In this document: piece by piece, positions 1-64,000 of the stretch
How the letters are laid out: every line of letters begins with the position of its first letter
Numbering within the stretch: position 1 is the stretch's first letter
Assembly: GCA_015680905.1 (NCBI GenBank)
Contig: CM027379.1
Location: 102,165,001-102,229,000 of the forward strand
Source: Coptis chinensis
Taxonomy: Eukaryota; Streptophyta; Magnoliopsida; Ranunculales; Ranunculaceae
Reading direction: 5' to 3'
Length of the DNA stretch: 64,000 nt
Program-made: the position numbers and the translations under genes
Notes under the pieces: generated by a model
The model's database searches: none
What the model saw: only the letters and a program-made list of their open reading frames with translations
Told to the model about the DNA's origin: nothing

Positions 1-390
1 TTTGAACCTGGACAGAAGGTTATGGTATACAACTCTTGTCTAGAACTTTTCCCAAGAAAGTTGAGATCTAGATGGATGGGACCATTCATAGTGGGACATG
101 TGACACCTTTTGGAGCAATTGAAGTGGAAGACCTGAAGAGAAGGACTCATTTCAAAGTCAACGCTCATTGACTAAAGCCTTTTATGGAGTTGCCTACTGG
201 AGATGTGGATGCAATTTTTCCCAAGGATCCGGTATATCAAACTACTATTGAAGTGGAGAATTGGGGTAAGTTACCTAAACATCTTAAAGATTACATTATA
301 TATCTTGTTGAACCTGTTACTTTGTCTAGTTTACATTTCTTGCATGAGGAAGCCAAGCATCGTAAGCTTGACTCCTTAGAATCTCATTAG
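1..390 (+). pseudogene. Gypsy (Tat/Athila clade) integrase C-terminus, broken
   Basis: Frame 1 reads the end of a Ty3/Gypsy pol polyprotein, entering from upstream of the window. The integrase C-terminal strand motif is visible (LRSRWMGPFIVGHVTPFGAI, then FKVNAH), which in this clade closes the DNA-binding part of integrase. An in-frame TGA at 169-171 stands where an Arg or similar codon is expected before LKPF, so the reading is interrupted, but it then stays open to the stop at 388-390. No chromodomain is seen, which fits the non-chromovirus Tat/Athila side of the Gypsy group. The rest of pol lies outside the window. The clade is inferred from recognition of the motif, not from an alignment. 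Confidence 0.8.
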
Positions 391-501
391 TATAATCACC
401 ACCGATAGCTGGGTTCTCAAATTTTATAACTTTATCTTTTGCTGAGAATAATTGCAAGTGTCGGAGTCAAAGTCTCATTACTCGAATAGACTGAGTATAA
501 A

Positions 502-822
502 ATGTCTATAGGAAGCAAGTGTGTTGTTGAGAAAACAATTTTGAGATGGAAACCTAAGCGTTCGCCACCTATTAGTTTGTGGGATTTAATCCCCGTTGAA
601 CTTCAATAGAAGATTATTTCTATTGCTCATGTAGAGTTAGGTAAAAGTTCCTTCTTGCGTAAGAGAAGAGTGTGTAAGCTAGGTTGGTGTAAGAATTGTC
701 ATTCTGAAACTTGCCCTGGATTACAGCCATTAAGAGACAATTGTTGGTATAAGGTTTACTTTTGTCAATCACCTACTGAGAGAGATTGGATGGATTCATA
801 CAAAGTGAAACCTAGTGGATGA
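502..822 (+). pseudogene. Cys-rich reading frame after Gypsy pol, one stop
   Basis: An ATG at 502 opens a 107-codon frame ending at TGA 820-822 with a single internal stop at about 607. The middle is basic and cysteine-rich (CKLGWCKNCHSETC). It lies between the integrase end and the 3' LTR of the same Gypsy element, where this clade sometimes keeps an extra ORF. I do not recognise the product; it could be a relic of such an ORF or a chance open frame. The regular codon-like composition over 100 codons is the only support. Confidence 0.3.
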
Positions 823-2980
823 GAATAGCTAGTCTTGAGGAGCTGACTATAAAGGACTCAAAAATCTCGAGGATCTGACTTTAAAAGACTAATTTTTACG
901 TCTTGGGGATCTGATGTAAAACGACCCAACTCCTAATCATTCTTTTGAAAAACGTTCGCTTTCATAATTCCAATCATTTCATTTCGTGTCTCATCTATTT
1001 CAAAAATTTCGTCACCTCTTGTCAAAAATTTCAAAATATCATGAAATTTTTATTTGGAAATCATGTTTTATGGTTGGATACGTTTTCAAAATGAATTTCA
1101 AAATTCTACTTTAACCAATAGTTTTGAAATAGTGTCTTTAGTCTTGAGTACAAATTTTGTCAAAATCCGAGTATTTTTGCAAAAAGGTTGTTTTTGTCTT
1201 TTCAAACTAGGGTTTGTGGTAAAATTCTATTAGGAAATTTTAACATCCTACCTTTTCTCATCCATTTCATTTACTTCTTTATACATTAAGGCCAATGCAT
1301 GTATAAGTAGGGGGAGGGTGTACTTGAGAAATGAATTTCGAAAATTAGTTTTCACAACAAAAATCTTTTTGTTTTTATATCATTAGCATGAGAAAGACGA
1401 ATTTTAATGATGAGTCTGGGATATATATTCTATAATGGCTAGTGTTGAGTTTAATAAATAGTTGATATTGTTGATTTCATTACCGCTTAGACTATTTATT
1501 ATACTCAGACATAGTTCTTGTTGATAATAATTCATTATCAATTAAGACACCACCATAGTACTTAGTCAGTTTTGTATACTTCTGCTAGGAGAGAGATTTA
1601 AACCCCTAGTAAACTGGAAGTAGATTTTTTAGACTTAACCCATGAGACTTGAGCTTTTATACCCATTCTTTGGAGAGTTCTTATATAAAATCTGAGTCTG
1701 TGTGACTTAACCTCTTACAGTTCTTTATTTTGCTGTAATATAGTCTCATTATTTCTTGATTTAGTTAATCACAAAGTGACATCAATTGAGGAGATAGCTA
1801 TTAGGTCTTGTAGTCTATTCAAAATAGAGTATCATACTGATAAGTCAATTAGTGAACCCATTCAGCCTTGTATCCCACCTAGCTAGTATGACCACCATGT
1901 TAAACCTTTTTTTAGCCTTACAATAAGGATTTTCCTTCATAAAACCTTCACCCAACTCCATACAAGGAGTACAACCCAAAACCTTGTTAACCATACCCAT
2001 ATGTTTATGAGAATATGAAGGGCACAAGGAGGAAGAAAGAGTCCAAAAGGAAGATTACAAGAAAAATACCATAGAGATAAAATGAAGACCATCATTCTGT
2101 TTTAAGTAGAAGAAGCTAATGGAAGACAAATATATCTAGTATCAATCACAGATATACCACTGAGCTAAAAATAAATAAAGAAGTTGAGCAAAATTGATGG
2201 AGAAGCCAACACAAATGAAGAATTTGAAGACATTTTCCAGGAAAAATGCAAAACCCTTAGTATTCTTCAGAAACCCTTTGAATCCTTTTTACCTTTCCTT
2301 CATAAACCAATCCCAAGCCAAGTTACAACCCATAGCTTATAACTACAGTATGCTACGAAGTCTAGAATAGGTGAGAGGATGCTAAAGCGAAAGACCCGAC
2401 ACTTCATATGTGATTGATATTCTTTCCATGAGACTATTTTCATCCAGAAGTTCATTTTTCAAGGTAGTATGTGGGATGTTCGTATTCCTTTGAGAGATTC
2501 TTTTATGAGAGTATGACTAGTGAGGATTGAAAGTTGAGATTATCTATCTAAATGTAGACTAGGGATTCCGTTTCTTGGATAGAAGAGTATATGAGATTGA
2601 CTAAGTACACACATAAGCCTTGGCTGAGAGTTTTGTCAATTTTTACTATCTCCCAGCATAATCTATAAGTCTTTGCAGCAATGAAGTTAGCATGGAGACC
2701 CATCCATTGGATTGAACACAAAGTTGGTAAGGAATTTTTTCTCACTAAAAAATACTATCATTCTTGAACTTGCTATTGATTGATTTTGTGGGTATATCAC
2801 CTGAAAACCCTCACGAGACTATAACTTGTCCTTTTTAGGGAACTTAAAGGTTTAAAGTCTTGTTGCATATGGTAAATGCAATCGTGATGCTTGCGAAAGT
2901 GAGTTAGTATTTTTATTTTGATTATTAGGTAGTGATTTTGATTACTTCTCTCTTTTTATCTTATTTGTTAAGACTAGTAA
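823..2980 (+). other. Gypsy 3' internal spacer, non-coding
   Basis: No credible coding frame is seen. The stretch is AT-rich with a few short purine tracts (for example AAGTAGGGGGAGGGTG near 1305), and is best read as the long spacer that Tat/Athila elements keep between pol and the 3' LTR. Short ORFs on the minus strand here have no recognisable domain. Confidence 0.5.
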
Positions 2981-2998
2981 AAGGCTAGTTGGGGGTTA
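2981..2998 (+). other. Polypurine tract of Gypsy element
   Basis: A purine-rich run with GGGGG lies directly before the TGATAAATTCTC start of the 3' LTR. This is the expected position of the plus-strand primer of an LTR retrotransposon. It also sets the direction of the element as plus. Confidence 0.6.
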
Positions 2999-4179
2999 TG
3001 ATAAATTCTCAAAAAGTGTATTTTAACCCTTGATTAGACCTTTTGTTTGTCCCTCTTAGTGGACTAATCATGCTTGTAAGTTATGTTTTATGACTTTACA
3101 AGTGAAAAATAGAGTTTTGCAAAATAATATTAGAGTTAAAGGGTAAAAAAATAGCAATTTGAAGCATTAAAGATCACATGGGAGCTCATGGATAATTATG
3201 GAGAAGACCCAAGATTTTAAAGCTATGAAAAGATAGGACTTGGACCGGTTTTAAATAAGCTTGTTTGGAAGCCCAAAGTCAAAAGGACCCGTTACTTGGA
3301 CCAAAGCCTGCAAAGAAAGAGCAAAAGATGGAGCAGAAAAGGAAAAATAGACCCCATGCGTCTGGAACACATGGAAATACACTATCTTGTGCGTCCAGAC
3401 GCATGAAGCCGACATAACAACTCCATCTTTTCTCTGTTTTAGAAATGGAAGTTAGAATCAGAAAGAAGACAATATGAAATAGGAAATTAGGTTCAAAAGC
3501 CCATGTTTTAGATGTTTCTAGGGCTCATTGTAACCCCTATATAAGGAGCACCTCAGTGCCAGTTGTAATTGTCAATTCACATCCATTCTTCTTGTCTCCA
3601 AAACTTGAGGCAAAGAGAGGCTAATAATAAAAGATTTGGTTTTCACTAGCCAAGTCTTAATAAATTAATTTCCCTAGTCTTATGTTCTTATTTCTTCTTC
3701 TTCGTGTTTTTCCTTCCTCATGAAAAGCTAATCTTCTCCTTCAAGGGAGGAGATGAAAACGGTGTTTAGGGTTTGGTGATTCTTTTGGTTCATGGTGTTC
3801 TCCAATCAGGTTAGTTCTTTATGTTTTCAGTTGTTAGTCTCATTGCTCACACCATGGGATGAAACTATATAATAAGGTTTATGTTTTGCAATTTAATATT
3901 ATGCTAGTGTTATGTACTTTTCTTTTAGTAGCTAGTGTAGTTTTTTATAGTTATAGAAATATTCTTTGTGTTACCCTAGAAGGGGTAGCTCAGGGAGCGG
4001 CTGCCCAGGGAAAGTATTCTTTGTGTTTGCCTTAAATTGCCTAATTATAGTCTACTTGTGAGAACAATCATGGAGCAAAAGGTTACATATCAAAAGTATC
4101 TTGAATTCCCTCTCATATATTCTCAATAGTTTAGTCTAGTTTAGTTTAACATTAGTTTAATTTACAATCTCTACAACCA
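2999..4179 (+). repeat. 3' LTR of the Gypsy element
   Basis: The sequence begins TGATAAATTCTCAAAAAG directly after a polypurine tract and has a promoter-like TATA box at 3537 followed by a leader-like pyrimidine-rich stretch. The chosen right end is the CA at 4178-4179. The end is tentative because the 5' LTR lies outside the window and no target-site duplication can be checked. About 1.18 kb is an ordinary size for this clade. Confidence 0.6.
3537..3546 (+). promoter_or_regulatory. TATA box in Gypsy LTR
   Basis: CTATATAAGG lies in the middle of the LTR, after CATTGTAACCC, and is followed by sequence typical of an LTR R/U5 region. It is the likely core promoter of the element. Confidence 0.5.
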
Positions 4180-4181
4180 TC

Positions 4182-4557
4182 GTTTTTAATCCCTCAAACC
4201 CCCTTTCCAATCTCGTCATTCATAATTACTATAACTTAGAAGTGGAATGATATCTTACTTATTGAGGGATAATTAGGTTTTGATATGCATTTAGTTCTGA
4301 CCAACGACGTCCATCATCCATATATTCATTCTATCATCTCTATTTTACTCACATTACATAAATGCAGATATCAAGCCGATCGGGTTTTGGGTTCAGATTC
4401 GAGTTCGGATGGAACATTTGGATTCAATTCGGGTTTGGGTTCAGATTCGGATATGATGAAAATAGTCGGGTTCAGGTATCATTTTTAATCCCTCAAATCC
4501 CCTTTCCAATCTCGTCCTTCATAATTACTATAACTTAGAAGTGAAATGATATCTTAC
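4182..4557 (+). repeat. A-B-A' part of a duplicated segment
   Basis: Unit A (TTTTTAATCCCTCAAA..., about 4183-4257) is followed by unit B (about 4258-4482, with GGGTTTTGGGTTCAGATTCG) and then by a second, slightly diverged A (about 4483-4557). The next B copy is found only after the Copia element, from about 9870 to 10110. The whole is therefore an older tandem duplication of about 300 bp that was later split by the retrotransposon. Confidence 0.75.
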
Positions 4558-5096
4558 TGTTGGGTCCCTCACCTCGTGAAGTATTGGAAACTGATTTCGT
4601 TTTGGAAACCAATTGAAGTTGCCTATTGGACTTGGGGTTCTAATTCTTTTAGGAAACCAAATTGGAACTTGGGAGTCTATAAGTACTCTCATATGTTAGT
4701 ATGACAAAGAAGTGAGAGAAAACCAATTCTGAGAGTAACCAAAATTGAGAGAAACCCCTTGCAAAGAGATAAAGTTTGTAAAGAGAGAGACTTATATAAG
4801 AGAGATCTAGTAAGTGTTAGAGAGACTTGTGAGGAGTGATTGTAATCTTCCTTCCCAATCTTATAAAAGATTTGCTCTTGTGGATTAGGTATCATCGGCC
4901 TAACCACGTTACATCTTGTGTTGTGGTATGTTTTACATTTTTTGCATTATTATTACTTGTTTGTGATAGTTGTTGATTGCTTAGAGAGTTGGGCTTGCTA
5001 GGTTGGTTGTAGTGAAAGTTTAGATTTTTCGATTGGAGTATAGAGTGTTCATTCAAGCTATCTCATAGAGGATCGATTGGTATAGTTTTCCCAACA
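4558..5096 (+). repeat. 5' LTR of Copia element
   Basis: Starts TGTTGGGTCCCTCACC and ends TTTTCCCAACA, immediately before the primer binding site. It contains a TATA-like CTATAAGTACTC near 4677 that could serve as promoter. It matches the 3' LTR over its whole length. Confidence 0.93.
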
Positions 5097-5098
5097 AG

Positions 5099-5110
5099 TG
5101 GTATCGGAGC
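5099..5110 (+). other. Copia primer binding site (initiator Met-tRNA type)
   Basis: TGGTATCGGAGC stands two bases after the 5' LTR. It differs at one base from the TGGTATCAGAGC form used by most plant Copia elements to prime on initiator tRNA-Met. Confidence 0.85.
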
Positions 5111-5209
5111 CGTGGTTAGATTAATCACAAAGATAGTTATCCAAATGTTGCTCGGAAGGTGTTTGATAAAACTCCTGAGAGGAGGTTTGAGTTGAAATAG
5201 CTTGTTGAG

Positions 5210-5962
5210 ATGGACCATTCTATAAACACTTGCATGACTAGTCTGAATAGAGGTAACTACACTATTTGGAAAGCCAAGATAGAAGACTTGCTCTATTGCA
5301 AGGACTTGGCACAACCCATTGAGATTGGAGGAGTAAAACCAAACGCAATAGCGGCGGCTGAGTGGAGCAAGCTTGATAGAAAAGCAATTGGGTACATTCG
5401 ACATTGGATTGATGACAGTGTCTTCCACCATGTATCCCAAGAGACTACCACTTTTGGCTTGTGGAAGAAACTCGAAGACCTCTATGAGAGAAGTCGGCCA
5501 TAAACAAGGTACTTCTCATTAAGAAGTTTGCTAACACTAGGTACAAAGAAGGTTCCTCAATGTCTGAGCATCTTAATGAACTACAGAATACCATCAATCA
5601 GTTGCACTTGATGAAGATTGATATGGGTGGCAAAGTTGAGGCTTTTTTACTATTAAACTCTCTACTTGACAGTTGGGAGACTTTAGCAGTTTCTCTTAGC
5701 GGAGCCGCTAAGGATGGAATAATTACCATGGAGATGGCTACCGGGGCATTGTTGAATAAGGAGACAAGAAGGGGTTCATGAAGCAGCTCCTATCACTTAG
5801 AGATCCTTGTCACAGAGAAGCGGGAGAGTGGTAAGAGCAGAAAATCATCTCATTCTAGAGGTGATGACATAAGCAAATCTAGGAGTGAAGCTAGAACTCC
5901 TAAGGCAGAGAGACAATGTTACTATTATGACACCAAGGGTCAGTTTAGGTATGAGTGTAGAA
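5210..5962 (+). pseudogene. Copia gag, frameshifted
   Basis: The ATG at 5210 opens a Copia-type capsid protein (NYTIWKAKIEDLL, then WSKLDRKAIGYIRHWIDDSV). The frame is lost at about 5500, where one base is out of register, and resumes in the next frame with MSEHLNELQNTINQL up to 5781. A decayed zinc knuckle follows at about 5918-5950: the pattern starts C and ends C but the second Cys and the His are replaced by Tyr and Arg. The gag-like protein would normally form the virus-like particle that packages the element RNA in the cytoplasm. No functional product is possible from this copy. Confidence 0.85.
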
Positions 5963-6111
5963 TACTGAAAAGGAATGAGATGAATAATTGTGTACATGAA
6001 GACATGGTAAAGAGGAATGGAAGCACAGGCCGAGATACTACCGCACTAGTAGACGATGGCCTAGTGGGAATTATGTGAGATTGTGGTGAGTGATGTGTTA
6101 GCACCTCATCT

Positions 6112-9100
6112 CATGATACAGAGTGGGTGATAGATACAGGAGCATCGTATCACATCACACCACACAGTGGATTCTTCACTACCTATAGCTGTGGTGAATT
6201 TGGTGAGGTAAAGATGGGTAACAGTGGTGTCTAAAAGATAATAGGCATTGGGGATGTTCATGTATGTAGAAACTAATGTCGGCTACACCTTGACACTCAA
6301 GGATGTAAGACATGTCCCTGACATTCGACTAAGCCTAATTTCTGCTGGGAAGTTAGATGATGATGGCTTTCAAAACTAGTTTGGTAACAGGGTATGAAAA
6401 CTGAGCAGAGGTTCCATTGTAGTAGCCAAAGGGAAGAAAACTTGCTCGCTTTACAAAACACAAGCTAGTTTGTGTAAAACGGAGTTAAATGCGGCACAAG
6501 AAGACGCTTCCTCCGAACTATGACATAAGAGACTGTGTAATATGGGAGAAAAAAGCATGGAAGTTCTTGCCAAGTAAAAGGCCTTGCCAAACATAAAAGG
6601 CACGCATTTAAATAGATATACTTATTATTTGGTTGGAAAGCAACACAGGGTGTCTTTCCAAAGATTCCCTTCTCATAGAAAAGAGAATGTCCTTGAGCTA
6701 GTACACACAGATTTATATGGTCCTATGAAAGTGAAGTCCCACGGGAGAGCTTTGTACTTCTTGACTTTTATTGATTATGCGTCAAGAAAGATATGGGCAT
6801 ATAGTCTGAAGACCAAGGATGAAGTACTTGGCGTGTCAAGACTTTCCATAGTATGGTGGAAAGAGAGACAGGAAAGCCTTTGAAGTGTATTCGCTCAGAT
6901 AATGGGGGAGAGTATATTGGGCCATTTGAAGAGTATTGCAAGAGTCATGGGGTTCGTCATGAGCAGACCGTTCCCAGGACACCGCATCACAATGGTATTG
7001 CCGAGAGGATGAACTGTACCATTGTAGAGAGGATGAGATGCATGTTCTCTCACTCTAAGTTATCAAGGAGTTACTGGGTAGAAGCAATGCGCACAGATGT
7101 GCATGTGATCAACCTATCGCCTTTGAAACCTCTGAATAGTGATTATCCAGAGAGAGTATAGTCAAGTAGAGATGTAGATTATATAAACTTTAGGGTATTT
7201 GGGTGTAGAGCATTTGTTTATATTCCCAAGGATGAGAGATCCAAGCTTGATGACAAAGCTAAGCAGTGTATTTTTCTGGGTTATGGGGATGAGAAGTTTG
7301 GCTACAAACTTTATTATCCGATCAACAAGAAGGTAATCCGAAGTTGATATGTTGTGTTCTTGGAAGACCAAACCATAGCAGACTTTGAGAATGGTGAGAA
7401 GCTAGAAGCTTTCATTGATGATCTTGTTGACTTAGAACCAGAAGTTTCTACTGTGGAACGTGCAGAAGGCATTGAGAATGCAGAGAACTATGAGTTTAAA
7501 GCTCATGATGATGACCCTATTGCTAATGATGGGATAGAACCTATTGATATAGAAGATGCAGATGAAGTGCATGAACCACCACCAGAGCAAGCAGAAGTAC
7601 ATCCTCTTAAGCCACAAGAAAATGGGGGTAGGAGATCGATAGAGAGAGACAAGCTTCAACTAGGTACCCACCACATACGTATGTTTTACTATCAAGAGGC
7701 TCTTGAAGGTACAGAACCTATATACTATCAAGAGGCTCTTGAAGGTACAGAAAATGAGAAGTGGTTGAAGACCATGCATGATAAGATAGATTCTTTGCAT
7801 AAGAATCACACTTATGACTTAGTTGAGAAACCGAAAGGAATGAAAGTTCTCAAGAATAAGTGGATCTTCAAAGTCAAGCATAAGGAGAATAATCCACATC
7901 CAAGGCACAAATCTCACCTTGTTATGAAGGGATTCGGTCAAAGAAAAGGTATTGAATTTGATGAAATTTTCTCTTCTGTAGTTAAGATGACTTCTATCAA
8001 GGTGGTATTGGGTTTGGCCGTAAGTATGACCTAGAGGTTGAGCAACTAGATGTCAAGATAGCTTTTGTTCATGGAGATCTTGAAGAAGATGTCTACATGG
8101 ACCAGCCATAGGGGTTTGAGTTCAAAGGTGAGGAGCACCTGGTATGCAAGCTAAAAAAGAGCTTGTATGGGTTGAAACAAGCACCGAGATAGTGATACAT
8201 AAAGTTTGATTCCTTTATGGTGAAGCATGGCTACATGAAGTCTGCTTCCGACCATTGTGTGTTTGTTCAGAAATTTTCAGATAGGGATTTCATAGTGCTC
8301 TTGTTGTATGTGGATGATATGTTGATAGTTGGCCAGAACATTAACAAGATATCCAAGCTAAAGAAAGACTTGAGTAAGTCCTTTGAGATGAAGGATTTGG
8401 GTCAAGCAACAGAGATACTTGGGATGCGGATCACTCGTGACAGAAAGAGTGGAAAGTTATGGCTTTCATAAGAAAGTTACATTGAGAAGGTGTTGAAGAG
8501 ATTCAACATGGATCAAGCGAAACCAGTCAGTTGTCCGCTTGGTGGCCAGTTCCACATGACCAAAGGTATGTGTCCAAAGGGTGAGCATGAGCAGAATGAA
8601 ATGGAAAAAATTCCTTATGCATCCGCAGTGGGCAGCTTGATGTATGCAATAGTGTATACAAGATAGGAAATTGCTTTCGCCATTGGTATTGTAAGCCAAT
8701 TTCTGTCAAATCCGGGTAAAAAGCATTGGGAAGGTATTAAGTGGATATTGAGATATCTCAAGGGTACTTCCAAAGCATGTTTGTATTTTGGTGGGAGTAA
8801 GACCTTACTTGAAGGCTATACAGATACAGACATGGCAGGTGATGTTGACTTGATGAAGTCTACTTCTGATTATCTGTTTACATTTGCAGGGGGAGCAGTT
8901 TCTAGGCAATCGAAGTTGCAAAAGTGTGTTGCCCTCTCCACTACAGAAGCCTAGTATATTGCAGCCACTGAGTTTTGCAAATAGATGTTATGGATGAAGA
9001 GGTTCTTCAATGAACTAGGGCTAAAGCAGAAACAATTTGTAGTTCAGTGTAACAGTCAGAGCGCCATCCATTTGAGCAAGAATCCGAGTTTTCATTCTAG

Positions 9101-9268
9101 ATCTAAGCACATACATGTGCGTTATCATTGGATTAGAGAAGTTCTCAAAGAGAAGCAATTGTGCATAGAGAAGATCCATACCGACAAGAATGGGTCGGAT
9201 ATGATGACCAAAGGCAAGTTCGATACTTGTTGTGCTACCGCCGGATTGGTGGCACACTCCTCCCACTA
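6112..9268 (+). pseudogene. Copia pol (protease-integrase-RT-RNase H), broken
   Basis: Domains in order: aspartic protease (VIDTGASYHIT, near 6127); decayed pre-integrase zinc region (about 6520-6640); integrase core with Asp in VHTDLYGP (near 6705), Asp in IRSDNGGEY (near 6895) and Glu in HHNGIAERM (near 7000); reverse transcriptase from about 7750 with the YVDD catalytic box at 8307-8318; RNase H from about 8815 (YTDTDMAGD, and a C-terminal HIHVRYHWIRE block). Stops or shifts occur at about 6239, 7159, 8032, 8110, 8190, 8470, 8665, 8953 and 8983. A 30-bp piece is tandemly repeated with a 36-bp spacing at 7687-7752, just before RT. Confidence 0.88.
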
Positions 9269-9302
9269 ATTTGGGAATGCGTGAAAGTTTTCCCCCTCAT
9301 GG

Positions 9303-9318
9303 TTTGGGAGGGGGAGAT
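9303..9318 (+). other. Copia polypurine tract
   Basis: GGGAGGGGGAGA ends directly at the start of the 3' LTR (TGTTGGGTCC at 9319). This is the plus-strand primer site expected here. Confidence 0.85.
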
Positions 9319-9858
9319 TGTTGGGTCCCTCACCTTGTGAAGTATTGGAAACTGGTTTCGTTTTGAAAACCAATTGGAGTTGCCTATTGGACTTGGGTTT
9401 CTAATTTTTTTAGGAAACCAAATTAGAACTTGGGAGTCTATAAATACTCTCATATGTTAGTATAACAAAGAAGTGAGAGAAAACCAATTTTGAGAGCAAC
9501 CAAAATTGAGAGAAAACCCTTGCAAAGAGATAAAGCTTGTAAGGAGAGAGATTATTAGAAGAGAGATCTAGTAAGTGTTGGAGAGACTTGTGAGGAGTGA
9601 TTGTAATCTTCCTTCCCAATTTTATAAAGGATTTGCTCTTGTGGATTAGGTATCATTGGTCGAACCACCTTACATCTTGTGTTGTGATATGTTTTACATT
9701 CTTTGCATTATTATTACTTGTTTGTGATAGTTGTTGATTGCTTAGATAGTTGGGCTTGCTAGGTTGGTTGTAGTGAAAGTTTAGATTTTTCGATTGGAGT
9801 ATAGAATATTCATTCAAGCTATTTTAGAGGGGATCGATTGGTATCGTTTTCCCCGACA
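9319..9858 (+). repeat. 3' LTR of Copia element
   Basis: Starts TGTTGGGTCCCTCACC and ends TTTTCCCCGACA, colinear with the 5' LTR with about 36 differences. The following CTTGC is the second half of the target-site duplication. Confidence 0.93.
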
Positions 9859-9863
9859 CTTGC

Positions 9864-10110
9864 TCATTCTTTACTCATTAAAGGATAATTAGGTTTTGAT
9901 CTGCGTTTAGTTCTGACCAACGACATCCATCATCCATTATCATCCATATATTCATTCTATCATCTCTATTCTACTCACATTACATAAACGCGGATATCAA
10001 CCCGATTGGGTTTTGGATTCAGATTCGGGTTCAGATGGAACATTTGGATTCAATTCGGGTTTGGGTTCAGGTTCGGATATGATGAAAATAGTCGGGGTTC
10101 AGGTATGGCT
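9864..10110 (+). repeat. B' copy of the duplicated segment
   Basis: Matches unit B at about 4258-4482 (GGATAATTAGGTTTTGAT, then GGGTTTTGGATTCAGATTCG and GATATGATGAAAATAGTCGGG) with scattered changes and a short internal insertion. It is the right-hand remainder of the duplication split by the Copia element. Confidence 0.8.
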
Positions 10111-10311
10111 AATTTCGTCCAGTCCCACCATAAAACCACTATGTCGTCTCTCTTTTGCAATTTGCCATACCCCATTATTTATTTGTGTTACTTTGGGAAT
10201 TTTCGCAATATAATGTAAAACCTATCATTTCCACTATGTTCCTCTGATATTGAAGAAGAAGATACCTTGACAACTAATGCTTTAGTTATATAAAGCAATC
10301 ATTAACTGCGG

Positions 10312-10673
10312 CTAATGGTGGGAGCGCGGAAGACGAGCATGTGAAAGAGGATTTAACAGATAAACTTTTTGATCGAATCCTAACGTGACCAGCAACCAAA
10401 AGGAGAACTCCAACAGTGACATCCACTATCCTTAGGAAAGTTTGGACAGTAAATTTTGTTCTCTAATGGACTAAAGAAACCTCGGTTGTCTTTACTATCG
10501 TTGGTGGTGAGCATCAACCACGGAAAGCGCTTCAAGAATGAAGAAAAGTGACGCTTACCAAGCGCAACAGATCTCCACGACTGACAAACGGCACCAAACC
10601 TTAAAAAATCTGGTATTAAATCGATATACCTAGGGAGATCCTCGGGAAGTTCAGACCAAGTATCTAGAGACAT
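10312..10673 (-). pseudogene. F-box/DUF295 protein gene, frameshifted and truncated
   Basis: Reading leftward from the ATG at 10673 gives an F-box (WSELPEDLPRYIDLIPDFLR, then FGAVCQSWRSVA) followed by the start of a DUF295 (KIB1-like beta-propeller) domain (FPWLMLT, GFFSPLENKIY, SSPFG). F-box proteins act as the substrate-binding part of SCF ubiquitin ligases. At about 10392 one G is missing; the frame ends with a stop at 10380, whereas the shifted frame goes on in family style (VTLGFDQKVYLLNPLSHARLP) before stopping at 10312-10314. The family is usually about 350-400 residues, so most of the DUF295 domain is absent. An upstream in-frame ATG at 10721 would add 16 residues without F-box character, so 10673 is preferred. 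This is the only resident-looking host gene in the window. Confidence 0.85.
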
Positions 10674-10739
10674 CTTCAATTCTTCAACTAAAGAATAGAG
10701 GAAAGAGACCAGGTTATGCAACCGACAATTTAACTAGCG

Positions 10740-11518
10740 ATCACAATTCATGTGAAGGCCAATGGTAGGGATTGGTAGGCCTTGGCAATACGAATACAAC
10801 ACGACATGAATTAATTTAGATTTAGTATTTGGTATCAAGGACAAAATAAAAATAAAAATAAATAAATAAATAAAAATCAATAACCAGCAAAAGGATTATT
10901 GTCGGTCGTCTTGTTTTTTCAAAGTAAACAATATCATAACTAATTATCTCTGGGCTTAAAAATTTAAAACTCCATTGAAATCAAATTGTTGTCATGCATT
11001 ATATCAAACAATTTTACCAGTACCAGAAACATCAGCTGTATAATGTATGTTACGTAGAGAACTCCTAACAAGAGTGATGACAACCTTAATTTCCCAAAGA
11101 ACCAAAACAGTATAATATTCGACACAACCATAAAAGACAACAGTTAAATTAAAGGCAAGGGAAAAGGGAGAGAAAATTCTACTGTCATTGTTTGGAGAAG
11201 TTGTATACATGCCTTTTTGAGAATACCCATTGATTATACAGTTCCATGAAGCAGTATATGTCTTTGTTTTATATTTGAGATGTGTAGTGTGAGAGCTGGA
11301 CAGTGAGAGATTGTAGGAATAACAGTGTTGTGTGTGTGTGTCTCAGTGTCTATGTTTTACTTGCAAAGTTCATAATGTTGCAAACTTAGAGAAAGAGAGA
11401 GAGAGAGAGAGAAAAAGATACCGGGGTGGAGTTGCTGATTTGAGAGATTGTTTTTATTCTTGATCTTGCAAACTTGAACAAGAGTGTTGAGTGTCACAGG
11501 TTAGACAACGTGAAAGAT
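10740..11518. other. Intergenic DNA with GA microsatellite
   Basis: AT-rich, with an A/T-rich run of AAATAA units near 10845-10875 and a GA dinucleotide run at about 11391-11412. No coding frame with recognisable content was found. Confidence 0.6.
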
Positions 11519-11745
11519 GGCCTGCTCTGTTGAATTTTATACACTGCACTTGGCCAGGAACCCATCACAGATTATCTTATAGAAAGCGTGGAAGGAGGGC
11601 CTGGCGGCCTGCTCTGTTGAATTTTATTCACTACACGATGGCCCGGAACCCATCACAGGTTATAGTCTTATAGATAGCATAGAAGGAGAGCCTGCTCTGT
11701 TGAATATTATTCACTACGCGATGACTCGGAACCCACCAACTTTTT
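11519..11745 (+). repeat. Minisatellite, about 2.6 copies
   Basis: GCCTGCTCTGTTGAATTTTA starts three successive units, each followed by CACT..., GGAACCCA and, in the first two, a TTATAG(A)AAGC-like tail with GGAAGGAG. The period is about 85-95 bp and the last unit is cut short. The units differ by several substitutions and small indels. Confidence 0.8.
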
Positions 11746-12024
11746 TTAGAGTGATTTTTTACTTTTCCTCCTAGAGCTCCAAACGAAATTTGGACCACAC
11801 ACGGGTACACTAAATTCCTACCGAACAGGAGTGAAAACTGTCACAAATTTCTTCCTTACGCAATTGCCCTAGACTGAAATTAGAAATTCTTTCACTTTCA
11901 CCAACATTGGCGTCAAATTGTGCGTGGGTTTTCTATGTCTTTCTCGTTCCAAACATATAAAACTAGGAGAGCTAAAATATAAAGAGGCCCGTTTGGTACA
12001 TGTGATTGCTTTCATCAGTATTTC

Positions 12025-12454
12025 TCTATTTTCTCAATCTATTCTCGTCACTCTAGTCGATCCAATTTTCTTGAAAAGTTTAATTGATTGTTAACCGTAT
12101 GGGTATAGTGCATTCTGTATAGTCAAATGTCTCTTATCGTTTCTTGGTTAAAAGTTTCAATTGATAAAAGTTGAGTTTGTCCGAAGCAGCAGTACTAAAC
12201 ATAATTCACATTGATTTGGGGTAATCTCTACTACTTATAAGGAGCGTGAGTGAGTGAGCCGATAGAGTTGTCGATCGATTTTAACAAGTGCTATTTTACT
12301 TTTATCAACTGAAACTTTTGAAACTTCCCACAAAAGAAACGATAAGAGACAACTAACTATATAGAATGCACTATATCCATACGGTTAACAATCAATTAAA
12401 CTTTTCAAGAAAATTGATTCGACTAAAGTGACGGAGAATAGATTGAGAAAATAG
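12025..12454. repeat. Long inverted repeat (foldback), arms about 150 bp
   Basis: 12025-12170 (starting CTATTTTCTCAATCTATTCT) is the reverse complement of 12299-12454 with scattered changes and small indels, roughly 85-90% by eye. The loop is about 128 bp. No transposase or clear target duplication was found at the outer ends. A transcript across it would form a long hairpin. It may be a foldback element or an inverted duplication. Confidence 0.85.
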
Positions 12455-13527
12455 ACCATGTTAGCCAAGTACAACCTATTTGAGCTACAAAAAACATAAG
12501 AACAAAACTCAATACAAAAGTCCATCTGTTTTTTTCTGTTTGTTTGAGAGAGAGACCCTACTACTAAAACAGGGTACACGTTAGGTTCTTTATTTTTGGC
12601 TATTTTTGTTTTTTGAGGAAAACATGGTGGGCCAAAATCATAAACACTTATAGTGCTTAGATAATGTAAGGTTCATTTTAGTAGTAAATTTGACGCTAGT
12701 AGTGAAATATATTTGTAGCAACTAAAAGAAAATCAAAATCGATGTTCGTGCACAATATCGGCGAGCTATGTCCTTTTTTAATACTTCTAACTTCTTCTCA
12801 AACTTGAATGAATCCACGAGACTCCCGCCGCACGATTAGAGTTTAATTTTAGTAGTTGATTGCTATTTAATTATCATTGTCAATTTTAGTCGCAACTAAT
12901 TTTGTTTGCATATTCTTATAATAATGTGAAAGCAATATATAGCGAAATGAGGTTGATTGCAACGTAAGCGTAACGTTTTTAAAGTCTTCTCCCCACTATG
13001 AAGTGCTTTAAGCGACCTATTTAGAACTTCAATCTATACTGGTCCCTCGGGTCCATGCTTTAACGTTTTTTCGGTAAAGATGGTTATCTATGCTTTGACT
13101 GGTGATGGTGTGTTTCTAGCGCGCAATTTAATTCGTAAATTGTACTCACTCCGTAGTTTATCTTAATAACATGGGAAGCTAAGTACTTGAAATTTATAAT
13201 TCCAACCTTCAATTCAAAACTTTCAGGACCAAAAGACTAGAAGAGTGACCAAAGTAGAAAGTAGAAACCAGAAGGGACATCTATCGGTATCTAATGTACA
13301 TAATTAATTGTTTGCATGTAATCGATTTAAGTATTCAAATGTTAGGAAAATATGTGAAGTTCTTAATTGTAAAGTTTGAATGTTGTAAAATAAAATCCTA
13401 CTGCTTGCTAAAGCATTTGTAGAGTCACATCAACTAAGAAAGTGCATGCTTACATATCAAGCAGTGGTGTTGAGGTGCTCACCTCGACACTTATTGGGTA
13501 AAGTTGTGGACAGAACCTGACTATGAA
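12455..13527. other. Intergenic DNA, no gene seen
   Basis: AT-rich single-copy-looking sequence without coding-like frames or repeats that I could support. Confidence 0.5.
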
Positions 13528-13535
13528 GTTGTAGC

Positions 13536-13932
13536 CATGGCCCAAAATATCGCCGAAATATATGATATCTGATATCTCGCTGATTTATCTCGGTAAATTG
13601 GTACACCGATATCGATATTTTCGACATATATCTACCGAATATTGAACCCCTTTTTTCCGAAATATATCGGAATTTCCGATATGAAAGTTTATATCGCCGA
13701 TATAATCGATATTTTCGAGATAATCGATATATATCAGTTGACTTTTTGACCAATTGTTAATAACTTAATATTGAAATATCCGAGATATATCGGCGAGATA
13801 TCCGAGATATATCGGTGAGATATCTGATATTTTAGAAACTTTGGACTAGTCACCAAAAAAACCGAGATATCCGATATATTTCGGTTTTTTGGTACACCGA
13901 TATATTAACCGATATCGAAATTTTGGGCCTTG
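13536..13932. mobile_element. hAT-type MITE with 8-bp TSD
   Basis: The 397-bp element starts CATGGCCCAAAAT and ends ATTTTGGGCCTTG, imperfect terminal inverted repeats. A perfect 8-bp duplication, GTTGTAGC, flanks it at 13528-13535 and 13933-13940. Eight-base duplications with CA..TG ends are the rule for hAT elements. The interior has no ORF of note and consists of many short ATATCGG/CCGATAT palindromes in both directions, which could form extensive secondary structure. Confidence 0.88.
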
Positions 13933-13940
13933 GTTGTAGC

Positions 13941-14192
13941 TATCTATAGCCTTGAAAATAAAATATGAGCCGTGATATAGAAAGATCGATCTTTTAGTAT
14001 TATTTTAGTATTAGCGCACAGTCTAAAACAACAACAATGTTACAACGTCAACGTAAGCTTTTCTCATAACACCCTTAGTTAAAATTACATTTGTCAAGAT
14101 TATCTAAATTCATTTAATAAAATGTTAGAATGCAAAAATAAGGTTGGCAAACTTTAAAAATACAGGCGTTCTTTTAAATGATGTTTAGTGTA
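13941..14192. other. Short intergenic stretch
   Basis: AT-rich sequence between the hAT MITE and the Helitron-like element; nothing recognised. Confidence 0.5.
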
Positions 14193-14414
14193 TCTACTAT
14201 TTATATACTAAAGCAGAGACTTCTAATGAAGGATCTTCTCTCTCCTATGTGGCACTCTAATATGAGAGTTAGTTTTTTTTTTTTTTTTTATATGTGCACT
14301 ATAATATGAAAGATAGTCTTTTCTAATAGCCTACAATCTCACGTACATGGAACTTCTTTGGAGAGTTTAAGTGTATTTCTAATTCTTATATTTTGAGAGT
14401 TTGAATATATTTCA

Positions 14415-14605
14415 AATTCTTATATATTTTATCAAATAAAAAAAATTGTTAAAAAATAGGTGATTTGTAAAAAGTAATCTCCTATTACGAATCAAACACT
14501 TTTAGTGTTCTAATTCTTATATATTTGATCAAATAAAAAAAATTGCTAAAAAATAGGTGATTTGTATAAACTAATTCCCTATTACAAATCATACAATTTT
14601 AGTGT
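14415..14605 (+). repeat. Direct duplication of about 96 bp
   Basis: Two adjacent copies share TAATTCTTATATATTT, then ATCAAATAAAAAAAATTG and AAAAAATAGGTGATTTGTA. They lie near the 5' end of the Helitron-like element. Confidence 0.75.
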
Positions 14606-14729
14606 CTATGATAAAGCACCGACTTATTTCGAATATATCCTTAACATGGCCCCAAAACATAGTTAAAAACAATTATACAAAAAATAACATCACAAAATAT
14701 ATATATAATAGAAAATGAAAAAAATAAAA

Positions 14730-14733
<4 letters not shown>

Positions 14734-14799
<66 letters not shown>
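14734..14799. repeat. AT microsatellite
   Basis: Uninterrupted alternating AT run of about 66 bp at the left edge of the minisatellite array. Confidence 0.95.
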
Positions 14800-14801
<2 letters not shown>

Positions 14802-14811
14802 CTTGAATGAA

Positions 14812-15735
14812 ACTAACGTCAAAAAATAATTAATGGGGAACCGAAAACTGGATGCAAATACATCGAACTAATCTCAAATAATATTTAACAGAAAATCGGA
14901 AATTGGATGCAAATGCAAGCATTAAACTAATCTTAAAAAATAATTAATAGAAAATTAGAATATGGATACAACTGCATTAAACTAACCTCAAATAATAATT
15001 AACGGAAAATCAAGTGGATGCAAATACATCAAACTAACATAAAAAATTAATTGTCGGAAAATCGGAAACTAGATGCAAATGCATTGAGCTAACCCTCAAA
15101 GATTAAATTAACAGGAAATCGGAAACTGGATGCAACTGCATTGAACTAACCTTAAAAAAAAAAAATTATAAATTGGAAACATGATGCAAATGCGTTGAAT
15201 TAATCTTAAAAAATAATTAACGGAAAATCGGAAACTGGATGCAACTGCACTGAACTAATCTCAAAAAATAAACTGGATGCAAATACATTGAACTAACCTC
15301 AAGAAATAATTAACAGGAAATCGGAAACTGGATGTAAATTCATTGAACTAACCTTAAACAATAATTAACGGGAAATCAAAAACTATATGCAAATACAACT
15401 TTATCAAATAATAAACGAGAAATCAGAAACTGGATGCAAATACATTAAACTAATCTCACAGAATAATTAACGGGAAATCAGAAACTGGATGCAAATGCAT
15501 TGAACTGACCTCAAAGAACAATTAACAGGAAATTGGAAATTGGATGCAAATGTATTGAACTAATTGAAAAGAATAATTAACATGAAATTAGAAACTTGAT
15601 GCAACTGCATTGAAGTGATCTCAAAAAATAAATAACGGGAATTGAAAATTAGATGCAACTGCATTAAACTAACCTCAAAATATAAATAATGAAAAATCAT
15701 AAACTGAATGCAAATGCATTAAACTAACATCAAAA
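14812..15735 (+). repeat. 55-bp minisatellite, array 1
   Basis: Successive diverged units of about 55 bp share the core GGAAACTGGATGCAA, then TGCATTGAACTAACCTCAAA and AATAATTAACGGGAAATC. About 16 units fit in the span. Units carry many private substitutions and small deletions, so the array is old. Confidence 0.9.
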
Positions 15736-16280
15736 CATAGTTAGGTTATATGTTGTAGGAATGTCTCGATAAGTATAGTTTTACATTTAAAATAGAGTTT
15801 ATCTTATCTATTTTCGTATGATTGGGAACTCTTTGCAATTCAAGTAGCTTCAATATATATGAATTTCACCTTATTAGGCAATCTCACAAAACTTCAATCA
15901 AACTTCTATTATTAAACAACAAAATAAAGTTGAAGGGTTTTATCAAAGGTGAGTTTTTTTTTAATGGAGAGTGAGGTTTTCACGTTATAAGAAATTTGGT
16001 TGAGTTATCAATATAATATTAATATATAATAATTCTGCATATTTGCAAATATTTTTCAGAATAATTAATATAACAACACTCATTCGTAGATAATCTTTGA
16101 AGATTCCACATAGTGAGTCATGCATAATTTAAAGAATAATTAATGAGAAATCGGGAACTGGATAATCTTTGATGATCCCACATAGTAAATCAAGCATAAT
16201 TTACTTTTTATGTCATGTTTGCAAGGACACTACAGATGGATCGGTAGAAGTTGGTATTACACACCACATTGGATAATTAA
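15736..16280 (+). repeat. Array tail, duplicated at 18526-18890
   Basis: Non-tandem tail after array 1 (AATGTCTCGATAAGTATAGT, GCAATTCAAGTAGCTTCAAT, CTCACAAAACTTCAATCAAA). A diverged copy in the same order follows array 3 at about 18526-18890. One isolated minisatellite unit remains at about 16130-16160. Confidence 0.75.
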
Positions 16281-17027
16281 GGGTCGCGGTATTGGCACCC
16301 CCATAAATGGGACTAGCACCCCTTTGACCAATTCAACGGTACTAACACCCCTCCATTAAACACACAAAAAATACTAACGGCAAGCACCTGCCGCGGGATC
16401 ACACAATCCACGGCATCAGGTTGTCACGAGATCCCATATCCCACGGAAGGTGGCTGCTGTGGGTCTTTTTAAAAAAAATATTTTTAATAGCCACCATAAA
16501 AAAAAGTTAGTTGTCGCGAGATGATTTTCTTTACTAAAATGGAGTCTTTGCTTGTGTTAATTATCAAAACTCTTCTCCATTAATTTGATCACAAAATTTT
16601 CTTATAGCATATGAAAATATTTGCCGCGAGATAGCAAAATTATGGCTCGATTGTATACTTTTTTTGTCATGATTTTGGTGTTGTTCTTGGAGTGTATAAA
16701 GAAACTTTAAATAAGAAAATGAGGTATCCATATGTCGTGTGTGTTCAATATGCAAAATTTGAAGTGAAAAAAAAACAAAAAACACAAAAAAAAATGCCGC
16801 GGCAATTGCCTGCCGTGGGATATGCGATCTCGCGGCAGTCTGATGCCGTGGATTGTGCGATCTCGCAGCAGTAGCCTGCCGTGGGATATGAGATCTCGCG
16901 GCAACTGCCTGCCGTAGAACTATGGACATGTGGGGTGTAAAAGGACATATAAGGAATAACCATTATTGTTTTACTTTTTGTCAAAGGGGTGCTAGTCCCA
17001 TTTATCGGGGTGCCAATACCGCGCCCC
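16281..17027. mobile_element. 747-bp MITE with 47-bp TIRs (MULE-like)
   Basis: The first 47 bp (GGGTCGCGGTATTGGCACCC...) and the last 47 bp are inverted copies with about two differences. A perfect 8-bp direct repeat, ATAATTAA, flanks it at 16273-16280 and 17028-17035. Long GGG-starting TIRs suggest a Mutator-like origin, though 8 bp would be short for that class and hAT is the alternative. The interior holds inverted copies of a GC-rich motif (CTGCCGCGGGATCACAC at 16388; CTGCCGTGGGATATG at 16809 and 16876). No transposase is encoded. Confidence 0.88.
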
Positions 17028-17035
17028 ATAATTAA

Positions 17036-17999
17036 AAGGAAATCGGAAACTGGATTCAAATACATAAGTGAGCTCAAAGAGTAATTAACGGGAAATTGGA
17101 AATTTTATGCAAATGCAATAAACTAAACTCAAAAAGTAATTAACTAGAAATTGGAAACTGGGTGCAATTGTATTAAACTAACGTCAGATAATAACTAACA
17201 GGAAATTAGAAATTGGATGCAAATCCTTGAAAAATGTTTAACGGGAAATCGGAAACGGTATGCAAATACATCAAAAAAACCTCAGATAATAATTAATGGG
17301 AAACTGGAAACTAGATGCAAATGCATTGAACTAAACTCAAACAATAATTAACAGAAAATCAAAAACCGAATGCAACTGCATTGAACTAACCTCATAGAAT
17401 AATTGGTGGGAAATCCGAAATTAAATGTAAATGCATTGAAATAATCTCAAAGGATAATTAACGGTAAATCAGAAACTGGATATAATTGCATCGAACTAAC
17501 CTCAAAACATAAATAATCATAAACTAGATGCAGATGTATTGAACTAACCTTAAAGAGTTATTAACGGGAAATCGGAAACTGAATCCAAATGCAATGAACT
17601 AATCTCAAAGACTAATTAATGAAACATTGAAAAATGGATGAAACTGCACTGAACTAACCTAAATGAATAATTTACAGGAAATTATAAATTTGATGTAACT
17701 GCATTGAACTAACCTCAAAAAATAATTAACGGGAAATCAGAAACTTGATGCAAATGCATTGAACTAACCTCAAAGAACAATTAACATAAAATTGGAAATT
17801 GGATGCAACTACATTGAACTAACCTCAAAAAATAATTAACGAAAAACCAAAAACTGGATGCAACTGCATTAAACTAAAATCAGAGATTAACTAATGGGAA
17901 ATCAGAAATTGGATGCAAATGCATTGAAATAACCTCAAAAAATAGTTAACTGGAAGTCGGAAGTCGGATGTAACTGCATCGCACTGACCTCAAAGCATA
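17036..17999 (+). repeat. 55-bp minisatellite, array 2
   Basis: About 17 further units of the same repeat as array 1, resuming directly after the MITE target duplication. Core elements GGATGCAAATGCATTGAAC and AATAATTAACGGGAAATC recur throughout. Confidence 0.9.
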
Positions 18000-18119
18000 A
18001 ATGTTCACTTTTTTAGCCTTCTCACATGAGTAATTATGAATAATTAAGAACCCAAAACGAAAGTGAGTTTATAAAAATAGACTCTTACATGTATGCAAAC
18101 TATATATAAATTATAAACT

Positions 18120-18525
18120 ATCGAACTAACCTAAAAAAAATAATTAACGGAAAATCAAAAACTGGATGCAGATGTATTGAATTAACCTCAAAGAGTAATT
18201 AACGGGAGATTGGAACCTTGATGCAAATGCAATGAACTAATCTCAAATACTAATTAACGAAACATCGAAAACTGGATGCAACTGTACTGAATTAACCTTA
18301 ATAAATAATTAACGGGAAATCATAAAGTGGATGCAATTGCACTAAACTAACCTCAAATAATAATTAACGGGAAATCGAAAACTTGATGCAACTATATTGA
18401 ACTAACCTCAAAGAATAATTAATGGGAATTTGGAAACTGGATACAACGTACTATATTAAACTAACCTCAAAGAATAATTAATGAAAAATCAGAAACTTGA
18501 TGCAACTGTATTGAACTAATAACCC
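18120..18525 (+). repeat. 55-bp minisatellite, array 3
   Basis: About seven more units, separated from array 2 by roughly 120 bp of unrelated AT-rich sequence. Confidence 0.88.
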
Positions 18526-19001
18526 TAAAACATATTTGTATTATATGTAAGGGGAATAAATGTCTCGACAAATATTGTTTTGCATTTTAGGTAATATTTA
18601 TCATAATTCATTTATTGTGATTGGGAATGCCTTGCTATTCAAGTAGCTTCAATATTATCTTAGCCACATTGGGCATTCTCACAAAATTTCAATCAAACTT
18701 CTATTGTTAAACCTAACAATAAAAAGAAATCGATGAGTTTTATCAAGGTTTAATGCTTCCTTTTTATAGAGAGTGGTGCAAGATATTTAAATGAGTAATT
18801 AATATAATTTTCATATCTCATAGCTATGCATAGTTGCTAATATTTTTTAGAATAATTTAATATAATGACACCCGTTTGTAGGACACATTCATGTGATAAA
18901 TCTTTTCAAGTGGGAGTAGTGTATTCTTTGAGGATATGGAAACAATCAATCTGTTTTAGTGATTTGTACACATTAGTACGTAAGCTGAGCGGTGATGATT
19001 T

Positions 19002-19650
19002 ACCGCTAAATTACTATAAATCTAATAAAACTATTATACAAGCTAGACTGAGTTTAAGATAATTCCATTTGAAAATTACAGATTAATATCCTAAACCACA
19101 AAGTGAAAATGCTATCTCAATTTGATCTCTTACTTTCCAAGTACTTATGCACCATAATCGCTGCTCATTAACGTATTTTCGATTTATTTTCAATAAAAAT
19201 ATATTTTGATTCGAAAATTTGTCGCTAAATCACTATAAATATAATAAAACTATTATACAAGCTAGATCGAGTTTAAGATAATTATATTTGAAAATTACGG
19301 ATTAATATCCTAAACCACAAAGTGAATAGGCTATCTCAATTTGATCCCTTAGTTTCCAAGTATTTATGCACCATAATCGCTGCTCATTAACGTATTTCAG
19401 TTTATTTTCAATAAAAATATATTCGGATTCAAAAATTTGCCGATAAATCACCATAAATCTAGGAAAACTATTATACGAGCTAGATCGAGTTTAAGATAAT
19501 TCTATTTGAAAATTATGGATTAATATTCTAAACCACAAGAGGCTATCTTAATTTGATCCCTTAGTTTCCAAGTACTTAACCATAATCGCTGATCATTAAC
19601 ATATTTCGGTTTATTTTCAATAAAAATATATTCTTATTTGAAAATTTGTG
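19002..19650 (+). repeat. 218-bp tandem repeat, three copies
   Basis: CGCTAAAT..., ACTATTATACAAGCTAGA, GAGTTTAAGATAATT, ATCCTAAACCACAAAGTGAA and CACCATAATCGCTG recur with starts near 19004, 19223 and 19441. The third copy has short deletions. It lies near the 3' end of the Helitron-like element. Confidence 0.9.
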
Positions 19651-19823
19651 TAAGACATTTTGCAAAGCCTTTTCAGCACACAAAATATTTAATAGATCCC
19701 AGGTGTATGCCCAGGTCCAAAATCTAGTTAATACTAAAGTGAGATATCTATCTAATAGGAATGGTGTGGGCCTGCATGCAATGGCTATAGGTTATAGGTT
19801 GGTGACCTATAGATCCGTCATTA

Positions 19824-19825
<2 letters not shown>

Positions 19826-19911
<86 letters not shown>
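19826..19911. repeat. AT microsatellite
   Basis: Alternating TA run of about 86 bp. It produces an artefactual Tyr-Ile open frame that is not a gene. Confidence 0.95.
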
Positions 19912-19913
<2 letters not shown>

Positions 19914-20349
19914 TTGACTCGTTTCACAAGTCACCATCCTAGTTCCCAGCCCAGTGACCCACGTTTCTCTTTTTTTTCGCTAATGCAATCCCACGTTTCT
20001 AAAAAAAAAACAACAACAACTGGAAGGTCAAAACAAAAAACAAAATAGCAATTTATTCTTATCTTCTTCTGCAATTCGAGTTCCGCTCCACTGCTCCAAT
20101 TCCGCAAAGTTCCACCAAGGCCCAATCCATTTATCATTTTATTCCCTATTCATTATCTAAGGTAAATTGTTTTGCATTATGTCTATATATTTTTTTTCGT
20201 TTTTGTTTTCCAATTTTCAAATATTAATGTGTTCTCTACTTGACCACTTGACTTATTGCCTTGTTAACTTATAGTTTATGTTGGAATATTAGATTGTCAT
20301 TTAATTTTTGGTCTTATTTAATTAGTTAAATATTATTGTAGTTATTATT

Positions 20350-20352
<3 letters not shown>

Positions 20353-20430
<78 letters not shown>
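20353..20430. repeat. AT microsatellite
   Basis: Alternating AT run of about 78 bp, roughly 60 bp upstream of the hAT transposase start. Confidence 0.95.
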
Positions 20431-20433
<3 letters not shown>

Positions 20434-20488
20434 TTAGTATAGAACAAACTATTGATTACGAAATTGTTATGATTTATCTTAGGTAAGA

Positions 20489-23314
20489 ATGTCTGAACAT
20501 CAAGCTCATAAGAAAATGAAAACCATGTTTTCCTTCTTTAAACCCAAAGATGTCACCCTGGGAAATGATGTAACTTCTACATCTAGTCTTGATATTTCAA
20601 GACTTGATAGAGATAGCCAACCTCCTTCACAAGTTTAAGTTGTTGAAATTGAGCAAGTTGAACCTTCTTCTCAAGCCCAAAGAGTTAGTGTTGAAGAAGT
20701 TGACTCCACATCTTTATTTGAACGTGATCCAGGTAAACGTATTCCAATATATAATTACCTGGTTAATCAACAAAATGATGTTCGGCGAGCTTTTCTTGGA
20801 AAGGGGTGTTGGCTACTTGAACTCAGTGAGAAAGAGTATCCATCCACCATATTCGAAAAACAAACTCGCCAGTTCAACTCCTCTTAGTTCACACTCTTTC
20901 CTTGGCTATCTAGAGTACTCACTCTATACGGATACAGCTTATTGTTTTCCATGTTTTATATTTGAAACAAATCCGCCGAAGCATCCTGCATTCACCATTG
21001 AAGGTTTTAAATGTTGGAAGAAGATTAATAATGGAAAGAAGTGTTCCTTTTTGCAACATGAAGGAGGTCCATGCCTACCTTATAGGTCGGCGATGATAGC
21101 TTGTGAAAATTTCATGAATCCTTCTCGACATATAGATAATGTGTTAAATATATTATCTAAAGAAGAGATTGTTAAGAACTGTTTGCTAGTCAAAGCTATT
21201 CTTCAGTGTATTCAATTTCTTGCACTACAAGGGATTTCTTTTAGAGGTCATGCCGAGTCCAAAAAATAAAAAAAAATGGTGAAAATTTCAAGGGAGTGTT
21301 GGGATTTGTAGCGATGTTGAATGACAAGATTGCAGAATTATTAAAAGATGCTCCGAGAAATACCACATATACCTCACATTCAATTTAAAAGACACTTTTG
21401 CATATCTATGCCGATAAAGTAAGAGAGAGAATTCGTGAGGAAATTAGTGATGCAAAATTTTGTGTCCTTGTTGATGAAGCACAAGATAATTCAAACAAAG
21501 AGCAAATGGCGATTGTCCTAAGATTTGTTGATAGAGGTGGTTTTGTTAGAGAGCATTTTCTTGGTATTGTTGGTGTTAAAGACACTTACGCTTTAACTTT
21601 GAAAGAAGCTATATGCAATATCCTTGCTCGCCATAATTTGCAAATTATAAATATGAGAGGTCAAGGTTATGATGGTGCTAGCAATATGCGTGGTCAATGG
21701 AATGGATTACAGGCATTGTTTCTGAAGGAGTGTCCATATGCATATTATGTGCATTGCTTTGCACATCGTCTACAACTTGCTTTAGTTGCGGCTTCTAAAG
21801 ATGTTTATGATGTTTGGTTGTTTTTTTCCAAGTTGGCTTCCATTGTTAATCTTCATGTTATGCCTAAGTGTAAACAGGAGTTGGAAGATATTCGGAAAAA
21901 TGAAATTGATAAGCTGGTAGCTAGTGGTGAACTTGTTATTGGAAAAGGAGATAATCAAGTTTCTACTTTGCAACAAGCAGGAGATACTAGATGGAGTTCT
22001 CATTTTGCTTCGGTTTGTAGCCTGAAAGATATGTTTGTATAGTTCTTGAAAGCATCATGAAGAACGGGTCAAGCAACTCTATGCGTGGGGAAGCTAAATG
22101 TGCTATTCTTGCAATGAAAAGTTTTAAGTTTGTTTTTCTTTTTCATTTATTGCATAAGACTATGAGAATTACTAATGTCTTATGTAAAGCCCTGCAAGAA
22201 AAGTCCCAAGACATTTTAAATGCTATCAGCTTAGTCTCCAGTAGGGGTGGAATTTGAGCCGAGTAGTTTGGGTTTGGCTCGGGCTTGGCTCGTTTAAGCT
22301 TGGCTCAAGCTCGTTCAATTAACTAAATAAGCCAAGCTTGAGCCCATATTATAGCTCGCTTAATAAACAAGCAGGGTGAAGCTCGGCTCAATAAGCTCAA
22401 ATACCATCATCACAGTGTAAAATAGCCGAGCTACTCGGGCTTGGCTCAGGCTCGGCTCATTTAAGCTCATCTCGGACACGTTCATATAATATATGAGCCA
22501 AGCTTGAGCCTATATTAAAGCTCGTTTAAATAAATGAGTTGAGCTGAGCTTAGTGAAACTCGGCTCGATTAGCTCGAATTCCACCCCTAGTCTCCAGTAC
22601 AAAAACACTTCTTTAAGAATTAAGAGGATCTTCTTGGGACGCTTTCCTTAGCGATGTGATTTTGTTTTGCACAAAGCATGACATTGATATGCCTAATATT
22701 GGTGCTTGACACATGGCGGGTACAGGTTGTTCTTGCCAGTAGAAAGATTACATTACAGTTGAGCATCACTACTGCGTCGAGTTATTTAATACTGTAATAG
22801 ATTACCAGTTGGTGGAATTAAAGAACAGATTTCCAGAAGAAACAATAAAGCTTCTTTATCTTAGTTCTGCTTTGGATCCGAAAGATGCTTTTAAGTCCTT
22901 TTGCATTGATGACATTTGCAAACTCGCAGAAAAGTTTTATTGTGGAGACTTCACGAAGCAAGAGATACATCATTTGAGAAGTCAACAACATTACAAACTT
23001 GATGTGCTCAAGCATCCTCTTTTTCAGAAATTGTCTACCATCTCCGATTATGTCAAAGACTAGTTGAAACAAGAAAGATAAAGATCTATTATTTGATTAA
23101 TAGATTGATTCATCTTGTCTTGACACTTCCTGTTTCCACAGCAACTACAGAACGAGCATTCTCAGCTATGAAATTGCTCAAAACACGACTTCGTAACAAG
23201 ATGGGGGATGAATTTCTTGCAGATTGCATAGCTATTTACATTGAACGGGAATTTGCTAAAGAAGTTGATTTGGATGTAATAATAGATGTATTTGATAAGA
23301 ATCCACTCAGGTAA
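20489..23314 (+). pseudogene. hAT transposase (TTF/ZMYM1-like, DUF4371 + hATC), broken
   Basis: From ATG 20489 the frame starts in family style (MKTMFSFFKPK), stops at 20636 and shifts around 20890. Next come a TTF-type zinc region (YSLYTDTAYCFPCFIF, about 20925), a DUF4371-like transposase core (CVLVDEAQDNSNKEQMAIVL, about 21458; GQGYDGASNMRG, about 21660; YVHCFAHRLQLALVAAS, about 21745) and a C-terminal hATC dimerisation domain (LPVSTATTERAFSAMK, about 23125). A 348-bp MITE interrupts it at 22242-22589 and the part after it (22600-22800) is full of stops. The protein would cut and paste a hAT element in the nucleus. No intact product remains. Confidence 0.9.
22242..22589. mobile_element. 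348-bp hAT MITE inside the hAT transposase
   Basis: Perfect terminal inverted repeats TAGGGGTGGAATT ... AATTCCACCCCTA and a perfect 8-bp duplication GTCTCCAG (22234-22241 and 22590-22597). The interior is built from repeated GGCTCG/GAGCC and AAGCTC motifs in both directions. It has no ORF, so it was mobilised in trans. Removing it and one duplication rejoins the flanking transposase sequence. Confidence 0.93.
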
Positions 23315-23592
23315 AACTTCACTAGTGTGATGCTAATGTGTTATGTTATTCTTGCACATTTCTTTGTTATGTTTGTCTAGGTCTATAGTGAGAACACTCG
23401 TTTGTCCATTTTGGGTAAGGTAATAAAAGTGATAACTCTCTTGTTTATCAATGCTAGCTAATTATGAACTCAAATAGATATTCAAATAATTTTCCGTAGA
23501 CATTGATTATTGGTTCCTAAAAAAATCTTTAAAGGTTAACTCCATGGCAGCCCCCCCTGATTTAAAATTCTGGATCCGCCCTTGCCCGCATG

Positions 23593-26071
23593 GCCTCCAT
23601 CCTGCGGCTCATATATCATTTCACAAGTTGTGACATGGAAAAAAGAACGACTCTCACTTGGTATGCTACTTCCATCCATAACGTTTGGATCCATGAGATC
23701 AGACCTTCTTTTCTAATCTCTCTTCCAACATCTGCCATAACCGCCGCATCACTCCTTCCCACTCCCACAAATACTCAATGCCCTTTTCTCATCCCGCTCT
23801 CATCTTGCTCTTTTACAGGTGACTTTGAGCTTTTTGTAGTAAATTAGTTGGTGAGTACACTTTATATTTTCTTTGATCTGTTTGTCTCTCATCTTGCCTG
23901 ATACATATTTCGAAGTCAATGTCGACCAACCTCTTTCTTGTCGCTGATCTGCCTTATTTCTTCGTAACATCGACAATTTATATTTGTAACATCGTTCTGC
24001 CCTATTTCTTGTCGTCGCATCGCTCCCACATTTTTAAGAGTTGCTGGTTCATTAAAAGTGAGTTGTAAAGAGAGGTTCATTGAGATTCATCCCTTAAAAG
24101 TAAGTTCCATGATCCCCCCCCCCCCCTCTGTTATGGCTGCGGAACTAATGAAGTTGACCTTTTTGAATATATGGAACCAAAAAGAAAGAACCAATGTTTT
24201 TTTGTATGTACTACCCCACTATATGTGGTCCTTTCTGTTACTACTTCCGCCTGCTACTGTCTGACTTTTATTTCCCCTTTGTTTTATTTACTTCAGTTTG
24301 ATTTGCTACCGTCTAATTTTTTTTCCCTTTGTTTTATTTAATACCGCCTGATACATATTTCGAAATCAATGTGGACCAACCTTTTTCTCTTTCCTTTATG
24401 TTTTATATGTTCTCCGCTACCCCACTATCTTAATTTTTTTTACTGCCAAAAAGGACAGTAGTGCTACTTCGTAATTTTTTAAGACGCACTTTCTTGTTGT
24501 GAAGTGCAACTTCAACTTTCCATGGTGCGTACTTCAGTCTCACTATTGTTGTGCATGTTTTCATATTTAGTGTTTACTGCCACCTGCAACTACATATTGC
24601 GTCGCTTAGTACTTCTCCATGTAGGAAAGCAAAGTTTCAGTTTTGCTGCGTATCTTTTTATGTTCGTTATTTGTGCTGGATAAGGGTAAATGTCATCCAA
24701 TAAACCCTTCTAGGAATCCTTTGAACAAGAAAACAAATATTTTTGTTCCAGTCCAAGATAGACTCTACCTTCAACCACCGTACCTACTCCTCAACAATCT
24801 GCTCACTCCCCAGTACTACTATCACCAATAAATATTAATGATAGCTTCTGTGTTTGAATTTGTAATCGTTAAGTTATTGTATTCATCTCATATTTGAACT
24901 CTCTTTGGTTTATATAGCTTCAAGCGCGACCAATTCTTGACATATATAGGGAAATGCCCTTTGGACCCATTGATCGAGGAACCTTCAAAGTAAAATAAAC
25001 ACGCTTCCACACACACACACACACACGAAAGGCTCTATCTTCAACCACCTCCTGGCCTCCGGGTATTTTTTGCTTCCGACTTTTATTGGATTGCTAAGTT
25101 GCATTGTCAATCCACATAGTATTTATTTCTTCTTTTAAATTAATTATAAATGTGCAACGCCCAACTGATAATGTTCTTCTATCTCATCTCCCGCCATCCA
25201 GTTCCCACGTAGATGAGGTTTAATTAAACTTTGCTTATGATTACCAATTAATGATCTGATGCATTGTCCATGAAGTGTTTCACTGCCATTTATTTTTCTA
25301 CATGTACTCATGCTTATATACATAATACATATTATGTTGTCATAAAATCTTGTTCTTGTGTTATGTTCATAGTATCCATCAAGTTTAAATTATGCTTCAT
25401 AGATATATATACATCAATCTATTCATTAATAATTGACCCATTTCAGCTTTTTGCTTTGTTTTTTTGTATTCATTTTGTTTTTTATTTCATATTTTCATAG
25501 TATCTATTTTGACTTACCAATTATGCTTCATAGATATACATTTATTGTGTTGGATTTGGACATATACTTCTTTATAGATATACATATACATTCTCCTAAC
25601 ACTCTTTAAATTAAACTTCTTTAGCGTTTTTTAACTATCTTTCAAAATATTTGGTTTATATAGATTGCAATGCGACCAATTCTCAACAAAGGGAAATGCC
25701 ATCTGCACCTTTCTGTCGAACCTTCAAAGCAGAACATACGTACTTTTGTTGCCCCCAAGATAGGCTCAATCTTCAACCGGCCTCTTGGCCAATCCAAGGG
25801 GTATTTATTTCCTCTTTTGTTTCAGGAATTCATTGTTGATGCATTAGCTGCCACTGAACAAAATAAATTGCGGTAATACATATTCATACAATATTATAGA
25901 GAGCATGAAGTTGATAATAAGGATGTGATTCTATACAATCCTTACATTTTTAAAATGATTGACTGCACTGGGATACGTTGTGTTAAATACATTGTGACAA
26001 GTACATATTCAAAAGACACGACAAAACAACAATGGTGTTGAATTTAGCTTTTGTTGGTAAGTCATTTGCTC
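23593..26071. other. Unassigned AT-rich region with a thrice-repeated cassette
   Basis: Three diverged direct copies of about 110-150 bp lie near 24685-24800, 24920-25065 and 25660-25815. They share GACCAATTCTT, GGGAAATGCC, GAACCTTCAAAG and AGATAG.CTC.ATCTTCAACC. A CA dinucleotide run lies at 25005-25026 and a C-run at 24115-24126. The third copy is followed by an exon-like piece with acceptor-type TTTTGTTTCAG before 25826 and GT after 25872. I cannot assign a gene to any of it; short ORFs here look non-coding. Confidence 0.5.
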
Positions 26072-26367
26072 CACTACACCATAACAATATTTTTGTGACG
26101 CCATTTAGGCATCTCAATTTGTGTCACTAATTTTTGTGATGGCATTTTGGCGTCACACATTTGTGACAGCAGTTTCACATTTGTGATGGCATTCTGGCGT
26201 CACTTTTTTTGTGACGAAATTTTGGCGTCACAAATTTGTGACGGCATTTTCACATTTGTAGCATTTTGGCGTCACTTTTTTTGTGATGGCATTCTGACAT
26301 CACAAATTTGTGATGGCATTCTAGATTTGTGATGTTATTTTGGCGTCACTTATTTGTATTAATATTT

Positions 26368-26368
<1 letters not shown>
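26072..26368 (+). mobile_element. Orphan CACTA end with subterminal repeats
   Basis: CACTACACCATAACAATA is the terminal motif of a CACTA (En/Spm) transposon. It is followed by many copies of TTTGTGA(C/T)GGCATTTTGGCGTCAC in both orientations, the subterminal transposase-binding type of repeat. The matching opposite end was not found in the window, and the sequence breaks into a poly-A run at 26369-26402. It is therefore a truncated or rearranged copy, distinct from the 27500-33756 element, whose subterminal repeat is different. Confidence 0.75.
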
Positions 26369-26402
<34 letters not shown>

Positions 26403-26406
<4 letters not shown>

Positions 26407-26664
26407 TTGACCACACTCTGAAACTACCTGCAAGTGCTCCAATCACTAGGCACTACTATAAATTTCTTTCCATTTATCCATAACTCATTACCATTTCATA
26501 AACGAAAAAATAATCTTATATTAAAAATACTTTATACAACATTGTATTATATTCTCAATTGCCAACAAATGTAAACTGGCTACATGCTTAAACATGAAAA
26601 CATAACCATACATTAAAAGATACTTATCTTGTTGATGGTTGCTTTGTAGGAAATTAGTATTTGC
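26403..26664. other. Short unassigned stretch
   Basis: AT-rich, starting after the poly-A run. No gene or repeat recognised. Confidence 0.4.
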
Positions 26665-26905
26665 CCGTGCCATATGGTACAGATACACGTGCCTTCGGCG
26701 CCCCACGCGCATCCCCCCCCCCTCGGTAAAACACAGATACGAGTGCCTTCGGCACCCCCAATGCGCATCCGCCCCCAGGCACGGCACAAATACGCGCGCC
26801 TTCGGCTTCAGTGCCCCCGATGTACATCCGCCCCCTCTACTCATGTTTCCAGAGTACGGCACAGATACTCAACGCATCCGCCCCCTACTCATGTTTCTAG
26901 AGCCC
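26665..26905 (+). repeat. GC-rich minisatellite
   Basis: Four to five units built on GGCACAGATACG(A/C)GTGCC, TTCGGC.CCC and GCATCCGCCCCC, with unit lengths of about 50-75 bp. The GC content is strikingly higher than anything nearby. The last units change to CTACTCATGTTTC.AGAG. Overlapping open frames are a by-product of the base composition. Confidence 0.75.
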
Positions 26906-26929
26906 AACAACCCATAAAAGTAACAGAGA

Positions 26930-27499
26930 GTGGTGATTGCATTTAGCTCACCTACATTGATATTTTCATTACTAGGATTACCGGTTACTTCAAAGGCTGT
27001 GTTTGGCATTTTAGGATTAGGTATGGCTTGACCTGGAAACACACCTTTTGGTTGGGTTTTCTCTTGGGCTAATTGCTGGATGGAAAGATTAATAGCTTGG
27101 AACATCTGTTGGTTAGATTGATTAATGGATTGTAACATCTGTTGGTTAGCCTGTATGAAGGCTTCAAAGCGATCCGGTTGTGAAGGTGTAGTGGCCACAG
27201 GTGGTGTGACTGGAACTATCTCACGTTGATTGTTAATGGGTGGGTTGCGATAGTTATTAGTAACCGGAACGATACCTCTATTAGCATTATAATTATTATT
27301 ATAATTACCTTGTCCTTGTCTCGGTGGAGTTTGGTTGTAACTTGGCGCTGGCCTAACATTTTGATTATTAAACCCTGGAGGTGTAACTTGATGATTATTT
27401 CTCCAATTGAAGTTAGGATATTGTCTCCAAGGTGCGTTAGGTTCGCTATTAATGGAACAAACATTGTCTGGTTGAGCGGATGGTTGTTCATATACTAGA
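26930..27499 (-). pseudogene. Athila-type gag, C-terminal part
   Basis: Read leftward from 27499 this is an open frame rich in Asn, Gln and Pro (NAPWRQYPNFNWRNN; QANQQMLQSINQSNQQ), typical of the tail of Athila-family Gypsy gag, ending with GELNAITTL before homology is lost at about 26930. Its N-terminal part is at 33760-34704; the CACTA element lies between the two. The pol that should follow on the left is missing, so the element was truncated there. Confidence 0.85.
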
Positions 27500-27680
27500 C
27501 ACTACACCATAATAGGATATTTGCAACACGCACCTTTTTTACTTTGCAACGCTTATTTACCGTTAGTAAATTGTCAACGCTAAATAAGCGTTGGCAATGT
27601 TGTAAAGCGTTGGTTTATTTGAGTGAATTTCCGGAATTAATTGCTAACGCTTAAAAAGCGTTGGAGAAGTGTTACAAATC
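27500..27680. repeat. Left subterminal repeats of CACTA element
   Basis: GCAACGC, AACGCTAAATAAGCGTTGGC and AACGCTTAAAAAGCGTTGG follow the left end. In CACTA elements such short repeats bind the transposase. Confidence 0.8.
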
Positions 27681-30593
27681 CAAAAAACCAAAACAACTTC
27701 GAAATTTCAAAAATAGGGAAACAAAAAAGAAATCGCCGTCGGTATGTCAAAATAGAAAACCTCAAACCTCTCTTTCTCTCTCACAGCCGCTGGGTTAGGT
27801 TAAGGTTTTTTTATCTTTGATGGTGACCTTTGTCCCTCTTTCTGTCCTTCAACCCCTCCTCCTCTTTCTGAAAAGCACAAATTATCGAAAACAAAGAACC
27901 CAAAACAAAATAGACCTAACTATTTTCTCTCTTTTCCAAACTAAACTAGGCGGCTGTAATCTCAAAACCCTTTTTCATACCTTTTACCGAAAGCAAAAGA
28001 TTTCAACATACTACTAATTCACAACCAGGTTCATTGTCTTTTTTCCTTCTAAAAATTCATTTAATTTGAAGTGGAGATTCCTCATTGTTTTGGTGTTGTA
28101 ATGGCAGTCGGTGGAGAGCTTTCCAAAATTTAAATTTCTACTACTTTATCGGTTCAGGTATTTGAATCTCGAATTTTACATTTCTTTGCTATATGTTTGT
28201 CTCATGTGTAGAATTTCATAGAATAAGGCGATGCAATTTTTTACTTGAGTTTAAATGTTGAAAGCAAGTTGCTTTAAATTTTGGATTTTAGAATTTTGAT
28301 GAACTTGAGTTGAATTTGCAGATGTACTTAGAATGTTTGGATAAATGTTTATATATGGGACTTATTGCATCTGTTTTCTGGGAAATTATTCTATGTTTGA
28401 TAATGCATGTTGGTAAATAGTCAAACTCATGTGTTCAAGGATGATTACTATCATGATGCTTTACCTCTATGTAAGGAAGTTAAAGAACTGTATTGGTGTC
28501 ATAAACATGTTTGGAATGAAAATCTTAGAGTTGGTACTTGAGAAATTGCAAAAAACATTCCATTAATTTTACAGGGGTATGGCAGTTCCAATACGAAAAC
28601 GTGTATTTATGTACAGGGGTCCTTAAATGTTGGATTTGGGGCTCACATAGCATCTTACAACAACATAGGCACAGCTGCATTTACTTAGTACATGCTTATT
28701 GCTCTCGCGTCTAGTCCATTCAAACATGTGACTAAGCTTGTTTTGATTTAAACCATAATATAGTAGAAACTAGAAAGTGTGTGGAGTTTTCTCTCTTTAA
28801 AGAAAATGGTTTTAGCTATTTTTTTTTCAAGTCTGCATTATTTACTATAAGCATGTAATTATGGTGTAGTGTATATAGCTAGTGCGTAAAAACCAAAAAC
28901 AGGTCGACATACTTCTATATAACAGGAGACAGCAAGATGAGTCCCCTTTTCAAGATTGGAAAAGAACACACATACAAGTATATGACCATATTTGCTATAA
29001 TAGGAAACTAAATATTCAATTAGTTCTCCTGCAATTCCTCCTAATCTCTCCATTGGAACCAGTTAATGGTCTGATGTCTCCCTTCTTAATCATGGTTGCA
29101 ACAAAATCGGCATTAAATGTGCTAGGATTGTTTATGTAAAGTCTCACTTGGGAATCATTTGCATCTGAGATTTGTGGATGTGCATGCATCTTTTGGCTTT
29201 TATTTTCTTAAATTAGGTACATTGTGAAGGCTAAAGACTACACTAGCTAATTTAACATGTATATATGTACTTGTAAAATTGATTATTTGTAATTTTCTAG
29301 ATAGAGTGTGTTTGATTGTTTTTTGCTTGTTTTTGTGTTCAAGTGTTTCTGTTTTCATTTGTAATTTTGTTTGTGTGGTTGGAATTTGAATCACCCATGC
29401 ACTAAATAACAATTGTTAAATACAATTTGGATGTTATGGATAAGGAAAAAGTAAGAAAGAAATGTCAAAGATGTGTTCTAGATAATCTTTAAACAAACTA
29501 AAGGGAAATTTTGTTTCTTTTTTTCGTTCTTTTAATTTGTTTCTTCCTGATGTCATAATTTATTGTAATCAAGGCGGCTTTATAAATGACATTAGTTCGA
29601 CAAGATCTCGAGGTGGGGTTTTTTGTTGCCGGTGCTAGTATTGGTTAGACGCTCGAAAAGGTAAAACAAAATTTTTTCTTTTGCATTAATTAGTCTAGTA
29701 GCATATCGGTTTAACAATGCTGTTTTTTCTTCTTTTTTTTGTTAAATGATTAATTTGTTTTAAGATCTTGTGAGTATTGTAATTCATCATCTATGATTAT
29801 CACCCATTTGCAACATGTACCAAATTAAAAATCAGCATGTCATTTTATATATGAGATATCAATATGCATTGCGTGCTTTTTGTTTGGTTTGATTGATTTG
29901 CTTGCTTGCTTTGGTAGGAATGTCTAGCTTGCTCTAGTGTGATATTTAGCATGTGTGTCATCTTATTTTATTTGTTGCCTACTAGGCTACTACTACACCA
30001 TCTTAGGGTGATTGGTTCCCTATTCACTGAGAAGTTGCAATGCCGGATTTGCATCTACTTGGTTTATTGGACTCTTAATATGCGTTTCCATCTCATGTTG
30101 TATTTCCCCATTGCTTTTACTTGTTATGAAGTTTAACATGCTTGGGCTGAGATAGTAAAATGTGTTAAATGCTTGTGTTTTGTAGCTATAAGCATACACC
30201 CCGTTAAGTATGATTAGCGTAGGTCTTTGAGAAATGAATGCCCTGTACGAGTTTTCTTGTTTGATTTAATTTTAGTAACTTATCATCCTTAATGGATTTT
30301 AATATTAATTAGGCTACTTGTGTCTTAAGAATGGATTTTAATATCTGAGGAGTGACTTTCAGCCCCTGTCAAGTTTCTTTCCGAGTCCCAAATGAATTTA
30401 CTTGTTTACTCCCGCGACTCCAAACAGGTAACTCTAAGGTGGTGACTGTTAAATCTGTAAAAGTAAATACCCCCGTGATGAGTTACCTGAATTTCTACTT
30501 TCTATTTCTGAAGTTGTACAGTGTTGTTTTTGTTCTTCCAAGTTTCAACTCTGTCATTAAATCACCCTACTTGTAGTATTGTGGTCGCTTGAT
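27681..30593 (+). other. CACTA interior, unassigned
   Basis: A pyrimidine-rich, leader-like stretch (27760-28020) is followed by AT-rich, intron-like sequence. Exon-like pieces with GT/AG borders may be present (for example before GTAACTCTAAG at 30426), but I could not match them to a gene. No transposase frame was found. Confidence 0.5.
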
Positions 30594-31845
30594 TTAGTGG
30601 TGTTGACCTCATCACGCTTTTGTTTTTCTACACTTCATGAATGCTTTGGTTCAGCTCTTGGTGCGATGGGACCAAAGCATTTCTTAGTTCTTCTACCCCT
30701 TAACCTCGAAGCTAAAGACCCATCTAAAGCCAATGTGTGGTTGTTTCCTATAATGGGCAATATCGTTGGTGCTAGTTTAAGCTTCTTTGGGAAGTCCATC
30801 TTGGGCAAGGTTGGACAGTTAAGACAAAAGTCTCGGATGGTATAAACCTTATCATTTTAGATTGATTGCGTTTTCTTTCTTTTATGTGGCCTAACTCAGA
30901 TGCATCGTATGCTTGATTGACTTGAGCAAGAGGGACAGATTTATTCTTCAAGGAGTGCAGATGCACTTATATACCCTCTATGGTCCTTGTTACCTGCCTA
31001 TTGTAATTATCCTTTAGACACTGCTAGTAGTTTCAAGGATCTGAAGAAAGGATTGTGTGATGCACTTTGTGATGAGCTTGATGTGCATGGCATAATCTGT
31101 TCGAGTCTACAGATTCTCATTCAACAGAACAAAAGTTTGTTGGAAGAAAAAAATGATATGCTCAATGATGACATAAGCATTGTTGTACAAAGAGCTAAAG
31201 CAACTTATACCCCTCAAGTTGCAGCCGAGAATTTGAATGCACCGAAGTTAGCGCTTTCGCTGAATTTTTATCGGTATTATCCGGCGCCTTCATGAAATCA
31301 ACAACCGATAGTGGTGGATGTGTGCGTGGTATTTGCATATGCTTGTTACCTGCTTCATTGAGATAGATGTATTTATTGCATGGATTTCCCTTGTTATTTT
31401 TCTTAGTTCAAAGTCTGCTCACAAGTTTCATTGTATCTTTAGTATTCACACGTTCATATAGGTATGTAGTAAAGTGTATTTCGTGATACCCCTCAATTGA
31501 CCCACCTGGAAATGTTGATAAGAGCTGATCTTTGTGTGGGGCAGTCTCATCACCTGCATATAGACAAAATCACATAGTTAACAGTGAGGATTGAAATTTT
31601 GGACATTGTAAACTTTTATCCATTCATCATATTTTTTTGTAGTTACTAAAAAAAAGGATTTCCGATGATCCCCATGGCTGTGTTATCCTTAAGAACCATT
31701 ATTTTGGCTTTGAGAAGTTTAGTAATTCTATTTGTACCGCTTGCAGTCCACAATCGGTCGGTTTTTGCTTCAATATCGATAAGGAAGTAGTCGGGGGACT
31801 TTTTAAAGCATAAATGGTTAAACTTCAAGGTGACTCAAGGAGTCA
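30594..31845 (+). pseudogene. Captured RRP12-like gene fragment
   Basis: Three exon pieces in order. Exon a (about 30625-30840) reads CFGSALGAMGPKHFLVLLPL and ends at donor ATG|GTATAA. Exon b (30901 to about 31330) reads SSRSADALIYPLWSLLPAYC and later SSLQILIQQNKSLLEEKNDM; it has a stop near 30916 and a one-base shift near 31245. Exon c (31747 to about 31845), after a TTGCAG acceptor, holds decayed DKEVV-type sequence. I recognise the mid-region of RRP12-like proteins, HEAT-repeat factors for nuclear export and maturation of pre-ribosomes. Retained introns show copying at the DNA level. Both ends of the host gene are missing. Confidence 0.85.
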
Positions 31846-32525
31846 TTAAAGCGGAGTCGTCCGCAAACTCCACTTCCACGAAGATTGAGAACTTCGGCAA
31901 ATGGAAGTTCTCCGCTGCCAACTTTGCAACTTTTAATTAATAATCTAAATTGAAGCTATTAATTAGGATTGTCTTGATTGGTGGGCAAAACTACTTGAAT
32001 TGGCGGAACCGAGATATCAAAACTTAGAACTAATGTTCTCAAATTTCAAAATGTAATCGACTACTTGCTCAAACAAATGCACGATAACAATAGTCGGATG
32101 CTTTACCCCTTTTTTTACTATATGTGGCCGGATTACTACGCTTTGGTGATGGATGTAATTCTACTTTTATTTGATTTTGCAGGAACGCACTCGTGATAAA
32201 GACAGGGTAAGCATTTAATGTTCTAATTTCTCTTTCTTTGGATCACATGCTTTTAAAGAGATGGGTTTATTAATTTTGTATTTTTCATTTACGATAAAAG
32301 TTCTCCAAAGATGAGCTTGGTCTGTAAAGGAGCTTTGCTTATAATAAAGGATGTGGAACTTCAGTCGGTCTTGCTTATTATACCCCTCGTTTTATGCTTT
32401 TCGGGATCAATGCCAATATTGTGTAGTCCCATTAACATAGAATGCTTGTTTCACAGAGAAAGTAAAGAAAGAACCAGTCAAATGCCTCAAACAAACTAAG
32501 GTATTTGTGATTTTAATAGAAACTA
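31846..32525 (+). other. CACTA interior between the captured genes
   Basis: Mostly non-coding. A short exon-like piece (GAACGCACTCGTGATAAAGA at 32183) has an acceptor TTTTGCAG and a donor GGTAAGC, but its gene is unknown. A second open stretch near 32311-32499 has no recognisable domain. Confidence 0.45.
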
Positions 32526-33035
32526 AAAGTTGCAACAGCTCTACGGGTCGATATAAACACCGGTGGAATCATAGATACATTTGCCAACTTTGTATGGGAA
32601 CCTACTGTTGTTAAGGTATTCAATGTTCTTTCCCATGTTGCTTTGTTTAGTTTCCTTTTACATTGGTCGTGGATTGCAAATGTCTCGGATAAATGCTATA
32701 AATGCGACAACAGAGGCAGCTTGCCTAATTCTAAGTGTGGATCGAGACCGTGAAGAACCCAAAGGTAAGGTGTTCTCCAAATTAGTTGTATGGCGTTTGT
32801 AGTGTTATCTATCAAACATGTTACACTCGGCCAAAAGTTCAGTGTCTTCATATCCCAAGAGTTCAGTTGTTCAGCCTTTTGTTATTTCTTTTTTCATTCC
32901 ACTGTGCCATCCTTGGTAGTCACAAAGTGTTTTTTAATTTTTCTTTGCATTGTTATTTTCTAATGGCTATTCATTGTATTGATAATCCAGTCGGAGAGTG
33001 CACAAGGAGATGCTACTGCTAGAGCGATGGGTTGA
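32526..33035 (+). pseudogene. Captured CCT-eta (TCP-1/CCT7) 3' exons
   Basis: Exon 1 (about 32526-32615) reads ALRVDINTGGIIDTFANFVW and ends at donor AAG|GTATTC. Exon 2 (about 32688-32764) reads RINAINATTEAACLILSVD, has one extra C right after it and ends AAAG|GTAAGG. Exon 3 (32991-33035), after an AATCCAG acceptor, reads SESAQGDATARAMG and then stops where a Gly/Arg tail would continue. These are the C-terminal equatorial-domain exons of the eta subunit of the cytosolic chaperonin CCT, which folds actin and tubulin. The acceptor of exon 2 appears mutated (CGG instead of CAG). The N-terminal three quarters of the gene are absent. Confidence 0.88.
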
Positions 33036-33299
33036 GGGCGCATGGGCAGGTTTCGGGTCGTGGAAGGGGAATCTTGGCGTTGAGCTTTTGGGTTTGAAGA
33101 TGCCAAGGACTTCCTAGAGTGAAAGGAAGATTTTGAAAGCAAGGGTGGTTTGTTTCGTGGGAAGTTTGTTTTTTGTCCTTAATTTTGTTTGCTTCAGTTT
33201 GGAGTGAGTTTGTAGCTATATATATATTTGTCTAAACCATTCTTGTATTCATTGGTTATTGTAGGTTTAGCTGGTCTCGCTACAAAATATGAGAAATTA

Positions 33300-33756
33300 T
33301 TTTTTTTTATTAGCAACCCATCAGCAACAGTTTATAACCGTTACAAATGAATTTTAAATTATTTTTTTAAATTAACTAACAACTTTGCAACGGTTACAAA
33401 CCGTCGGTAAAAATTTTAACAAATTACCAACGCTTAAAAAGCGTTTGTGAAATTTCTGTTTGCAATGCTTTGAATTTCTGTTTGCAACACTTTTTAAACG
33501 TTGGAAATTTCTGTTTGCAACGCTTTGAATTTCTGTTTGCAACGCTTTTTAAGCGTTGGAAATTTCTATTTGCAACACTTTGAATTTCTGTTTGCAACGC
33601 TTTTTAAGCGTTGGAAATTTCTATTTGCAACGCTTTTTAAGCGTTGCAAATATTTCCAACACTTTACCGACGCCATATTTGCAACGCTTAAAAAGCGTTG
33701 CAAAAATTATTAGCAACGCTTTTTTGTCGTTGCAAATAGCCTGTTATGGTGTAGTG
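33300..33756. repeat. Right subterminal repeats of CACTA element
   Basis: At least ten copies of GCAACGCTTTTTAAGCGTTG-type motifs, plus a nested direct repeat of about 55 bp (GGAAATTTCTGTTTGCAACG), run up to the right end. They match the left subterminal motif. Confidence 0.88.
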
Positions 33757-33759
33757 AGA

Positions 33760-34704
33760 GGACAATAGGAGTTGGGATGCTTAAGGTTGTAACAGAAATT
33801 ACATGGAAGAGTGTTGACGTTCATGACAGGTAGGTTGTTATTGGACAGAAATGGCTTCTACCTTTTTAGTGAGAGATTCGATTAAAGTTTTCAACTCAAG
33901 ATCAGATTTAACCTCAAACATACATCTTTTAATCGTAGAAGAAGAATTATCGAGCGGGGATGTCATTACCACCCCCAATTACTATTACGCTTAGATTGAT
34001 CCTCCAAAAACTTATAAGCCTCTGAGGCGCCTTTACTAAGGAAACTACCCCCAGTCATTATGTCAAGAACCTCTTTATGGTGATGTAAAAGCCCTTTGAA
34101 AAAGGCACGAACAAGTGTATCTTTCGCAAGGTTATGGTGTGGACACTCGATGAGAATATCAGTGAACCGATTCCAGGCCTCTGAAAAGGATTCATGAGGG
34201 TTATGGCGGAAGAAATGAATCTTATATATTATTTCATGTCTTCAAAGGTGGGTAAAACTGTTCCATGAATAATTAAACCAATTTGGCCCATGAGTCCACA
34301 GAATTAGGCGCTTGGGCAGTTAACCAAGATATCACCTTATCGGCGAGGGTGAAAGGAAACACCCTCAATTTAATTTGCTCCGAACCAACAGTAGGATGAT
34401 GAAATGTGGTAAGAACTTGTTCTATCCTACGCATATGCTGATAAGGCTTCTCATGGTCTAACCCATGAAAAACTGGTAACAAATTAAATATATTCAGGGG
34501 GATTCGAAAATCCCCCACTGGGTCTGCAAGAACAATGCAAAACTTAGGGCTATCGTTAAGGGATTTATAAAAATCAAATAGAGGAGTCTCTGTTTCGTCA
34601 GCCATATGTGCAGGTGTAGTGTGTGGTATTTTAGATAGGCTTGTGCGTTGACGTTTACGATAAATAACCGAAGATGGTTTACTAGTACCGGACCTTAGTC
34701 TCAT
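33760..34704 (-). pseudogene. Athila-type gag, N-terminal part, broken
   Basis: The ATG at 34704 opens with MRLRSGTSK, the start seen in Athila-family gag, and continues into a retrotransposon gag domain (VFPFTLADKVISWLTAQAPN, then VDSWAKLV). A TAA at 34273-34275 ends the frame inside the gag domain (KLV*LFMEQFY), and frameshifts follow. Just before the CACTA insertion a different frame holds a CX2CX4HX4C knuckle (about 33766-33806), normally the nucleic-acid-binding part of gag. The CACTA element begins shortly after it. Confidence 0.88.
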
Positions 34705-35168
34705 ACAAGGCTAAGGCCAATATAAAACAAACCACGAACAAACAGTCAACAAACCCTGATATGCTAGAAAAAAATCCTCTAACAGGAGAGGCGAGGAGTG
34801 GAAGAAGGAGTACCTGAATGCCTCCTTGCTACGCGTTTGAATAGCATCTTGTATATGCGATCACAGTGTATTCACAAAGTTAGAAACACTGAATAACTTA
34901 AATGAAATGAGTTGGAAACTAACCTGTGAAAATCAGGCAAATTTAGAAGTGGGTGCGGGAGCGCTTGGAACTAGGCGTAGAAGGGCGCGTGCGCGCTCTT
35001 GCCTAAACCAATGCCCAGTGTTTTTAGGGCATGCGCGCTCCGTGTAGAATTCTTTTTTTTTTTTTTTTAACCAAACAAACACAGTCATAATCAAACAAGG
35101 GTGGCTGGGTTTAATGGGATTTTGGTAAGGACGAAAATAATAAAGGAAACGAATTTAAACAGAACTAA

Positions 35169-35184
35169 GATGGCAGCGGCGCCA
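35169..35184 (-). other. Primer binding site of the minus-strand Athila element
   Basis: On the minus strand the sequence is TGGCGCCGCTGCCATC, the tRNA-complementary type used by Athila/Tat elements. It lies two bases from the proposed end of the LTR and upstream of the gag start at 34704. Confidence 0.8.
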
Positions 35185-35186
35185 TT

Positions 35187-36485
35187 TGATAAACGTAAAA
35201 AACTATGTTTTACTCCTACTTAACTAATTAAACTTAAACAGAAGTAAAGCTATAGTAATTTGCTTTATGTTATCAAAGTTATCTACTCTCTTGAATCATG
35301 CAACAAATGGAGTAGAAAATTCGTTCCACTCCTAGTCCTTTAAACGTAAGTTTCCACTAATTTAATCGCTACTAACAAAATAGTTGAGAGTAATGATTTA
35401 ATTTGAAATTATACTACGATGGCAATTGAAGTTAAATAAGATGTTTAACTTATACTATGATAATAGAATATTGAAATGTGAATATGGAGAAGGGATTAGG
35501 GAGATTTGAATCTACTTGATGTGTTCCTAATATGCTAGTGTAAATTATTGCAGTCCTAATCAAATAAGATTAAGTGTTGATCCCTAATTACTCATGACAA
35601 TCTCTGCTAACTAATAATTAGCATGTGAGGAAGTCCAACCCATTCTCATGGCGAATCAACTATCCTTCTAGAGTGAAACTCTTAACAAGCAATAATTATA
35701 ACTAACATATCAAGTCTTCATTAAGCTTCATCAAACCCCTCTAATGGAGGTTTAGCTAGATGTCATTAGACTATCATAAATAGATATATAAAAATGAGAC
35801 ATAATGAAGAACAATAATGAACTTTTATTAATCTATTGAATACTAAAGAACAATAATTAACTAAGGTTTAAACTAATAACTAAGTCTAAATCCTAACTAT
35901 CTAGCTCTAATTAATTATATATATCTAAGTCTAAGTATATCTCCTTATATGCTTTAGTCCTCTTTATATGAGAGAGGCTAGGTCTACATTTTCATGCATG
36001 GGCTTTGGACCCTTGTTTTGGGCCTTTAAATCAAACCCAAAACCTAATTACATAAGTCCAAAAAGGATTTCTCTGTTAGAAATTACTGCAACAGTTTTTT
36101 TGTCTACTTGTGCTCCTCCGATTGGGTCAAGGCCTAGACCGTTAGAAATCTCTTTCCGAGCCGGTCGTTTTGACATATAATAGGCCTAATTCCGAGGTCT
36201 GAGTCCAAAGATATGGCTTGTGGAAGTTCTATTGACTTTTCTGCTCTATTTCTGCCCGCGTTAACTTTGACTTTTCAGCTTTGACCGGGCTTTAAAAAGG
36301 CTTTTTCTCCTTGAATCTTGGCCTTTAAGCATAGAACTTCTTAGCAACCAACCTTTGCTCCTTTATCTCACAAAAGTGATATGTTTCTTCACATATTTGA
36401 CTCCAATGCCTGAAATACATAAACGCACGTAAACAGTACTAACTCATATTTATTATACACATAATTAGTCTAATTGTAATGATAT
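35187..36485 (-). repeat. 5' LTR of the minus-strand Athila element
   Basis: The LTR 3' end on the minus strand is ...ACGTTTATCA, directly next to the primer site. The region shares, in reverse, several blocks with 36490-37390 (for example TAGGAGTGGAAC and ATTACTCTCA). The outer boundary near 36485 is approximate because the 3' LTR of this element is missing. Confidence 0.6.
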
Positions 36486-36489
36486 TAAG

Positions 36490-37390
36490 GGGTTAAAACT
36501 ACAGTTCTTGAATATGAGTCAAACGTGTGGCTTGATTTTATGGCCCAAAACATGGCTCCAAAGCCCATGCACAAAATTGTAAATCTAACCCTCTCCTATA
36601 TAAAGAGGTTTAAGGCTAAACAAAATTTGGTTACTCCATTCTATTAGTTTAGTTTTAAATTAGGGTTCTCTCTCTCTCCCTTTTTAGTTTTAGTTAATAA
36701 GTTTAGCTTGTAGCCTCCGTTATAACCTATTAATAAAAGCTTTAGTTTATTCAATTCAATTACTTCTTCTTTACATTATGTCTTCCTTTCATTATTATGT
36801 TTATGATGGTCCCACGAATCAAAGCTAAACTCTCATTAGAAGGAGTTTGAATGAAGCCTTGAGAGGACTTGATTTTTTAGTATAGATTTGTTGTTTAGGA
36901 TTTTAAGTTTAAGTTTTTCTTGACTTAGAGATAAGAAGAGTTTAACCTAAACTAGAGGATAGTGAGTTTGCCATGAGAATGGAAACAAACTTTCTCTCAT
37001 GTTAATTAGTTTATGACTAGAGATAGTATAAAGTAATTAGGGATCATTAAAGGTCAAGTCTTTATATTTTAACCTTGTGTGAGAATATCTAGACTAGGGT
37101 TTTCTATACAAATCTATGCTAGCATGTTAAGAAATTAAAAAGTGGATTTCAATCTCTCTCTAGCTTTCTCCATATTTGATTCATCTATATTTCATTACTT
37201 TAGTTAATTTTAGTATAAGATCAATTAATAGTTTTATCTCGTAGTATAAATTCTCAACATAATATTACTCTCACCATTGTTTCTTTGTGTTTGATTAGTT
37301 AAATTCCTTAAGTCTTGGTAGTTTAGGAGTGGAACAAATCCTGACTCTTTATATTACTTCATTATTATTTGAACTCATTACTTCATGCAT
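36490..37390 (+). repeat. Plus-strand Athila-family LTR, head to head with the previous
   Basis: The sequence begins near GATATTAAGGGGTTAAAACT, has a TATA-like CTCCTATATAAAGAGG at 36593 and ends with TAGGAGTGGAACAAATCC near 37350. It is a diverged copy of the LTR family seen in reverse at 35187-36485. Homology to integrase begins only about 30 bp further right, so most of the internal region (gag to RT) has been deleted. Confidence 0.55.
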
Positions 37391-37419
37391 TTTCTCAAGT
37401 TGATACCGTAAGAATAAAA

Positions 37420-38250
37420 TTATGTCAAATGAATATACATGTGAGCCATGGCCTGCCGTAGCAATGACTATAAGACAGGCGTGTATTTTGTTAAGGAATA
37501 CATTTTCTGTCATTTTGGCATTCCTAAAGTAATCATTAGTGATGGGGGAATGCATTTTTGCAACAGAGTTGTTGCTTCTTTAGTTAAAACGTACGGAGTT
37601 ACCTATAAGGTGGCAACTCCTTATCATCCACAAACTAGTGACCAAGTAGAAGTCTCTAATAGGAAAATAAAGAAAATATTAGAAACCACAATAAATCCTA
37701 ATAGGAAAGATTGGTCTAAGCGTCTTACTGATGCCTTATGGGCATATCAAACTGCTTTTAAAACCCTATAGGTATGTCTCCCTTTAGACTTGTGTTTGGA
37801 AAACCTTGTCACTTGCCCGTTGAATTAGAGCATCGTGCTATGTGGGCTATAAAAAACCTTAACTTCAATTATGATGAGGCAGATGTTAGACGCAAATTGC
37901 AATTAAATGAGCTTGAAGAAATCCATAGCGATTCTTATGATCTCACGAAGGATTATAAAGCTAACATAAAACGTGTTCATGATAAACAAATTTTGCGTAA
38001 GGAGTTTATGGTTGGTCAAAAGGTTTTGCTTTACAACTCCCGTTTGCACATTTTCCCTGGAAAATTAAAAACCTGTTAGTCTGGTCCTTTTATGGTTACT
38101 GAAGTAACCCCTTACGGGACAATCACCTTGTTAAATCCTAAGGATAACAGTATCTTTAAAGTTAATAGCCAACGATTAAAATATTTTCACAAGTTAATGT
38201 CCCCAGATGTGGAGGATGTCCTTTTACAGGACCTTGTCTATGAGGACTGA
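37420..38250 (+). pseudogene. Athila-type integrase, C-terminal two thirds, broken
   Basis: The open part starts at 37448 ([18 protein letters not shown]), followed by the second catalytic Asp region ([12 protein letters not shown]) and the block with [15 protein letters not shown], where the catalytic Glu normally sits at Q-x-E. A one-base loss at about 37767 shifts the frame into [19 protein letters not shown] at 38077-38079 replaces the Trp of the ...RWSGPF motif, after which VTEVTPYGTITL and FKVNSQRLKYF read to the stop at 38248-38250. RT and RNase H are absent. Confidence 0.88.
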
Positions 38251-39134
38251 CCTTTGTTGTTGGTGTACTTCCTTTCAATTGAATATATTGGTGAGTGCAC
38301 CATTCAGGTAACCGGGCCCTCCCTTTGGAGTGTGTGGCTGTAAATACCGAATCCTAAGTCCACGTACATAATTCACGTTTTCCACTCTTGCATATTTTCT
38401 TGATTTTTTAGTCATGTTTCTCTATGGTGTGAATTATGTCTTTATTGCTTTATTGTTTTTCTTTATTTTAAAATTTATTCATAAAAAATAGAAAATGTTA
38501 AAACCATTAAATTTGTAATCTAGCAAGTCTTGGGAATCTAACTTTAAAAGACCCACGTGTTTAAACAAATTTTCTTGTTTTCAAAATTTGTTTAGGGGTG
38601 GGGTGTTGGTCTTTCCATTCTTGTTCACTCAACTTTCTATTCTTGTTGTTTAGTCATATTTTGATTCGGGTTGACACTATCTATGAATTTAGATTTTTTA
38701 TACACACATAACTTATGTCATGCACGCACTTTGAGGTATTTTTCATTTTCTTATATATCAACCACGGTTAGATTTGAGTTTTTTTTATAGATCATTGGAT
38801 TATACTCTCTTTGATGATCGTTTTCATAGCTCATTCGCAAAAATCGGACCGTTAATGAATCAGGAATTTTAGTTTTAATTTCACGCGCGACATAGGACGG
38901 AATGGGTATTCCGAAATTTGTTCTGGGCTTGGGCCCAACAGGTTAAACCCACGTGTTTAAACCTCTTCGCATTCTTCATCTTCTCCCCACCTCCAAGAAC
39001 AGCATAGAACCATAAAAAAAAAAAAAAAAAAAAAACCCAAAACCACCTTGACCCATTCCAAATTGTTTCACTAGAGTTTCAATTAGAACTCTTCCCCACC
39101 TTACATTCCACCTAAATTTGAATTCTAAACCCCA
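38251..39134 (+). other. Athila pol-env spacer
   Basis: Non-coding, with a purine-rich GTTTAGGGGTGGGGTG near 38590. This matches the usual gap between pol and the third ORF in Athila elements. Nothing else recognised. Confidence 0.5.
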
Positions 39135-39988
39135 ATGGCGACCCAAAACCAAAAAATTCTTCCGGAACAAGCTTTTGTTTCTAAACAATTTTCACCATTT
39201 TATGATATTGAGATGATTAGTAGGAGGTGGAAAGGGTTGTGGTATTCGATGAATGATTTTATCACACCGATTTAGTGTTGAATTTCTATAAGAAGAGGGA
39301 GATTGAGGGTAGGAAGATTTTTGTGAAAGTGAATGGTACGTGGAGAGAAGTGTGTACGGCTATATTGTCTAGGATTCTGGGCATTGAGGGTAATCACAAC
39401 CTCGTAATCACAATGCAGGAATCGCAGTGGGGTGGAATCGAGGCATTAATGAAAGAGACCGTAATGGAAGGACAATACAATGCAAAATCGCATTGTGTTC
39501 GACAGTCGTCTCTAAGAACCAACCAGCTGGTTGTAGCTCAGTGGCTTGGTAAGAACATCATTGGCACCTCGAAAATCAGTGACATCAGTTCGTCTTGTCT
39601 GCACGTTCTTTGGGTCCTTTAAGAGAAGAGGTATGAGTTTTGCATCCTCGACTTTTTGATTGCTGAGCTTAGAAGCGTTGGAATATATATTGCACACTTC
39701 CCTGTTTTGATTACTAAGATCATACTGCATTTTGGAGCTGTTCTGAAAACTCAGCGGATTATGTTGAAATTGCATACAAATGCAAAGATTTATAAATACT
39801 GCATTCAGAGGAAGTGGAAATTGCCTGAGGATAGGAGTGTTGAGACTGAGTCGAGTGATGATGATAAGGAAGACACGGCACGTTTTGAGGCCGATGCCTT
39901 GGAAAAGGCTACTTCTGATATAGAACGCATGGCATTGCTTCATCGTGGCCTGCGTTCTCTTAATACCATTTGTGAATATAAATTGTGA
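39135..39988 (+). pseudogene. Athila third ORF (env-like / plant transposon protein), broken
   Basis: ATG 39135 starts MATQNQKILPEQAFVSKQ, reads through RRWKGLWYSMNDFITP and stops at 39272-39274. A second frame takes over at 39275 (FVKVNGTWREV; LGKNIIGTSKISDISSS) to 39620, and a third at 39656 (FLIAELRSVGIYIAHFPVLI) to 39988, ending in an acidic Ser/Asp stretch. This matches the protein found after pol in Athila elements, sometimes called env-like. Its function is unsettled. At least two breaks make it non-functional. Confidence 0.75.
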
Positions 39989-42870
39989 TAAATTATTATA
40001 ATATATAAATACTTTTAAATTTATATTTGTGTGCTCGTTGTTAAGTCACTTATAATTCCTTTTATTTACACCGAATATCAAATTCATCTTGTTAGAGAAC
40101 ATTCGTTTCAATTTGGGATTTAGGATTTCTCTTTTTTATTTTTTATAAGGAAATTTTATTAATGTATAGCAAGACCAAAAAGACCACTACAAGTGGAGTA
40201 AGATCCTCAACTATGTCAAAGACAATATTACAACGCCTGACAAAGGTCATAAAACATACAACCTAGAAAGCATGAGAGAAGAGAGAATTAAAAAGTTTGA
40301 ATCTCATATGAAATCGATCAAGCAACTCAAAGTAACAACATTAAAAAGTTTGAATCTCATGAAATCCTCTCTCAATAAATAACAAAAAATTAAATTAAAT
40401 TAAAAATGCAATGAGAGAGAATGTGATTAAAATGAACTTGTTTTTTCACTAAATTAAAACTTTCAAAACACCGAATATGCCTCTAAGTTTTCATCACCAA
40501 TCTGTCCTGGTGCGTATGTTAAACAAATTTATAAAACTGGAAAATAGTTGACGATAGATCTTTGGGTTAGTTTTTGGTTTCAACCTTTTTTTGTTTCACA
40601 CCAAGAGTATAAATATTATGAATGTGTTAGTAATATCAGGTAAACAATAATTTTGTAGTTTTGTTAGATTTTATTTTTGTACACACTAAATAACTATATG
40701 AGCATTTTTTTTTTCTTCCAAAGTATAGTTTAGAAGTTAGCAAATTAGTGGAGGGTCTCATTTGTTTATTCCAAATCATTTTTTTTTTTTTTTTTTTAAA
40801 AGTTAAACAAAAAACTCGTCAAGAAACTTGAGAGAACACAATCATAAAGCTCACTCATGCATGTTCATCATTAAACTTCTGAATGTTATCCAATATTGTT
40901 ACATGTACAACACACCCAAGAAAATGACGATCTTGGTTCAATATTTGGTCGACTTGTTCCCTTTATGACATTGCATTTAAAACTTGTCCCCTCAACAGTA
41001 ATATAACACAATAAATAATTACCAATTCAAAGTATAATTATTACCTCCAAAATTGTGAGTTTCATCTGTCCCATTTTGGATGGACATCTAACAATATCTT
41101 ATGAAAAATTATATGTAAAAGCATCATCTAATAAACCTGTTGAAATAGTTTATTTTAAAAGAATACTCATCTCAAATAGAATACTAGAAATAAAGAGATT
41201 GGTTACTGGATTGGTTGGTGAAGAGATGAGAGAAAATGAATATATGTAAAACTCTAGCTCTCTAGATATTTATTTTCACGTTACAAATTAGGTAGAGATA
41301 ATACTAAAGGTAACCAATTAGTAACCAAGAGTGTATTAAATTTAGACATTACTCAAAACGAATTTGTTGATGAGTTGGAGAGGCCCATAAACATATTTTA
41401 TTTTACGTAAGGGTTCACATATCTTTTATGCGGCTAAACATCTCAACAAAATTATATTTTTTTTGTGCTAGCTCATTGTTAAATTGCCCACTATTTATTG
41501 AATATACACCAAACATCGAATTAACGTTGTTAGATCTTGTGAGAGAACATTTGTTTGTTTATTTATGGGTTCCAGGGTTTTTCAATTTTCTGAACACGTT
41601 AAATTAATAGATCAAACAAGTAAAAATAATAAAAACAATAACTTTGAATCTCATAAAATTTCACATTTAAGAACAAAATAATCGGAGCAATAGAATCAAA
41701 GAGAGAGAGAGATTATAAACCATAACAATGTTGTCAATGGCAAACCACATCCTTCAAGTATTTTATCAACTTAAATACAACCGTTGTACCAAAAAAGACT
41801 CCTCTTTTTTTCAGAAAATATATATATAGACATCAAACCGACTGATTCATTAAACGACAAACAGGCAACAAAGAAAACTTTTAAAAAAAAATAGCATTGT
41901 CTTTAAATAAGCTCAACAAACCTGCCTACACCAACAATCCACAACCAATAACAAAACTATGTTCAATAATTTAAAGAATAAAGAACCTGAACTGTCACCT
42001 TGGTGTGTCAGAGAAACTCAACAATAAATCTGTGATACATATTGTATTTGTACCTTCTCATTAACTTTTTATTGGGCACTTCATTGAAAAATCTACTTTC
42101 ATGGCCTTATAGAATCAGTATACGTTATTGAACTTATAATGTCTCATTCTAGTGCCCTTGCAAAGTTGCAATAATATTGTCATGTTCTTTAGAAACGTGT
42201 TTTCTCATTGTGTCTGTGTTCGTGTCCTACATACTCGTGTTTGTGCTTTCAAGGTTCAAATCCATATTTTATGTTTCTCTTATTGTATATCTTCTTTTTT
42301 TTTTTGCACTATGTATGCTTTGTGTTTCAGACAATGAATTACTTCGCTCTTCTGCTACTTACCCCTCCATTATGCAGTTTCCCTCTTTAGGCAACCTGGC
42401 ACGATTTTGCAATACCTGCTCGGCTAGGCTCTCCACTACTCCAACTAAGAGGCTCTTGAGGATTTAAGGTCTTTCACCAATAGGAAATTTAGTTCTAACT
42501 TGGTAAAACAGGATTTCCAACCCATTCACAAAATCAAGCACGGTCGTGAATTTAGCAACGATGTGACTACACATTGTACATGTGCAATAGTCATCATTCT
42601 AATATATCTCAAGAACTCATATCAGTATCCACATGCTATAACATCTTAATTATTAATAGGATTCACAATTTCACATCAAAGCAATATTGTAAAGGATAAC
42701 CGGATGCAATTTAATGTGGTCGTAACTATGTTACCAGTCACCACATACAAAGAAAGAGAAGCTTACCAAAATCAAAGCTTCTCCTCTAAGCTTGGACTTG
42801 ATTCTTTGTTGCTGACTTATAACACTTCTATTTTTATTCTCCTTTTTAATTAAATATATATATATAATTA
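39989..42870. other. Non-coding AT-rich region with a spaced direct repeat
   Basis: A segment of about 100 bp at 40029-40130 (GTGAGAGAACATT-like, TTGTTAGAGAACATTCGTTT) recurs in diverged form at about 41464-41580. They could be ends of an unidentified element about 1.4-1.5 kb long. The short ORFs near 42150-42470 have no recognisable domain. Confidence 0.5.

Positions 42871-42920
<50 letters not shown>
42871..42920. repeat. AAT microsatellite
   Basis: AAT trinucleotide run of about 50 bp. Confidence 0.95.
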
Positions 42921-42923
<3 letters not shown>

Positions 42924-42959
42924 GGATAAAGATTAGAAAGAGATAAGGTAAAGAGGATA

Positions 42960-45113
42960 AATCTTATTCCCTATTTTAAGGGGTTTTTGAAAAAAGAGTG
43001 TTTACACAGGAGTTTACACGGAGAGTTTTAGACAGGGGAGAGAGTACAAAAAAGAGAGAGAACTTACTTTAAGGTTTGGGAATGAACCAACGAATAGCAC
43101 CACCGAAAGTGACATCTCCTTCTCAAAGAATACAAGTCAGCAAGTATCATTCTCTTATATTGGATAACATAGCATGAGAAACAATACCTTTGGTGTGTTG
43201 GTACGTCATCAAGGGATAGCTATTATTTTATGGAATCAACACCTCCTGCTAGTTGGAAAATGGAGGGGCGAATTCGGGTAAGTATGTTTTCATTAAATGA
43301 ATTTAATCATCTCATTATAAACAGGAAATTAGAATAACAAAGTGTAAAAGGGAGGAAAACAAAGACGTGGGTAGTAATCATTTCTTTCTATTCATTTTGT
43401 TGTCTTTTTTAATTAGAATGATTTGGTATATTTCTTGTCTTATACTAGACCTCCTCTTTAGCTAGTTATTATATGTGCATGGGAATTGTTTTCTTCATGA
43501 CCGTGAGGGGTGAGTATTATTTGGTATTTGTTTAGTTTACAGGTTTGTTACTAACTAATTATTCCTTTGATGTGGTGAAGTGTATGATTAAATCTTAAAT
43601 TGGGGTATGTTACTATGCATATTAGGTATTTTAGGTACTTGTATTAGAATTTAATTATTTATCACGGGTAGTTTCAGTTCAATTACAAGAATTCCATTTA
43701 ATTGAAGTATGTTATTGGACTGATTTCATTGTTGAATATGAGGAACTTATTTTATAGTTATAATAATCCTTCTTATTCTCTAAAAAAAATAAGTTATTAT
43801 AGTTACTGTTGACATGGTCAATTCGATGTATTTGACTAAACAGGTTCGCTGTGTGTGTTATGATCCATCTCTAAAGCTTAAAATATAAAATTTAGGGTGT
43901 GAAAACCATGTGGTAGCCCCATATTAAGAAAGAATAATTTTGGAGCTTTTGGATCAGATATTTGGATGCTTTGATATGCTACCTTTGCCTTGTTGTAAAT
44001 CTCAGGGAATTATATGCGTTAGAAATTCTATTCGTTAGAAAATAGTTTTATGCATTGGGTTTTGATCACAAATTGCATAAAGCTAGGGGGAGAATTTGAG
44101 TTTTTGTAAAACATGAAAATGTGCGTTTTATGAGTCTTCTTTCTAACTCAATTAGCCTCGTCACATTCCGAGTTCCATGGAATTAATTATGATGTCTGGA
44201 AGTTTGACTAGCAGAAAACAGTGCATCAAAAATCAGTTTCTGTGCACTGTGTTCAAGCCACGTTTTCGCACATTTAGAATGAGATTGAGTATTTTTATAA
44301 AACATAAGAAAGTAAGTTCTGTGTGTTAGATTTTCAATGCAAAAAGCCTCGATGCATTTGGATATCTGTGGAAAGAGTTGTGTCATTCGGAAGATAGTCC
44401 GTTAGAAATCTAGTTTGCTGAAAATTAGGATTTTTACCGTTTTCAACCTAAGTTTTCTTTTAGTTGGGCTTGGGCCTAGTTATAAGACTTGTGGGCTTAA
44501 GTTTTGTTTAAGTTAGTTTGGGCCAACTAAAGGTTTTGGGCTTTAGACTTTGGGTTTTGGTTAGATGGGTTAGAACTTGTTGACTGCTGTTGACCGTCGA
44601 CTTTGATTGTTGACCGTTGACTTTTTATTATTGACTGTTTAGACTTTTAACATATTGATCACTTTGTGGACAAATCCAATAATAGGATATTGTCGAAACT
44701 TGTATAAACATGTTTGTAATTATCTAATAAAGATTTGACGTGGTTTTATGCAATTATATATATTGGCATTGATGGACTTTGATTTTGACTATGTGGCTGA
44801 TAAGAACTACGAAGGCTTGATTCCAATCTTGAAAGATTTGGATACGTAGGTAACTTTGAGCAAAAGTGCAGCCACTATAATATATTATATAGTAGTTATT
44901 ATGATAATTATATATGTACAATGTTAATACTTAATTGTGTACGTGCTTGTGGTGGTTTAAAAGGTATTCACGAGGCATTTAATTAACGTGTTAATCATAA
45001 TTGAGAATCGGGATATCTATGATTTATATAATGGATAATGAGGTGAGGTGATTGGTTATTGTGTTTAGAATCTTTATTAATGATTATATTGCTTGAGACG
45101 ATGTTTATTTTAT
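42960..45113 (+). repeat. Left part of a large Gypsy-type LTR, split by the MULE
   Basis: The sequence shares blocks in opposite orientation with the LTR at 46452-49987, notably the GTTGACCGTTGACTTT cluster at 44578-44640 against GTCAACGGTCAACGGTC at 48406. The right part resumes at 62098 after the MULE. The start of the LTR was not located and lies somewhere near 42.8-43.0 kb. Assignment to a long-LTR Gypsy family is an inference from the TG..CA ends and length of its relative. Confidence 0.6.
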
Positions 45114-45231
45114 GAAAAAATGGACGTTTTGTACCATGAACTTTGCTGGTTTTATCAATTTGGGTCAAGAACTTTTTTTTTTGAGCAAATTGGGCCATGA
45201 CCTTTCTTTTTTGTATCAATTTGGGCCACCA
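45114..45231 (+). repeat. MULE left terminal inverted repeat
   Basis: About 118 bp, with GTACCATGAACTTTGCTGG, TTTTATCAATTTGGG and GAGCAAATTGGGCCATGA; matches the right end in reverse at roughly 94-95% by eye. Confidence 0.93.
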
Positions 45232-45623
45232 GTGTATTTCCATTAGAAAATTTGCCTATGTGTACAAATGGCTGCCTATGTGTACAAACGTCTACTTATG
45301 TGTGCTAACGGAAGATGGCATGTTGGTATTGAAATTGACAGCTAACAAAATTTGATGTGGCACTTACGTGACAAGCACCTGAAATTTCAAGGGAGACTGC
45401 TCGTGAAATTTCAAGGACTCGTGAAAATTTCAAGAACTCGTGAATTTTTTTCTTTCTTTCTAAATCGTCATCTCTCCATTTTTTTTATTCTGGACTTGTG
45501 AACATGAAGAAATAACCCCGTCTCCTTCATTTGTCTCTTAATCAAACCCCTTCTCCTTCATTATCTCATAAGTCTTCTAGTTGGTATTTTAATTTAGGGT
45601 TTTGATTTTATGCAATTTCGAAA

Positions 45624-46172
45624 ATGTCAACTACTGGAAATCTCTGTAATAGGTGTGGTGAGTCAAATCATTCGTCTAACAATTGTTGTTGGTTATCGAC
45701 ACCGTGTTGTTTTCGAAAATGTGGTGGAAGTAGGATCCTGAAACAGTCTTGCCAAAGCCATTCTCTTGGGCAATTTTTTTTTACATGCCGCGTTTGTGGA
45801 GACTTCCAGTGGTTGGAAGACACGAGAGCATCGTCAATAGTATCTTTGGAGAGTCTAAGATGCAGAAAGGCGAACTGCCTAGGGGTTAGAAAAGTTAACA
45901 CATCAAAAAAGAAAAATGAAAATGAAGGCAAGAAATTTGTGAATTGCACCGAGTGCGGGAGTGATTTCCAATGGTATGAGGAATTGTTAATGAACAACAT
46001 TGAGTTGGCAGCGAGTTCAAGCTCTTCCCCAACCAGCTCTTCATCATCTTCAAAAATAGATGAAATCAAAAGAGAAAAAAAAAAAAAAAAAAAAAAAAAA
46101 GTCAAGATTACATTTGAAATTGAGGACGATGGTTTGGCGAAGGAGTTTCAATTCCATTGTAAAATTAGATGA
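45624..46172 (+). CDS. MULE-borne zinc-finger ORF (CCHC + two GRF-like)
   Basis: An uninterrupted 182-codon ORF from ATG 45624. Residues 8-21 form a CX2CX4HX4C knuckle (CNRCGESNHSSNNC). A GRF-like finger follows at about 29-65, with GQFFFTCRVCGDFQWLED, and a second at about 78-119, with GKKFVNCTECGSDFQW. A Ser-rich linker and a Lys run of about nine residues, encoded by an A tract at 46077-46100, precede an acidic end. GRF fingers are known nucleic-acid-binding modules of nucleases, topoisomerase 3 and plant proteins of unknown role. It lies about 400 bp inside the left TIR and converges on the transposase gene. No stop or shift is visible, unlike its neighbours. The role is unknown; an accessory DNA-binding protein is inference. 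A spliced continuation cannot be excluded. Confidence 0.7.
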   Translation: MSTTGNLCNRCGESNHSSNNCCWLSTPCCFRKCGGSRILKQSCQSHSLGQFFFTCRVCGDFQWLEDTRASSIVSLESLRCRKANCLGVRKVNTSKKKNENEGKKFVNCTECGSDFQWYEELLMNNIELAASSSSSPTSSSSSSKIDEIKREKKKKKKKKVKITFEIEDDGLAKEFQFHCKIR

Positions 46173-46451
46173 GTGCAATGTGATTTCCAGTGGTATTGTA
46201 GTGGAAGGAGTTTGAGTGCACTGTCATTTCCAGTGGTATTATAGTAGTGGAAATAGTTTGAGTTTCAGTGTTAATTTAGTTTGAGTTGTTTGGTATTGTA
46301 GTAGTGGAATGAGTCTGTATTAGTGCACTATTTGTACTAGTGGAAGGAGTCTATATTAGTTTGAGTTGTTTGTTAATTTAGATGAGTGCACTATCTGTAG
46401 TAGTGGAAGGAGTCTATTAGTGGTATTGTAGTAGTGGAAGGAGTCTGTACT
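46173..46451 (+). repeat. Short imperfect repeats after the GRF ORF
   Basis: GTGGTATTGTAGTAGTGGAA, GGAGTCT and GTTTGAGTT units recur irregularly. It is probably the 3' untranslated part of the ORF, cut by the LTR insertion. Confidence 0.6.
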
Positions 46452-49400
46452 TGTCACACCCTGAATTTCGACAGAATTCGGAAAAACAATATTTGTTCCC
46501 GACTCTTCGATTTTCGAGGTGTGACGCACTCTCAACTACCAAAAACCCATAAACAGTTTAAATATGCAGATAATTAAAAACCAATAAAAAAAATTCAATT
46601 AAACAAAAGTCCTCTTCATTACAAAAATTCACAAATAAGATTAGGTTACAAATCTCTTTTCAATAACTCTTTATTTAAAATTACAAATAAAAATACAAAT
46701 GACATTGTCTCAACTGAAAATCTATTTCACCTCAAGAGAAAACAAAACCTATCTTGAAATACGACACTAATGCAAACCACAAGCAGCAACCAACCTTCTT
46801 CAACATAAAACCTGTCAAGACTTATCAACTATGTTCATTTAATGAATACACTCGATAAGCAAACGTGCAAATCGGGTCAGCATTATAAACAATGCTGGTG
46901 TGAGTAGCTCTAAAATACAATATATACTTATACATATACATACATCATCCATAAGGCAGTTAGTTCCTCCACCGAGGCGCCTTAACTTCCAACAACTAAT
47001 ACGACATTCTTAACTACAATAAGTAAGGCAGGTAGTTCCTCCACTGAGGCGCCTTAACTTCCCACTAACCACACAACAAACCATACGCATAATAAAAAGG
47101 CATTTAGTTCCTCCACGAGGCGCCTTAGGTTCTAACTAAGCTAATAACCAGTCAAGCATATTCTATACTTACCGCATGTCATGCTCAATTACAGAGTGGT
47201 CGTCTCTACACAAGTAATTAGTTTGACCCACACTTCTGCAAAACTATATACAATCATCTATCTAAAGATACATCATTAACCAACATATTACCATAATTAT
47301 ATTAATTAAGGCTTTCTTTGTGTGTCCCTAAAATCACGTCGTATCTATGCCTTACCTAGTTTCCCTAGCTACCACAATCGTTTCCCAACGCCGAACATGT
47401 ACATCCACATGCCTCCCCTCACATAATGAACCACTCCGTGCATAACTACCCTGAGCGGGATGCCGCACACCAGATAACCCTCACACGAAAGCCATTATAC
47501 AAGTACTGCCACTATTCGGCATAAAATATCGCGCGTCTCGTTCTAGTTTTGTGAACGAAATAATCAAGCCACCATTCGGCTACTCCAGAAGGGCCATTCA
47601 GCTTCCCTGAAATGCCAAAAGGGCTAATCACATTACTTACGCCAGAAGGGCCATTCAGATTCACTGAAACGCCCGAAGGGCCAATTATATCACATACACC
47701 CATCACAAAGGCCAAATCATATGAGTTGTGGTAGCTAGGTTCTAGGATTTTCGTTACGTAATTTATTTAGGTGTCATACATTAGTATCTCATAACCATTT
47801 CACTCTATCACATGCTAAATAAATTATTGCACTAAGCCACCATATTTGGAAAATCTCAATAATAATTCTTGTTCCATCTCATGCCAGTATACTTAATTGT
47901 ACTGAAGCTCAACGTTTCTCGTTATAATACAATCCACATTATCACGTGCCAATACTATTCATTGCACGATATCCAAATATCTCTATATCAAATCTCGAAA
48001 CTTATTATTTCAGGTGCCAATTATATATTGCACTACACCATATGAAATATCTCAAGCCTTCATAAATACTACAATCCATTTAAGTAGCAACTCATAATAA
48101 TAATCAATCATGACATGTATTCGTTCAATATATTTATGTGAACTCCATTCACCATCAAAGCCCAATACTAAAGTCCATGAATCTAAGTCTATGTGTAGTT
48201 TAATACTTATAAAAACATATATATCTAAGTCTTATAAGAATTCCCCTCTTGTTACGTGCCAGTACTTATATTCTTTACACACTACTCACGTCAAATCTGA
48301 ATTAGATAATGACAAACAAAGTTATACAATTTTCGATAATATTTTATTACTACATTTGTCCATAATCTTAAATATGTGAAAAATGGGAAAAAGTCAACAT
48401 TCTACAGTCAACGGTCAACGGTCAATGTCAAAGTCAAACTGTCATTTCCATGTTCAACAGGTTCAGGGTCATAGCCCTGGTTCATGGCTAAGGGCAAAGG
48501 TGCATGGCTCATGGGCTCATGACTAAGGAAACGGTTCGGACCCAATTAGCCTAGCCCAAACCCAAACCTTAGAACCCGACCCCAAAAGTCTAAACATTTA
48601 AAGACCCAATTAAATCTATTTTAAGTTATATGGACCGGCCCAAAACCAAATTAGAAACTGGCTCAAAACACAAATGGGTTCGGCCCAAAGATTTAAACTG
48701 AAACCGGCCCAAAACTTAAACTAAACTAGTCTGAAACAAAAGATTAGTCCGGCCCAACAACTAACTAGTGTTTAGGCCCAAAAACTTAAATCAAAACCAG
48801 CCCAACCAAAACAAAATAAGATCGGTCCAACCAAAACAAAATAAGGCCCAAGCCCCACTAATAGGTTTCGGCCCAAGGCCCAACCACATCAACAGAACCA
48901 GTATCGCCATTAACGCCCCTTCCTTCTTCTTCCTCCACCACCAGCCACAAACTAACCACCCACCGGCACTCCAACCTAACCGAAACGGTTCGGTTTTGAT
49001 CCCTTAGAAAAACCTCCTCTTTTGATACCCTCAAAACCCAATTCCCTCATACTGCGAAAACTCAACCTCGACCGCCATTGACGCCTATCGAAGCTTCCTC
49101 CGCACCACTGTCCAGCCCACACTCACCACCAAACCGTTGGGTTTTGATCCCCATCCACAACCAAATCTTTAGGGTATACTCAAAACCCAAAACAAAACTC
49201 ACTGCTCACCAATGGCGTTCGACGCCATTAACACCTCCAAGCTTTGACAACACCTTACCACCCATCGAAACATCACTAACCAATCCCATAACAAAATACA
49301 ACAGTTTAACATCACAAAAACAGAGTTCAAACAAATAAGAACAGGATGATTCCGTTCCTTTGGCTGGGCGACGCCATTGACGCCCTCTCAAGCTCCAACA

Positions 49401-49987
49401 GCACACCCAAATTATAATCCCGACGTCCAACCAACACACCACATACAAAAATAATAACAGTTCAATAATTATAATCCCAACACAAAACCAATACAACAGT
49501 TTCAACGATATACAGTACGAATGTTAGTTTAGGGCTCGCCATTGACGCTCTTTCGAGCTTCAACAGCCCCTTTCCCCGAGTTTCAATAATGCTACCATTA
49601 ACAAGTTTTAACAACGACATTAACAATAATAATGACGACAAAAGAATGCACAGAAATCATGAACGGAAACCTTGGACAGTAAAATTAGACCGTGAAATAT
49701 AAAACTAATCTACTCACCTATATTAAAACTCGACGAATCCCTCATCGTCCGAATCGTTGCGCTCCAACCCTTTAGCAAACTAGCTGCCTCCATTTTTATT
49801 TTATTTTATTTTTATCTCTAAACCCTATTCTCTAGAAAAATATGAATATATACTTGGGTTTGAAACCTAAGCCTAACACAGACTCGGGCCCAGAAATAAA
49901 GCCCACATATCCCAAATCCAATCCAACGAATTTTAACTAAATAATTAAATTAATTAATAAATACGTATTTTAAATACGGGCGTTACA
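46452..49987 (-). mobile_element. 3.5-kb LTR (solo or LTR-derived) inserted in the MULE
   Basis: The 3,536-bp unit runs TGTCACACCCTGAATTTCG ... ATACGGGCGTTACA on the plus strand, and GTACT/GTATT flank it as a 5-bp duplication with one change. On the minus strand it ends GGGTGTGACA, like the other LTR that ends at 63862. It has no coding domains. Internal features are three TTAGTTCCTCCAC..GAGGCGCCTTA repeats (46965-47135), repeats with AGAAGGGCCATTCAG (47575-47700), and a GGCCCAAA-rich part (48550-48880). A solo LTR of a long-LTR Gypsy family is the likeliest reading. Confidence 0.75.
46965..47135. repeat. Short repeat inside the 3.5-kb LTR
   Basis: Three copies of AAGGCA..TAGTTCCTCCAC, each followed by GAGGCGCCTTA, spaced by about 65-70 bp. 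Confidence 0.85.
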
Positions 49988-50439
49988 GTATTGGTGCTTG
50001 ATCAATTCTGACAACAAAGATTAGTTGTTTCTTTCTTATTGCTTGGTGCTTGTTTCTTAGTTGTTTCTTAGTGCTTACAATAACTGAAAGAAAGTTAGAA
50101 AATACACTGCACTGAACAACACAACATACAAAAAACCTGAATATAAGCACTGACCCACTAAACAACATAACATACACTGCATACAATAACTAAAAGAAAG
50201 TTAGAAAATCAATGTTGTACATAACATGACACTGAACCACAAAAAAACCTAAATATAAGCACCAAGTGTTTACATAACAGCATACACCAAGTGTTTACAT
50301 CAGTGTTTACACATCACAGCATACACCAACAAAAGGAAAAGATACTACAAAAGGAAACAGACAAAACAAAAACTGACTACGCAAAAGCCCAACAGAAATC
50401 CCAAAGCATGTACTGCATCACCAAGTCTTCAAACATGAA

Positions 50440-51541
50440 CTATTTCCAAACTTTAGTTTTGGCTTTGGCAGCTGCAAATCTAGTTTTAGGTTTGGAATTT
50501 GCTCTTGTTCTCATAGTCAAAGCAGCTATTTTCTGCTTAGTCTTGGATGGTGAGTTTCTAGACTTGCTGCTTGATGCTACTGCATCAGTTGTCAGTGATT
50601 GTGAGTTTCTTGATGCCACTACTTGATGGTGAGTTTCTTGATATTTAGTTTCTAGGGAAGCTGTAGATCTAGTTTTATGCTTGCTGCTTGATGCCACTGC
50701 ATCAGTTGTCAGTGATTGTTTGGAAGCAGTAGTAGAAGCTTGTGCAGAAGCAGTTGTCAGTGATTGTTTGGAAGCAGTTGTTGAAACTTGTTTAGATGCA
50801 CTTATTGAACCTTGACTGCTAGGTACTTGAGCTTCACTTGAAACTTGATTTGACTGTAAACTAATAACTAGAGCTTTACTAGATCGTCTGGGAAGTGGAG
50901 GTCTACCTTTTCTTTTGTTGTTTGCTTCAGAAATCTTTGCTTCATTTATAAGAATAGGTGCTCCAGTAGCTGACATTTATCATAAGAAGGACAAAAGATT
51001 AGGTTATGTTTATGAAGTATGTAAAACAACTACCTCATTTCAAATGGAAATCTTTCAAATGCAAAGTAGTTTCTAAAGTAGCATTACCTTCAAGTAAGAG
51101 TTTCCACTGTTAGCTGTAAAAACTCCAACTCCCTCAGGTACATGATCATTTCTTCCTTTTACTCCTGTCTTCCTCTTTGAAGCTCCCTGAGATACATCAT
51201 CAGCTGCCCTTTTACCTCTCTTTGACACAGTTAGCGTGCCCTCACCTACATTAGATGAGGGAGCATTATTCTCCTTCCTTGCCTATATCAAAATTCAAAC
51301 TTATTTCATAAACTTAAAAAAAAAAATCTAAAATTTATGATTTCAAAACTTAGAAAAAAAACTTATTTCATAAACTTACAGTGGTGGCAGCTGCTACTTG
51401 GTTGGCTTCCTGGTTGGCTTCATTGCTGACTTCAGTAGTCCTACTCTTAGTCCCACTTTTAACTGTCTCTTTACCCTTCTTTGTTGTCCCACTCTTAGTC
51501 CCAGATTTCTCAACAGCTACCTCCTTACCTCTCTTCCTCAC
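50440..51541 (-). pseudogene. MULE transposase, C-terminal exons
   Basis: Reading leftward: exon 51541-51380 (54 codons, Lys/Thr-rich: KSGTKSGTTKKGKETVKSG) lies between acceptor GATATAG and donor GTAAGT. Exon 51282-51088 (65 codons, ending GVFTANSGNSYLK) has the same acceptor GATATAG and donor GTAATG. A last exon from about 50970 to 50440 holds NNKRKGRPPLPRRS and a tail with repeated SKQSLTT, to the stop at 50440. The GVFTANSGNS-type block resembles the end of plant mudrA proteins. The phase into the last exon does not fit exactly, so its start is uncertain. These exons themselves show no stops. Confidence 0.6.
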
Positions 51542-53095
51542 CTATATCAAAATTATAATAATTATAAAATGCTTAGTTTCAAGAATGCTTAATAGTTTCA
51601 AATGATTTCTAAAACTAATTTCAAATGCTTAATATATATCTTAAAAGCTTTCTTGTTAATATATATTGATTGAAACCAAATACAAAACAAAACAAACTTA
51701 AAAACAAATCCCACTCTTCCCTATGTATGCTTATGTAAGCCTGTGAACAAGATATTCCAGACAGCTCTTTTAAGACATCTAGATTTACAGAAGACGCTAT
51801 GGTTGGGTCTGTTTTCTTCAAAAAGATTTCCACTTAAGTTTTACATATACCAGAAAATTTAATAGTCCAGAAGAAAGGACCCTGAACCATTCTGTACATG
51901 CTATTTCCAAGTTTTTGTAGGGCAATCTGATGGTACAGAACCTTGCATTGCATCCTTACATTCTTACCTACAACTCGAACAAAAGATTCTAAAACTAACC
52001 TGACAAACAAAAATGATTTTGGTTCTGTTACTACTTACTAGGGACTCTAGTTATTTGTTTCACAAAAATGATTCTGTATAAATCTTAATAGGAAACTAGC
52101 TGCAAGGCCTTGTTGCCTCAACACTAGAGCAAAGAATGCAGAGAAGAAAAGTTAGGAAGATAGTAGGGAAGAATCAAAGAGGAAATGAAAGAGTATTGGT
52201 GATTGTTTTTGGTACAGATTACAATCTGACAACTCCATTTTATTTGCTAACAGAACAAACAAATGTTGTTCTCTCTGAGACAATTTTATTCCTCAAACAA
52301 TGTTGTTAAATAAGTCCTAACAATGCTGAATTTACAGAAGGAGAGAAGATATGTAGAGAATAAAATGAGAGTTTTCAACATTGTTTATGATACTTATTAG
52401 ACTCTCATTACGCCTATTTGAAAACAAGGGAGGCAGTGAGCAAAAGAAAATTTGTTGACATTTCAGAGAATTGCTACATCTGAAATAACAAACTAGAACT
52501 TTCACAAGTCATTATCAGCTTGTAACCAACTCTTGTTGGTCTATTTAGAACTTCCAATACAATACCAAACAACTAGAGAGACATGATTAACAACTTTCAA
52601 GCATGTAAAACATAAATCTGACACTAATATTACCATTAACAAACATCAGCAGTTCAAAACACTCAGTTATATATTAAAATTCAAATAACCTGACAAACAA
52701 ATAAGCTTCAAATAACCTGACTCAGAAATAACCTGACAAAGTGATAACCTTCAAATAACCTGACAGACAAACAAATAACCTGACAAACAAATTGACAAAC
52801 AAATAACCTAACAAACAAATAACCTGACATACCACAGATTTTTTTTTGAACTTCAATACAAAAAAATCAATGTGAGGATAATACAAAAAAATCAATGTGA
52901 AACTTCAATCTTTTTTTTTTTCACTCTACAACTCAATCTCATAAAAAAAAACAATATAAAGGACAATATATAACACAGATTGCTAATAAACTTAGTATAT
53001 ATGACCATAAACCGATTTCTAAAACTGATTTCTAATGCTTAGTATATATCTTAAAACTGATTTCTAATGCTTAGTATATATGACCATAAACTTAC
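51542..53095 (-). other. Large intron of the MULE transposase gene
   Basis: Non-coding, AT-rich, between donor GTAAGT at 53095 and acceptor GATATAG at 51542. It contains a minisatellite at about 52681-52830 made of AAATAACCTGACAAAC units, and two near-identical TTTCTAATGCTTAGTATATA pieces close to the donor. Confidence 0.65.
52681..52830. repeat. Short-unit minisatellite in the intron
   Basis: AAATAACCTGACAAACA and variants are repeated about eight times with irregular spacing. Confidence 0.8.
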
Positions 53096-55273
53096 AGTGG
53101 TGGATTGTGGTACTTCCTGGGCTACTTCCTGAGCTACTTCTTGGTTGGCTTCATTGTTAGTTTCACTGTTGACTTCTTTGCATGTTCTCTTATTATGACC
53201 ATACTGAAGGCAGTTTGAACACCTCATTTGAACTCCTTTTCTACTTAAGGTTCCTAACTTCCTTGGCTCTTCATGCATGTCCTTCCTTCTAAGCTTGCTT
53301 GGCCTCCCAGGCATCCTTCTATAAGGTGGAGGCAGGAATACCTCTCTAGGAGCCTTTGGCCACAGCTTTTCACCATTAAGTGGCTGCAAGTAGTGATCAT
53401 AAGTCTTTCTAAATGTTTCCACCTTGTACCAATGATCTACATAATCATCTGGATTGTGCTTACACATATAAATGGCAGCTAGTGCATGGGCACATGGGAT
53501 ACCAGAGAGCTGCCACATTCTATATGTACAAGTCTTATCCTTGACATCAACTTTGTAACCTTCATCACCATATTTGGCCTCAAACGTTGACCCTTCACAA
53601 AAGAAAGACTCAAAAAACCTTGAGTCTAACTTGTTCTTCTCTAACTTGTTAACAATAGTTGGACACAAAGTGCCTTGCCACTTGGATTGACTCACCAATA
53701 AATCTCTTCTCTTCTGCATCCTTCTCATCATGGCAATCCTTATTTCCTCAAGCATTGCAATGATGTGCTTCTCTTTTGCATCAAGAATTGTACCATTAAA
53801 TGTTTCACATATATTGTTTTCTACTACATCAGAACTTGTGTAAAATTCGAAGAATGCTCTGGACTAAAACTTGGGGTTTTGGATATGTAACATATAGTCA
53901 GCTGCTACATCACATACCTTTCTCACCTCATCAATAACACGATAAAATTCTTCTAGTGTTCCACTTTTGGATGCTTTCCAAAATAAACCCTTGAGTTGTG
54001 CACCTGCTCAAATAACATAGCTACATTACATATGAATATTAAATCACATTTAGAATACAAATAAAAAAATAGACAAATTAAGTTATATACCTGAAAATTT
54101 CCTCCTGAAGTTAGCATAGATGTGCCTTGCACAACATCTATGCTCTGTATTAGGAAATCTTTCTGAAATGACTTTGAGAAGACCCTTTTGTTAGTCTGTA
54201 ATCACTATCAAACCAAGCCCATCATCCACATTGAGATCATTAAGGAGCAAGTTCATAAACCACCTCCAACTTTCTGTGTTTTCACCTTCAACAAGTGCCC
54301 ATGCAATAGGGTACATCTGGTTATTTCCATCCCTCCCAACTCTAGTTAACAATTCCCCTTTACAAAAAGATTTAAGAAAACAACCATCAAGACCAATGAC
54401 CCTTCTACACCCAGAAAACCAACCCTGCTTCAAGGCATCAAAACAAATGTACATTCTCTGAAAGTAACCTAGCTTATCTATCAATGGCCTTTTAACATCA
54501 ATTTTACATGTGCTTCCAGGGTTTGACTTCAGTATCTCAGCTGCATAGTCTCTCACTTTGGCATACACATCCTTTAAAGAACTATGAACTAGACTCAAGG
54601 CTTTCTTCTTAGCTTTGTAACACTGAAGTGGTGTCGCATCCAACTTCAAATTATGCAGTATCTCTCTCTTGAAATCCCTTACCTTCCACTTAAGGTTGTC
54701 TATGATCCTATCATTGTAATAATCAGCCAACCATTGGGAATTAGCTAATCTAATGCTAAAATGTCTCTTACACTTATGCTCATACTCTAAAGTCTTAATT
54801 TGCATACTGTTTTCAGTTTGCATGTAACTTGCATACAGAAACCAGCTACACCCATCACCAACACACACAACTTCAAATCTTCTAGCAGCATTTCTATTAA
54901 AATGAATTGGATACCCATTATGGACTACATATTTCTTTAAACATTCTTTAAGTTGTTTTGCATTACCAAACCTCATGCCAAGCTCAATTTGGATATTGGA
55001 CATCTTAACATTGGGGCTGAAAATTGGATACATCCTCTTTTTAACCTTCAAATTCCTCTTCCTCTCCTTAACAGAAGCAACATCCTCATCTTTTTCTTCA
55101 CTAGATTCGGGACTTAAATAGTCATCAGATGCAGCATAGTCAGACTCATCATCTCTAGCACCACCAGTATCCATCTCATTTGGTAGTTCATTTGCTACAT
55201 CACTTGCTTGTTCAATGGCTGCTTCACTTGCTTCTTCATGTGGTTCATCTGGTACATGATCAACTTCTTCAGT
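53096..55273 (-). pseudogene. MULE (mudrA-like) transposase core, two nonsense changes
   Basis: Reading leftward: an acidic region (DESDYAASDDYLSPESSEEK), the MuDR DNA-binding domain (GMRFGNAKQLKECLKKYVV; VVCVGDGCSWFLYASYM), then the DDE transposase part with its first Asp in RRVIGLDGCFLK and second Asp in GLIVITD. A TAA right after VITD (54189-54191) replaces a likely Gln codon before KGLLKVISERFPN. An 87-bp intron lies at 54004-54090. In the next exon a TAG near 53865 replaces the Trp of WSRAFF. A SWIM finger follows (CTYRMWQLSGIPCAHALAAI), then a CCHC knuckle (CSNCLQYGHNKRTC). The enzyme would cut at the MULE TIRs. The LINE cuts off its N-terminal part. Confidence 0.92.
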
Positions 55274-55540
55274 CTTATCTGCATACTTTTTTACCACTTT
55301 TAGTTTAAAAACAGCTTGTAATCAAAGTCTTATCTGCTAAACCTCTTGTTTTCTTGCCTTTCTGGGTAAAATCCTCCATTGCATAACAGTGAGAGTTCCG
55401 GAAAGGCCAAAAGCTCAAGATGGCTTCATCGAGTAACACCCCCCCCCCCTCAGTCACCATCGTCAACCATCAATGGGGATAATAGAAACAACTCTTGGAG
55501 GGCACTGTTTGGATGAAATGGCTCACATGAGTCAACAGTA

Positions 55541-56852
55541 GTGTTCAAAGAATTTACTCCTGTCATGGTGGATGGCGTAGCTCAGTTTCCCACTGAGTTA
55601 TTAAAACAAGGCATAAAGGAGTGGGATGATTACCTTGTAGGATATTTCCTGGATAAAAGACTCTCTTTTTTGTATGTGAAGGAACACTTACAGAATAAAT
55701 GGAAGCTAAAGGGTGCTTTTGATATCACTACTGACAAAGAATTGTTCTACATGAGGTTTACAAGCTCGGAAGATAGACAAATGGTTCTAGATGAAGGTCC
55801 TATCTTCATCGCGGGGAGAGTATTTGTTGTAAAGTCGTGGACTGTGGAGGTGGATAATTACAAAAACAAGGTAGCTTCGGTGCCACTATGGGTGAAACTT
55901 ATGGACGTACCCAAAGAGATGTGGACTTTTGAAGGGCTGTCATACTTTGTGAGCTTGGTGGGAGGGAGTCCAATGTTTATGGATGATGCTACTGCAAGAA
56001 GGAAAAGGCTGTCTTTTGCCCGATTTTGTATCAAGCTTCCAATAAACTATGAATATAAGGAAGTTATCAATGTGAAAGCAGGAAACCGTGAGGTTACTAT
56101 ACCACTAGAGTATCCATGGAAGCCGTTGTCGTGTACAAATTGCAATAAATTTGGGCATAAAGCAGACAAGTGCTCTGGCAGAACCACTAGAGTTTGGGTG
56201 CAAAGGCGGCCAGCGCAAGGCAGAAGGGCAGAAATATCGAGAGAAATAAATGAAGGTATAGGAACAGTGAGACAACCAGGAGCTGAACCCAGGCCTCCTC
56301 AGGCAGGAGTTGGTGAAGGAAACCTTGAAACAGCTATAATAAACACAAAGCAGTCATTGGTAATCAGGGAAATGGGAGCAACAGGCAATGAGGTAACAGA
56401 TGCCCAGAGTGGGCCTTGTACGCAAATAGTGGCATGGCAGCAAGGCCAAGAAAGCAACAGCGAAGGGGCAGCACAAAGTAATATAAATTTGATCGCTCCT
56501 AGAAGGGTGGAATGTAGTTTTGAAATAAACAATGAGGAGGAAAGTTCAGTGGTAGTGTTCCAAACACCTACCCAACAGAGTAGACAAATTAAGGAATACT
56601 GAAGCAGAACAGTTTTGTGCTGAAAGGAATATTTTTGAAGAGCTTGCTGGTCTCGAAGATGATGATTTGTCGGATGCTGAACTAGAACTCTTCGGAGATT
56701 CAAACTCTTCTCCGAGGAATTTGCAAGAGATTACAGAGGGAACAATTGTTCAAACTAGAGCCCAGAAGAAGAAAAATACAGAGCAGCAAGTAAATTCTGG
56801 GAAAAGAGGAAAGGGTAGACCAAAAGGGAGTGGTAAGCGAAAGAACCGGTAA
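55541..56852 (+). pseudogene. LINE ORF1 (DUF4283, CCHC knuckle), frameshifted near its end
   Basis: ATG 55541 opens a 353-codon frame with a DUF4283 domain (residues about 20-160; DITTDKELFYMRFTSSEDRQ, later VPLWVKLMDVPKEMW) and a CCHC finger near residue 200 (CTNCNKFGHKADKC). It stops at 56602, but the next frame from about 56603 continues in ORF1 style to 56852 with an acidic part (LEDDDLSDAELELFGDS) and a basic end (GKRGKGRPKGSGKRKNR). One frameshift near 56600 is therefore likely. ORF1 proteins bind the LINE RNA and accompany ORF2. Confidence 0.85.
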
Positions 56853-56866
56853 ACTGTCTCCTCAAT

Positions 56867-59800
56867 GACAAAAATCTGCAGGTAGAATGTTAGGGGTATG
56901 AATGATGGGTTAAAAGCAAAACAGATGTGCAAGTTTATTGTGGATAATAAGATTAGTTGTATGGGGTTTTTGGAAACTAAAGTGAAGATGTAAAAGTACT
57001 TAAATATTTTTGATATAGCCTGCCCAAATTGGGAGATTGACTACAACTACTCTAGTGATGAACGAGGAAGAATTTGGCTTACGTGGGATGGTAGTTATGT
57101 AGCTGTCCAAAAGGAAGTGGAAGGCTCCCAATTTATTCACTGCAAGGTTACCTTACTGCAATATGGAATCTCTTTTTTCTTAACTACGGTTTATGGAAGT
57201 AATAATAGTCATGATAGACTAATTTTGTGGGAAGAGTTAAAGGCTATCAGTACAGGAGTTCATGGCCCATGGTGTGTTATGGGGGACTTCAATAATGTGT
57301 TGTTCTCGCATGAGAGAATAGGTGATAGGGTTATTCACCCGAGAGAAACGCAGCCCTTTTCAACATGCCTTAATGTAGCTGGACTTTTTGATCACTCAGC
57401 AATGGGATGTTTTTATACTTGGAATAGTGGAGGCGATCATATGAGGAAATGGTCAAAAATAGCCAGGTGTCTTGTAAATGCAGCTTGGTCCTCTTTAAGT
57501 TTGGCAACAAAGGTGGAATTCTTAACTCAAGGACCATCCGATCACTACCCTATGGTGATATCTTTCCTCAATTCTATCAGAAGCCACCCACCGTTTAGAT
57601 TCTGCAACTTCTGGATGCTCCGCCATCAAGATTTTGAGAGTTCGCTAAAAGTGTGCTGGGAAATAACAGACCATGGGAACCCTAATTTCATGTTAACAAG
57701 AAAGCTTAAGAGCTTGAAGGCAGTTATGAAAGGCTGGGCAAATAATTGCTGCAGTGACACCCATAGACTGGTGGAAGAGACAAGAAAGGTGTTAAAGGCA
57801 GTTCAAGAAAACCTGCATAAAAATCCGCTTGATTGTGCTCTGAGTGCCCAAGAATATGAAATAAAAGAGAAGCTATGTTTTCTGATCAGGCTTGAGGAAG
57901 CAGATATTTTACACAAAACTGACATTGAGTGGTTATGTTTTGGTGACAAATGTAGTGGATACTTTTTTAATGCTTTAAAGGAGAGGATGACCAAAAAATA
58001 TGTTTGGGATATTACTGATGCACAGGGTGTAAGAAGAGAAGGCAAAGAACAAGTAGCGGAGGCTTTTGTGGAATATTATTCGGAGCTTCTCGGGGTTACT
58101 TCCTCTGCTTCATGTGATGCCGGTTATCTTAATAGTCTGAGTATGGAAGAGATCTCTCTTGACACAAGTCGGTTCTTGGCATCACCAATTTCTGATATTG
58201 AGATCAAAGAAGCCTTCTTTGCAATGGAGGACAATAAAGCACCAGGGCCGGATGGGTTTAATGCCTATTTCTTCAAGGAAAGTTGGTCTACCGTTGGAGA
58301 AGATTTCAAAAGGGCTATCAAACACATCTTTCTCCATAAAATGATGACAGGAGGTATAAACTCCACATTGCTCTGTCTTATTCCTAAATTGAGAAATGCA
58401 TTGAGTGTTGCTTCTTTTAGACCTATCGCATGTTGTAATATTATATACAAATGTGTGTCTAAAGTACTAACAAACAGAATGAAGAGTTATATCTCCTCGT
58501 TGGTTTCATGCACCCAATCGGCGTTTATTCCGGGACAAACCATCCAAGATAATCTGCTGTTAGCTCATGAGCTGCTAAGGGGCTATGCGAGAAAGAAAGG
58601 CCAGAAGAGGTGTGCTATCAAGCTGGACATAAAGAAAGCCTATGATTCTGTGTCGTGGCACTTGAGGCCATATTACAAAAGTTTAAATTCCCCCCTGTGT
58701 TCATTGAATGGTTGTTTATGTGCTACGCATCTCCTTGGTACTCTGTAATGGTAAATGGGACACCGGAAGGGTATTTTGAAGGTAAAAGAAGACTTCAACA
58801 GGGGGACCCAATTTCACCATATCTCTTTGTGCTTGTCATGGAGGTATTAAGTGCTGCTTTAAGTCAAGGGCTTCAGTTGAAAAGGATAAAAGCTCATTCA
58901 AAGTGCAAGAAGCTGGCCATTTCCCACCTCTGCTTTGCAGACGACATACTTCTATTCTGCAAAGGCAACATGGAGTCTGTCATGGCTATCAAAGATATTC
59001 TGTATACTTTCTCTCAAGCAACAGGATTACATCTTAGCAATGAAAAGACTACTATTCTTACTGGAAGTATGTCTGAAGAAGAGGGACTAGAGCTAGCTGC
59101 AGCAATGAATATCTCTCTGGTAACTCCACATGTTACCTACCTAGGGCTACCTCTCACTGCCTCAAGACTAGGTATACGGGAATGCTTGCCCCTCATAGAA
59201 AAGATCACAGCTCGGATTTCAAACTGGAAGAACAAAGATCTTAACAGAGCAGGTAGAGTTTAGTTGGTTAAGTCTGTCCTCACATCCTTCCTGTCTTATT
59301 GGGCCCAAACTTTTGTCCTTCCGCAGACAGTACTTGATAAAGTGGCCAAGTTGTGTAATAGATTTATTTGGGCTGGTTCAAATATGGCTAGAAATATGCA
59401 TCATGCTAGTCATGGAAGGCTCAGACTAGATAAAGATCAAGGTGGACTGGGGATTTTGGATCCGCTTATTGTGGGTTGGTTATCAAAATTGCGAAGAAAC
59501 ATGAGTGCTTGTGGGTTAAATGGTCATGGGATAATCACATAAAACATGAGCACTTTTGGACGATGAAGACCCCTCGAGACTGCTCTTGGGTTTGGAGAGG
59601 GGTGATGAAGCATCGGGAAATTACTTGGAAGTTTGTAAGGTATTGTATAGCAAATGGAGAGGAGACTAGTTTCTGGCATGACCCATGGTGCTCAGGGCCT
59701 CTTATCAAGAATGAACAGGCGAGAAATCTCCTTGCACATGTAGTACCTGAAGATGCAAAGGTCACGGAAGTGATAGCTGATGGTGGTTGGGCGAGAACTA

Positions 59801-60988
59801 TAGCTGATCTTCCAGAGTGCAAAGTAAAGAAATGGATAATGTAAACTGAGATAAATTCTCACATTGAAAAAGACCAGATCACATGGACTCCAACCAATAC
59901 AGGAGCATTCATGATTTCTTCAGCATATGCAGCTCTCAAAAATGTGTGAAACAAGGTAAAATGGTACAAGATTGTATAGGGGAACTCATTTACCATCTGG
60001 AAACTGTTCTCGGGTGCGCTACCTACGCAGAATCGACTGATGAAAAAGGAGGTGATTGGAACGTCAAAATGCTGCCTGTGTGACAGTCATGAAGAAAGCT
60101 CGGGCATCTCTTCTTTGATTGCGATTATTCACAGCTTGTATGGAGAAACTTCAAAAGAGCTATGGGGCATCCAGAAATGGTAAAACCTTCACACAATGAA
60201 TGGTACTATCTAATGCGCATTTGTCGTACCTCCACAGTGGCAAATAAGATCATACAGGCTATGATTTGCACGGCAGTTCAGGCAATCTGGACAGAGAGAA
60301 ACTGGAGACCGAAGAAACAAAGGTTCAGACTGGCTGATGTTGTTAGCTTGAAGGTATTGAATAACATGAAAATCTATTTGGGAAATTCGATGGAATCAGT
60401 GAAGGAGGGTGAGGTAACAAAGAGGATACTGAGCACGATGGGAATTGGAGTAAACTATACGCGAGCAGAGGATACATGGGTAAAATGGAACAAGGCAGAG
60501 GATGCAATACCAACACTGAACCTAGATAGATCGGTGCAGGCAGGAAGTGCTAGCTATGGGGGCATGCTGAGATATCGAAATGGTGATGTGCTGATGGCTT
60601 TTGGTGGAAGTTCGGCAAAAATGTCTGTGCTATATCAGGAGCTTCTTGGAGTCTGAAAGGCTTGGAAGGTACTGCAGATTTGAATATCCAAATGGCTACA
60701 AGTGCAATCGGATTCTATGAGAGTCATCCAGATCTTGAGTGTTAAAGAAAAGCCACCTTGGTACTGCAGGAACGTGGTTGTGCATATACAAAAGGTGGTC
60801 TCAAAGTTTGAAGATGTTAAGTTCAAGCATGTGTTCAGGGAGGGTAACCAACCTGCCGACTACCTAGCAAAAGTAAGTAGGGACTGTTGTAATGAAACCA
60901 TGTACTATATTCCACCTATGGATCAAAAACTCGATAAACTGATTAAGGGGGATAAAGAAGGGAAAATGTACTTGAGAGGTTGCCATTA
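56867..60988 (+). pseudogene. LINE ORF2 (endonuclease-RT-RNase H), broken
   Basis: Domains in order: apurinic-type endonuclease (NVRGMNDGLKAKQM, ETKVKM, then MGDFNNVLF near 57280 and GPSDHYP near 57530); reverse transcriptase (KAPGPDGFNAYFFKESW near 58240; RPIACCNIIYKCVSKVLTNR; GDPISPYLF near 58803; catalytic FADD at 58934-58945); zf-RVT region (decayed CCLCDSHEE near 60069); RNase H (GGMLRYRNGDVLMAFGG near 60558; FREGNQPADYLAK near 60834). Breaks include a stop near 56990, a shift at about 58663 inside RT, a TAG at 59261, and further stops at 59542, 59842, 59947, 60654 and 60680. The protein would nick target DNA and copy the LINE RNA in place. Confidence 0.9.
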
Positions 60989-61059
60989 AATAAAAAGGTC
61001 GGGGTATCCTTAACCCCTAGTTATTTCAAAAAAAAAAAAAAAAAAAAAACTTCTTCAGT

Positions 61060-61611
61060 ACCTGATTTCTTCTTTTTATATACTTGATTTCTATATTTCT
61101 TTTCCTAACTTCAATCAATTCGTCATCATCTTCACTAATATGATCCGGAGTTGCTACTTCAGACACAGTCTCAGACTCAGACTCAGACTTAGACTCAGAC
61201 TCACTCTCTTCCAAACAATCACCCACATCAACCTCTTTGTCATCTTCAGACTCTTCAACATCATCACCTTGCTCATGTTCAACATAAATAGCTACCCTCT
61301 CATTTTTTTGCCATTTTCATCATTTCTATAATATCTTTATCATCATTGACTATCCTAAGCCCAATGTCTAGAGGCTTATTAGGATCATTATAAAACATCT
61401 TAACCATATCTTTCACATGACATTCTTGCTCAATCATACCCTTCAACTCAAAATATGACATTTTATCTGGATCGATGTTGTAAAAGTATTGAACTCTCTC
61501 ACCCTTGTAATACAAGATGTGCTTCATAAACCACTTATACCCATCATAGAGCTTAGTTGGGTCTCTCTGAAATTTCCCACCAAAGAAAAGTTCTATATAG
61601 TAATAATCCAT
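61060..61611 (-). pseudogene. MULE transposase N-terminal part (PB1-like + acidic)
   Basis: The ATG at 61611 starts a PB1-like domain (IELFFGGKFQ; YYKGERVQYFYNIDPDKMSY; FELKGMIEQE), which opens many plant mudrA transposases. The frame stops at about 61300, and an acidic stretch with Ser-Glu repeats (SESESKSESESETVSEV) and DHISEDDDELIEVRKRN continues in another frame to the LINE insertion. A frameshift or small intron lies between. The frame entering the LINE and the frame leaving it also differ, so another shift or intron is needed. The core is at 53096-55273. Confidence 0.82.
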
Positions 61612-61970
61612 GCTTAATTAGTTGCTTGATTTGGTGGATTGGGGATTGGGGTTTAATTAAGTTTTTTAATTTAAAAATTTGGGAATTTGGGAATTAGGGT
61701 TTTCTGTCTGAATTTGGGAATTAGGGAATTAGGTCTGAATTTGGGGATTTCTATCAACTAAGTGTGAGTTTGCCTCAAGGTTCAAACCACGTGCAACGTG
61801 CATTCAAAACACGTGCAACTTCTGTGAAATTTTCGGGTTCGAAACATTTTGAAATTTCGATGCACGTCACCGGTGATTAGGTGTGCACTTCAACGGTGAC
61901 ACATGAGCATTTGGTCGGACACATATACATCTTACACGCCACATAAGCATGTGAACTAACGGAATGGTAA

Positions 61971-62088
61971 CAGTGGCCCAAACTAATACAAAAAGGAAAG
62001 TTCATGGCCCAATTTGCTCAAAAAAAAAACTTCTTGGCCCAAATTGATAAAACTAGCAAAGTTCATGGTACAAAACGTCCATTTTTTC
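61971..62088 (-). repeat. MULE right terminal inverted repeat
   Basis: About 118 bp; on the minus strand it reads GAAAAAATGGACGTTTTG, then GTACCATGAACTTTGCTAG and ends near GGGCCACTG. It matches the left TIR with about six differences. Confidence 0.93.
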
Positions 62089-62097
62089 TTATTTTAT

Positions 62098-63862
62098 AAT
62101 GAAAATACTATAATAAATGAGAACTCTTAAATGTTAAAATCCGGTGTAAAAGTGTCCGGTGAAAATTTAATGTGTCGCCCACATCTTTAGATCTCTCCAC
62201 GCCTCTTTGATGAAAAGAAATGTTTATAACTAATGATGTCATGTGAAAAGCCGCCTTAGAGAGGAACTAAGGTATTCGCCTTGCGGGTTGGTCGTATTCC
62301 TTGAATGTACGGGAATGTAGGTTTGGGTATTCCTTGAATGTGGCGGGAATGACTCAGGGCATTCATTGAATGTGTCATGAATGGCCCGTTAGTGTTATGA
62401 TGGGTATTTCTTGAATGTGGTGGAAATGACCCAAGGTATTCATTGAATGTGCCATGAATGACCTGTTAGTATTATGATGGATATTCCTTGAATGCGGCAG
62501 GAATGACCCAAGGTATTCATTGAATGTGCCATGAATGACCTGATATTTTGTTAAGCCCAGAGATAGATGTGACTCACAAGTTACGAGTTTACAAGATGAA
62601 AATATGTTTCCCGGAAGTGATATCCCCGCTTGGGACATATGTCTTGTAGTGGTACTCGATGTGAGTGAGGCACACGGATATGTGTGATTTGGCAAATGCG
62701 TGAAGTGCAAATCGTGGAGTAGGAACTAAAGGTTGGGCTGTGTCTTTTAATAAATGAGTCAACGAGATAATTAATAAGCAAAGTAAAATATTGATTTTAC
62801 GTGTGATAAAGTTATTGCATATGAATATTTATATATTATGATTTCTTATGAGAAATGTTTATGTGGTTTGTGTGAGTTGATACTCACGAGGGATGAATGT
62901 ACTCCCTGGTTGTGATTCTTCTCGTCCTCATAAGTAGACAAGTGGTTTTAAAGAAAAATATTGGTTTTATGTATGAGCGAGTTATTGGATATGATTGGTT
63001 GTGTATTATGATATGATACATATGATTTCTTACGAAGGAATGTAAATGTTGTTAACGTGATATAATTGATACAGTAGGGTGACATGAATGTTAATATTGG
63101 TGATATATTATGTCAGATTGTATATTCTCATGGTTATTGTGAGAGAAGTAGATGTATGAATTAAATGTTTAGATTTGGGAAACCTAACTTTGTTTTGCAG
63201 GAGGGTAGGACTTAATGATATTTTGTGCAGGGATGATGTCCTACCCTTATACAGAAGTGGATATCGGTAAGATTTAATTCAATTACTAAGTTTATTAAAA
63301 TGAGTTATTATAATGAGTTAATATAATGGATGTCTTGCTTGGGAAGAAACTATGTCGGCTGAAATGACGGAACTACCTGTCTTCCAAACTGAGAATAGTT
63401 AAGTTATGGGTACATATAAAGTGTTTGTTTGGATAATTAAAGTATGAAATTGTTTTTATGTTGTTAGTCTACTCATACCAGCAAATTCAATTTGCTTAGC
63501 CATGTTTGCTTTCTTTTACAACGTGGGTGTGTTCTTGGAAACATAGATGGTAGAATGCAGTGGATGAAGACGCTTGATTTGGATTCACTCTTAGAGTCTT
63601 ACTGGTATAAGTTTTATGAAGTATAAAGTCTTGATTTGAAACAAATATAATAGAGTTGTTTAGTAATTCTTGAATTCGTACATTTAGAGTTGTTCTTTTG
63701 GTTTTAATTTGATCTCATTTTTCTATATCGTGTTTAGTAATGGGTTATTAGGGTTTTGTTTCACCCTGGGTTTTCAGATGATTGAATAGGGTGGCGATTG
63801 AGATATTTATATCTTGAAAAAAATTCCCTATTTTAATTTTCTAGAAATTTAGGGTGTGACAC
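62098..63862 (+). repeat. Right part of the large LTR split by the MULE
   Basis: The sequence continues the LTR interrupted at 45113 and ends AATTTAGGGTGTGACA at 63862, the same terminal form as the minus-strand LTR at 46452. Blocks such as CCGCCTTAGAGAGGAACTAA at 62251 match, in reverse, the GAGGCGCCTTA repeats of that LTR. No primer site follows it, so a solo LTR is possible. Confidence 0.65.
62287..62545 (+). repeat. Minisatellite in the LTR
   Basis: Units of about 85-90 bp, each with TATTCCTTGAATGTGGCGGG, AATGAC.CA, GGTATTCATTGAATGTG, CCATGAATGACC and TGTTAGTATTATGATGG. About three units are present and the first is shorter. Confidence 0.85.
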
Positions 63863-64000
63863 GACTCCTCCTCCTAGCAATAGTACTGTGTTTAAAGAAC
63901 GGTTATTGAGAACCATTTTCTGAGGTACAAAAGAGAAAAACTATCAACTGAAGAAAGTAAGGATTCTTTCGTAAAGATCCTTCGGTTGTATTATTTACCC
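63863..64000. other. Unassigned end of window
   Basis: 138 bp after the LTR end. No primer binding site, gene or repeat recognised. Confidence 0.4.

What the first reader, a model, noticed from the sequence alone, without database searches (positions are those of the whole stretch)
45624..46172. Undamaged GRF/CCHC zinc-finger ORF in an otherwise dead element
The ORF is open for 182 codons with a perfect CX2CX4HX4C knuckle and two GRF-like fingers, while the transposase of the same element has at least two nonsense changes and a LINE in it. A short, basic, multi-zinc-finger protein encoded by a transposon could be an accessory DNA/RNA binder, a regulator of the transposase or an anti-silencing factor. 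Its openness may be due to selection, to recent capture or to chance over a short length.
Basis: partly seen in the sequence, partly recalled or inferred. Interest (0 to 1): 0.75.

Follow-up and report, generated by a model that had tools for sequence, protein, structure and literature searches.

The report
Helper-like gene shared by two transposons
A small zinc-binding-protein gene in a dead plant transposon turns out to belong to dozens of related transposons and also to a second transposon family with an unrelated transposase, as if such jumping genes had traded an accessory part.

Summary
The ORF is real: window 45624-46172 (+), 182 codons, exact CX2CX4HX4C knuckle, two GRF-like ribbons below Pfam's cut-off. 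It lies in a Mutator-like element (45114-62088, perfect 9-bp TSD), convergent with a broken MuDR-type transposase, in Coptis chinensis. That this copy is open needs no selection (chance about 0.19 at its sisters' decay rate). The family does show constraint: omega 0.50 on internal branches (2dL 11.1), 0.36-0.48 between subfamilies, 14 of 14 cysteines shared; but a transposase control shows no internal/terminal contrast. Unexpectedly, a second subfamily (76-82% DNA identity, coding sequence only) goes with different TIRs and a FAR1-type transposase: one element read from TIR to TIR, and 13 of 40 transposase places with the gene within 7 kb. The transposase pieces compared do not align beyond 22 SWIM residues, so the gene was probably exchanged between MULE lineages, or taken up twice. 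A word-based protein search found no homologue outside Coptis. Best reading: an accessory gene at the position of maize mudrB and barley Abermu ORFR, probably a helper that binds single-stranded nucleic acid. Expression, zinc binding and function are untested. New variant of a known kind.

The parts
45105..45113 (.). target-site duplication, left copy TTATTTTAT
   Evidence: identical to 62089-62097
45114..45263 (+). left terminal inverted repeat of the MULE (GAAAAAATGGACG...), upstream of the GRF gene
   Evidence: its first 33 nt match 224 times in the genome at up to 3 mismatches, 0 in the control
45624..46172 (+). accessory ORF, 182 codons (subfamily A of the GRF/knuckle family)
   Evidence: copies
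45645..45686 (+). CX2CX4HX4C knuckle (aa 8-21)
   Evidence: its cysteines and the histidine are shared by the A and B majority sequences
45705..45818 (+). first GRF-like ribbon (aa 28-65)
   Evidence: sequence pattern read by eye; no Pfam hit
45861..45980 (+). second GRF-like ribbon (aa 80-119)
   Evidence: Pfam PF06839, 16 bits at aa 84-120, cut-off 25.9
46075..46100 (+). 26-A tract coding for lysines, 18 nt longer than in most A-type sister copies, in frame
46452..49987 (+). nested solo LTR (TGTCACACC...GTTACA), flanks GTACT / GTATT
   Evidence: sister elements printed there read straight through; blast gap
50440..50976 (-). probable last exon of the transposase gene (MSATGAPILINEAKI...KRKGRPPLPRR...)
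   Evidence: similar open frames in L012, L015 and L016; splicing not shown; no Pfam hit
53084..55273 (-). transposase main part (DBD_Tnp_Mut, MULE, SWIM; CCHC pattern) with an 87-nt intron and two nonsense codons (54191-54193 and 53864-53866)
55274..61047 (+). nested LINE with A-tail, TSD AACTTCTTCAGT
61048..61611 (-). transposase N-terminal exon (MDYYYIELFFGGKF...) with two frameshifts
61939..62088 (-). right terminal inverted repeat of the MULE
62089..62097 (.). target-site duplication, right copy TTATTTTAT

Best explanation
The ORF is one copy, in a dead element, of a true accessory gene of a Coptis MULE family. It points inward from its own TIR, convergent with the transposase gene that points inward from the other TIR, the layout of maize mudrA/mudrB. 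While elements were active the protein was under purifying selection; after insertion single copies decay. The same gene is carried by a second MULE lineage with unrelated TIRs and a FAR1-type transposase, with homology limited to the coding sequence, so the gene was exchanged between lineages (or taken up twice from one source). Most likely the protein binds single-stranded DNA or RNA through its knuckle and ribbons and helps transposition or integration without depending on a particular TIR sequence. Shown: layout, copies, selection signal on the A-B divergence, CDS-limited sharing. Inferred: expression, exchange and its direction, zinc and nucleic-acid binding, helper role.
For: A-type elements without large inserts or deletions (e.g. 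L012 6944, L016 6743, L021 7062, L023 6837 bp) carry GRF(+)/transposase(-) between TIRs; exact direct repeats of 9-10 nt at both ends in 8 of the 12 elements printed. Codon ML on 40 copies: omega internal 0.50 (2dL 11.05 against 1), zinc part 0.46 (2dL 10.9); 12 A-B pairs give omega 0.36-0.48, 2dL 8.1-15.1; 14 of 14 cysteines and 126 of 166 residues identical between A and B majority sequences. B element L052: TIRs 449-649 / 7101-7298, GRF-B at 1646 (+), transposase (-) that is 90% identical in DNA to the FAR1-type gene of L049. 13 of 40 scored FAR1-gene places have a GRF-B place within 7 kb, 7 of them convergent; random placement mean 0.026. B-TIR in inward orientation within 1.6 kb upstream of 7 of 40 GRF-B and 6 of 40 FAR1 places (using 97 of the 100 listed of 217 TIR places). 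A and B transposase pieces show no significant BLASTP match apart from 22 residues of SWIM (E 0.002), and their DNA-binding domains differ (DBD_Tnp_Mut; FAR1). L035 shares TIR and flanks with A only, though its ORF is as close to B (80%) as to the window (79%).
Against: The transposase control does not show the internal/terminal contrast (internal 0.80, 2dL 0.52; terminal 0.69, 2dL 11.7), and the GRF zinc part has terminal omega 0.75 (2dL 5.9), so the branch-class test is not clean. Internal branches off the A-B path are not significant by themselves (0.58, 2dL 2.5). Six of the 13 linked B places have GRF and FAR1 on the same strand (five with GRF upstream, one downstream), and termini of that variant were not found. 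Only one B element (L052) was read from TIR to TIR; its GRF copy is broken and its right TSD is unclear; a guess at the ends of a second (L053, L054) found no B-TIR. 27 of 40 FAR1 places have no listed GRF-B within 7 kb (both lists are capped). No expression data. Fold and zinc binding unproven. Relatives in other plants not found, so the source is unknown.
Confidence: 0.6

Rival explanations
1. VANC-like anti-silencing or sequence-specific regulator: the protein binds repeated motifs in its own element and relieves silencing.
For: Accessory protein of a MULE, as VANC is; A elements carry mirrored clusters of GAAATTTC at about 240-300 nt from both ends; locus L049 carries arrays of the palindrome ACGGTGTGGCCACACCGT; AAATTTC is above all 60 shuffles in both L016 (16) and L052 (9, shuffle maximum 8).
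Against: Shared 8-10-mers at element ends are at the level of shuffles; GAAATTTC occurs once in L052; background window blocks of 7 kb hold up to 14 AAATTTC; no motif repeated in both A elements and L049. A sequence-specific factor should take its motif along. VANC sequence similarity was not tested.
Confidence: 0.2
2. Both MULE lineages captured the gene independently from a host gene (Pack-MULE style) and no exchange between elements took place.
For: MULEs capture host sequence (PMC9168764 passages); homology between A and B is CDS-limited.
Against: No host gene appears: of four Coptis proteins found, P0002 is the L016 element copy and P0003 is GRF-B joined to FAR1 sequence; P0004 and P0005 were not located. 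The search reaches only relatives sharing 5-residue words and of similar length, and the genome-wide family search did not complete, so a host gene is not excluded.
Confidence: 0.2
3. The gene was in the common ancestor of both MULE lineages and was inherited vertically while transposase and TIRs diverged.
For: Same position and orientation in A elements and in L052.
Against: GRF A-B neutral divergence is only about 0.4 per site whereas the transposase pieces do not align and differ in domains; L035 keeps A flanks at equal GRF distance.
Confidence: 0.05
4. The open frame is chance: no functional gene, just a short stretch that escaped damage.
For: P(0 disablers) = 0.19 for this copy.
Against: Homologous frames in 39 other copies, omega below 1 on the A-B divergence, all cysteines kept.
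Confidence: 0.03

Closest known systems
Abermu MULEs with ORFR (barley and other plants; PMC9168764: passages, and sections 16 and 23 read)
   Same: TIR element with 9-bp TSD; extra gene of unknown function transcribed opposite to the transposase, in type II between the transposase gene and the 3' TIR; Ka/Ks below 1; origin unresolved
   Different: No zinc motif of ORFR is mentioned in what I read; sequences were not compared; here one accessory gene is shared by two lineages with unrelated transposases
MuDR mudrB / MURB of maize (passages of PMC6446971, PMC8224964 and PMC9168764)
   Same: two genes in opposite directions, the second beside its own TIR; second gene of unclear biochemistry, said to be needed for new insertions
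   Different: MURB was not compared here; the Coptis protein has a knuckle and GRF-like ribbons
VANC of VANDAL elements (Arabidopsis; PMC5735166 passages)
   Same: accessory protein of a MULE
   Different: VANC binds motif arrays of its own family; no clear motif common to A and B elements here
GRF zinc ribbon family PF06839 (as in APE2, NEIL3, TOP3A; these members recalled)
   Same: C...C...F-X2-C-X2-C...F-X-W pattern
   Different: scores below Pfam's curated cut-off; fold not shown
FAR1/Jittery-type MULEs (table passage in PMC6446971)
   Same: B elements encode FAR1, MULE and SWIM domains
   Different: the table passage lists one ORF for the dicot and monocot Jittery sub-group; here a second GRF gene, convergent in L052

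Membership tests
Mutator-like element (MULE) | long TIRs and 8-10 bp TSD | tested here: met
   TIR 86% complementary over 152 nt (93% over 119), TSD TTATTTTAT on both sides
Mutator-like element (MULE) | MULE transposase domain | tested here: met
   PF10551 36 bits (cut-off 27.6), PF03108 33.7 (25), PF04434 33.9 (19.6)
mudrB/ORFR-like accessory gene (by position) | gene next to the TIR opposite the transposase, convergent | tested here: met
   for A; L052 for B; 6 of 13 linked B places are same-strand
MURB (by sequence) | sequence similarity to maize MURB | not tested
   no MURB sequence was fetched
mudrB/ORFR-like accessory gene (by position) | transcribed from its own TIR | not testable with these tools
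   no RNA data held
GRF zinc ribbon PF06839 | score above curated cut-off 25.9 | tested here: not met
   16.0 bits; B 19.0 and 19.2
GRF zinc ribbon PF06839 | zinc ribbon fold | tested here: inconclusive
   AlphaFold2 model mean pLDDT 39.4
CCHC zinc knuckle | CX2CX4HX4C | tested here: met
   pattern only, no Pfam CCHC hit
VANC anti-silencing protein | motif arrays common to elements that share the protein | tested here: inconclusive
   none beyond shuffles; AAATTTC above shuffles in L016 and L052 but, in L052, not above the densest background blocks
VANC anti-silencing protein | loss of methylation when expressed | not testable with these tools
   needs plants

The most novel reading that the evidence does not exclude
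MULE lineages with unrelated transposases and TIRs exchange accessory genes as portable modules: a GRF/knuckle gene moved between a MuDR-type and a FAR1-type lineage in the Coptis line, took up the same end and orientation, and works as a TIR-independent nucleic-acid-binding helper of transposition.
Probability: 0.4. Interest if true: 0.75.

Novelty: new variant of a known kind. Interest (0 to 1): 0.55.

Why it matters
What the second genes of MULEs do, and whether they share one ancestor or were captured separately, is stated as open for Abermu (PMC9168764, section 23). Here one accessory gene is carried by two MULE lineages with unrelated transposases, under constraint, in one genome. A gene that functions with two different TIRs and transposases narrows its possible roles to ones that do not need TIR recognition, and gives a natural pair for testing.

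Tried and rejected
Structure prediction on the five-protein alignment gave mean pLDDT 39 (1 of 2 jobs used); I ran no fold search on it. PDB sequence searches gave only C2H2 zinc-finger and other weak matches (best E 8.6e-6 to 'Aart'); the best ones lie on the CX2C part of the second ribbon, where our protein has no histidines, so I treat them as spurious. Plasmid tblastn gave one chance hit, E 0.7. Protein searches (all 3 used) gave four Coptis proteins, and one frog C2H2 protein at E 0.014. A DNA motif common to A and B elements was sought: nothing clear, AAATTTC being the one lead. Papers: (Mutator-like, GRF zinc finger, transposase) found none; (MULE, GRF-type) listed four, none on transposons by title, not opened; one search was unspecific. 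That covers the held open-access library only. The idea that this copy is kept open by selection was rejected. P0003, P0004 and P0005 look like gene models run on into neighbouring sequence (FAR1, unknown, L37ae), not longer forms of the protein. Five of 16 loci with a transposase match (L017, L018, L020, L024, L026) were dropped before the transposase test, for inserts or low coverage.

Full report
What is there. Window 45624-46172 (+) is open for 182 codons and begins with an exact CX2CX4HX4C knuckle, followed by two units of the pattern C-X4-C...F-X2-C-X2-C...D-F-Q-W and a basic, serine-rich tail. Pfam finds GRF only below its cut-off (16 bits against 25.9, second unit; 19.0 and 19.2 bits in two subfamily B copies), so 'GRF-like' is fair and 'GRF' is not shown. 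The predicted model was useless (mean pLDDT 39.4).

The element. Terminal inverted repeats of about 150 nt bound 45114-62088 with a perfect 9-bp duplication TTATTTTAT. Inside are a solo LTR (46452-49987, flanks GTACT/GTATT) and a LINE (55274-61047, 12-bp duplication), which the sister elements compared do not have at those places. The transposase runs on the minus strand from 61611: an N-terminal exon with two frameshifts, then a main part with DBD_Tnp_Mut, MULE and SWIM domains, a CCHC pattern, an 87-nt intron and two nonsense codons. The GRF ORF starts 510 nt from the left end and points towards the transposase gene, so the two genes are convergent.

The family. A DNA search of the window's own genome gave 41 matches at 40 places, 40 scored of 147 candidates. 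I analysed the window and the 39 others. They fall into an A type (window, L009-L034, and the outlying L035; 28 in all) and a B type (L036-L047; 12). The A TIR is found upstream of the ORF in 23 of the 27 A-type copies other than the window (some of them in part), and a second, inverted one in 14 of the 20 fetched at 10 kb. Of 12 elements whose ends were printed, 8 show an exact direct repeat of 9 or 10 nt (read by eye: L011, L012, L014, L016, L017, L020, L021, L023), L013 one with a mismatch; L010 is uninformative (T run) and I see none for L009 and L022. Elements without large inserts or deletions measure about 6.7-7.1 kb (L010, L012, L016, L021, L022, L023).

Is this copy special? Strictly intact frames: 3 of 28 A-type (window, L012, L016) and 5 of 12 B copies. 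From the disabling events in the other 26 A copies, L035 left out (52 events over 0.768 substitutions per site of terminal branch; indels in the A tract not counted, events shared by descent counted more than once) one expects 1.65 in the window copy, P(0) = 0.19; 4 of the 26 also have none. So its openness is ordinary. None of the 12 transposase main parts compared (window and 11 of 16 loci) is free of stops or of indels that are not multiples of three, the intron's included.

Selection on the lineage. Zinc part alone: 0.46 (2dL 10.9) and 0.75 (5.9); tail: 0.62 (1.3) and 1.33 (1.6). Twelve pairs of A and B copies give 0.36-0.48 with 2dL 8.1-15.1 and about 0.4 neutral substitutions per site; in a three-class fit only the A-B path is significant by itself (0.47, 2dL 8.4), other internal branches are not (0.58, 2dL 2.5). 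Against: the same test on the transposase gives internal 0.80 (2dL 0.52) and terminal 0.69 (2dL 11.7), so the contrast of branch classes cannot be leaned on; the A-B divergence can. All 14 cysteines are shared by the A and B majority sequences, which agree at 126 of 166 residues.

The second lineage. DNA identity of the window to B copies is 75-77% in the genome search and about 81-82% over the trimmed codons. The match begins in codon 5 and ends 1-19 nt behind the stop codon (edges). L035 has A-type TIR and flanks, yet its ORF is as far from the window as from B (79% and 80%). In B loci a different transposase is near: FAR1 64 bits, MULE 103 bits, SWIM 27.6 bits in three frames of L049. Of 40 scored FAR1-gene places (of 619 candidates) 13 have one of 40 scored GRF-B places (of 147) within 7 kb: 7 convergent, 5 same strand with GRF upstream, 1 same strand with GRF downstream; random placement of GRF gives 0.026 on average, 2 at most in 1000 trials. 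L052 shows a whole element: TIRs 449-649 and 7101-7298 (terminal 78 nt 90% complementary), GRF-B at 1646 (+), itself broken, and on the minus strand a transposase gene 90% identical to that of L049. Its TSD is uncertain: ATATATATG lies on both sides, on the right behind a partial TIR repeat. The end of this TIR occurs 217 times in the genome with 0 in the control; among 97 typed places it lies inward-facing within 1.6 kb upstream of 7 of 40 GRF-B and 6 of 40 FAR1 places, and in the opposite orientation at 0 and 1. At C5:31.20-31.24 Mb two such TIRs bracket a FAR1 gene and a convergent GRF-B 33 kb apart. A guess at the ends of the L042 element found no such TIR, and the same-strand variant's ends were not found.

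Why exchange. The transposase pieces of A (window) and B (L049) show no significant BLASTP alignment except 22 residues of the SWIM motif at E 0.002, while the GRF genes are far closer. One common ancestor element is therefore unlikely. Exchange between lineages, or uptake of one common source by both, remains; direction is not resolved. No protein outside Coptis was found (one frog C2H2 protein at E 0.014 set aside), but that search needs shared 5-residue words and similar length, and the genome-wide Pfam search did not complete.

How it may work. From general knowledge of these folds (recalled), knuckles and GRF ribbons often bind single-stranded nucleic acid. A gene that works beside two unrelated TIRs should not depend on one TIR sequence, and no clear motif is common to both elements: end k-mers are at shuffle level, no repeated motif is common to A elements and L049; AAATTTC is above all 60 shuffles in L016 (16) and L052 (9), while background blocks of 7 kb hold up to 14. 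I therefore prefer a general nucleic-acid-binding helper of transposition, as suspected for MURB (said to be crucial for insertion, PMC9168764 section 23), over a VANC-like motif-specific anti-silencer (PMC5735166, passages). This step is inference.

Literature seen: PMC6446971, PMC5735166 and PMC8224964 as found passages; PMC9168764 as passages plus sections 16 and 23; others only as search listings.

Noticed in passing
A elements, e.g. L016 (element coordinates 247-291 and 6470-6512 of 6743): Palindromic GAAATTTC clusters sit at mirrored places about 240-300 nt from both ends of L016 (some at 450-500 nt on the left); six A elements have 5-7 each, against 5 in 44 kb of window background (up to 5 in one 7-kb block): possible binding sites of the A transposase.
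   Followed up: partly
L049:2949-3382 and 6912-7844: Two inverted arrays of a palindrome built on AACGGTGTGG (33 half-sites in 9.1 kb) flank the FAR1-type transposase gene; recombination between them could flip the gene and explain same-strand arrangements.
   Followed up: no
L050/L049 (C4:79.806-79.812 Mb): Two GRF-B copies stand back to back: an inverted one followed by a B-TIR, and the forward one of a variant whose own termini were not found.
   Followed up: partly
P0004 (protein database, Coptis chinensis): A more divergent GRF copy (66% to the window) running on into unrelated sequence may mark a third lineage carrying the gene; not located in the genome.
   Followed up: no
genome: Among the 100 listed A-TIR places at least 14 inverted pairs lie only 1.1-1.6 kb apart, so a short non-autonomous derivative of the A family has been amplified.
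   Followed up: no
window 14784-19649: Large blocks of diverged tandem repeats (68-89% identity) seen in the self-comparison.
   Followed up: no
L036 and L047, just upstream of the GRF-B start codon: Both read TTTTTGTTACTGTAG directly before ATG, like a 3' splice site, so GRF-B may be a later exon of its gene.
   Followed up: no
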